DNA from: Mesaphorura yosii
Lineage: Eukaryota; Arthropoda; Collembola; Poduromorpha; Tullbergiidae
DNA length: 64,000 nt
Direction of reading: 5' to 3'
NCBI GenBank assembly: GCA_009869945.1
Contig: WIXG01000061.1
Location: 1 to 64,000, forward strand
A program made the translations under genes and the position numbers. A model generated the notes under the pieces. It was given only the letters and a program-made list of their open reading frames with translations, made no database searches and was not told where the DNA came from. How positions within the stretch are numbered: the stretch's first letter is position 1; every line of letters begins with the position of its first letter. Of this stretch, positions 1 through 64,000 are shown piece after piece.

Positions 1-3000
1 GACTGCAGCGGCATTAACAAACGCTCCAATGGCACAAGCTTAAATTAGTAGCTTAAATTAAAACTTTGCCATTAAGCACGTTCGTCTGCTATCCAGAGCG
101 GCTTAAGCACATAGAAAGTCCGTGACACGTTTTCACGATACATGCGCCTGAGCCTTGCGCGTGACCAGCGTCCAAGGCTGGACTGAACTACCGCTTCTTG
201 AAGTTGTCCTAAAGCTAGCGGCATGCTGTGTCCATAATCCATAGTTTGGAATTATTCAGCAGCGCACCTCTAAAGGACACGGACACGTTTCGAGCCGAAA
301 GTCCGACTGATGACTTATCTTCTTCGTCCAGTCAGCAATTCTGTATGTCTGACGTGACTCTAAGCCAGACCAGAAACGTCCACGTCCATCTCCAGTCTGG
401 ATTTAGTTAGTCGGCCGATGCGGATTTGCCTTTGAAATCCGATAAGGTGTTGGAAAGTTGAAGTCCTGCCTTTGCTTCACGATGCGTCTGCTTGGGAATT
501 GAGAGAGCAGTAAGCCCGGGCGCGACAGGATTCAGGTTCTGTCACTGGAGACTCTGCATACACATTTACTTAACTTTGTGTCTCTTGTAACCCAATAAGC
601 TTCTTTCGTGACATTTTGCTCACATATTTCCTTTTATAGACACATGCACTGTACCGGAATTTGAGAATGACAGATTTATATTTCCAAAACATGGATTATA
701 TATGGATGACGCAACTGAGACAACTGCCTGGAGAAGTGCAATTTTATGCATGTTGCCGTTGCACAAGGCTGCAGGGTCCTTGTGCATTTAATACACTTTA
801 TACAAGTTACACACATTATCGTATTTCCAATTAAGAATGTGGATCGAATAAACGCGGAGTTGAATTTGCTCAATTTCGTGGTGAGGTCTTCCCGCTTTTG
901 TATTTTTCTGTCGTGTGCAACGTACGTGCGCCGTTTCGACACATAAAATTAGTCACGTCTTGTTATGGTTAAAAATTCCTTCAAGACTCGAAATAATTGA
1001 GCGCTCGTTCAATTCGTTCCGCACCACATTCGGGCAGGGCGCAATAATTATTTTGGGCTAGGCGTAACCAAATAAAACGGGGAATAGAATAGAAAGACAG
1101 ATTGGAAGTTTTATGGAAGCATTTTTTGTTTGTTTATTCTCTGCCGTTGTAAAGAATTTATTACGATTCGTGTAACACACAGATTTTTATTACCACCATA
1201 AATTTATTCAGTTGTCTTGTCCGTGATTTGTGAACTGCCGTAAGAATTCACTGCTCTGTCTGATTGAATCGTCAAGCAGGCAAAGCAGGGGTTTGAATTC
1301 AAGTTTATTTGCGCCCTAGTAAAGCAGCGGGCCCTGAATTGCCACGAGTTAATTGCAAATTACGGTAAATAGACATTAAAGACTTCCATAATGGGTCGGT
1401 CTTGAGAGCAATTTTGCCAACAAACACATTCGTCAAGTTCCTTCCTTTTCTTATACTTGAATATCTTGTTTTATTTCACACAAACCCAAATGCCTAATGA
1501 ATAAGAAAATTTGCTGCAAAAGTGAATTTTTATCTCGACAAGAATTTAATGCCAAATAAAATAGTGTCAACCGGATTCACGATAAATCTGCGACAATCTT
1601 GACGAAATGCACACCAAGACTTAGGATGAAAGAGAAGCAGTCTCTTGAAATGTGTTTTAAACATTAATCCAGCTGGAGTTAATTAATCAATCATCGCCTC
1701 ACACACACACGCATGAGAGAGGAAACATTTCGCTTCTCGACAGCTTTCGTTCCTCACGAGCTTGGTTTATTTATTCATTTGGAGCAAAATATCAAAGAAA
1801 AGCAACAGCGGAGATTCTGGAATGAAATTCAGGATTAACCAACTTTTAAATAGCAGAACTCGTGGAAATAAAATGTGCAACCGTGCAAATCCTGATTTTA
1901 GATTTTACGTCTGCTACTGTTGATTTGTTCATTTCGGCTATTTGCCAATTACCACATTTGGTGCATTTTGGTTTGGTCGTTAAGTAGATGTTTAAAACGA
2001 ACATAACAGCATGCAAGGAGTGTTTAAAATATACTTCTGTACTAGATTTCTAATCTGTTCCCTCTTAAATTGTACGAATTTCATTGAAATCAAGTCAACT
2101 GAATTCAAATGACCAAAACTTTACTTTTCTCTGCTTCTCAGACAATTTATATGTCCGAGTTCATCTGTTATCAATTTCCTTTGCAAATTCAAATCTACAC
2201 AGAAAAAGGGAATAGAAGGGACCGAAAGACAGCAGAAGTTCAAAGAAGATGCCGTCAGCTTAGAAACACTGTGACTGTGGCATGACTGAATTTTATTAAG
2301 CATGCTAGTTTATGTAGTCTGTGAGCAGAAATTACTATCGCTTTACAAAATAATGTTGATATTAGTGCACATAATAAGTCATCAAGGGAATTCGCCGGAT
2401 CATATGCATTCGGGTTCCTTACGCTTGTAATCTTGCGTAGGTGGAGGAAAAGACCTTTAGTTTATGACATTCAATTCTTCGGAGAATTACGAGTATGAAC
2501 ACAAAAGTACCGAACCAGGTTTCTGTTGCGCTGCCGTACGACACAGATGATTTAAATAGCTTTCAGGAATGTCAACGCATATTTTTAACTTATCATCATG
2601 ATCATTATGGAATGAACTTTGGAAGGAAGCTCACTGGAACTTTCGACTTGAGACTTTGAAAGACAGCAAGCAAGTCACAAGTCTTGGGGCTGAGGACAGG
2701 TTTTGACATTTTGAAATAACTGCGAAGCTATTTTTTGTATTCTGCATTGATATTTCCGGTTCATGAAGACTGTCTGAGGAACCAACTCCCTAAAGTAAAC
2801 TCATAAAATCAAATGAATGCATGTGTGGATGACAGAAGGGACGGTTTCTGTGTGGTGGACTCAACCGCTCATTTTCGGCTTATTAACAAAGCATAACTTC
2901 CTCTATAAACTCTAAGCATTTACTCACAAGTCTTGTTTTTCTTTGCTTAACGTAATTATCAGAAGCATTATTCGTAACTAGCTGGTCGGCACAACCAAGT

Positions 3001-3640
3001 TGCGCGGTCGCTGCCTATTCACTGTTAAAAATCTGAAACTGGAGCTAGCTCTAATAGGCGCAATGAATCAATTCCCTCGTAAAGTAAATATATTGCATGA
3101 ACGCGAAGAGCTCTGCTTCCCTCTTTCGTTCTCATCTATTTTTCCTCAAACATAAAATATACCAAATGGCATCACAAGCGGAAGGCGGTGTCAACTTGCA
3201 AAACACATTATTGAACGGTAAAATGGATAATTTTTAAATGTAACGTGTATTCAATTTAACATGGTAGCACAATTGATGCAAAAATTAACAGATAAGCAAA
3301 CGGATAAGATGTTCAAGGTAAGAATCTTGAATGGGTGTTTGGACATTTTTGTGGTCAACGGAAATGGATCGTCGAATTCTTCTGACTTATCGATTTGCTG
3401 CTGATGTATTCTCTTGACATGCTTGAAAAAATGTGATACCAACTGTGATCGAGGAGTCTCTATTTATACACCATATGAAATATGCGGACGTCGTTGAAAT
3501 GATTTGCGGAGTCTTCGATTCCATCAGAAAATGAGTTGATTAACTCACAGCCGTCAGTGTCAAATCGCCCATGTTAATTCGATATGTTTATATCCATGTT
3601 AATTCCCCTATGTTGACACCCTAATAAAACTATCGGCCGG

Positions 3641-3648
3641 TATAAATA
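3641..3648 (+). promoter_or_regulatory. Candidate orphan TATA box
   Basis: TATAAATA sits in a GC-rich flank (CGGCCGG immediately before, AAGGAAGGGGCGG after), which is the usual look of a strong core promoter. A start site would be expected roughly 25-30 bases downstream, near 3670-3680. No long open frame follows, so the transcript, if real, would be non-coding or a 5' exon of a distant gene. This is inference from an 8-base match only. Confidence 0.25.
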
Positions 3649-6600
3649 CAAAGGAAGGGGCGGAATACACTACAAGATTGGAAATTATTATATAGATACC
3701 TCCCAAAACGCTACGTGACGACTGCACGCGCGTTCTTAATTTTTGAGAATTACATTAAATCGCAGCCTAATTCCGGGTGGCCAAGAGTCCATCCTAGTTC
3801 GTACTCGTCGAACGTGCACGCGGCGGCGGCTGGTGACATTTTCGGCATACAGGATAAATTGAATCTCCGAGCACATTTGGTCTGAATTAAGTCATAAAAT
3901 TGTGAAGATGAAACTCAGTTCGAAAGAAAAGGGTTTCGAAAATGGAGAATGAATGAACGGTGTGCTTTCAAGTTCGTGCATCTGTAGCTGCTGTCGCAAC
4001 CTGTGATGTATGACATTTCTTTGCAATAACTGCAATCTTGTTTTGTTTTCATTAACCATCATCCACCCACGACTCGCAATCACATCTGCCTTTGTGCCGT
4101 GTTAGTGCTCCCTTCTTTCTTCTTCTACCAGTAAATGCGAATACAAATTGTTATGTGAATGTGATTTAGCTTTATAAGGACAATGAAATCAATTTAACGA
4201 CAAAGGAAAATTAGAGAAGCCGCACACTTTTGTTGTAATCACAGAAGCAATGATCGTAAATTGAAACTAAATCCAAGTTTGGAATGAAGGAGACAAAAAC
4301 ACTGCATAACTGCACATTTATGCATTCTGAAACTGATGAACGGAAATAGTAACCTCATCAAAGCAATTGCGAGACCGACCGCGAGAAGACCGACGATGGA
4401 TTCATGTGGGTCTTCTTTCGACGGAAAAGAATGAGAAATCCAAGACTATCGTGTTAGCGTCCTTTGATATAGTTAAATCCAGTTGCAACACTGCACGAAA
4501 ATTAAACTATATTGTACAATGTGGAATGAAACCACACAATGGTGTATAAATTAATTTCATACTAATTGGTGATGCACAATACACGCTTGAATTAAAGTCG
4601 AAGCCAATGGACGAATGCGGTGAGAGAGTAACGTTAGTCACAGAATTGTACATGTGCCGAAATCGTACAATATTACGGCGACATTTCAATCACCTTTCAA
4701 CTCGGTGTAATAACTCCGATTCCTGGTCAAGTTACACTTGTTTCCAGCATCCATCCAGTCACTCAAATAATTTCAATCACTCATCAGTCGGCATGAAATA
4801 TCGATCTTAATTAATTAACCACTGACAGGAAAGTGTTATAATTCCTTTTACAGCCATGTGAAGCCATTAAGCTTGTCAATAATCTTAAATTCAAGTTCAA
4901 ACTACGAACTTGTATCACATCACTCGCGAATCGCCGTGAAAACTATAATGCATTCGGCAAAATATTAAACCATAAATCGTTCGGTCGAACGTGGAACTGG
5001 AATTGGAATTCAAGTCCCAATTCGGACCTGACAAGTGGTTTGCCGTGTGCATTTTCCACAGTCGTTTCGTTCTGCCGCACTTAAACTGAATTCGTTGGTT
5101 CAGTTCATTTTCGCGTATATTACGCCTAATGTGACAGTTGAGAAATGCTCACTTGGAGCAGTTGGAAATGGAAATGGTAAAATATGCGGATGAAAAAATT
5201 ATGATGATCATAAAAAATACGAAATGGTCAAAACCTTTTTATCATGATTGAAATTGCATGAGAGAACATTAGAGCAAGTTCCTGTCTGAAATGCACGCGC
5301 ACTAGCCCTGCCCTCACCAGTCCACTTTTTCTTGAGCAATTCATATGCAATTTCGGAAACTCTCCTCGTTGACCGACTCCGGAAATGAAAACCAAATGGG
5401 AAATTTCGCCCGGTGCGCGGTAGCCGACACGGATAAAGTTCAAGGGCAACACATGGAATAGTGCTGGTTCAGCGTTGACATTACGAAATTGAATGCATAC
5501 GATAAATTGGAAGAATACTTGAACCTAATAAGTGGAGAGTGTTTTGTGTATTCAAAGAATTGAAGAAAACGCCGTTTTGCTAAACAAAGAAGTGTCTCAG
5601 TATCTGCTATTACGCGAGTGAGAAATGTGAGAATTTGATTCGCCGGATAATGAACGGGAGGACATGATTTTGATCTTACAGAATCAAAATTAAATTTAAA
5701 TGGTCTTGTCAGTGGATATCATCATAATCCATTGTAATTGCAAGCTATAGAGTTTTGACTGGACTTGACTCACAACTTGTGGATCGAGTCTTGTTTCCAC
5801 ACACTTAACCACCGAAGTGTTCTAAATTATAAGAGCCACTAGGCAGCAATCTTATCTTCTTACAAAGGAAAGGTTTGCACTTGGCTTGCCTGACCGTGGA
5901 AGTGAAGTGAAGGTGACCATAAATCGAGAAAGCTGCTGTGATCTTGCCCGCGTTGCGTTTCGCGTATTGAAAGAGAGAAAGAAAAGATTCGACTCGCTCA
6001 CACAAAACACAAGCAAAGTCTTCAGAAACCAAAGCAGAAATTGCAAGTGCAGCAAGTTTTCGCTTAACGCAATCGAATCCGTGCACGAGGTGATAAGTAG
6101 AAAGAGCTTTCTCATTGATCCAGAATAAGACCAGCATTTCTTGGCCAGTGTCAAAACTTAGTAGAGAAACCTGCTTACTACTTTATGAGCGTATGCTGCA
6201 TCAGTGCCTCCCAAACAAACCCAGTGCGTTGCAGTCTGTATTTTTCTGTCGCCTAAATCAATTTGGGTGTATTGTACCAAATCATTTTCCAACGACGACA
6301 ACGACACACGAGGACGAACAATTGGATGACAAATGAAAACCGCGAGACCAACATCGAGCATTGAGTCCAAGTCGGAGAAACAACCAGAACACAAGAAATA
6401 GCAGGAAATGGAAAAAGTTGGTGTCATAAAACGTCCAAGTCGAAGACCAGCAAGTTTGAGGATTTCGGGCAGGAGTTTTTAGGAACCGACAACAGATTTT
6501 TGTGGACAACAGTTGGAAGTTTCAACTTGGAACCGTTATTCCAGGGAAATATGTTTATTGTGTGGTACGGAATTAGAAAAATGGAACTCTTGCTGCTGCT

Positions 6601-9600
6601 GATAGATTAATTAATCTTTGGTCGAAAAGAAAGAATTCGGCATCTCACGTAATGACGAAGTAAGAGAATAAACGCGGAAATCGAATTAAACCGCCGTATT
6701 AACTGCCACTGCCACAGTGCAGAGCGTGAATTAATGACTCCGCGATCTGCGTGGAACCTGAAGCCATTGTGAAACCTACCCCAAAGATTAAGAAATTTTC
6801 TTCCATTGTCATGATTACGCAATTAACGCGGGCAAGATGAAGAGATTAACGCATTAAGGCTTAGAACTGCAAGCCTTTCTTAAGTTATTATTCTGGTCCG
6901 CCGTTCTTCAGACAATTGTTTCAGGCGTTAAAGTTTGTGCTCTCTTTGATCCACCGTGCAAGAGTTCAAGCTCAAATTATACTGGCTAATGACTACAGAG
7001 AAAGACAACGATGATACTCTCACTGGCTAGACTGGCTTTTGTCTTCCACAAAGAGAAATATAAATACCCGTCAAAATTGGTTTTATGGCGTTGTTTGTTT
7101 GTGAGAACTCTTTGTAAACAAGCATATTTCTTCCTCCTTGCTGCTTTCGCTGCCTGCCACAAATTGTCATTGCTTTCAGAAGCGGAATAATAATTGCTGT
7201 TCTTCCTCCTGAGAACTTCAAAGGAAACATAATCCAGAAACGAATTGAAGAACCAAGTACAAACGACGATATCGTGAAGTATGTGCGCACGCACCCACTC
7301 TCCAGCAGTGAGACAAATGCGAAATGTGGCTGTCAAGACAAGTGCGCTGGTGTGACAATCTTTTGTGGTTTCGAGTTTATTTTGGGATTTTTGCCATCTG
7401 CAATTTTCATTCCTGCCGTGTGGATGATTGAGTAGTAATTGGCATTCTCCGCGTAACGCGCCGGCTGCACGCGCGTGCTCAATTTGCGCACCGCACGCGC
7501 ACGCCTTTGAAGTGGGAAGCCTGGCCTTAGTTAATTTTCGATGTTTATTTTTTGGCACCGCACATTTTTCTATTGTCTTGTCGGAGCCGGCTCAGATGCC
7601 ATCCTAAATTACTTTACAAACCGAGAAATATCCTAATTATTTTTTACTCCCTTCCCTGGTTTGCTTGTCTTGCTGCTCCTCTGCTTTCGTAGCCTCTCAT
7701 GGGAAATCTTCATTTCTTTACTTTGCCTTCTGAATTTGCTACAGTGAGTACATTTTCAATGCACAATGTGCATTGCGTGAGAAATCGTTAAGTCCAATTT
7801 TCTTGAAGCCGTTCTAATAAAACGCAGGATAGTATTCTTGGCTGTGGATTGTGGCAGCCAGATTTGTGATTTTTACAACTTCACTTGGCCCGAAAATGAA
7901 CGTAAACTGTTTATGCGTTGTGCACTTTCTGAGTTTTATTGCGCGCCCGTAAATGTCGCAGACTCGCGACAAGTCTGCCTTAAACCCAAATTGGATACAA
8001 GTGTGATTTCGCAAGTGATTTAGAGCCTGCAACTTTTGTTACCTCGTGCAACGCCTTCTCACTCACACAATTTGCTCTACAGGATCTTTTTGCAGGCTAA
8101 AGAAACGGCACCGATTTCGGTTTCAACTGACAGGCTCTGCTGTGTTCCTTTTGCTATTCAATGTTGCATTTTACATCTTTTTAATTACACTTCACGTGGG
8201 TCGGAGCCCATGAAATTTTAGGAGCACACAAAAGTGGAACCTCGTTATACTTGTCTCTGAGCATTTCTAGTGTAATAGCACGACCTGCGACGAATCATCT
8301 CTTTTGGCGACATGGACTGCCTGTATTAACTGACGTATGAAAAGAGACGTACTTGGCCGATGAATTGACATGTCCACATTTGTTACATTGCGAACATTCC
8401 TCCGACCTGCCATCGGTGTGTTTTACGATGGACAATAAATTTTTATCAGTCAAGTAATAAATGAAAGAGTTCTCGTACTCGTTCATCGTTGGTTGCATCA
8501 ACTGCGAAGCAAGCGAACAAATGCATCTGCAATATGCGATAGTGTTCCACTTTCCAACGAGAGCTGAAAGCTGAAAGCCTTTTCGCTGCCTTTCTTTACG
8601 AGTTGTGTAATGGTTTCCGAAACAAAGTCATAAATATGATTTAAAACCTTCTGTTTTCATGCTCAAGTTTTTGTTACGAGTTGTATTTTTATGCGCTTTT
8701 ATTGCCAGCGAACTTTCTTTCTCTAGTTATGCTATCCCTTATGGATGTGAATTCAAAGCCCGGAACAATACCGATACATAAAAATAAAAGCATGCCTCTT
8801 TAGAGGCAGTAGCATGTTCGTATCAGTTTTAGTTGGGCCATTCATTGTTCGTGACATTGAGAACCATTAAAAGTGTGCATGTGGTGACGAAAACTGGAAT
8901 ACGAAACACAAATAAGAATTTACGAAGCACGAAAGGCATACACGTGACTCAGTGCAGGCATCATAATGAAGTCTCTTACTTTTTCAGGAAGCTTTAGAAA
9001 GACATTCATCATGAAATCGGAGAAACGCTGGAAGAGATTATTTTGAGCTCGAACAAACTCAAGCAAAAAAAAACTTTAGCTTTCGGGATCTCAATACTAA
9101 ACTTTCGTCGTTGTCAAGATTTTTCACCAGAGCAAAGTCAAGTTGAGTTTGGGCTAAGAAGGTCAGGTGGGTGAATGAAGACAACAAATTCCAGAGAAAA
9201 ATTATCGTTCAGATGACCCGGAAGTGACCCGTCACCATTGCTTTTGGAATTTTGTCATGTGTTTTGTTACACGATCCCTGCACATCTCTGCACTTCATTA
9301 ATCATCAGCGCAAACAGTGAGAATGAGCACATTTTGGTCGAGTACGCACTGCAACGAGTCTGTCGGGTTAACTGGGCTCTATTCTTCCTTTTGAATGCTG
9401 AATCTTCAAAGCCGTAATGACTTTGAAGGCTTCCGTTCGGTACAGAGGCAAAACCTTCAATGCTTTTGCAAAGTGATTTAAGAAAATATCGGAGTTGCCA
9501 CAATTAGAGCATTGTGCGTCGTTTGTCATTGAGATAATTCAAAACTTCAACTCAAATATTTAGTTTCGTATTTTTCTTCTGTCGAAGGCCGCACCATGGC

Positions 9601-12600
9601 AAAAAGATGTACAGAATTAGGCGAAGTAACTTCCCGCTGAAAATTAAAGAAACCCAGCGGTATAGTCGAGCGATACACGAACACAAACCATCCATCTAAT
9701 CTAATATTGGTCGCGTCGCATGCTTCATTCTAATTCATTAAAGTTCTTCTGGAATTCTCATCTGGTAATAATTCAGATTGCTATCATTACACACGAAAAG
9801 CATGAAAATGTGAACCGGAACGGAGTTCCCACAAGAATTATGAATTTTCAGAAACGGCGAGAATTTCACATGAACGCGCATATTTTGATAATAATTGATA
9901 AATGAAGGTTCAAATATTTCACGACTTATTATAGAATCGTTGTAAATCACTAATGCAATGCGCTGAAATGCTCGTAGATATTTAGACATATGTTCACTCA
10001 GATACAAGTTAAGCCATATCTCACAAGGAGCTGAGCTGATAATCACAACGGACAGGATTGAGCAAATGCATCATTGAGCGTTGAAAAAGAACTTGAGCTA
10101 CTCGTTAAGCAGAAAACTGTAGTTAACAAGATAGTTATGTTCATTATTGAGTGTACTCCACGCCAATGCTGTGGCTGTAATTAGTTAGTCCATAATCTAC
10201 ACGATAATGACGTCTTACGTGAAAGCTGCCAAAATGTGCACTCGTCTCGTCCTAGCTCGAATTCTTCCTAGCACACAGCAGTTTTAGTTCCGGCAGCTGT
10301 CCGCCTTTCCATATTGCATTGCATCTCGCTTTCACCGAGCTGCCGATGCTTGAATAGCTTGAAATGGAGCCGGAAATGATGTCCACCGAAGCCTCGTACC
10401 ATAAAATACAATTGGGCCGTACGCCAACTAGGAACTACGTGACTACAACGAAAGTGAGTAACCGACATCAACTAATCATTTGTCAACCTCTCCTTAGCTT
10501 GCTCAAAAAGCTTCCACTTGAATTTCCGCTCTTATCGCATTTTTCTTCGTAGCGCTGTGGCATCGTCCGACAAGTGACCGACTCGTTGTGCAACGCGTTG
10601 TTACATTGTTACGAGCATTTTGTCAGGGACTTTTTGTACAAAATGGAATCGAGATCAGCGACTCAAAGCGCGGATTGAATTTCATGCACATTACTCTTCT
10701 GCTAATGCCACTGCCACTGCTATTGCCAGTCGAAGGCCACTAATACTGTCGGGGTAGGCAAGCCAAGAGGTTGAGTGAAAGCGAGCAGCTAGCACTTTCA
10801 CTTAACAAAGGTTGTAAGTGGAGGAAGGAAAGGAAGTACGGTGTCACTTTGACTTGTATCCATATTTTCCCTGAAGAAGATTAATAGCTCGTATTCGTAT
10901 TTCATCAATAAAATCTAACGAGTGTTGTAAACGAGCGTGCGTAATGCGTGTTATCAAGAAAAATTCGCATGTCATGGTCATCTCGTCTTCTGCTTATGAA
11001 TATTTTATGCACCGTCCTTCAATCCATTAGCTTGCCTTCCTCTCATGCATAATGCATGGAGAAATCACCATTGAGTCAGGAATCAGCCGTTGCGTTGCCC
11101 ATTCATAAGCCACGGAGTTTGACATTCATAATTTGAAGGAGTCTTTAATTAACATCGACATGAACTTCTCATCTCCAATCTCTATTTTCACTTCGACCTT
11201 CAGCATAATGAGCTTATATACGTAAAGGCGAGCCGAAAAACTTTTTCACTCAAATTGCCTTTGCTTATGACTTGTTTCTCTGAGTCTCGAATGGCTGCTA
11301 ATAGCATTAGATTTCCATTACGCTTTACACAGCTCATAAAATGCCTTCAGAGCTGAAGTTGACTGAAACAAATCAGAACTCAAATTTAGAAAAGTAAATT
11401 TGACTTTGATCTTCTTTTATGCGTTCGTTCATTGCTGTAAACTGTGTTCATTTCTCATTTTCCCTTCAGCCCGGCTTATGCTTCTTCCCCTCGTCATCTT
11501 GACTTTCTTTCGGTTCTCCCCTTATCAAGCGATAGCGAAATGATAAAAGTATGCTGCCTACATGCATGCACGGCCGGGAAAGAGTTGCTGATTGATATCA
11601 AAGAAGAGTGCTCAGATTAAATATTGCTCCTGGTCCTGGAAGTATGCGCATTTCTCGGTTGATTCTCAAACTCGAGCTCTACACGAGGAACCAGCAGAGG
11701 GCAAAACGATACATACTTTAGAAGTGTAGCGAAAAGCGGTGCTTCAGAGTTCCATAGATTTGGACACGAACTGAGAATAATTTGGAATCCTGAGAAAGCT
11801 TTGGGCGAGGGCGGCAGACCAAACCAGAAGTTGACGTTGGGGTTATTGGGTTTTCCCCACTGCTTATAACCCAACTCAGCTTCAATTAGACTTTTCTTTC
11901 CGAAACGGCGCGTCTTCACATTTTGTCTGCCTTTCTCCTCTGCACTCTGCCCGGCTGACTGGCTTCGCCTTTTAACCCTCTGCTGCTGGTGGCACTGGCC
12001 TTTGGAGACATGGCATTATATTATTACGCATTATCTGAAGTTCTTAGCCAGCATCACCGAACACCGAACGGCGACGAGTACTTGTTGAGACCAACGGCAC
12101 ATAAAAGGCATTATTGGATAAAGAGACTGGAAAGTCAAGATACGTAGGTACTTTGCCTTGCTGGCCTGCCTTCTTTTCTACTCCTCTTCTTAACTTTCTG
12201 TCCTCGGTGAAATGCGAAAAGAGTTTCAGAATTTGATCCAGCTTTTTCGCTGGCAAAGACATCGATTCACCGACTTTTTGTTACTTTCTCTCAATGCCGC
12301 GAATGCGAAAACGAGATGATTGGATTTTTCAATGAATAGAAAAGTTAAGTTTCTTTTCTTTTCCCAAACGATGAAGATGATTTTTATATTCGGGCGCAAC
12401 GCAACACAGCACAGCTGCCAATGCACGACAAAAAGGAAGACTCGAATGATTCCGTATTGGTTTTCTTCACGTCTTTTCTTCAGATTTATTTTCTTTCTCG
12501 TTTTCTCCTTTGAGATTAAATATTGCAGGTAGGTAGTCACTGTGTCGTGTGCCGTCGTGCTCCCGCTTCCCATTGTTCTTCTTGCGATGCAATATCGAGA

Positions 12601-15600
12601 AGATTTCTCCCAATAAAATACGGCAATAATCGTAATAATAATTTCAATGGATGAAAAGGTAAAAACTTGTCAAGTGTAAAGAAAGAATTCATTATTGTGC
12701 ATCAATGCTTATTGTTGCCGAAAGTTTCCCGCGTCAGCGTTGCATTGCGCTGCGCTGCACAGGCATTTTATTGGGGAACATCAAATTATTACGAGTTTTT
12801 CTATTCAAGAAGAAGTAATGTAATTTCCTACCAATAAGGAACTCCCATTTTATTCTACGCTGGTGCCCTTGCACTCCGACTCGTAAATTTGTTATATCAT
12901 CATCTTCAATCATTCAATTAATCGCGTAGACATACTTTCTTTCTCTGCCCAGGAACGAATTAAACTTTTCACGTAAGGTTCCCAGATTTCGTAGACATCA
13001 CGCATGCGCATTTTCAACTAAAACTAAAACAGTCGTTCCACTACAAAATGAAATTTTAAATTACTTCATTCCGAAGCCGTACTAGCGCGCGGGAAATATT
13101 TCGGGTTCCTTAATTAGTTCACTCATGCCTAAAATTGTGAAATTCGTTCTTACGCACAGATAAATCCAAATGAACACGGGCGCGCTCATTCTAGATGAGA
13201 TGAGATATGGCAAAGGCAATATGCGAGAAGCAAAAGCTGAAGTAGTAACTAAAAATGATTTCGTAATAATCGAGAACCCACCAAAGTTCGGCAGCCAGCT
13301 GGTATAATTATTCATCTCACAATTCTGTTACTGCTACAGTATTCTGCTACAATAATAGAATGAAATCCCGACGATCTCAGTTAAAAACTCGTGCAGTTTT
13401 TGTGCCATGGCATAAATCACGCTCTCGTTTGCAAGATTCGTGCATTTGTAAACCCATTCCAAAAAATTTGGTGCAAGTATCAAGTAAGATTCAGGGTCGC
13501 TAGGATTTATATTTATTCTCGTAGCTGTTTCAAGAATTGAAATTCTCACATCATATTTATTACGAGAGAATTATAAAATCCTTATTTGCATACGTAAAGC
13601 TCCCATCATCGAATAAACAAAACTCGCAACACAACCCTTCGGGCTATGGCATAAAGTAGCATCTGGTCCAAAGCGAGCCTGGTAAATTGAAAGTCCAGTT
13701 CGAAGTCTAAATCCCGGGTATCATCTTCCATTGCACCATTTCTCCACCGGCAAACAGGCAAACTGGAATTTTGAAGTCCGACTTTAGTCATCTCATCGCA
13801 TCGCAATATTTGCATAGCGAAGCTTAGCAACTTTGTATTCGTCCGATTAAAACCCGGTCCGTAAAGCTCTTTTAAATTTGTCAGGTCTTATCGTTAAACG
13901 GAAATTGCGCCAATCTCTCAACGCACTCGCATCTCGCCAGCAGCAGAAGCAGGAAGCGTGTGGCGTGGTGAAAGCACTGCCGAGTCGACTGCTTTGCTGA
14001 GTAATGCAATATTTGCATTTTACATGATCTTGTGCCACGTAGCTCGTGAAGTGTAACCTAAAAGGGTTGAAGACTGGAGATGCAGCAGCAAACAAGGATC
14101 AAACGAGATTCAAATGAAATGAAAATCTGTGACAGATCTTGTTTCCTCCAAATAAATACGCAGCTCTCTCGTGATTCCCTCGCTTCATCGACAGCAGTGC
14201 GGCTCAATATTTCCCGGACCGGCTGAAAGTAAATGAAAAGTCAGTCAAGTCGAACCAAGATAAATAATACGTATGATGAAGAAGGCTGCAGTTGGAAATT
14301 GCGTTCAGTGTAAAGCGAGGCTAAGCCGGTACGGTGATGAGAGAAAGTATGAAAGTAGAAAGTGCGCTGGCTACTCAAACACCACAGCCTAAGGCAAAGG
14401 TAGAAATCCGCGCTTCACCATTGACTTTAATTCGTTCATCCCTCCAGCCACATTCGCAGCTACCCGTTCAATTTGAAAATGGTGGTGGCACAGCAGCCCC
14501 CAACATGCAATCTACTACTTTCACTATCAGCACAACGCATCGTCGGGATAGCTTTAGCTTTCACTTGTAACCAAACTCTGCATTTTCATAAATTCAGATT
14601 CAGCAGATTCAGATTCCGTATGACAGTAGCTTACTAACACCAGATCACCACTAACATATCAAATATCAAAGAAAGACATACGACTTCCTCTTCCCCACGA
14701 CGCTTTGCTTCACTTTGAATCCCAGCTCTTTTGGGTGTATGTCGTCGGCTCTGCTGTATACATGTGCATACACTTAGTGTTATTAACGGAGAATAACGAT
14801 AATGCGAAACCGATGCACTGTCTGGAGATTTTTTCTAAATCTCTCCATGAATTTGCATTTGCAATGCGCTCGAGACTTGCCAATATGAGTACAGAACAAC
14901 GATCCGTTAGAAGTTGCAAGAATAAGAATATACACGTCCTGTCTCTTGAATATAAAATCTGTCATTTGCTTGCAGTTTTGTTCACGATCAATTGAGCTTG
15001 CAATAGCCCTTTAAATGTGACATGTGACGAAATGCACAGAATAAACACAAACATTCCGAATTCCAGCGTGACACGAAAGGTGTGAATGATTGGACTGCAA
15101 CTGCAGGTTTGCGTGCGTACATGCGGGAGCAGGAACAAATTCCGAATCCGAGTTTCCGTCTTTCAACCGCATTCCTAAGAGACGTGTCCATGCGTATGTT
15201 TACGCTGACTTGCATTGCAACTTCAGCAATTCAGCACTCTCTTCGCTCATGGCGTTGGCGGCTCAGAGAAATCTCATGTGCTTGTAGAAGTACAGCGCGC
15301 GAGTGAATCACCCAAATAACATTTAATTTGGCGAGACAGCAGCTGTGGCCTGGACGTGGCGCTCCAGTCACACTTAACTCGTACACCATTGGAGTCTGGA
15401 GTGGAATGTGAGCGGATGGGTTGCTTGTGAGTTGCATTGCCCTGCGTTTGCGTTTTGATAGGAATGCAATAAAATGAAATGAAATCAAATAAGGTTGAGT
15501 GAACTTTTCAAATGTCAGAATTACAAGAGAAAGTGACAATTTGTAGTACTGTTTTGAAAGGTTTTGGTTTTGAATGCATGAAAACCACGAAGAAAGCTTG

Positions 15601-16964
15601 CACGGAGGCTCTGCAACTTTATTCAGTGCTGGGTTGGTATTAAAATAAAACACGATTGCTCTGCCATTGTCATTGCTATTGCCATTGCCGTTTCGGTTAT
15701 AATAAAATCTTGTGGGACGACGGCAATGCCATTTCCATCTGGTGAATTCTGCATTCATGCATCCAAACTCTTGTCAGAAGTACACACGATACAGCTGGTT
15801 TAGAATTCTTTTCTTCATTCCACTAAATTTCAATAAATGTTTGCATATTTGTCACGAAACTCGGTCTTCTATGCGCTACCGTCATTGTTATTTGGTCTGG
15901 TACTCGCAAGAAACCTGTGTAATCGGTGTGATTTCTTTGAACCCAATAGCAAATGCATTCTGCAATTCCAGCCAACGAAGAGCACAAACTTGCAGCGATG
16001 AGAAAGACCCGCATTATCTGCAAGCAATCAACAATATTACAAAGCTACAGTACATAGCAGTTCGGTACGAAACAATGAAGACACTCCGAACGAAATAAAG
16101 ATGCAACGACACCAGAAGGTCTATTGACCAATTTTTCAACCCAAGCACAGATCACTTGACTACTTGATCCAGCAATCAGTGCAGCTGCAACAGACTCACA
16201 CAGGAAGCCAGCGCAATGCAGTTAGGAGCGTAATTTCCTCCCGACAACTCAACGGTTCCAATACGATAAAAGCTTGCATTTTGTTCACGTCAGAATTAAT
16301 TGCAATGAAATAATTCTCTGCTCTGCCCTAGCAATGCCAAGTGTAATGTGTAATATGACCTGAGCATTTCAGGACTATTCAGACGGGCCGCATTGTTTCA
16401 CATGAATTATTGACTCAGCAGATTGCAGATTACTTCTGCCATTAAAATTCTCATGTTCTGAAGTCCAGATCTGACTCCTAGGTGTTCAAATTTCGCATTT
16501 CGCATTCGCATGTTTGAAGCAATTACAAAGGCATTTTGTCGATTCCCAAATGACTTACTCCTTCACATTCGGAAAACAAAAGGAGCTCGTGTGACCGACC
16601 TGCTCTGATGAGAACGGCGAATGGCGAATCTGGCTCGAATTACCCGAACACTCGTCGCGTTCACGCTCCTCGTCGTAAATGACGTTTATTATTAGCAAGT
16701 GGATAGAAAACTTTCTTTTGATAGCGTGGAGTTGAATGCTTACGCATGAAAGATTTTCATTAGAAGGCTAGCGGCTCGCACTGCTTTATGCCGACACCTT
16801 TGCACTGCTCCCGTTCTCTTCGCCGTTCGACTACGACAACTTTAATAATAATTCAAGGTGGTGAAATTTAAAACTTTTGAAATTCCACCTCAGTCAGCGC
16901 ATAGTTCGAGTTCAAGTTCGCGATCTCTTTGGTGTGAAATTCTGATTCTAAAGAATAGGACGAG

Positions 16965-17240
16965 ATCAGAGAAGAGGAGAGGAAATCAGGAAATGCGAGT
17001 GCAAACTGGAAACACGAGAAGAGACAAAGAGACGCCGAACGGCAAAGGAAACGGAAGACACGGCACGGCGAAGCGCGACCGGTGAAAGTACTACTACTTT
17101 GAAATTCCTTTGTTCTCGATTTGGCCTTCTCCGTGAATCATTTTCTCATCTCAATCTCGATTCTCAAATCTACTCATCTTTCTCTGTTTCAGTTTCGAGC
17201 TCGCAACAGTCTCCACTTCTTCTCAATAATATGCAATCTG
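16965..17240. other. Purine-rich to pyrimidine-rich switch
   Basis: On the plus strand, about 16965-17090 is strongly purine-biased (GA-rich words such as GAGAAGAGGAGAGGAAAT). About 17095-17240 is strongly pyrimidine-biased (TTCTC/CTTCTTCTC words). The change happens within about 10 bases. Such strand asymmetry can mark a GAGA-type regulatory element or non-B DNA. No gene is recognised across it. Confidence 0.35.
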
Positions 17241-19118
17241 GGCTCAACCTAAGCACTACACACAGACAGTTTTTACTTTCTCCGATATTATTTGGATGTC
17301 TTTATCTCTGCGCACTCAATCGTTATGTGTGTCGCCTCCTTCTCGTAGCCGTTCTCTGCTATGTTAAAATAGTTGTAGGTTATTATACGTTTGAAATCCG
17401 TCTCCCTGATCTTTTGACAGGAAGGCAAGCAGGCAAGGTGCGGCGTGGCTTCGCAAGCGAACGAGAAACAAATGAAGGCGACGCAGCGGAGTATGAGAAT
17501 ATTTCCTTCAGAAAGATTTCACAGTTTAATTTTGAGTTGGAGAAATCCAAATCCAGCGAGGAATATATTTATTTGAACTCGGTCGTTGTATTACGATTGA
17601 ATGCGCGCCTGAGTGAGTGAAAAGACGGAAGATTGATGAATTTCAGGCACGTATCCCCCAACTCGAATGCAAGCGTGGATTTGCGTATTTCGTGCTTGCA
17701 AGCGTGGATTCTGTAATGGAGACTACTGCTAGCTAGACACGACGAGATGATCGGGGATGATGATGAAGGATGACAACCCGACAAATGGAGATGAAAACGA
17801 TAAACGCACAACACACGAATACTGGCATAGCATAGTTTGGCTGTCTCTCCAAGTATCGAAATAATAAACACTGAGTTCTAGATTCTGGATTGGTTTAGAT
17901 CGACAATGGATCACTTCAGTTCAGAAATGCATTTTCATTGCACATCGCAAAATGGCATGGTTGATAAGAAATGCAATGCGATGCAATGACACTTTGTCAT
18001 TCATTCATGCTACTATCACATTGCATTATAATATTAAGTTTATCCTTATTATAGTACATCGTGCACAAAAATTGCATCGGATAAGCCCAATCCGCAAACC
18101 TTTTTCACGTGCATTTGCAGTTGCAGTGAAACCAGTCTCAAGTCTCAAGATTTGCAGAGCCTAAAAGAGAGTGGATCATGCCGAAGCTTCCACCACACCA
18201 GAAACTCCGCAAGCGAGAATGCTCAGTGAATTTCCAAGTGTAGCATAGCGTGGCAAGGCAAGGGGTAAGTCGTTTAGTATTATGATAGCTGAGGTTAATG
18301 CTATTTCAATGCGTGTGCTTGTGCGTGCGCCTGTATGCGTCTGGTTCTGGCTCTGAGTTTCAAGCCCTGCCAGTCTGCACAAAGTCTTTGAGCTTCAAAC
18401 AAGCAGAACTCGAGCACAGGGCAATGGAAGGAGTATTCTGGGGGCAATTCGGGTATTTGGAGTCATAATAAAATAACACACTGCTGAACTTTTCCCATAC
18501 TTTAATATTGCTCGTCGCGTTCATTTTCCCCATTCATCGTTTATTTCCAGTCGGTCGCTGTTTCACTGTGCCTCAGTTGGTTTTCTCAACTCGGCGAGTG
18601 CGTAAGAGCGTCTGTAAATGCGTCTGCGGTTCTAAATAGTTTTCAGCATTTTGGTCTGTAGTGATTTTGTCGCAAGTTGGACTCAATGACCGAAAATATC
18701 GTACGGTTATTACCCGGAACTGTAGTTTCATATTCAGCCAAGTCTCAAATGCTAACCATTACAAACGACAGAATTCACATAATGCGTTGTCATTAAAGTG
18801 CTGAACTTTGAGTGACACTGACCTCTGAAATTACATGAGAACTCGGCAGCGCAGCGCGGTGCGATGATTTCAAATTGTCATGCATTTCTCACGATTATTA
18901 CAATTGTGAAAAGTTGAACCGGAAGTGCAGCAGGCGACGAGACTCCAGGCAGTTTTGTGAATTGTTTTACAACAGTGAATAACTATGGGACGAAAATCAC
19001 GAGGATTTTAATAAAGTTTCATGACTACAAGCCATAAGACGTTATTTTAATTCTGGTGCACCGACGACGACGCGGACTCAGTAACAATTCCCATTACTTT
19101 TGAACTTTTTGAGTTTGA

Positions 19119-22100
19119 ATGCAACTGCAACCGCAATTGCATTTCACAAGTGTCCGTTTCAGTGAAATGACAACCGGCGTCAGAATGAAAATCAGGAGCA
19201 AAGTCGCTGCGAGTCACTCGACCGCCGAAGAAATGACATTTTGTAAAATTCCAAAAATAATTCGAACAAATTGTGGTTCACTGGTTCTCAAGTGGTTATT
19301 AGTGATCATCGCAGTCCAACTCTCGTCAAACTATTATGCATCAGCAACTTTTAATCTGTACTTGGACAGAAGAGAGTTCCAGAAATTGCATGGTAAACTC
19401 AAGCATATAATTACCGCCACGCCACGCCATAATAAGTGCATTGTTTTCTCAACCCATTTGCCTTCTTCGTATGCAATTACGTAATAAGCCGTAACGAGGT
19501 TCGTTCCCATTCTTAGGTCGGCCCTGCGGGTCGAGAAGTAATGCCACGAGTAAATGTTCCGTAATAAGGCCATGAATAAATGAAACTTGGCTACTTGCTT
19601 GCGTTTTCCCAAGAAAATTACTATTCGAATATGATTAGGACCCAAGACATGATAAATTATTTGATTGCGGCTTTGTTTGCTCGGCATTTTTGCAATCAAA
19701 TACAGTGCGTATGTTTTTCTTGACTGTAGGCATCATTAGGCCACTACAACGTTGTGTCATCATTTATTCCTGTTTTCTGTGTCGTTGATAGTGCGCTGGA
19801 TAATGATTGACTTCAGAATTCTGAATTCCGAGTGCCGTGCCATCAAATTCATTGAGAAATGCTTCACGACTGGCTACTTGGTTAAAGAAAATATTGTTTG
19901 CCTCTGAATAATGGAATTCGAATTCTCCGAATTGCACGCAACTCACACATCATTAAATTCCGAACGTCACTCATTCATTGTTATTGATAAATCAAAAAGG
20001 TTCCATGACCGTAAAAGACATTTCAGTTTAAGCCAATGGAGAAACTAAAGCAATAATCTTGAACATTTTGTGGTGTATGAAATTATGACAGGGATAGCGG
20101 AAATGGTGCGGTGGCCAAAGCCAAAGTCAAGTTTCTTCAACACTTCAAGTACTTGAACCTCAAGAAAGTTTGTAGCTACCTGAATTTTTATGGTCCTTGT
20201 CTTGAGTCTTGAGCCACTCAAAAACCCCTTTCTTGTACTCAATGAACTCGTGGGTTCGTTCGGAGTTTCGAGTATTGCCTGACATTTGCACTTGTTCTCG
20301 TATGGAAGTGACATTTGATGTGATTATAGGTATTGTAAAACTTGTAATAAAACGTGCAAAATGTGAATGTCGGATTTCTTTTTTCTTTCTCCGAACTTCA
20401 GCTTGGGTTTTTACTGCTTGCACTCGCATGGCATGATCGGTTCTGCTTTCCCTGATCTCAATGTCTGCATATGTGCAAACTTTGCTTGCTTTAAGAAATG
20501 AGAGGATAAAATGTCAAAATCTGCGAGGTGGAAGTCAGTCGAAGGAAAGGCAGCCTCCGATTCGAGTTTCCGCAAAAGACCGAATTTTATTTGAAAGCTT
20601 ACGTTATCGTCGCGTTGAGATCAACCAGAACTTTGATATGTTGTAATATTTGAAATATTTGCTGATCTTTTCTTCTCAAATTTTACATAAACGCCTCACT
20701 TTTTTAGCTTCATATTTTCAAAACTTCGCTGTTTGACAAAAAGTTATCCTGTTAAATTATTCTACAATAACTGAAATAAGATCAAACGAACTCGCACGTT
20801 TGGACCGCTACCGTAACCGCAAATCGCAGATGTGTGAAATTGTCGCCAACTTTTCAAATATTGAGTTTAAAAAAAGTTTGCATTTCAAAAATGAATTTTT
20901 CGCATTACAGATTATAAAGTCCTGAATGTCTTCATCAAAGTATCGAATCCTATCTTTGGCCAGTGCCTTACTGGAATTTGAATGCCTCGTGGGCCTGGCA
21001 TTTGGAAATTCGGACGCACGACAAAGCTTAGACTTAGAATTCAATATTTCGAATACAGCGACGATGACATTTACAGCATGTACAACGTAAGAGAGAACAT
21101 GATTGCAGTCCCCACGGACATAAAATGTCAGCCTCTTCTCTGCTAATGGTATTCTTGCTATGTTGTATTGTGACTTGTGAGGTAGAAGGGACACGGACCA
21201 ACATTTCCAGCCATATTTCCTATTTCCGAAGAAATGAGTAATAGATTTCTTCACGTGCAGACTTTCACCCTGTTCAGTGCACAATTTACAAAATTGAATG
21301 ACACTGGCGATCCCGTTCAACAAAGCTGTCAAGTGCGCGTGGGAGGGGAGTGCTGACGAGTTATTCTTTGGCGATTGCAGTGGGAAAACTCGAAAATCAG
21401 AAACGGCAACGGGAAACCTGTCCCCGCCGTTTTGAAGTAACTTGTGAACTTTTCTACTCCCCACAGGTTGCAAAGCAAAAGTTATACACTGCCTGGCTGA
21501 ATATTTTCATTTTCCACTCCTGATTTCTTGTTGCTTGGTGCCTGTGAATGACATCGCGCTCATCACCACCATCAAAATCGGTTTCAGTGAGACTCGTACC
21601 TAAAGTCAATGCTTTCTATTGTAATGACATGTTTAATTTACACTTGTACCCAACCTGCAAGTGCATTCATTGTAGAATATTTCATTCAGTTCATAATTTC
21701 GGTTCAGTACGAAGAAATTCTCAGGCACAGCAAGCTACGCGAACACGACAGACACCGCGACGCGACCGAATTTATTGTGCAGAGTGCAAAGACCAAAAGA
21801 ATCGAGCAAGGCAGGCACGAGTCTGAAGTCTTCGAGTCAAAGCCATATTGTACATGACACACGCAGAAGGTAACAGAACAAGAACAAGACTTCCTGCTGT
21901 GAGGAAAGTCTTTTAAGTTGTTACTTGCGCACGGCACACGGGGAACGCACATTATTGTTGTAATGGCATGGGAAATATAAAGCGTCGTTGTAAATGGAAA
22001 TCTGAGGTAGCAACTCTCCAGAGGCTGAACTCTGGGCCCGTACGCGTACGACAAATGAAACGGAAAAGGATTGTTGTTCGTTCTACAAGTCTCATAAGAC

Positions 22101-25100
22101 GTCAACTCCACGCACAGCGCAGGCATTATTGGCAAAATAATTAACGAGTCCTGCTCGTAATCGGAGCGAAACAGGAAGCGAACTATATACAAATTATTAT
22201 GAGCTCATGCTCTCAATTCTAACGGTCGGCCGTGTTTAAGCCTCTCTCGTCTCGAATTTTAACAGCCATAATTTCTAGAAGGCATTAACATTAACCTGCA
22301 TTATTATCACGAGTAAATTGTCATGTTTCTCTGTTCGCTTACTTATTTCGTTTCAGAAGCAACTGGCAAGCACTTTTTATGTCCGAGCACTTGGAAAGTT
22401 GTCATTTTTAGTTATGGGCTTTCCCAAGCTATCAGGACTGACGACTCAGACTCGGGTTGGCATTTTCGCCAGTCGCTCCTCGCCATTCCGCTTACTACTT
22501 GCCAGTTCGTCTTTAATTCTACTTTACTTCTCCTTGGAGTCGAGACTGGGCGACATTATTGCCACACATTTCCCAAATCTATGTGACCACTGGTCCACTG
22601 TGAAGCCATTAACGCGCGCACATCACGCTGGAATACTAGTAACACGTGGCCGTAAAGGAGGACTAATGTAATGGATTTCTGTGGCGATAATATCAGTCAG
22701 TGTGGCCACAAGTCTCTCGCTCTCACTGACACGTGCGTAAATTGTTTTCATACATTCAACCAAGCCTCGGCCAGCACATCCACGCGCGGCGGGACATGAC
22801 TCAATTGCTTTCATCAGCCGGTGATAATATTGTTATTACGTAACCGCAAAGCAAAGGAAGGACGAAAAGGAAAACAAAGTGTCAAAGTTCCAGTTTTCAG
22901 TGTCGTGAGTGTTGCGCGTGCGGTGAAAGAAGTCATTTTCTTTTCTTTACACTCGTTTCTTTGTTTCTTGTCTCGTCTCGTCCGTCTTTCTGTCTTTATT
23001 TACTTTCCTCGCAGCTACCGCTTGCTGCGCCGTGTCAAGTGTCATGTGAGCCAACTCTTTCGTCGTGTGGTGCAACACACATTGAGTTTGAGTTTAGATT
23101 AGTTTCTCTTTCCGCTCCGCAGTCAACAGCGAACTGAGCGAACGACGAACGAGTTCGTTAGCTGTCGAATTGAATGCATTACGTTGCGCTGCGCTTTCTT
23201 GTTTTGTTTGAAGTCAATGCCTGTCTATTTTGCTGACACGGCGAGCAGACTATTTTTACAAGCTTCATCCGCTCATACTCGAATGTGAAGTCATAGAAGT
23301 GAAAAATAGACTCAAATTAGGTTGGATAAGTGAGTGCCAGACTCAACTAAAGACTGGGCATTCGTGTCGAAGCACTGGCACGATCTCCCGAACTCAATTT
23401 GAGCCAATTACAAAAGCACAAGGTAAAATAAACAAACATCGTAATTAAGAAAATAGGAAAGACTTTTAATTAGAAATTCCAATTTTCCGGATTGCTGTTC
23501 AGAACTGTGCATATAGGAAAGTTAATGACCCTTATTATTTAAGTTGTTGAAGTATGCAGCACTCTCAATTTGGAATATTCTGGCAATAACTTTGTTGCTC
23601 GGCTCTCATTCCGTACTTGATTTCCATCTACCACATTTCCGCCATGTACGCTGTGCTTGATATTAAATCAAAACTTTGAAACTATTGATATTATTGTGGT
23701 TTCGGCTAGGCAGCGGAGAAGAGGAAGGGAATATTTGCCACTGCGACATGTAATACAATTATTACGTAAGAAAGTGATCTAATATTTCATGACAAAGGAT
23801 TATTAATAGCGATATTTTACATGAGCCTCCTGCTCGAACTTCGAACAGCAGAGATTAATGAGAATTAAAACTTGAGCCGTAAGTTCTAGTTTTACTATGG
23901 CGATTTAAACAAAGAAACTTTTCGCATAAGCACGCACGAAATCTGAATTGAATTGTGATGTGACTGAATTTTTATGATTTTAAAATTTTGGCACGTGCCG
24001 GTTTTATTTACGCTCCTTTTAAACTGGCTTGCCTAGTGCATGGCAATTCTTATTCGTGTCATTCCTCGTGCTCGTTCGCTCTTGCGAACAACATTGAGAA
24101 TTGATTGAGTTCTGGTGAATAAGTGATCATAAAACTCTACTCATGCGACAAGCAAAAACACTCGAGCTAGGAACTCCGACTTGCTCTTGCAAGTGCCTAA
24201 ATTGAAAGTTGCTCGGTGAAAGCGTTCTGCTACTAAATCTTACTTTATATTCTCAACATATTTTGAAAGTCAATTTCTTGAAAGGACTCAGCAACCAATT
24301 TTGAGAGCAAGTTAAAAGAAAGAATGTTATTAAGAAACGCATCGAAGCAGAGCCTTCACGGGGAACGAAGTAATAACGCAAAGAGACAAGATGGATATTC
24401 GGTTAAACCAACCAGAACAAAAATTTGTAATTTAGTAATACATGTGAGTCGAGTCTATCGATCAATATCCTTGAGCAAATAATGTATAAAAAATGGAAAA
24501 TAAAAAGGCATTGGCCATATTGATACAAAACACGACAGGACAGGACAGAAATGAGCGTTGTGTTATCCTTCGCTCGAGGAGGAAGAGAACCTTTGCTGGC
24601 GCTGGCGGTGGATTCCCAATTTGTGAAAGCAGTCTTTATTTTTTACCCTCGCATCGAAGGAGTACGAAATGCTGACTGGCTGGGTAGGGCAGCTGTTTGA
24701 TAGAATTGAAAGATAGTCAGTCGTTGGACAAGAAGATAAGAATAAGAAAATAGAATATTGCTTATTGCCAGTGCATCGAGTAGAGACTTTGGCTCTTGAG
24801 GCTTGAACCACAAAGCGCAGCCAGGAGAAGATAACTTTAAACATTCGGTTTGGTGTTCAAGTCCGTGTCGATTAATGCCATTGCGTGTGATGCGAAGAAA
24901 ATCTTGCGTATTGCATTCGGTGGTGGACCTGAATGCTTTCTCTTGCTACTTGTGCCAGGCACCAGCGAGTCAGGGAAGAACGAAGCTGACGGAGCATGGC
25001 GTTCTATATATCACATAAAATATTACATTGCATTAACCCAGCATTCAGCATTTTTCTTAGTTTCCGTTTTATTCCCGCTTTCGTGCTCTTTCGCAGTCGT

Positions 25101-28100
25101 ACAACTTTCGTGCAAGGCATAAGAGTCTTTGCAGGAGGATAGCATACGTTTTTAAACACAGATTTACGCACAATGGAAAAATTTAAAATTCAAGGAAACG
25201 TTCTGTAAATTTATTGTCCATTTGCTTTTCATTTCATATAGTACAGCACGAGTTTTACGTGCAGTGCAGAGGAAACGGAAGCTTAAGATGTGCCAACAAC
25301 AAATACAAAAGAACCGGGGCTTCTGTCTCTGATGTAGAACGAAACGAACGGGTGTTGGTAATCATAATGGAACGGTTTGGAAAAATTAATATAATAAATC
25401 AATGAACGTTTTAGGAAAAATGAAAGGGAAGCTTGTCTAGCTCATGAATAGACGCAAGACGCACCATTTTTCATCATCACTGCTGCCTCTTGTTGACTAG
25501 TGAGATAAGACTTAATAGATTGCATGCAATGCAATGACAGCGAATCGCCGGCGATGTCATCGTATTTTTGCCATTTTTGCGTAACGTAACGTGTCATACG
25601 AAGAAATAAAATAATAATGCTAAGAACCAGCACGTACGTTCAAAATTGTTTTACTTCTTCCTTCGCTAAGCATTCTGCCAATGTTGGTGAATTTGATGCA
25701 CTGAATTTTTTAGCTCTGGTTCTGAATTTACCGTTTTCACAGCCTCGAGTGAGTAGACTCACAGATTCGAACTTCCAACAAGCTCAGCAAGCACATTTAC
25801 AGATACGTCGCGAAGTTTACCGCTGTCTCCTGAACAAATGAGATTAGACTGGAGTTTAGTTGAAGTTGACAAAATACAAATAGCAAAACATACAAAATTA
25901 CTCATTGACACTCCGTAAACGAACCAGAGGCTTGCCTTTGCTGCAGATTGGATTCACTGGATGATGGCGATGGCTGTAGGACTCTGAAATTTAAACATGA
26001 GCCGTGAAGGCACATTACTCACGTGAAACTTTCTTCGTACGCACCACGCAGTACGCAGCCACGCATCGCGTGGTTCCTCGCTCGTTGCTGCATCTGATGA
26101 TCATGAGTGAATAATACAATTTTGGCTGATATAAAATTAGTTTTTAAACTACAAGAGTCATTTATTCAAAGGTAAATGGAGTTTCAACAATTTGGGAACC
26201 GTGCTAGCAAGCAAGCGTCAGCCTTCAGCGACCGGCGACGGCACAGCAAGTGACATGATGCCGGCCTGAGCTCGTGCATCGTGCATTCTCACACTCTTGA
26301 CAACTTTGAAACTAATTTCATTTCAGCTCACTGCTGATAATAAAGTTTCCAGCCATGTCGACCATCCCACTGCACTGCCACGGCTAACCAGATAGGAAAC
26401 CATTCACGACCACTCCGGTAATGCAATGTACATAAATTGTGTGAGGAGAAAGAGTCCCAGAAGAGACGCGGAAAAACTTCATTGGTGTGTGGTTAAGAAT
26501 TGAGTGAGTGTTAAACTGGTTGTAAAACATTTCGCAGAAGAAAGAAAGTCTGAAAGAAAGTGTGAGAACAAGAAGCAATTGGTATTCTGGTGAGAAATTG
26601 TACAATAAGAAAGATTCTCCTCGACTCGTCGTCTTTGCCTTGTTCGTATTCATTCCTTCTCTCGGCGTTTAGAGAACTTTAACTTTGAGTTCGCGTATCT
26701 TTGCCTTACACTGACAATTCGATGCAGTTCACCTTGCCTTTTAATGTTCGTTCTTTTCGAGTTTTCAAAGGTCTTTGCCTTGCCTGTACTGAATTTATGT
26801 TTATGTTCGGCACATTTTGTGTGTATTTTGTACTAAAAAAAAGTTTGGAGTTTAAATGTAAAACTGTTCAAAGTTAACTTGAACGGAGAGCGCAGAACAA
26901 GGAAGATGATATCCTAGAAGTTCTAAAGAAGCTACAAAGTGAAAAATGCAAAGGAAATCACGAGAATTCGATTTTGCATGGCATTCCTGAGCCCGGGCCC
27001 AAGTGTGTATATTTCTCAGGCATATTTCTCCGCTACCGGCCTTTCATTTCCTTATCACTTTTGCACATTTATGTGCAGATTCCATTTCGACTTTATCTGA
27101 ATTCACTTACCATTTTGCTGTGTTCTCATTCAAATGCGCCACGGCGACGGTAAATTTCGTGAAATGGATGCATTAGCAATTTTAGGTTTCCAAACGTGTA
27201 CTCTGTTTACAAAAAAGAGCATTGACTTTCCTAACGCCACGAATTGATTGAAATGAAGTCTCGTCCTCAAAAAATAATTAAGTTGTACTCCTGAAAGCTC
27301 AAATGACAAATAATTATTTAACGCTTCCGAATTCCAGTCGACACAAGAATTTAATTACGTCTAATTACTTTTATAGACAGAGGAATAAAAAAGGCATCAA
27401 GCTAATATTTACTCACATGTTTCTAATCAATTTTGGTAACAAAGTGTCGTTTTTCAACAATTCAAATGCAAAAGGCAAATTAACGGCAAATACATTGAAA
27501 GTGAAAGCTATTAGCGACTGACCGAGGACACGATGTTGGCAGTTTGCAGTTGGGGACCATATGCCCACAACTTTTGAATGCGAAATGGTGAAACCCTTTC
27601 CTTCCTGCCTCGACGAGTAATTGCATAAGGGATTTATGAGGTTGAGGCCATAAAAAATTCATATTTATGGCTTATCTATATGTGCAATAATAATGTATGG
27701 ACTGCTAAGTGCACATTGTCTTAATAGAACCCATTGAATAATCTCTGCGCATGAAAGCTTTCTCCTCAAACTCATAATATTTTAGAATTTCTTCTGCGCT
27801 TTTCCAATTCGATGCGTGAAAGCAAGCTTGTAGATTCACTGAACATGATTCCCGCTCCAAGATTTGCTTTCTTGTTCGCTTCTTTTCTCTTTCTTTCCAT
27901 TTGACTTGGTAGTAAATTTATTACACCATAACTTCATTCATTCACCCACTCGCTCGCTCACCATGCAGCGCAACGCAGTAGTGCTCAAGCATAACTAAGA
28001 CGAAAAAATTACATTTTATTATCGCGTGATCAGGAGTCATTACAACGCGCAGTTTGAATTCTTTGTTGCCTGTGAGTTACCTTTTCTGTTCCTGATTCAG

Positions 28101-31100
28101 TCACTTTTACCAGCATTTTTTCCTCATTTTCCTATACGTTGCAGTTGCACGAGTCTCTCATTTGCATTCGTATTTAAGAAGAAAAGAAGGGCATTATTAT
28201 TATTATTAGCAGGCACGTTTTAAATTTAGATTTTCTCTTGCAAGCCGAGCTTGTGCATTGCATTTACTAATGACGCGGCTCGACTCGGGCCTTTCGAACG
28301 TGTGTGCGCGTCTTTTCTAAATGTTTCTCAAGGTGAAACTAAATGGCGAGCCACATGCATTTGTGCATCGTAGCAAAGGAAGTGAAAGCGCAGTTAGACT
28401 CTGAATGGCAGGCATGGAGAGTCATTTATCTCTCGCACTCCGGAAATTAATCAATCCTTTAACTTTGTATACGTTGTGGGCTTTTGATAGTACATCGAGT
28501 CGAATGCTGGATAGGACATGTTTCGGCACTGCTCACAAAGCACGATGTGGATATTGAAAACAGTCAAAGAACCATGCCATGAGTAGGCAATAAATTCGAA
28601 TTTCGCAAACATATTAATTTTAAAACTCACGTTCACTGATCACGTATTCATTTTGCTGCTCGCTTCGTTCAGTGGAGTGTGTGAATAATACATTTTGCGA
28701 ACAATTTTAATCAAACGTCAGATCCACGTAGCCTTTTAGAGTAACGAAAAGCGATTGGCTTTTGCAACAGATATTGAACTGCCACGATCCAGAATTATTG
28801 CGATTGCAGGCTCGAACTTTGCAATAAATAACGCAATCTCAAATTAGGAAAGCCCTCGTGAGCAATTTTTGCGGAATGCACTTTAGCACAAAGCAAACTC
28901 CAAAGTGTGAGTTAAATGTAATTTCAACTAATTGCCCATTAAGTGCACCGATGAAATATTTCTTTTCATTTCGTAATTTCTTCTGGACCTGCGTGGAGAA
29001 ACCGCAAGCGGAAAATTGGCTTATGGCTTTAAAACAAACATTCTGCTACCGGTGCACGTCTCAACCCCAGAATTTAATTGATTTATGTGCAGATAAAAAC
29101 ATTGAATGAGTTATGAATACGGAAAGGGACTGCCTACCTGTTCTTTATTATCCGCATCCAGTCCAGCTTTAATGGGCAAATGGGTTTAAAAACTAAATTA
29201 TGTTGTACTGCTCGGCAGCTACAAGCTATTAAACAACGTTATGTTTTCACTTTACTTCCCCTTTCGTACGAGGTACGCGGTACACGGTACGGCAGGAAGT
29301 AAGTTCTTAACGTTCGTTTCATTTTCGTACAAAATTCGGTGCCGGGTTTGAATACGAAATTGCTACACGGACATTTAAATGTGAAGTTTAGTACCGTAAT
29401 AGCTCACGGTGTGAGTATATTTGTCTTACTTCACAATGCGCATGAATTATGCATAAAGTGTTGCGTTTGCGGCTGCGAGTTTCTAAGAAAGTGGAGAAAC
29501 CCAACCGACCGTCGGTCTGTGAGCCTTTCACTTCTGCAAATAGTTGTTCAAAAAACTCAAAATGGTGGTGAATATTGCAGACATGCATGCAGAATGTAAA
29601 AGATGCCTTCAATTCGCAATTCTAGCGTTCAGGAACTAATGCCTTCTATTTTTATATTTTTTTCGTGCACAGGTATCTCATCGGACATTTATTATATTCA
29701 GGAAGGAGTTGTGAACGAGTACGCACTCAATTTTGTGGTGACAGTCCCGCCAGAGGTGGAAGATCTTCATTTTTCATGGCAAGCACTCACCAAAAAACAG
29801 GTACGTGTCTCGTGTCGTGTCTTCTGACATCTCAAAATGAAATTGCTATTGTTAATAGCATTTGTGCAGGGAAGTCGAGCTGCAGGGAAGTTGATTGCTG
29901 ATTGCTTTTTTATTAACATCATTCAACACGGTGTGCGTGGCACACCGTGTTATTAGTATTCGTGCAAAACACTGCTTAAATGCACATCTGTCTCAATTTA
30001 CACTTGATTGGATGTAATATTTTGAGACTTTCGCGGATCGCGTGTAAATTCTCCCAACCACACATTAGATTTTCATGCTATTGTTACTTCTCACTAAATC
30101 ATGCGCATTACACCGTATTCAATCACGGTGATCCATCACAGACCAGAATACATGAAAGCTTAGCAGCTGTTTGTTTGGCTTTCCTTCTTTCTTTGCTCTC
30201 TTCCTCTTCATGTTCATTTCATTCTCCATGCGCTCCATTCAAAATGAAGTTTGGTTTGGCTTGTCTGCCTTACTGGCTCGACATCTTAATCTCTTTTCAC
30301 AAGTCAATTTAGCCAGCCAGCAAGCTGGCTAGCAATCCACCACGTCAAAACGCAACGTACCTCACATCAAAGAAGTTCTCTATTCATTCACTTGTCAAAA
30401 TGCTTGCGTTTCTTGCCTGCATACTGCCGGGCAGGTCATTAAACGAAAATGTGAGAGAAAGTGAAAGAACCCCGCCTTCGCCTTGGTGCTGGTCGTAAGT
30501 TTCATTGCACTATCATTATCAAGATTCTGGCGTCTTCCTGTCTGCCTGCTTGCCTGCAAGGAGAAGAGCCTAATGGAATTTATGGGACCATTTTTGCTTA
30601 GTGCGATCTGCTAATGCTAATCCAAGGCGGTTCGTACGAGTGTGCATGTGCGAGGCTGAAATAGTTTTATAATGAAAATAAGTCCCCAAGTGCTAATAAT
30701 AACAACCACTTTCCTTTGTGAATAAAAGTCAACTTTCACCGTGCTCCTGTCCAAAGGCAAACAAACTTACGCAGTGCGTGAGTGTGAAAGAAAAGCTGCG
30801 ACTGCGATTTAATTTTGTGACAGAGCAGGCCGAGATTTCTTGCTCAAGGAAAAGTGTTATTTTTGCCTCCCCTCCTGTTTAATTACTTGGTCTTACACTG
30901 TCGTTACATTACGACAGCAGAGATTAGATTTCCAGTCACATTAGCATTCATTCATTCACAGTCAGGAGACAGGCTGCGTAATAATAATAATTATCAGGAT
31001 AAAATGTCATGTCGAAATACTTCCTTGCCAAGCTGTAGCCTGAGCCTGCTGTGTAAGTGCGTAATTTTACTATCATATTTATACAACTTTCAAAATAACT

Positions 31101-34100
31101 TACGGGACCGAATAAATTACTGACGCGTGTCGGCATCGGCATGTCGCCTCGCGGCCCTTCATGCAAATTAAAAGGTTCGGGTTGCAAATCGAAAGTTACG
31201 CACAAACTCGAAGATTGAGCACTGAACCGTGTGATTTTGTGGATAATTTGCATGCAAGACTAAGAAGTAGGACTTAACGTGTTGCACGAAATCGCATAAG
31301 CGCTCAAGTGTGTGTAGTCGAGATTAGATTGCATGTCAACTCGTTATTGTTGCTCTGACTTACACGCGTTCAAGCATTGTGAACACTTTCACACGACAAA
31401 AACATACACGTTTCGCTCGTGCATGGAGAAAAGTGCGTATTTACTTGACTGGCAGATTGGTGAAAGTTTTCTGCGTGTTTTCATAGGCAAGGTCCTCACA
31501 AGTCATACAAAGGCTTATCGGACCAATGCAAATTCTTAATCTTGGTAAACATTCTGCTTTCTGCGAAACTGGAAGCATGTGAAATCAAGATTATACTCGA
31601 TCAATATGGAAATATTATACGGGCACATTTTCAACACGTCAAACGCACAAAAATTGCGAGCAGGCATAATTTGTTTGACTTGCGTTGGAATTATTCAAAT
31701 TCTTTGTGTACATTCTTCTCGAGTGTAAATCTGATCAGTTCGAGTTGGCGTTAGTTTTCTCGCACCGGTGAGACTTGGTGTATTTTATGAGGAATAATTA
31801 GTCAAATTTTTCTATATATAAGTTTCATAAGGCTCCTGGTTGACTATTAAAAATTACTTGTCCTTTCGTAATTTTTCTCACAAAAATCATGTACACGCTC
31901 CGAGCCAAGAAATTATGAAGCAGCTCCTTATCAAATTACGACATCGATCTTTTGTTTAAAGTTTGTAATGAAAAATTACACGCCGCGCCACAGCTCATGT
32001 CAGTAATGGTAGACCATTATAACGAAAGTCTTGTCTTTCCTTCCCAAGTTTCCCAAGTGGTTCATATTTAATTGTCATTCAATGCCTGCCAGCCAGTCGA
32101 GAACTGAGAGCCACGAGTCTGAGTCAAAAGTCAAGCAGGAGACAGGCACAATCTAAATGGCTGCAAATAGTTTTTGTATTGTCTCATGTCTCTCAGCCCT
32201 GGTTGATGTTTCCGCTCACAGGAAGGGAAATTTTCCCTTTCATTTCATTTCTAATTTATATGATGAGTTTGGTTGGCTGGTTGACTGGCCGTGCTGTGAT
32301 TGTAACTGCAGAACAATCTGAAATGAATTGTGGACTCGTTCGGTGCGGATGCGGCAACCGGAGACAAAACCAATAAGCATGCGCTGCTTTGTTTACACCA
32401 GAGCACAATGAACCAAGAATTTCAGTTCCAAGACAAAGTCTCTACTGGTTTCTGGTTTTCACATTTTTATAATGTCAGCCGAGAATTGTCCCTTTGTTTC
32501 TTTTCATTTAAGCAAATTTCACCGCCGTCTTTACCGAATGCTTCGTTTTGATCCTCCCCTTCCAATCCTAAATACTAAACGAGAATTTCTTTTCTGGAAA
32601 TAAAAGAATTCAATTGAAGCCATAATCAAATAAAACAAAAGTTTTAATTTCTTTCTGTTGCATCCTGCCGCGGTTGCAGTTGGCTTGTTTCTTTTTTAGT
32701 TACTGGCTTGTAAATGAAATGAGGAATTTCTCGATTCTTCAGGATCAATTCAATGTGATTTGGCTTCAACTGTCTTCCATCTTTCGCTCGTTCCTTTGGT
32801 TCTTTGATAAATTGATTCCGTTTCCTTGTTAAAGACTACTAATTGGATCTGCAGTCAATTTCCGAAAAATAAACTCCACGAGACCAGTAAACTGCAACGA
32901 CTGCACTTTCAACGAGTGTCGTTTGTTTACTGACTTTTCTAAAGCCATTTGTCTTCATTACAAAGTCCGGGAATTTCTTTAAATTGATTTCTTAAATCCA
33001 TCGGCATAATTAATGATGTTTCTTCCTCATAAGACTACGATGAGTGAGACGAAGGCTCCAAGCATACTTTCAATTCGTAGCGATCCGGATACACGAATAC
33101 GAATTTCGGCTGGTCACAACTTTTGTGGTTTTCGATGCAAGTGAACTTGCTTTCCACTTACGAGAGTAATGACAAGGAGGGAGACTTAACGAGTAACGGG
33201 AGAGTCAGACGACAGAAATCAAAGGGGAGTCAGTCACACGACAAAGTCAAAGACTAGAGCCAGCAAATGGATATTCTGACAGTTACATTCATTTGTTTTA
33301 ATTGAAGCCCAAACAATTATTCTCCCCTGCGCTGGTTTCGTGCTCATGCTCTGTTGCCACTTTTATTGGAGCAATTATTTCCTATTCTTCCCACCGATTC
33401 TGGCCTGTCGCACGCAATAATTTTAATTTGTGCTGACAGCCATTGCGTCGCCTACAACAATGGAGAAGACTTGAGTAATTATTGAGCGCCAAGCACAAAA
33501 AGAATGTCTGCTTAACCACAAAAGAACTTTCAACCGAATTCTGCCGACTCAAAGATATGCACTCGATCAGTATGAACTTTGTGGTAAAACTTCCATAATA
33601 ACTTTTAAGTATTGTACTTGAAGTCATTAAAGCCGTGCCCATTCCGAGCTGCGGCTTCCATAAAACAGAGCCTCAGCATAGTTTCCGTTCAGATAATCCG
33701 ATGTCGGGTGGTCAACGAACTTTTATTTGTATGTTCGAATGCATGGGCATTCGGATACATGGCCATGGGCATCCGCGTTGGGTTGTCCTTTCGAATTTCA
33801 TATTCAATGGAAGCGTCCAAGCCAAAGTATTTTCTAATTTATTGGGCAATTATTGGCACCATGTTTTGTTATTCCGTGCGAGAAATTAAGGAAATAACTG
33901 TCATAATAAGTTGACACTGTGGAACGAAGGCGTTATGGTCAAGCTGCATACTCATTGAACTCGCTTTCGTAATACATTCCATTTTGCACTCTGTAAAATG
34001 AGCACGACCATAACAACTTATTATGATTGCTGAGTAAACAAGAGGACGTGAACGTAATCGACAGCTTTCTCTTCGCACTGGCTTTGTCCACCTGATTAAA

Positions 34101-37100
34101 AATTCAGTACCACGTAATTACCAAATTAAGCAGAAACAGAACAGCCACAGACGCATAAATGCAATGAGGAATGGTTTAAAGACCAATTCTTAAAGTTTCG
34201 GACTTTCACTGAAGTGCTGCTTCATGCGTTTACTTTAGAACAACTCGCATTCCCAACGAGCCTCGGCCAGCGTTACTCAAATTACCCTGAACGTGCAATA
34301 AAAGATCGTGCTCCGCGTTTATTTTTCTGATATTTCATTTAAATGGTTCGCAAAGGCAGATTTGTGTATAGAGACATTATATTCGAGCAATAATACTTGC
34401 ACTGCAGCAAGCTGGCGCGTGTTGTATTTGTAAGATATTATTTTATGGCATGGCTTTATGTATTTTATTTGCAACACGTATTTAGTGCCGGTTTCTGGTT
34501 TTCGAAACCCGTTGCTCATTGCTACTGCTGCTTTACATCGGCAGTGGTTAAGAAGACGTCGAACAAAACCACACGGAGGAGAAAAGGAGCTTGAGCTTGG
34601 AGCTTTGGCTTTGTGGTAATAACACTGGCACATGACCAGACCAGACAAACCCGGGCTCAGGCTCAAAGCCCAATGTAAATACTATAAAAATTTGGCCATG
34701 TACTACATTAAAATGAAACACCAAAAGAAAAACCAAACACAAAGAAATAAAAAGCATTGTAGACGCAATCATAAATACATTCGGGCCTTCTGCTCTTGAT
34801 CACAAAGGTTATGAGCAGGCAGCGCAGTAAGTTGATCTCTGTTTGAATCTTATTTTATTATCGTGAGTGCCTTGGTTTCATAAAATCACGTTTCAAGTAT
34901 TTCTCTGAGATTCTTTTCGTATTTCTTGCAAGACGTATTTACTCTTCACGCATCTGCGTCTGTTTGTACGCGTGTGGCCAGCGCAAGCGGTCTGCCTTCA
35001 TCTTCTCGTTCGCTTTCTTTAACTTTCATCATATTTTATCCTTTCCACAATCATAACTTTGTCTGTGCCGTTCGCTTTCGCCTTTTGCTGTTTGCGGATT
35101 TCGATTTCGTACTTGTTTTCGCCCTGCACAGAACAGAAACCACACGCACACACGCTTTTTCTATTATTACGAAAATATAATTCTTTCCTTTTCATCTACT
35201 TATTATCCTCATTACTTTCCTTGCTTGTGCTGCGCTTCCACATTCTCCGAGGAACGTCTTGAACTTGAACTTTCATCTTTGCGAGAGCGACCGCCTGTCT
35301 TCTTATTTACTCCTTCGAGATCTGGCTGTTGAGTTGCCGAGACTGCCGACATTTCGGCGACAAGGCACGACATTTCCCGGTGTTTTGCATTCATACTCTA
35401 AGCCAGTCATGACGTACGTGACTTTTATTTGGAATGAGGACCGCTTCTTGCCTCAAATCTTTTCCTCGTTCCAATCTCCTTCTCGAAGGAGCAAGCAAAT
35501 AAGTGGAAATACTCTTAAGGCCACGCACAATTTGCTTCCTAAGCTTTTAATAATACTTTTATCAATTGCTTTTATTTTAATCCTTCAACTGTTCCTGTTT
35601 CGTGTACAATCGCTGAAATCCGTCTTTCGTCACTCCATCACGATGGATTAATGAACGCACAACTCTTGCATAAAATCTGAAGCATGCAACGTTTACAGTT
35701 GTGTTATAAAATATGGAGGAACATATTTCATAATCCCTTGCAGCAACTCCATTTTTATTCACGCATAGTATTTAAAAGTTTGTGACTGCAAAAAATGTAT
35801 GATGCATTTTTCTATGTTTTAACAGATTCACTACGACATGTCGTACGAATACACGGACTTCTTCGCACTTTTACCGCCGTACAGCAACATCACAACCGTG
35901 GGACGAGTGCCACAGAATCTAGAAACTTTCCGGTAAGTTTGAAAGCGGGGTTTTGGCGTTCGTCGCTAAATTCTCATCGCGAGTGAGCAAAAAAGTCTCA
36001 GCCTGCGAGCAATAATTTATTCAAACGTACGAGCCGTCGCTCCATCGCGCCAACTCACAATTAGAGCAGTTTTCCCAAACTCGCATTATTTGTAGAGGAT
36101 TGAAGAACAAAAGCCCAGGAAATGCTTTTAAGGAAAAATTCCCTTTCTTTCTCTTGGTTTTTAAAATTAACTGAAAAACTAACGAAAGATGTAACCAGAA
36201 CTTAAAACTGTATGAATGCTTTCTACTGCTTCGACTGCTCCTCATTTCCATTTCTAGATTAGCACTTGAAATACTTGATGCGGAATTCTTTAGTTATTTG
36301 CTCCCTTTTTCACTTCCAACTTTTTCATTCGTGCATTCATTCATTTCATTCTATGTCGGTTGATGGGAAGCAAAGTCAAGGAACTCTCTCAAATGGTGTA
36401 TAAAGCACCGAAGAAAAATGTACAAGTAAAGTTTTCGGTATAATTGAGAAAGTATACGCTTTCGCGTGGAAGTAATTACGTATCCATACAAGTCAGAGTC
36501 AGGAAGACGGAGATTCTAGTATCACTTATTAACTCCACGCAATGTGGGGCGAAAGGAAGTGAAAGTGCGTAGAAGTCGAAAACAAAATGCGTGTTTGCAA
36601 AAAATATCGCTGCCAGATGCCGGTTGCGGAATGTGGAATCAAAGGCGAGAGTGCGTGGAAGTGGATAGATTATTATTATACTTTTGAAAATTAGAAGTTG
36701 GTCAAATCTCTTTGTTTCCCACTTTCTCTGGGGAGTATCAGATCAACCATTTCCTTTGGCTCACCGAAAAAGCCTGAAATTTTCTCATTTGGTGGAGAAA
36801 TCACGCGAGCATATGCATTAAAGATTGGAGCTGGTAGGCAGGCCCTGACTCGATAGCTAATCCCAAGCATTCTGCTTAAGAAAGGCCCGATCAATCGGAA
36901 ACCTTGCTGGCTAGCAAGAAAACATTCATGCTTTACAACGAAAAGTTCACCGGAACAGGCAGGCAAATCTGCACGTATATCAGTAAATAAGCCAAATGCT
37001 TATAAGATAAAGTGTATCATGAAATTAGACTTGAAACCGAAAAATGTACTCGCCCTTGCTGCGCATAGAACTCTTGTACTCAAGACACTTTCATGCGTCC

Positions 37101-40100
37101 ACAGACATACGCCGATTCTGATACTGATGAGGAGGATAACGATGATGAGAAAAGTATGAAGTGCGTGTAATCTTTCGTTACAAACACCGTTGACGCACTG
37201 TATAATTTCAAATGCTTTCTTTCTCGCCTCGCTGCAGCTTCACATAACGCAGTTCAGTACGCAGTGTTCAGGTTAAGGTAAAACACATTACACTGACAGG
37301 GAACTTCGACTAATGCTACTTTAGTGCCCCGTATACAAATGTTCTAAATGTGTTTGGAAAGCATGAAATGGAATGAAGGCAGACGACAGAAAGTTTTTTA
37401 TTTCTCTTCCGCGTCCTTCGTCTGTGTAAACTTTCTCTGGGGAGTCTGTCCGCGCCGGCGACAAAGACTCCAATTCCGCTCTGCTCTTATCAGAGGTTTG
37501 GATTTGCACTGCTGAAAAAGGTGAAATGAGTCGTAAGATTTTGAGCAAGAACACACGGTAAAAATTTAGGAGAAATACTGCACGAGCAAAATGAGAGTCA
37601 CTTCAATAGCTGATAAGACAAACTCACCAGATCACACCAATAAAATTGAAGTACAGGAGGGCGAAAGACGATTTATTGAATTAATTACATTCCAATGCAA
37701 GCTCGTCGTGACCACATTGAACATTAATTCTGACTTTCGGCTGGTAGAAATTAATTTCAAATAACTCGAAGGAATGTGAGATCCTTCCCTGCAGTTGCAG
37801 TTCGTGCGTTGCCCTCCAGAGCACTTTTCCCGCAAATATTCGCCTCCGTTTCAGTTTCAGTAATGAAAGGAAAACAGTAATCAAAATCCATGCCTTCTCC
37901 ATTACTTCATTATTGCCTGGAACAAAATCAAAGTCTCGTATTTGTCTTTATTAATATTTATATTTACTTTTCAAAAAGTTTCCTGAACTTAAGTGCAAAG
38001 CCAGAGTTCGTCGTGCCAGCCAGCCAGCAAGCACCTCGAGACTCTCGAAATGAAAGATGATATATTTTTATTATTATGAAGAAATATGATTTTCTCCCTA
38101 TTTCAAGTTCAAACGCATCAGCAGTTGAAGCTAAAGCAAAGTGAAAGTTCACAACGAGGGGAGAAAGTAGAAAGAAAGCTGAGTATCCGAGGATGAGGAA
38201 AGGGAAAACTTACAACTTCACAAGTGGTGTTGTTAATATCGCGTACAGCGAGCACGGTAAAAAGTGTACATATTGGGAGAAAGTTTTGATACACAACAGC
38301 TGGAATAACAAAACGCGTACGCGTACCGTGTGCGAGTAGGAACTGAGCTCTATTGAAACTCAACCAAGCAAGAACTTCAGCTCGTTCTGTGTACTTTGTT
38401 CGTGGAGGGGTTAAATTTAAGTCTACACGATGCGATACACGAGCAAAGCATAGGTACGAAACCACAAATACTACAGTGTGCCAAGCGAAATGCGAAAGAA
38501 GTATCTCAATCACAATTTATGTATGGCAGATTGAGAACTCTTATGTTTCCGAGACGAGGGCATGGGAAAACTGGCAGACGCAGACGTGCGAGACTTGACG
38601 GTTTCGGTTTCCTCTCCACACAATTACTTTCACTTGACTTGTAACTTCCGGATAACGCCAATCAAATTGGAAATCATTCATTCCGTCAGACGCGCCCACG
38701 CTCACGCTCTTCCACGCTCTTCCACACTCTTGACAGGCATTTCTTTAATTTACCAAGTGCTCCCTCTTCTCTTGCTTGCCTTTGCTGTGCTTAAGCTTGC
38801 CTATTTCATCTGCGGGTTGAAGTTACATATTGACGCGATTTTCTCAGTTCTGTTTGCCATTTGCTTATTCTTGTAATTGGTTTCAAGCTAATCTTGCTTT
38901 CTTGCTTCTTGGCTTAATTAGAAACATGGAATCTACTCTTTTGCCTTGGTAAATGTTTGCTTCGCCACTGCCGCCGGCATGGATCTTTTATTAAATTACA
39001 TTGCAGCCGAGAGCAGAGTTGGAGTTCGACGGTCCTCAGATCCTTGTATTCAAATTAAAGTCCCCTCAATCCACATCTGCAGGCAATTACATTTACCGTT
39101 TACGTAGTAATTTTCCATGATAGAATTTCTGAACAGGAAGTTTGTACAGGCAGGTGTGTATCAAGATGTTCTTCAGCCCTTGCCCATATTTTATTATTTT
39201 TACCCATGCAGCGAAATCGCCGGGTCGTTTATTATTTCTGCAGTCGCTTATTCTTTTCTTTTCTAATTTGGCAACGAAGCCAATTCCGCAAACGCGAACA
39301 CGAATGAACCAGTAAACCAGTAACCAGCTGAGCGAGCGAACCGTTATAATAATTATTTTTCGTTCTGCCTCATATTTTGCTAATGCCATACAGAAAAAAG
39401 CTTTCGGCTTAATTTGTTTGTAATCCATTTCTTGTAGGACAAGAAAGTGGAATACAATTTTGCCTGACTCGCACGAAATGCGGGCGCCATAAAACGAATG
39501 AATTCTTATCGTGCAGTGAGGATATAAGTAGAGCAGGCGAGCGGTCCTTGCCCTCCTTGAGCGCTAGACAATAATCTCTTAATAACGCTAAACGGCAAAC
39601 TATTCCCATAAATATAAGCAGAATAATAAGAAATCTCCCGAGACTTGTTTCTCTGCTGCCTGCCCTGCCATTTCGCGTACGGTACCAGTAAAAGCATCGC
39701 GCAATGCCGCTGTGCACAATGACATACAATTTAACCTCATTATAAATGCATTAGCTCAGATCCGGTAATAAAAGCCAGCATAACATATGTGTTTATGAAC
39801 TCTAATTTCATTTCTGAATTCTTAAGCGCTCGTTTACGCTGAATTATTACGAAGTGGGCGGCCACATACGAAGATTCAGTCTTGGGCCTTGTTTAAGGCT
39901 AAGCTAAGAATAATTAGCTTTCTTGGGCTCGGCTGGCAGGGTTGTCCTAATTCTTCCGCGAACCTGAGCCCGGATGCGCAAATCCTACAGTGAAAGACAT
40001 CTTTCTTCACGGGACGAGAGGCAGAAAAAGTAGCGTAAGCAGGCTTTCATGTCACTAGAAATATAATCTTCTTCTATTATTAATGACGTGTCTGTCGCTA

Positions 40101-43100
40101 TATTCCTCGTAGAATTCAGCATTCATCGAGTAATTTTTCTTGACAAAACCATAATGCAAGTCAGGACATAAATGAAATTGGAATAACATTCTGTAAACAA
40201 GAATAACCAAAAGCCTTTCCATAATAAAAGATTTTATGCCTGAAAGAAGTGACAACATCAAGCGACAGCAAAAGCGAAAAGGGGAGGAATTTTCTCATTT
40301 ACTAAAAAATCAAGCGCATGAAAATGCAGGCGAGCAAAAAACATTGTGCAACGTACAAGAAAGGCATTGTAAAATGTGATGTAGTAATTCGTAATTCTAT
40401 TGTGCAAGCCAAACAACAGCAACCAAAGTCAAGGCGAAAGTTTCTTGGAGTCGGTCGGAATTGAAAAGAACGACGAGGAAGATCCAAAACACAAAGTACA
40501 ACGTTATAAACTTTTGTACCCGCACCCGCACGCATTTCAACTTATTTCTTGGTCTTGCAATAAAAGTTGCAATTGCCAGTGTGCCTCTCGCAGCTTCGTT
40601 CGTCTCCATTTTTTAATTTCATGCGTCTTATTTTTTACTTTGGCTCTACTGCACTGCACTGCAACGCATCTTAACCCTTTTATCATTTTACATCTTGTCG
40701 GGCGGCAGCATGTTGCATGCGCCTTTCTCTTGCCTTTCTTACTCGACAAATGTCAATGTTATTTCTTTTGTATGCCTCCTCGCTCTTCACGGCTGGTTAA
40801 TACTCTGGTTCGTTGTCGAGGCTGGTGACTGCCTGCTGCCTTCTCCCGTCATCGTCATCCTTCTGCACTTGTCAACTCTGTTAGTGCTTTCACTCTAACT
40901 GTAGCCTGTTTTGCTTTGTTTCAGACTTTCTTCATCTTTCCCCGGCTGCCGCGTTCATATTAGTGCATTACATTTTGCCCTCGGCTGACTTATGCAATTA
41001 CATTAAAGAACGACGTAGTAAAAAGTAAAAGACCAGATTCAGAAATTCAGACGATTTTGAGGTTCTTGGAGAAAGTCGTGTTTACTTTGTATGACTCAGC
41101 AAGAGGAAATCTGAAATGGAAAATCATCGCACCGCGGTGCTCGACGCACGGAGATGAAAAATGCGTATACAAAAGTTTGGGCACGTTTTTAAACTGTGCT
41201 CGCAAGCACCAGTTTTATGACTTAGTCCTGTTTTATTTCGCTTCGCCTGCGCCAACAAATGGCTTGATCATACAGATGCTGGCAGTGACTAAATATTCGA
41301 CTGTAAGATTGCGAGCAGACTTGACAATAATTTCTTGTCCCCTTCCGCAACTGTCAAAGACAATTTTGAAATTGGGAACACATTTTTCATTATTTTACAT
41401 CAATTTAATCATGCAATGGACGACAGGGACAGCAGAAAGCAGATGAACAGAAAATAGACGGAAATTCGCGGGTCGCGGAAGGGACACACCAAAGAAGTCT
41501 TTAGCATTAAAAAAAAGGAAAGGGAGAGAAGGGAATAAACTACAACTGCATAAGCAAAGCACAAGGAAAAGTCAGCAATAAAAGATCGGAAAGGAAAAAG
41601 GCCCAGACGACGACGAAATCAAAGGAAAAGAAACAGAAATCGTCATTCGCTCGTCGATTTACCAGGAAATACAGAAAGGAATTTCGTCGGAACAATTTGT
41701 TCTTTTCTTGCCTGCCATGCCATGTCGCTTTCTTTGCATGTGGGACGTTTTCTTTTCTTGGTTCTGCTGTTTCCTATTGCATTTGGATTTAGAAGATTGC
41801 ATTGAATTATTATTTCCACATTGTTCGACAGACAACGCAGGACATTAGGCTCAGGAAAACATGGACTTGTGAGTTAAAAGCAGAGCACAGTCGAGTCGCT
41901 GTGCGGCGCGGCGAAGGAAGTCTTTTGTTTTCGTAATGGCTGATCATTCACAATGGCCTTAGATTTCCAATATCGTGCGTAATTCTGGCATTTCACTTGC
42001 ATTGACTTCTTGAGTTGGGAATTTATGGAAGAAACAGTTGAATGAAAGGAAGGAATGAAAGTTTGTAACATCAGCTTGATTTTGTCTTGGTTCATGTGCT
42101 TGTATTTCATGCAAGCGAGAGAAAAGTATTGCCAGTTGTAAATGTGTATCCAAGTCATAAAATCAACGGCGGCCCTCCGACGTAGGAACATGGCTCATAT
42201 TGCTAACGCATATAACGCTTGCCTTGGCGTCAACCATCTGAACAGCAATTACTATCGGCCTGAACTTAGAATTTAACATGCATTTTATTCTTGGTCCAAC
42301 AGGGTCACACTCCCGTGTAGCGGAAGAAGTAACTCCGAAGTGCACGTAACAGTCAAGATTAACTTTCAAATCAAGTATCCTAAACCAAATACTACAGCGA
42401 TCACAATCAAGAGAAATAAAATCTGCTTGTTCAAAGGTAATTGATCATAAAAGGTCCATATCATAAAGAATTTTGAAATTTTGACAGATTCTATTCGATA
42501 CTAGTTGTAAGAAGTTGGGCAGTTTAACGAGAGGACGAGGCCCAGTTCAAGCCTTTGAACGTAATTCATGTATTTAGAGTTGGACAATTTGTGGCAGGCA
42601 GGCGTAGGCCCATTTATATCTCATTGCCGGTCGTGCCCGGTACCAGAATCAAAGCAGTAATAAGGTCGATAAATTACTGATGACAATCTCTTCCAGATAA
42701 ATTTTCATTTGTAAACGTGACCAGATTTCCGAATTTGTGAAACCATTCAATGTGAAACCTATTGACCATAAATTATATTGGGTTTCGTGGGCAGGTTCCT
42801 GATCACTCGTTTCAAAGGCAAGATCGTGTCCTTCATGCGTGATTGCTAGTGCGCTGGTGCTAAGGCTAGAATCGAAAAACTGTATTTCACGTGCGTTCCT
42901 TTTTCGTTGTCGACATCAATCATTGTGTAATTAACCAACCCTTTTCTGTATTCTTAGAAATGACGGCGAAGCCTCCAATGCTGCCCGAGCTGCCTGGACT
43001 GTTCCCACCAATTACCGTCGCCTCTAATCAAGGGACCCACCAGCATCAACACCACAGCCACAAGCAGCATCCGACTCATACGACAGGAGAACCGACGCTG

Positions 43101-44030
43101 AATTCAACTCTCCTCTTTCAGGATCCAGGACCAAGTCTGTTACTGGCGGGGCTGCTTGGTGGGTGTGCTGTCACGGCATCTGCCGTGTTCCTGACTTTCT
43201 TCGTGTGTCTGAAGCGAAAACTATTGAATGCGTCGCCGGCAAACTCCTCTAACGCGCAATCTTTGTATCCTTGTCATGAACCCAACTCATCGAGCAACAA
43301 TTCAAGTCCAGCTTGTCTTCTCCGACAATCAAATATGACAACCATGGTCGGAACCGGTGGAAACGGCACGAAAACAATCGCATCCACAGACGAGAATCAA
43401 ATGTGGAAGCACTTTGCACTGAACGCTGAGAAAGGACAGCCCGGAACAATTCAATCGCAGCCTGAACACAATTCCTACACAGTCGCCAGCTTCTGGAATG
43501 ATTTGTTCAGCTCTTCAACACCAAGCAACTGCCGCATGGGCAAAGTATCCTCAAACTCGCTCGCAAACAGCGCACTGAGAGGCTCAGACGTGTCACCGTA
43601 CGCGTATGCCCACATCGTTCCCTCCTACCCGCCGCTAGTCCCACCACCGCCTGTGCCTAAGAGCACTGGACTGCCGACACCACCCACACTGATCGAATGG
43701 TACTCGCAGTCCATCTGCCAGAGCGGAAATACGACCAATTCGAGCAGCAGCAACAATACCGGTTCCAACAAGCACGACATGCCGGGCGGAGTGAATGTGG
43801 CGGGGCACATTTATGCCAACAACTTGTACTCATTCACACCATTAAAATACAACTCACCATCGAAGCAGCTGTCCGGTTCTCACCTTCGAGTGGATGCAGA
43901 CACCGATGATCGTCCAGAGAATCAATTCTCAACAATGAAGTCGGGAACTGGAAGCTTAATTCAAGTTGATGGATTTCAATGTCGCAGAAACCTTGCTAAA
44001 GAATCAAACGTCGTAGAAAGATTTTTATAA
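19119..44030 (+). CDS. Ryk-like: Ryk/Derailed-like WIF-domain receptor lacking a kinase domain
   Basis: Five coding exons were assembled: 19119-19392, 29673-29800, 35826-35932, 42303-42436 and 42958-44030. Junction phases agree at every step (1, 0, 2, 1), giving 571 residues. Exon 1 carries a signal peptide (hydrophobic VLKWLLVIIAVQL) and the start of the WIF domain (NLYLDRREFQKLHG). Exon 2 has IYYIQEGVVNEYALNF and LHFSWQAL, and exon 3 has VPQNLETFR. Exon 4 has LPCSG and KRNKICLFK, which supply both WIF cysteines. This order matches Ryk/Derailed receptors, which bind Wnt ligands through WIF. Exon 5 adds a His-rich stalk (about residues 242-255), one transmembrane helix (about 274-299) followed by KRK, then a 270-residue Ser/Asn/Pro-rich tail with LVPPPPVP. 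No kinase motif (glycine loop, HRD-like, DFG-like) is present, and GINS2 follows immediately. An in-frame TGA precedes the first ATG. ATGs at 19167, 19185 and 19233 have better contexts, so the N-terminus is uncertain. Family assignment is firm; the role of the kinase-less form is unknown. Confidence 0.86.
19393..29672 (+). other. Intron 1 of the Ryk-like gene (10.3 kb)
   Basis: It begins GTAAAC after CATG and ends TTTTTTCGTGCACAG. No nested gene is recognised. It contains an unexplained 221-codon minus-strand open frame (20808-21473), a short (ATT)5 tract at 28193-28207 and a four-copy 7-base tandem at 29267-29294. Large first introns of developmental receptors commonly hold enhancers, but none can be pinpointed here. 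Confidence 0.75.
29267..29294. repeat. Four-copy 7-bp tandem repeat (GTACRCG-like)
   Basis: Four consecutive units read GTACGAG, GTACGCG, GTACACG and GTACGGC. All share GTAC followed by three variable, GC-leaning bases. The array lies about 380 bases upstream of exon 2 of the Ryk-like gene. It is too short for a satellite. It could be replication slippage or a clustered binding site. Confidence 0.7.
29801..35825 (+). other. Intron 2 of the Ryk-like gene (6.0 kb)
   Basis: It starts GTACGT and ends TGTTTTAACAG. Apart from the inverted repeat at 29925-29951, I see no exon, RNA gene or repeat family. The many 60-110 codon open frames inside are not supported by any domain. Confidence 0.7.
29925..29951. 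repeat. Perfect 12-bp inverted repeat with 3-nt loop
   Basis: Left arm AACACGGTGTGC (29925-29936), loop GTG (29937-29939), right arm GCACACCGTGTT (29940-29951). The arms are perfectly complementary. The element lies about 125 bases downstream of the exon 2 donor of the Ryk-like gene, inside intron 2, and would form a stable hairpin in the nascent RNA. No flanking transposon-like target duplication is evident. Confidence 0.85.
35933..42302 (+). other. Intron 3 of the Ryk-like gene (6.4 kb)
   Basis: It starts GTAAGT and ends TTGGTCCAACAG. A palindrome ACGCGTACGCGT lies at 38313-38324, and a purine-rich stretch (GGAAAGGGAGAGAAGGG and similar) occupies about 41505-41640. No coding exon was found. 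A WIF-like stretch near 37.65-37.77 kb was rejected on phase and an in-frame stop. Confidence 0.7.
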
Positions 44031-44221
44031 TTCGAGCAAATTCCTGTCAGCAGTTGTAAAGATAAGGACTCGGTGCATGTCAACACCCAGCAGAAATCTA
44101 CGAATCTGCTTTGTGATGAAAGGTTTACGATTTAGCTAAGTCAAGGTGAATTGGTGAATGTCTCTGAATGCAAGTCAGGGTTTACGAAATGTAACAATCA
44201 TGTCTTAAACTCGATATTCTT

Positions 44222-44248
44222 AATAAAACTGAATAAATGTTCAATAAA
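44222..44248 (+). terminator. Polyadenylation signals of the Ryk-like gene
   Basis: Three AATAAA hexamers at 44222, 44232 and 44243 lie 190-220 bases after the stop at 44030. They support 44030 as the real 3' end of this gene rather than an intron to distant kinase exons. The next gene's stop codon (minus strand) is at 44277. Confidence 0.75.
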
Positions 44249-44276
44249 AACTCAGAAACGTTAAACTATTTTGCAG

Positions 44277-45217
44277 CTAATCCAGACCAACATCTTCAAT
44301 CTCAAGATCCATGTCCATAGGTATCTCACTTTCTTGAGTTTCTTCGGAGTCGGGCTGGGACTGATACGTAGCACTCAGGGTCATTGACAGGGTATTGGAG
44401 TCGTCGATTTGCGAGTCTGTCGGTGCCGTCAGTGCTTCATTTAATTTCTATGAATATAAAAGCCATACCTTTTAGTAAATCATCTTGCGCGCCGCCGATT
44501 GCCCTCACTGAATTAATTTTGTGCCTTGTGACATTCTTACCTTCGTTAGGCCGTATATCGCCTCCAGTGCGTGGGGAAAGAATGGGCGAACCGCATGAAG
44601 CTCCATCATTGTCAAGTTGGCGAGCACGCCAACGGTTTGTTTGTCACCTAAGAACTCAGTCACTGAAGTTTTCAGTTTGGCCATCCTCGTGTCGTAAATG
44701 TCCTACAAACAGAACAAACTTAAAGAACTGATGGAGTTAATTTTACAAATCGGAAGCCGGTTAAAATTTCAACCTTGAGAATGTCCTTTACAAAATCTGC
44801 ATTCTTGATGTTCCCCGGACAGAGTTCAAACAATGCCTTGGCTATCACAATGTAATGTTCCGATGGCATTTTGACAAATGTTGTCTCCTTACTTTCTTCC
44901 TCTCTCAAATCTCGTAGGAAGTTTTCGTCAAACCAATCTGGTATGAGAATCTGGCACCTGTTTCTCACGCTCAAATTCGCAGCAACCCAAAAGGGCACCA
45001 CTGTGGGCAATCCAGCTTGGAATGGTCCGATATCACCAGACAACAGATTCAGTTTTTCGAGGTTAAAGTTGGGCACAATACCAATAAGCTCTCGCTCCGC
45101 CACGTACTCGAGTTCTTCCGGTGTCACTCCAAGAACAAATGCAGGCATGATGCTGTCAACATCAGGAGGCTCTTCTTCCGGCTCCTTGTCCTTTGCACTA
45201 GACGCAGTTTCTGCCAT
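44277..45217 (-). CDS. GINS2: GINS complex subunit 2 (Psf2)
   Basis: Three exons on the minus strand: 45217-44774, 44702-44541 and 44447-44277, all phase 0, 258 residues. The start ATG lies in GCCATGG, an ideal initiation context. The protein carries the Psf2 core: EELEYVAERELIGIVPNFN, GDIGPFQAGLP, VPFWVAANL, a region ending FVKDILK, then DIYDTRMAKL and LANLTMMEL. GINS binds MCM2-7 and Cdc45 to form the CMG replicative helicase in the nucleus. It is longer than human GINS2 (185 residues) because of an acidic N-terminal extension of about 30 residues and a 56-residue acidic C-terminal exon (QPDSEETQESEIP), where the family tail is usually variable. The donor after exon 1 (AAG|GTTGAA) is weak but supported by the alignment. 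It is tail-to-tail with the Ryk-like gene (247 bases between stops) and head-to-head with ACAP. Confidence 0.93.
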
Positions 45218-46117
45218 GGCGTACAAACGACAAATCTTTACTCAAAACACAAGTACTTTCACTGCTCAATAATACTGATTAGCGCTTCAAGGTTCATTGC
45301 AAGTTTGTTAAAACTGTTGCTTCATAAAGAAATTGCCGGGCTTTTCGCCAGTGAATCACGACAGACAAAAACAAAGAGGGAATGAAAAGCGATCATTGGC
45401 TCTTGAGTGCGAGTTGGGTCAGCCGGGTGACGAATCGAAGAAGTATAAATATTTAATCAAGGAATAGCATGCATCATCACAACTAAAAGCTTAAAATACA
45501 GTAGAATTTCCTACTTCCTAGGATTAAGTAATTAGTCATCCTGGCATCCAAAGATCGAAGGAGTGAATCAGAACGAGCTATTCAAGTTATAAATCAATGA
45601 AGTTATTGGCGGAAGTGCTGCACATTTGAAAAGTAATATTATTATTAGTGAATAGCTCATTTTAACTTCGAGGAGTTCTGTTCTTTTCTCTGGCTATACT
45701 GTGCTTAGAACCATGTCAAACTCGTGATACGTGTTAACAGTTAAAGCAATAACGCTATTAAAAGTAAGTAATCCTTCCATATCTGATTCAGCAATAATTA
45801 ATTACGGGCAACAGCTGTTCAGCACAACTAGACTCAAGGACTCGACCAAATTAAGTACTCAAATGCCAATCTGATTTTTCTATTTTAGGGGTTTATTAGC
45901 AGCTTCGCTCCGGTGTAGATAACAAAACTCTTTCGCCAATGCGCTATCTCTCCTTTGACTTGATTTGACTCAAATATGGTACTCAAATGTAAATTCACGT
46001 AAGTTGTAAATATTCAACAGCTTCAGCATAAATTATTTTGGTAGGTCATATTGACAGGTTGTTTTTGTATTCTTTAGAACGACCCAGTGATCACAGTTTG
46101 CCTGCTTCCTTTACGAA
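45218..46117. promoter_or_regulatory. Divergent promoter region GINS2/ACAP
   Basis: 900 bases separate the two start codons. TATAAATA at 45444-45451 is oriented toward ACAP. A donor AAAA|GTAAGT at 45764 and an acceptor TTCTTTAG ending at 46077 would define a 5'-UTR intron of ACAP, with 40 bases of exon before the ATG at 46118. The UTR intron and start site are inferred from consensus only. Confidence 0.4.
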
Positions 46118-48541
46118 ATGGGTGTAATTGGGTTCAGCGAAAGTGTCCGGGACAGCCCTAAGTTTCATGCCTACGTCGAGGAGCAAATTGGGAATATTGA
46201 GAGTTTGGATACAAAATTGGAGAAGCTACTGAAATGCAGCAGCACAATGATCGAAACCGGGAAAGCCTTCTTAAATGCTCAGTATTTATTCTGCAACTCC
46301 TTGACGGACGTGAGGGTACATTTCCGGAATGATGAGCCGATCTATTCTGCTTTTGGCACCTGCACTGGCGGCCTCCAAGAACTTATCAAGTTTCAATCAA
46401 CTCTCTTTGACCACATCAATCAGACAGTTTACAAAAGTATTGCCGACTTTGTCAAGAGAGAAATACGAGCGTGCAAGGAGGCGAAAACATCTTTCGAAAA
46501 GCACCAGAGCGAGTATGGAGCTGCTCTCGTCAGGAATTCAGCGATACCCAAAGGAAAGGCAATTGAAGCTGAAGAAGCCATGCAGTCCCTTCAAGCTTCA
46601 AAGACAACTTTCCGCTATTGTGCCATTGACTTAATGTGTAGGATCTCCCTGCTGCAAAAACGGAAGCGTATTGAAATACTCGACTCAATTTTATCAATGT
46701 TGACTGCTCAAAAGACGTACTTTCATCAAGGATCTGACTATTTCAAGTACTCGGAACAATCGACAAAAAGTATCAGTAGCTGTTTAGATGAAATGCGGGC
46801 GAAGGTCGACGGGGAATCAGATTCGCTGAACGGGATTAGACACAACTTGGTCAAGGAAACTTTGGACTACGTAAATGGAGCAGCAAGCCCTCCGGGGTAC
46901 ATCATGCAAGGCTACTTGTTTAGAAGAGGTTCGTCTAAAGCGTTCAAGACATGGAAAAGACGGTGGTTTGAGTTAATGGACAACGGACAATTTGTCTATC
47001 GTAAAAGAAATGAATCTACGCCAATTGCCTTAGAAGAAGACTTGCGGGTCTGTCTGGTCAGGCCAATGGCGGACTGCGACCGTCGATTTTGCTTCGAGCT
47101 GATATCCCCTAATCGAATTCACATTTTGCAATCCGACTCTGAAGAATCTTTCCAGGCCTGGGTGACTGCCCTTCAAACAGCCATTCAATCAGCTTTACAC
47201 AATTCGACTATTCGAACAACAGACCAGGCAAAGTCCATCAATTCCGTGTCACTGAATCCCGACGTTCCCGACGAAAAGTCTAAAATTGTCAACACAATTT
47301 TGAGCGTCGACGGAAATCAGCACTGCTGTGATTGTGGGGCACCGAACCCGGAGTGGGCGAGTGTGAACTTGGGAGTCACACTGTGCATAGAATGCAGCGG
47401 AGTTCATCGCAGCCTTGGCGTCCACTTCAGTAAAGTCCGATCTCTGAGTCTGGATAGCTGGGAAGTTGGCTTGCTGAAGGTGATGGGCGAACTCGGAAAT
47501 ACTCTTGTCAACCGTATTTATCTTGCGAAAACGGATGTCCTTCATATCCTCGGCATTCAGAGAGCCACACCTTCGTCGTCGCGGGAAGTGCGGGAGACCT
47601 GGATTCGAGCAAAGTACGTCGACCGAGCATTCGTGCTTGACCCGAAAATAAACGGTACTTCTGAGAAGCAAAAGAAGGTTATTCGCAAATGGAGTGTAAA
47701 GAAGCCGAACCGTAAAAGCAGGAATATGTCGGGGAATACGCCTACTAAAGAAAAAGCAGCTAACGCGGAGCTCCCGCCAACTCCGATTCCGACCACGTCA
47801 AAAGAGGTTGAAGATAATGGAGAAAGTGACGGCGCATCGTCGAGCTCAAAAGGGGCAGGCAGCAACACGAGTGAAGCCGAGTCTGTCCTTGTGTTTGGTT
47901 CTGACGAGAAGCCAAGCACGACCAGTGTCATAGACCAGCTCGGTGCTGGGGAAGAATCAGCGGAAGAAACCGATTCCGCCGACATTGTCGAATCAATCGA
48001 CACTTTTGACTCGAACACACTTCTCTACGCGGCTTCAAGGGTAGCAAATCTTGCAGTCATGTGCGAAGCCGTTGCGTTGGGCGCAGACACAAATTGGTCG
48101 AATCCCAAAGACGACTACTCCTACCCTTTGCATCAGGGCGTTCGATCTGGATCAGTGACGGCGTGTGAATTTCTCATTCTGAACGGGGCTCGAGTTAACT
48201 GTCAAGACAAAATGAAACAGACACCGCTCTTTCTAGCGACGCAAGCCGGACACACCGGCCAAATCTGCTTGTTTCTTCGAAATCGAGCGGATCATCGGTT
48301 GGCGAACATTCAAGGCAACTCACCGCTGGATTTGGCTGTGCAGTCGGAGAATGCTGACATTGTAACCCTGCTGCGGCTGGCCAGAATGGACGAGGAAATG
48401 TCAAATGAGACGGACGACACGTTTCAAGAAATCGTGCGCGACATTGCGAAGAAGGCGCTTGACAGCAAGCAGGGACCGTCAACAAGCAACAGTGCGGTTA
48501 CTTTTAAAGAGGATTCTGAAGATAAATCTAAATCTAATTAG
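46118..48541 (+). CDS. ACAP: ACAP: ArfGAP with coiled-coil (BAR), ankyrin repeat and PH domains
   Basis: A single uninterrupted exon of 807 codons; ATG in GAAATGG. Domain order is that of ACAP/centaurin-beta proteins (CenB1A in flies). An N-terminal BAR dimerisation region spans about 1-230 (DSPKF..., [21 protein letters not shown]-like YFHQGSDYF). The PH domain is about 261-358 ([29 protein letters not shown]). The ArfGAP is about 389-510, with the zinc finger CX2CX16CX2C ([10 protein letters not shown] to CIEC) and the arginine finger in [17 protein letters not shown] Ser/Glu-rich linker follows, then ankyrin repeats from about 640 to 755 ([53 protein letters not shown]). The protein stimulates GTP hydrolysis on Arf6-type GTPases at plasma membrane and endosomes. 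All catalytic features look intact. Absence of introns over 2.4 kb is odd beside intron-rich neighbours. AATAAA lies at 48830. Confidence 0.95.
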
Positions 48542-49805
48542 TTTTTAACTGAAATACAATTTACTGTTAAGTACTGATGAATTTATCATTTTCTTACGAT
48601 CACGCTGTAGACTCTCATTAAGAGCAAAGCAGGAATTTTCAGCTGCTGCCATACCTTAAGCGAAGCCTAAGCATCTAGCCTGAGCGGACTCTTCTCGCGG
48701 ACCAATTTCATGTAAACTAAAATTTTATTGTGATCTTAGGAAGGCCAATCTTACATGTACACAAGTGTCAAACGCAAATCATAACCGTTTTATGCGCCAT
48801 GTCACGTCACCGTTTTGATGACCTAAAACAATAAAAACAATTTATGCATTTTAAGTGTTTGAGATTTAAAATCATAATTTTTCCTTGCACTGCTTGCGTA
48901 TGTCCGTAGCGGAAATACAATTTTGCTGCCGAATGCAAAAATGGGTGATTTTGATAATTTGATAATCAGCTCAGCAGGCACACAGAGAAAAGATGCATAA
49001 ATTGCCAATGTCATCTTCGTCTTGGTTAAGCGTGCTTACGTTTTTACATAAGTTTTGTCATTTTGTGAATTTTGTCCGTCACGACTGCTTTATAATTGGA
49101 TCAACAAAAAATCTGAACTGAACTTGAGCGAGCTCCAAACCAGACAGTCTGCTTCTGTTTCCTTCCTTCCGCGTGATTAATTGGTCTCATCATGACTGTC
49201 AAAACTGTCAACGCTTGAACGCGTTATGATTTTCAAGATTTGTCAAAGTGCAGAATTTGTGATTTGTCTGACGACGCGTCGCATGTCCAGTTACACTCAT
49301 TACGCAATCTTCATCTTGAGATTGCATCTTCAAAAAGATGCAGCAAGCACTTTTTTACCAACTGACCGGGAACGGGAACGCTTACTCACTCAGTCAGACT
49401 GGCGGCGTGAGGCATGAGGCGTGAGTACCCGGGTGGTTACGTCCTGCTCCGCATGTGAGCCGAGTCACATAACCGGGTTGAACCAATTTCTTGCAATTTC
49501 AGGTACCTCACGCGAATTTCTGATGCATTCCTCCACAGATTGACAGATTAAGTGCGACCGGTAAATATCTTTACACATCCTGTGCCACATCACACGCTGC
49601 ACGCATTTCGCAACATTAACAACATTTCATTTCCGAATGGGTCGTCTGCTAGCGTTATTTAAGCCCCGCTGCAGAAAGAATTCCTGGTCACTGAAGTTTT
49701 GCATTTGTTCCGGTTCGGTTTGCGCGATCCCAAAGTCGGAGCCAAAGCTAAATGCTGATTCCACTGATTCAGGCGACTAACGAACCTTAACGAATTGTTC
49801 CAACA
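48542..49805. other. ACAP 3'-UTR and spacer upstream of the Gly/Trp-rich gene
   Basis: A polyadenylation hexamer AATAAA lies at 48830-48835, giving an ACAP 3'-UTR of about 300 bases. The remaining spacer carries no recognisable exon. A TATTTAAG element at 49656-49663, 143 bases before the next ATG, is a possible TATA box for the Gly/Trp-rich gene. Confidence 0.55.
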
Positions 49806-51697
49806 ATGCGGCGATTCGTGATTGTAAGTCCGTCTCAAAATACGGTTGCTTCTGCTCAGAAACGGACAAGAAGCTAACACTAAAAGGTAAACGATTATTT
49901 CGTTCGGCAGGTGTGGAGTTTAATCGTTGCACTGCTCGCTGCGACGGCTGAAAAAGACGAACACTCAGATGGAAGGCAAACTTCTGCGCTTGGTGCTGGG
50001 CAAGCAGAAGCAGAAACAAGCGCGACCGCTTCTGGGACCAGAACGAGAACTGGCAGGAGCAAGAAGATCATCATCATCCCCGGTGAATCTGTAAGTTGTT
50101 CATAGTCTGCCCACTTGTTAGTTTTATACAATTGCGTTGTCCCTTCCAGAAATTTGGACTGCCTAAACTATTCGTAACCGCTGGAATCGCAGCGAAGACT
50201 CCCGTGGCTGGAGGAGGCGGTGGTGGAGGTGGTTATGGTGGATCTGGAGGCGGTGGCTGGGGCGGTGGTGGTAATTGGATTGGAGCTCTTCGTGTTTGTG
50301 TGTTTCGGTTTTCACACTCACATTCTTTGCTCTTGCAGGAGGTGGCTTGGGCGGAGGCGGCTGGGGAGGCGGTGGAGGTCTTGGGGGAGGAGGCTACGGT
50401 GGCTGGGGCGGTGGAGGCGGAATGGGAGGTTTAGGAGGCTGGGGCGGTGGAATTCATATGATTGGTAAGTTAATGCTTTTTCATTTATTGCAACGGCTTC
50501 AAAGGCAGCTAGACTAGTCAGTGTACAGTGTTCAGCTAACTGAAAACTTGCTGTTAATTTCTAAATTAGGTGGAGGTGCTGGATGGGGAATTGGAGGCGG
50601 CGGCTGGGGTGGGAACGGTGGAGGTGGTTGGGGCGGTATAGGTGGAGGTAAGTTTGTTTCAATGAAGTTGATACGAAGTTTAACTATAACGAAACGATGA
50701 AATTCCCGAATATGTCTCAAACCTACACGGTGCAGGTGGCGGCGGTTGGGGCGGAGGAGGATTTGGTGGTGGTGGATCCGGCGGAGGTGGTTGGGGTGGC
50801 GGATGCCCTAGCGCAAAAGTCCAAAAAGCGATAGAAAAGGCTACGAAGAAAGCAATCAAAGCACAGGCGAAGGCGCAGAAGAAAGGCGGTGGCGGTGGCG
50901 GTGGTGGCGGCGGCTGGGGCGGGGGTGGAAACGGAGGCGGAACTGGAGGAGGATGGTCCAGCGGGGGTAACGCTTTCCCCTTTTCCAGAAGACTTAGGTA
51001 TTGTGCCACTGGTATCACTGGAACTTTCAATGTTCTAGGTGGAGGTGGTGGCTGGGGAGGGAATTCAGGAGGCGGAGGATACGGAGGTGGTGGAAAGGGT
51101 GGAAAGGGAGGAGGTGGCGGCGGTTGGGGCGGTGGAGGAGGAGGGTGGGGTGGTGGAGGAGGCAAAGGAGGGGGCGGAGGAGGAGGTTGGCGGAGTGATT
51201 CTCTGAGCGACGACGGCGGCGGAGGAGGATCAACATGGCGGATTGATCCCGTGAGCGGCGATGGCGCCGAACCCGAAGTCCCGGATGACGAAGATGAAGT
51301 CTGGCCCGACTCGCCCCCACGGAGTGCACGAGTGGAGCAGGAAACCTCAGCAGAAAAAGTTGGACCTCTCGAACCAATTCCGTATCTGCTCGATTTCCAA
51401 AGTCGCGAGAAACCTGAACACGCTAATAGCGGAGACATTCTGCAATTTCATACAAAATCTGCCGAAGATATGAGAGAAGTTCAGTCGGGCAAAAAGCGCC
51501 TTAGATTAGAGGAAGAGGTCGAAAGCCAAGGTTCGAGTTCGAGCGATGTTAACATTGAAATAGCAAAACCGATAGTGTCAGAACTGCAAGCGTCTTCAAT
51601 CTTCCCTGAGACGATTTCGCTAAAGCTAGTTTGCCCAAGAACATCTTGGTACGATCAGAATGACAACTCACCATTGTGTACATATGTGCGCGTATGA
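49806..51697 (+). CDS. Secreted Gly/Trp-rich modular protein
   Basis: Seven exons: 49806-49823, 49911-50090, 50150-50270, 50339-50464, 50570-50647, 50736-50966 and 51039-51697. All junctions agree in phase, giving 470 residues; introns are 59-105 bases. Exons 1 and 2 join to MRRFVI|VWSLIVALLAATA, a clear signal peptide split by an intron, probably cleaved before EKDEHS. A variable Ala/Ser/Thr stretch follows, then from about residue 86 to 303 a low-complexity region of GGGGW, GGGGY and GGGGK modules. Exon 6 inserts a Lys/Ala-rich helix-forming segment (VQKAIEKATKKAIKAQ, one Cys just before). The C-terminal 165 residues are acidic and not Gly-rich (VPDDEDEVWPDSPP). Exons 4, 5 and 6 are all phase 1-1, so each can be duplicated or skipped in frame. 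Composition suggests an extracellular structural, cuticular, silk-like or adhesive protein, but I recognise no family. It is tail-to-tail with DDX41. Confidence 0.82.
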
Positions 51698-51805
51698 AAT
51701 TAGGCATTATACTTAAAACAACTCAACTCAACAACAACTATAATTATGCTAAAACTAGCAGTAACTCGGAGGTTGTGGGACATGCACTTAAATCAAGATT
51801 ACAAT

Positions 51806-51811
51806 TTTATT
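51806..51811 (-). terminator. Polyadenylation signal of DDX41
   Basis: TTTATT on the plus strand reads AATAAA on the minus strand, 77 bases after the DDX41 stop (51888). With the plus-strand signal at 51842, the two mature transcripts would overlap tail-to-tail by several tens of bases. Confidence 0.55.
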
Positions 51812-51841
51812 GGAAGAAAAGTCAAGAATATTGTAACATTC

Positions 51842-51847
51842 AATAAA
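51842..51847 (+). terminator. Polyadenylation signal of the Gly/Trp-rich gene
   Basis: AATAAA lies 145 bases after the stop at 51697 and 41 bases short of the DDX41 stop codon on the other strand. Cleavage 10-30 bases further on would put the 3' end next to or just inside the last DDX41 coding exon. Confidence 0.6.
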
Positions 51848-51887
51848 ACTAATATTTGCGCATCCGCTTCTAATTCTCGGAGAGGAT

Positions 51888-54673
<2,786 letters not shown>

Positions 54674-55279
54674 CTTGAAGTTAACTCAAAGACTCAAACC
54701 CAGCACTAGCACTGGACAGGCTCAATTTAATTTATTGCTACCAGTGGGTAGGTTCTTTCCAAAACGAAAGTGACGAAGTTACGATTCGACTTGTACACTC
54801 CACTGATTCAAACAAAATGGTACGAGTTCAGGCGATTACGTCGAAGCAAGGAAACTCGAGTTTCAATTTCATTCACCAATCAAGTCAGCTGGACGGGCGC
54901 CTGCTGGACTAGTCAAGACTACCAATCCATGTGAAGTGACCTCTCAACCTCAGCTTCGCTATACGCCGAACGTGCCGCGCAGAACCTGAAGCAGCAGAGG
55001 TTAGTGCTGATAAGGTTTGAATTGAAGGTTGGTTAATTGCAGCACTTACGATCTCAAGTGTGGTGTCCGTCGGTAGTGGTGGAATTCATTTGATTCCACC
55101 CTCTTTAGTCTACCCGGATAGCTTATTGCACCGGTTGGGATATTAATAGGTCAATTGATTTAGGAAAAGGAAACTCCATAAGGTTGGAATTTACTCAAGA
55201 ACTCGAGGTTGATTCAGTACCAGTTCTAACCGAATCTGACGTCATTTGATTTACAGGCATTTCAGATAGAAATAGCAGG
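54674..55279. promoter_or_regulatory. Bidirectional promoter spacer DDX41/AUH
   Basis: 606 bases lie between two divergent start codons. No TATA box is obvious near either start. The spacing suggests a shared housekeeping promoter, inferred from orientation only. Confidence 0.4.
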
Positions 55280-56489
<1,210 letters not shown>

Positions 56490-56760
56490 AAGTAACCGGT
56501 TGCCGAATTTTAAGCCAATTTTGTTTGAAAATAGTGACTATGAATAGTGAAATACGACTTGTCCAAGCATTCGTGACATATTGTACAATTAGTTTAGGTT
56601 CAGTATAATTAGTGATTATAACCAAGTCAAAGAATATCAGAGAATTTATTTTACTGCAAGAAAGACAATTATTTTTGTATAGTACATGAATGCATTTTGA
56701 GCTTCTCACTCGCAATGTGAAAGTTGAGTGTGACCTATGTGGCTGAATGGACTTCGGTAG

Positions 56761-56766
56761 AATAAA
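56761..56766 (+). terminator. Polyadenylation signal of AUH
   Basis: AATAAA lies about 270 bases after the AUH stop, with no competing earlier canonical hexamer noted between. Confidence 0.5.
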
Positions 56767-59152
56767 TTGTGATTAAAGTCTGCTCATTGCAATTCGCTCT
56801 TCGCTGGAATAATGTTTATTACTTCAGTTAGATAAGTTGCAGCAATAACATAACAAACATAATGTTTTACTCGTTTTAATAATGAATCTGATTAGCGTAC
56901 TTTAATAAAAATTAATGGGACGAGTGAATAAATTAACCCGTAGGAGCTTGCAGTCGCTGAGATTCGTAATTTAAAATGGTGTAGGCTGTAGACTTTAATC
57001 TTCACTACTTTCACCTGCCTGAGAGAAACAAGTAAAAACACAAGGCAGACTCACGTTCAAATAAATCGTCGTGGTGTTAACTCTCATTATACAGAAGCAG
57101 TCCAGGGCAAGTCAGATAGCGTAGAATGTTAAATGCGGCGGTGAAAACCAGGTTGGCTGGTATTAAAGCCGAATCCACCTTCCTTCCTTTCCACATCCAC
57201 CTTTTGTTGGAGAAAGATCCTACGTTTATGCGGCACACGCAACCTTCGCGGTTATTACAAAATTACGCGAATCTTATGCGAGAACACACGATACATCATG
57301 TGCGGCCTGTCATAAATAAAATGTGTCTGTCTGTTTACATTCTGATGATGATATAAATTACACGACATAAATTATGTATTATTTTACATTTAATCTAATT
57401 TGCTGGTGTAGCCAGGCGTCAGGCCAGCCAGCCACGAAGGTAAATAACGTAGAGATGGAATACGGAATATCAAATGAAAGTGAGACAACGCGAGACTTGT
57501 ATTCCACGTTTCAGATTCAGGCAAGCCAATTCTGCTTTCTGCAAACTGCAAGGGAGGCACAGTGTTTTGGAGATAAAGCCTCAATTTATCAATGCCACTT
57601 TTGTTGACTTCAAGTCAAAACCTTTAAAATCTCATGTTATTTTGCTGTACCCGTGCTGTGTGAATGTATTCCAGTCAAGTCAAGCAGAGCTTTGGCTTTA
57701 GCTGCGTTGTGTGCGTGGCGCGGGGCATTGTTACCAAGTAGACAATTTCTCAAGTGTTCTCCCTGAAACCATTTTATAAATGGGGTGATTTTAAATATTA
57801 CGTAATTTGTTTATTGTAGCAGGGCTCAAGGTGTCAGTAAGGCAAGAGTAAGCTCAGGGCGACGTGACTACGCGGCCTTTCCCTGCGTGTGAACAATTTG
57901 ATTGGAAATGAATTCAGATCACATCCTTCTACTTAATGCTCATGAATCACAGGCGTGGGACGCGTCTCTCTTGCATTGCAAATGCGAAGGTAATTTGTAA
58001 TTCATAAGATATTCATTGCGCAGTTTGAAAAATGTTCGCCTCGCCCATCGTAAGCTGAATTTTGAAAGATATTCGCAATTTTTTGAGCCAGTAGGCAGAA
58101 TTCGAAAGAAAGATGAATTTTGCTTCTTAACTCTTCGCAAATGGAGAATAAGAGAATGTTGAAAATTTATTTCAAGAATACTAAACACACTCCCGTAAAA
58201 TTTGTGGTGATAACATGTCTACTTAATTAGCGATTTCAAAATTAAGAATTATGTAAGTGAGGAACCTCATTTTCAATGTTTAGCTTAAGCTTACACAATT
58301 ATTAGTGTGCAACAACATTTTCCAGGCGTCTGAGCGTTCTGGCCAAATGTCGAATAGATTTTTCATAGCTTGCATACTGAATTCAGTGATGCTTTCCGTA
58401 ATTACAGCTTCTTCCGACTTTGATTTATCGTTAATCGCTTATCACATCAAAGTGCAACCAACATTCGTTCAATACAAGTACAGGTTTACTGCTAAGATTA
58501 CGATGCAATATTGTCAAGATGCCTATTTTCCTGCTTCTAATTTCATAATAGCGAAGCATCTTTCGGTCTTATTTTAAAAGTAAGCATGACCGTTTAATAC
58601 TGACTTGGTTCTACTTCTATGTTTCATGATTATAATGAAATACGAAAGCTACGCTATCACTAATTCATAATTCAGCACCGGAATATTATACTGCTTGAAA
58701 TTCTACACGAGTCACCTTATTAAGCTTTCATTAACTTTGTGCTCCCTCATTCACACCATTAAAAGTCAGAAATTATACTTCATTAAAATAAAATTGGGAA
58801 ATGAAGTTCAAAAATTTCATTTCCTCACAAATTCTCATTCGCAAGTCGAGAGCCGAGCTGAGCATATTAAAAGCTTAGAATCCAATGCATAAATTTTATA
58901 AATAGTTTGTCTTAATTCACAAAAGACATTAGTGTTCTCATATTTCTAAAATACGCACCAGAATACTGTCATGTCCCGAAATTGTCTTTTACATTCACGT
59001 TTCACATTTCGTATTCCGTCACTTTATAAACACATTTCAGGGAAAAAGTCAGCCTTCGGCTGTATGAGTTCGAGAGAGCAAAGGAATTAAAATCTCGTGC
59101 AGCGGAGTGAGTGAGGACATGAGCACGGCGGGCAGGGAACGATTAATTTTCA
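56767..59152. other. Intergenic spacer between AUH and the GPCR gene
   Basis: AT-rich sequence of 2.4 kb. Open frames of 60-90 codons occur on both strands, but none has a recognisable domain or fitting splice sites. It must include the 3'-UTR of the minus-strand GPCR gene. Confidence 0.6.
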
Positions 59153-62100
59153 TTATTTGCAGATTGTGCTGATGGCATCATGCCTCAGCTCGTACAACTC
59201 ATTCCCACCAGGACGTGACCAATTTGGCCTATTTTTGTAAAAAGAGCGTCTTCCTAGAATGGAGGGATACTTTGGTGCTGCTGAATTGGATGGACCAGGA
59301 ATTGCTGCTGAGGAGTTGGCGTTGGAAGTTGATGGGCCGGCCATGGCATTCTGCGAAGAGGAAGCGGTCGCCACCGTTGTTGATGTTGTGCTGCTTGAAT
59401 GTGGTTCGTTGTCGTACGATATTTGAATTGCACCAGAAGGCTGTACGGAGGGCAGACTGCCAGCAGCAATTCTTCCTTCGACTTCATCTTCAATTGACGA
59501 TGACAAATTCGAACTGGAGTTATTGAAGAATGAACACCATCTGTCAGGCCAGACTTCGTCGCCAATAAAGTACATCACAAGCCAGCTCTGTGGAGAAAGG
59601 AAAGAAAGGAATATTATTTATCGATGTACATGTACGATTAATGGCTTTCTACAATCCATCAACTTGAATAAAATCATTTCGTTCCATTCCTCAATCGCGG
59701 TCGGAGTTCAGTCTGCTCTGTCAGCGGAGCCAAAATTATTGGCGATTTATACACACACCACGCACTGCCGCAGAAAGGCGGCGCGTTTCTCCTGCGGTAA
59801 TGTCAAAGCGCTCCGAGATTTTCTGTGTTTCTCGTAGGATCTTTAAACATCAAATGGGTTCGCTTCAATAAAGAATAAGCTCTCGGACGTATAAAATAAA
59901 GTACTTTAGTTTCCAGCTTTTCTCCTCTAAAAATATCGCAAGGCAAGTCTTAAGCTTCCAAGATTTCCTTTTGCGTGAGGGTCCGGGTTTCGACGTTTCG
60001 GGTTTCTTTTAATAACCATATTGGAGGATTGAACTTTTTTTCTTTTCTCGTGGTCTTTCTGCTAAGCCTGAACAAATAAGATAGCATGGCATAAGTGTTC
60101 GGGTACATTAATCCCGTCCCGTTCTTTAGCTCAAGCTACACTCATTTCTTCTGCGCTTTGACTTCGAGCCTGCCAATCTAGACCTGAACTCAATATGACA
60201 GCCAAAGCAGAAAATTGTAAAAGTTCAGAGTTTACACTTGGACCACCACAAAGCTAATTTTAGGGATCACAAACTAACGCCGGGCACTGCCACGCAACGT
60301 CTAAAAAGGCTTCTTTCTGAGTTTCACTCGCAAAGTCGTTTTCCATTTTTTTCTTTCTAGGAAAGTCTGTTCGGGGCAGAAGAAATCGAGACGGAGCTCC
60401 TTTGTGGTAATTTGTTTTTCATCTGTATGGAAATTAGACTTATTAGGAAGTTCGCATGATGGAATATTTGTAAACTACGGCAAGATGACAAGGGTATTAA
60501 CGTGGGCGACTCCTGCTCGCTCCAGCAATAATCTCATTAGTGCTACTAACAGGGCTACACTCAGTGGTCCAGAACAAAGACAACGTTTCCTAGAGAGCTA
60601 AAGCTTTCACTTTGATATTAATACTTTCGCTTTTTCCAGGGAACTTTTTGAGTCTGCTTCATATTGTAAAGGAAAGGTGGATTAAATGATCATAAGCATG
60701 CGGGGAAGAAAGGAGTACATTACAAAAGATGAAGTTATGAGCGAGATTTTGCTCGCTTTGATTTTTGGCAAGAACTTTGATCTTTTAACGATGTAGCGGA
60801 TCTTCTCCTTTTCTTTTAGTCAGCTTGGTCGCTTGCTCGCCTGTCAATAAGATCTTTGCTCGAAGGCGATCTTAGTATGCATTGTTAAGACCCGAGGATC
60901 CAGCTTTATCTATTCTGTTCGAGCAAACGTGCTTCGAGCTGCGTGAATGAAGGAAACACCCAAAGCAATGATTTATGTAATGCTTATTACACAAGTATCG
61001 GTGAAATGAAACCACCAAACTACCCAGCGCAAGATCGCGAGTCAGAGGAACTCGTGCAGTTCTTGATAAACGAATTTTATACTTCATCAATCAAAGGCTT
61101 AAGTTATGCGGTGACATAATTTTTCTACCCTGCACGTTTCTTGCTGCATTTTTCCGATGACCTTTCCTCAGCGTAGAGTCGGAGCCTTCTCGTTCGAATT
61201 TTCGGCAACCATGCATTGCATTGCAGGATTAATCGAGAGAAATCAACCGATGTAAGAACGATGCTTCCTTTTTGCTGAATCAGTAATATTTACGACTGTG
61301 CGCAATGGTTCACTGAGAATTTCTTGCTATTAAAGCATAACAAGATCATAAAAGTACCCTTTAATGCGTGATGAAGGCGAGGAGGAGGCAGGGCAATCCG
61401 TCTATTTTATGTATGCGGCAACTCACATAAAAATAATCCCAGTCTTCCCATTAGTTTGATCTGTGAGCATACTAACTACCCACTTAACCATTTCCATTTC
61501 AGTGTGGGCTTAGCAGAAGAGTCTGGAAACTTAATGCATTCGAATTTTTATCGTGAAATTTGACCCTTGTGAATTGGCAGCCGCTCTTTACCTGTCATTA
61601 ATTCCACGGGAGATTAAGATTAGGCAAATATTCTGATTTGCTAAGACAAGATGGAGATTGAACTATGTAAGAACCGCAAAATTTACATGCAAATGTTGCG
61701 TAATAAATAAAAATAGCGATAAAATAGCAAATTCTTCGTTTGGGGCTTGGAGAAAGCAATAAAGATTAATCTGATTATGCGTATTTAACTTCAAGCGCCC
61801 TTGCCGTAGAGTTGAGTCACTCGGGATGGGTTTTTGATTTTACGCTGAGCATTTCATGGTGCAAGACTGAACGAAACTAAATTTCGCATTACAGTGCAGA
61901 CATCTTCGAAGTCTTGAATAGTCAATAGTAATTCGGCCGGAGTTTACATTGCACGTTCTGCACTTACCAAGGCAATATTGGCCACAGCTGCTGCCAGTTG
62001 AAAAAATATCGAGGTTGGATTTTCCAGTGCCACGACGCTCAAGAACCACATGACTGCGAGCAGAGGCAGGAGCACGGCAGATGCTCGAATGACGCTGCTG

Positions 62101-62216
62101 CTGATTGTTCTTCCATCAGACAAATCTTCCTCGAGCTCCCCGCAAGAAGGATCCAGCCAGAGCTTCCTCAGGGCCAGGATGTAGCGCAGGGAGAGAATCA
62201 CGAGGACGGTGTTCAG
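59153..62216 (-). CDS. Adhesion-type seven-transmembrane GPCR, C-terminal two exons (5' part outside window)
   Basis: Two minus-strand exons: 62216-61968 (acceptor TTTGCAG, donor TTG|GTAAGTG) and 59587-59153 (acceptor CTCCACAG), joined at phase 0, 227 residues. The first exon opens in TM5 (LNTVLVILSLRYILALRKL). It has an acidic third intracellular loop (ELEEDLSDGRTISSSV), then TM6 (RASAVLLPLLAVMWFLSVVAL) split here by convention, and ECL3 plus the first half of TM7 (IFFQLAAAVANIAL). The second exon finishes TM7 (SWLVMYFIG) and follows with DEVWPDRW, aligning with the FYCVLNKEVR segment of adhesion GPCRs such as CELSR/Flamingo. A 125-residue Ser/Thr/Pro/Ala-rich tail ends DAISTICK. The LLPLLxxMW motif in TM6 is typical of class B/adhesion receptors. 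Subfamily is undecided: Flamingo or latrophilin are possible. The extracellular part and TM1-4 lie beyond 64000. Confidence 0.68.
59588..61967 (-). other. Last intron of the GPCR gene
   Basis: A 2.4 kb intron bounded by TTG|GTAAGTG and CTCCACAG|AGC. It interrupts the codons of TM7. No nested exon or repeat was recognised. Confidence 0.6.
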
Positions 62217-64000
62217 CTGCAAAGAGAAGGAGAAGGAACGCTCGCATTATTTATACGCAGTAATTATCGAAGAGCAATTCCGCCAGATCACGTCTCCTGT
62301 TCTGCATGTTTCTGGAGAAAATTCTCATTAAAACGCAATTCTCTTCCGTGTATAATTACAGCGGCATTAAACTCACGTCTCACGTTTCATGCCGTACGTA
62401 GCCATGCATTATTATCATTCCAATTATTACGACTACGAAAACTTCGGCCATTAAATTATAATGAACATTATCATCCATAAGGCTTGATTATAAGACAGGC
62501 CCGAGAAAGTTTGCGCGCAAAAATTCAGTTCATCATCAAGCTGGCTGGCGCGGCGAGAGAACAAGAACGAAAGTTGGATGAGCAAAAATAGTTGCCCGGC
62601 ACGTTGTAAATCATTGCTTGTGTTTTTTGTTCAGCAGTAAGAGAAAAACAACTTTTTGCTTGCCTCATACGCTTACTTGTTCGGAGAAAATATCTGCTTC
62701 AACCCGAAACTTTGCGAACGCACACACAAACAATCTCATCGACGTTTTTACTATCTGCCCACGCGTTATTTTCTTGCTGTTCTGCACATTTTGATTCATT
62801 TTCACCCAACACAGCCGAGAAACAATGTACGCAGCATTTCCTCCAATTGGCACTACGGCACGGTCTGGTTGCTTTTGGGACCGCTTTCCTTGTAAACATG
62901 ACCCAAAATATTATGGAAGGCATTCTGAGCTCCTTCAGTCGCAGTCTGGCGGATGGCTTGCTGCCAATTGACGAGCTCATTGCGGCAAAACTCGTCTTAG
63001 CAGGGTTCACTCCACATTTTGGCGACCTACCCCGGGAAGAAAGTGTTAAGCCTTCCGTAAACTCATTAGCAGTGCCATGCCATGCGAGTGCAGACACTAA
63101 GCCCGCTCAAGTCATAATATGCAAGAAGAATAAGAATTATGCGGAATGGCTGCCAACTCCAAATTTAAGCCAAACGATCCATAAAAGGTTGAACGCTCAA
63201 CTTCATCGTTCATCCAGGACATAGAAACTAGAGGAATTACAATTACGAGATGAATATTCGGGATTCGGTTATGACAGTGGGCTCACTACCGCAGCAGACG
63301 AGGCTCGGAAATATTGCTATTGCCGTTCTAGCGATAAAATACATTCCATAAAATGCCCGACGATCTGCCGGAGATAAAAGTGCATCGTGAGTATATGTAA
63401 AATGTCGTAAATCGTAAAATGTTTATTGTTGGTGTTTGCGCTCGTTAAAGTAGTCGCTACTCGGGAAATGCTCCTTGAAAAATTATAGCCGTTAAAATAC
63501 TGAAATGAGTTCTCTCTTTCCGGTAGATTAACCCGGTCCTTTTGTGTGCCTGGCGGTAAGAACTCTGTAATAAAACTAATACTGTGCGACAAACTAGTGA
63601 AGAGCTCCAGTCTGCTGGAAGATAACAGAATGACATGAAGTTTCATATTGTTATTCTTGGTTAGTGCTTACTTGCAACAATCTTAATGCATTTGTTCACC
63701 AGCTTCGCTCAACGTCAACAATTTACATTTCAGAATCAAACGACGCATTAATGAAACTGAATTTGTATTAGTCCGATAAGTGAAGACTCCAGGCGATATA
63801 ACTACACAGCACAGGAAAAGCAATCAATTTCTATCGTTTTTCCTAAATCACGTGTAGCACGCTTGATAAGAACTCGGGAACTGAGATTAATGAGAATGTC
63901 GTAACGTTAATCCAGTAACTTCTGAGTAAATGACTGGCAATTAGTTATCTTTGAATGTTCAATCAAAATCTTTCATCTTCCTCCATTTCCTGTTGCTGCG
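62217..64000 (-). other. Upstream intron of the GPCR gene, to window edge
   Basis: Sequence upstream of the TM5 exon. I looked for an exon ending in TM4/TM5 on the minus strand and found none, so the intron probably continues past 64000. A plus-strand open frame of about 170 codons (62712-63224) looks partly protein-like but has no assignable domain. Confidence 0.45.

Follow-up and report, generated by a model that had tools for sequence, protein, structure and literature searches.

A predicted kinase-less, Ryk-derived WIF transmembrane protein encoded in addition to a complete Ryk in the genome of Mesaphorura yosii

We identified a five-exon gene on the forward strand of the window (the whole stretch of 64,000 nucleotides analysed here) on contig C61 of Mesaphorura yosii. 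Exon 1 (19119..19392, FNLYLDRREFQKLHG) holds the start region, a predicted signal peptide and the first WIF strand, exons 2 (29673..29800), 3 (35826..35932) and 4 (42303..42436) encode parts 2, 3 and 4 of the WIF domain, with both WIF cysteines (LPC...KIC) on exon 4, and exon 5 (42958..44030, stop codon included) encodes an extracellular linker, a transmembrane helix and a cytoplasmic tail. Exon 3 has compatible splice sites and frame and was matched by tblastn with a human RYK query at an E-value of 0.021. All introns are of the GT-AG type with compatible phases (1, 0, 2, 1) and a single open frame of 571 aa runs across the five exons, which reproduces the model proposed in an earlier sequence-only reading of this DNA. 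The true start may be a later in-frame ATG of exon 1.

The encoded protein matches the Pfam WIF profile over its full length (138.9 bits, residues 80–211, profile positions 1–131 of 131); at E-values up to 1, nothing else in Pfam matched it, EGF families included. Two hydrophobic peaks of at least 1.6 were detected (Kyte-Doolittle, 19-residue window, threshold 1.6), of which the one at residue 52 is read as a putative signal peptide and the one at residue 275, as judged from hydrophobicity, as a transmembrane helix with the predicted core LLLAGLLGGCAVTASAVFL (residues 275–293, 43137..43193); the sequence-only reading had likewise described a signal peptide, a complete WIF domain and one transmembrane helix. 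The tail, put there at about 270 Ser/Asn/Pro-rich residues, comprises 273 aa (43209..44027) with 43 Ser, 27 Asn and 23 Pro, and includes a proline run.

Three AATAAA poly(A) signals follow the stop codon, as had been claimed (44222, 44232 and 44243; together 44222..44248, forward strand), and are succeeded by the convergent neighbour GINS2 (PSF2; 44277..45217, reverse strand), which was identified by the PSF2_N profile (84 bits). Its stop codon (44277–44279; first ATG at 45215–45217, both placed by eye) lies 247 bases beyond the stop of the window gene. The opposite strand and the 247-base gap had thus been stated correctly, but GINS2 does not begin there, since it is its 3' end that faces the window gene. 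No kinase-like sequence was found by tblastn in C61:1-113,200, a stretch that contains no N, where the best E-values were 0.10 for a human RYK kinase query and 2.2 for a query made of the juxtamembrane region and kinase of the Ryk on contig C173. The same human query recovered five C173 kinase-exon matches with E-values of 0.001 or better, in agreement with the earlier statement that no kinase exon lies near the gene.

The genome-wide search for a second Ryk/Derailed locus, an idea of the sequence-only reading, recovered a complete Ryk with WIF domain, transmembrane helix and kinase on contig C173 of the 93.0 Mb genome. With this complete Ryk present, the gene in the window represents a paralogue without a kinase and not the only Ryk of the species. 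The C173 WIF and transmembrane exons run in frame into the kinase, which is closest to human RYK and is the sole Ryk-type kinase seen genome-wide among the 136 of 279 candidates scored; within that set no second one was seen elsewhere, and matches outside C173 were at most 42% identical when longer than 70 residues and 43–54% identical in shorter fragments. The two paralogues have a WIF identity of 42–44% and share three intron positions and phases. Both have a phase-1 intron after the last WIF cysteine, followed by an exon for linker and transmembrane helix, and exon 5 is therefore assigned to the window gene. Their extracellular linkers have no significant similarity (795 of 1000 shuffles scored as high).

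The WIF domain of the window protein is of the Ryk/Derailed type, as had been read from the sequence: its best match among solved structures is Drosophila DRL-2 (102 bits), with no WIF1 entry exceeding 33 bits, and a six-sequence tree separates Ryk-type domains from WIF1 and the WIF1-like sequence on contig C137 with a support of 100. The branching order within the Ryk group has supports of just 29 and 38. The C173 WIF domain scores lower against Pfam (127.7 bits). The basic run before the last WIF cysteine reads KRNKIC in the window protein and in DRL-2, KRKIFC in C173 and KRRK in mammals. C173, RYK and DRL-2 have 30 invariant columns in common, 25 of which are retained by the window WIF, and the reverse test gave the same 25/30 for the C173 WIF. 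A comparison of both WIF domains by NG86 (136 codons) gave a dN of 0.53 and a saturated dS of 2.27, values that describe the paralogue pair and not a specific branch. The window WIF thus looks constrained, as far as such comparisons can indicate.

Coding character was assessed by a codon-usage score per codon, with four training genes as reference (0.109–0.232) and 1000 scores from 500 intron windows, each taken on both strands, as background (maximum 0.063). The tail (0.146) and WIF exons 2–4 (0.106) both exceed the intron maximum, and by codon usage the tail looks coding in character; one of its reverse frames scores 0.118. The linker and transmembrane part of exon 5 scores 0.138, with three of the five other frames higher (0.145, 0.150 and 0.177). 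Exon 1 is not coding-like (−0.025) and does not exceed its own other frames, so what supports its 5' part is a stretch resembling a signal peptide, together with the uninterrupted reading frame. The tail has no Pfam match and none in NCBIfam (bacterial and archaeal families), and at E-values up to 1 it matched only itself in the genome. An origin of the tail as a Ryk juxtamembrane remnant found no support, as its best alignments to the juxtamembrane regions of C173 and human RYK were equalled by 342 and 348 of 1000 shuffles, respectively, in a test of little power by its own control (C173 versus human RYK, 39 of 1000 shuffles as high). Visual inspection had suggested a resemblance between tail and juxtamembrane region, but the best local alignment fell elsewhere.

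The window protein has an N-terminal Ryk-subtype WIF domain and a single predicted transmembrane helix in common with Ryk, Derailed, Doughnut and Derailed-2, but these carry a kinase or pseudokinase, of which none was found in C61:1-113,200. We name it a Ryk-derived WIF transmembrane protein because it lacks this defining Ryk feature. It also ends on RFL (NVVERFL) instead of the C-terminal -YV of Ryk (QLAQYV in C173, FHAALGAYV in mouse Ryk), and its 273-aa tail has no similarity to the Ryk juxtamembrane region detectable by the low-power test. The combination of a WIF domain with no kinase is shared with the secreted WIF1 and with Shifted. WIF1 carries EGF repeats according to PMC11414264, whereas the window protein has a putative transmembrane helix and no EGF repeats. 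The WIF1-like gene of this genome, on C137, is a separate locus that groups with human WIF1 and has EGF-like repeats by eye. Membrane-bound decoy receptors and other kinase-less receptors retain the ligand-binding part and the anchor and lack the catalytic-type domain. This architecture matches that of the window protein, for which a decoy role is putative. No kinase-less Ryk gene was found among the matches listed in the open-licence literature. Potential ligands are encoded in the genome, as Wnt genes are present on 7 contigs, with three apparent ones on C565. These Wnt genes and 66 Chitin_bind_4 matches point to an arthropod; COX1 was not found, and neither was a nematode cuticle collagen domain, in a search whose controls likewise gave no match. 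Drl is reported to be able to sequester Wnt5 via its WIF motif (PMC7219789), and the Ryk-type kinase domain is described as dead, with its activity under some conditions said to be unclear (PMC3293800).

With moderate confidence, we favour the reading that the window locus is functional and expressed and encodes a single-pass membrane protein derived from Ryk but devoid of a kinase. Its extracellular WIF domain would bind a Wnt, and the protein, having neither kinase nor pseudokinase, would capture, concentrate or internalise it, or would alternatively assist Frizzled or the complete C173 Ryk as a co-receptor. In either mode it would most likely work independently of a kinase. The flexible tail might serve sorting or docking, which is guesswork.

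It is also conceivable, if rather unlikely, that the tail itself actively signals and that the protein is a true Wnt receptor, in which a putative disordered scaffold replaces the pseudokinase and recruits, for example, Src-type or trafficking proteins. The length, coding character and genomic uniqueness of the tail are consistent with this, as are its run of prolines and a pair of Tyr-x-x-hydrophobic motifs close to each other (YAHI at residue 431, YPPL at residue 438), and WNT5/DRL signalling in flies requires SRC64B according to PMC3293800; however, such short motifs arise by chance and no recognised domain was found in the tail in Pfam or NCBIfam. It is improbable that the gene is a decaying Ryk duplicate, deprived of its 3' half and turning into a pseudogene: partial duplication would, by reasoning, yield a truncated paralogue next to a complete one, but the gene has 571 open codons in five exons with intact splice sites, it keeps as many conserved WIF columns as C173, its WIF branch measures 0.63 (0.51 in C173) and the codon usage of its tail resembles that of real genes. 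We give still less credence to an incomplete gene model, in which kinase exons are joined to exon 4 or to an internal site of exon 5 in another isoform, or were cut off by an assembly error. The remainder of the contig (C61:113,200-284,135) was covered by the genome-wide searches alone, whose counts are lower bounds, and holds at least one kinase, at C61:134,444-135,499, beyond the stretch searched by tblastn. This kinase is, however, just 35–39% identical to two Ryk kinase queries and lies about 90 kb away, past ACAP, while poly(A) signals and the convergent GINS2 directly follow the stop, the N-free nearby stretch yielded no kinase with a working control, and the sole Ryk-type kinase seen among the scored candidates is already joined in frame to the C173 exons. 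The least probable account splits the model into one gene for a secreted WIF protein (exons 1–4) and another for a membrane protein (exon 5): exon 5 does have an ATG 2 bases past its splice acceptor, but the phase 1-to-phase 1 junction preserves the frame and C173 Ryk has the same arrangement.

Going further than the favoured reading of a kinase-less Wnt-capturing protein or co-receptor, we tentatively propose, at somewhat less than even expectation, that the window gene is an old Ryk paralogue that has permanently dropped the pseudokinase beside a full Ryk and gained a new cytoplasmic tail, and that acts as a dedicated membrane-bound Wnt catcher or as a receptor with an altered intracellular code. 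If true, this would be a natural experiment on the purpose of the dead kinase of Ryk. One Ryk with and one without the kinase domain in the same species allow a direct comparison of the contribution of this domain. A short form limited to Wnt capture would be the membrane-bound equivalent of WIF1; a short form with a signalling tail would link the same ligand-binding part to a new output.

The window gene, a Ryk-related WIF gene without a kinase domain, lies on the forward strand of contig C61 (WIXG01000061.1; 284,135 bases, the first 64,000 of which form the window, in a 93.0 Mb assembly of 1127 contigs). Its five exons (19119-19392, 29673-29800, 35826-35932, 42303-42436, and 42958-44030) join into a protein of 571 residues across GT-AG introns of phases 1, 0, 2, and 1, which range from about 0.5 to 10 kb. 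The five-exon model with a signal peptide, a full WIF domain, and one transmembrane helix, as proposed in the sequence-only reading, was borne out by splice sites and reading frame, by a complete Pfam WIF domain (138.9 bits, profile 1-131 of 131), which was the sole Pfam family at E up to 1, and by hydrophobic peaks at about residue 52 (signal peptide) and at 275 (the single transmembrane helix). The extracellular side carries three N-glycosylation motifs. Exon 1 is not coding-like (codon score -0.025); since the first ATG puts a long stretch ahead of the signal peptide, translation may in fact begin at a later in-frame ATG. Elsewhere in the window, a long, uninterrupted ACAP-type frame (46091-48541, forward strand; BAR, PH, ArfGap, and ankyrin) is unlike the nearby intron-bearing window gene, and a strongly Gly-rich forward frame (50690-51697; Pro-rich on the opposite strand) lies in the 2-kb stretch where both GC content (0.516) and GC skew (0.284) peak within the window.

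The genome-wide check proposed in the sequence-only reading, for another Ryk/Derailed locus that does carry kinase exons, recovered one on contig C173. Its eleven exons (3156-36853) encode a protein of 676 residues that combines a transmembrane helix with WIF (127.7 bits, profile 1-115 of 131) and kinase (229.1 bits) domains. The window gene is therefore a kinase-less paralogue of this Ryk; a Ryk/Derailed-type receptor without a kinase stands as an observation, but its interpretation holds only in part, given the normal Ryk on C173. The C173 kinase best matched human RYK (6tua, 282 bits), followed by 9p9u (deposited as EGFR; 266 bits over two matched stretches) and the insulin receptor (182 bits). 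Among the 136 of 279 candidates scored, other kinases of the genome were at most 42% identical to it in matches of >70 residues, and shorter fragments reached 43-54%.

PF07714 had at least 159 matches in the genome (129 of 642 candidates scored), many of them in long single frames on small contigs, which may be of host or contaminant origin. Tyrosine kinases of the receptor type whose ectodomain is a subtilase (Peptidase_S8) were found at two places on C646 (2-2478 and 1498-3583; 126 and 44 bits in neighbouring same-strand frames) and on C789 (1-2046; Peptidase_S8 with 77 bits and kinase with 256 bits in one open frame); Peptidase_S8 occurred in two of eight scanned frames drawn from six kinase loci. 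On C539, a single open frame (229-2373) joins a Kelch-type propeller to a tyrosine kinase domain, with an apparent transmembrane helix, read by eye, between the two.

The earlier claim that no kinase exon lies near the window gene was upheld within C61:1-113,200, which contains no N. A human RYK kinase query gave a best E of 0.10 there, while the same query produced five matches (E 0.001 or better) on the C173 kinase exons. The C173 juxtamembrane-kinase query reached only E 2.2 in this stretch, and its six frames held no catalytic-loop motif. Three AATAAA signals follow the stop codon of the window gene, and the convergent GINS2 lies on the minus strand at the distance first read, 247 bases on, with its stop codon there (by eye) rather than its beginning.

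The WIF regions of the paralogues share 61 of 145 residues (42%, E 1e-34; the multiple alignment gives 60 of 136), and, as a measure of constraint, each retains 25 of 30 invariant columns. Three introns match in place and phase (1, 0, 1); the phase 2 intron within the WIF domain is found in the window gene only. A six-sequence tree split Ryk-type from WIF1-type WIF domains with a support of 100, and the branching of C61, C173, DRL-2, and human RYK within the former was weakly supported (29 and 38). Fly DRL-2 is identical to each paralogue at 53 of 133 positions (40%), slightly below the identity between the paralogues, which suggests from the alignments that the duplication was not recent. By codon position, the paralogues differ at 58, 43, and 85 of 136 (NG86 dN 0.53, dS 2.27; dS saturated). 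The genome also has a WIF1/Shifted-like gene with EGF-like repeats (read by eye) on C137 and 40 Wnt exon matches over seven contigs, one of which, C565, holds three apparent Wnt genes. Chitin_bind_4, a cuticle domain, matched 66 times; this gene content looks arthropod-like. COX1 had no match anywhere in the assembly, from which the mitochondrial genome thus seems to be missing.

The cytoplasmic tail, encoded by exon 5, comprises 273 residues rich in Ser, Asn, and Pro. Its codon score of 0.146 per codon falls among those of four training genes (0.109-0.232), with a maximum of 0.063 among 1000 intron-window scores; one reverse frame of the tail reached 0.118. In exon 5, the linker-transmembrane stretch was not distinct from its other frames. 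At E up to 1, the tail matched nothing else in the genome, and NCBIfam, a prokaryotic library, gave no match either. Tyr-x-x-hydrophobic motifs are of the endocytosis type, and two adjacent ones in the tail (YAHI and YPPL) would fit such a role, although motifs of this kind also arise by chance.

Titles and abstract starts of open-licence papers, among the matches listed, announced no kinase-less Ryk paralogue; subscription literature or eukaryotic gene databases may already document such forms for other arthropods. According to two lancelet papers, the seeming absence of Ryk was due to an error of gene prediction, and odd domain architectures can likewise be prediction errors (PMC6071037, PMC4967905). 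The present model is a prediction checked on the DNA itself.

Function is compatible with loss of the kinase-type domain, because the WIF motif of fly Drl can sequester Wnt5 (excerpt of PMC7219789), Derailed kinase activity is dispensable in vivo according to a title cited in PMC3293800, and PMC3293800 itself calls the kinase domains of Ryk proteins dead, with the reserve that activity under some conditions is uncertain. The main rival is that the protein signals through its tail. We favour a reading in which the window protein would act independently of a kinase, in Wnt capture or as a co-receptor.
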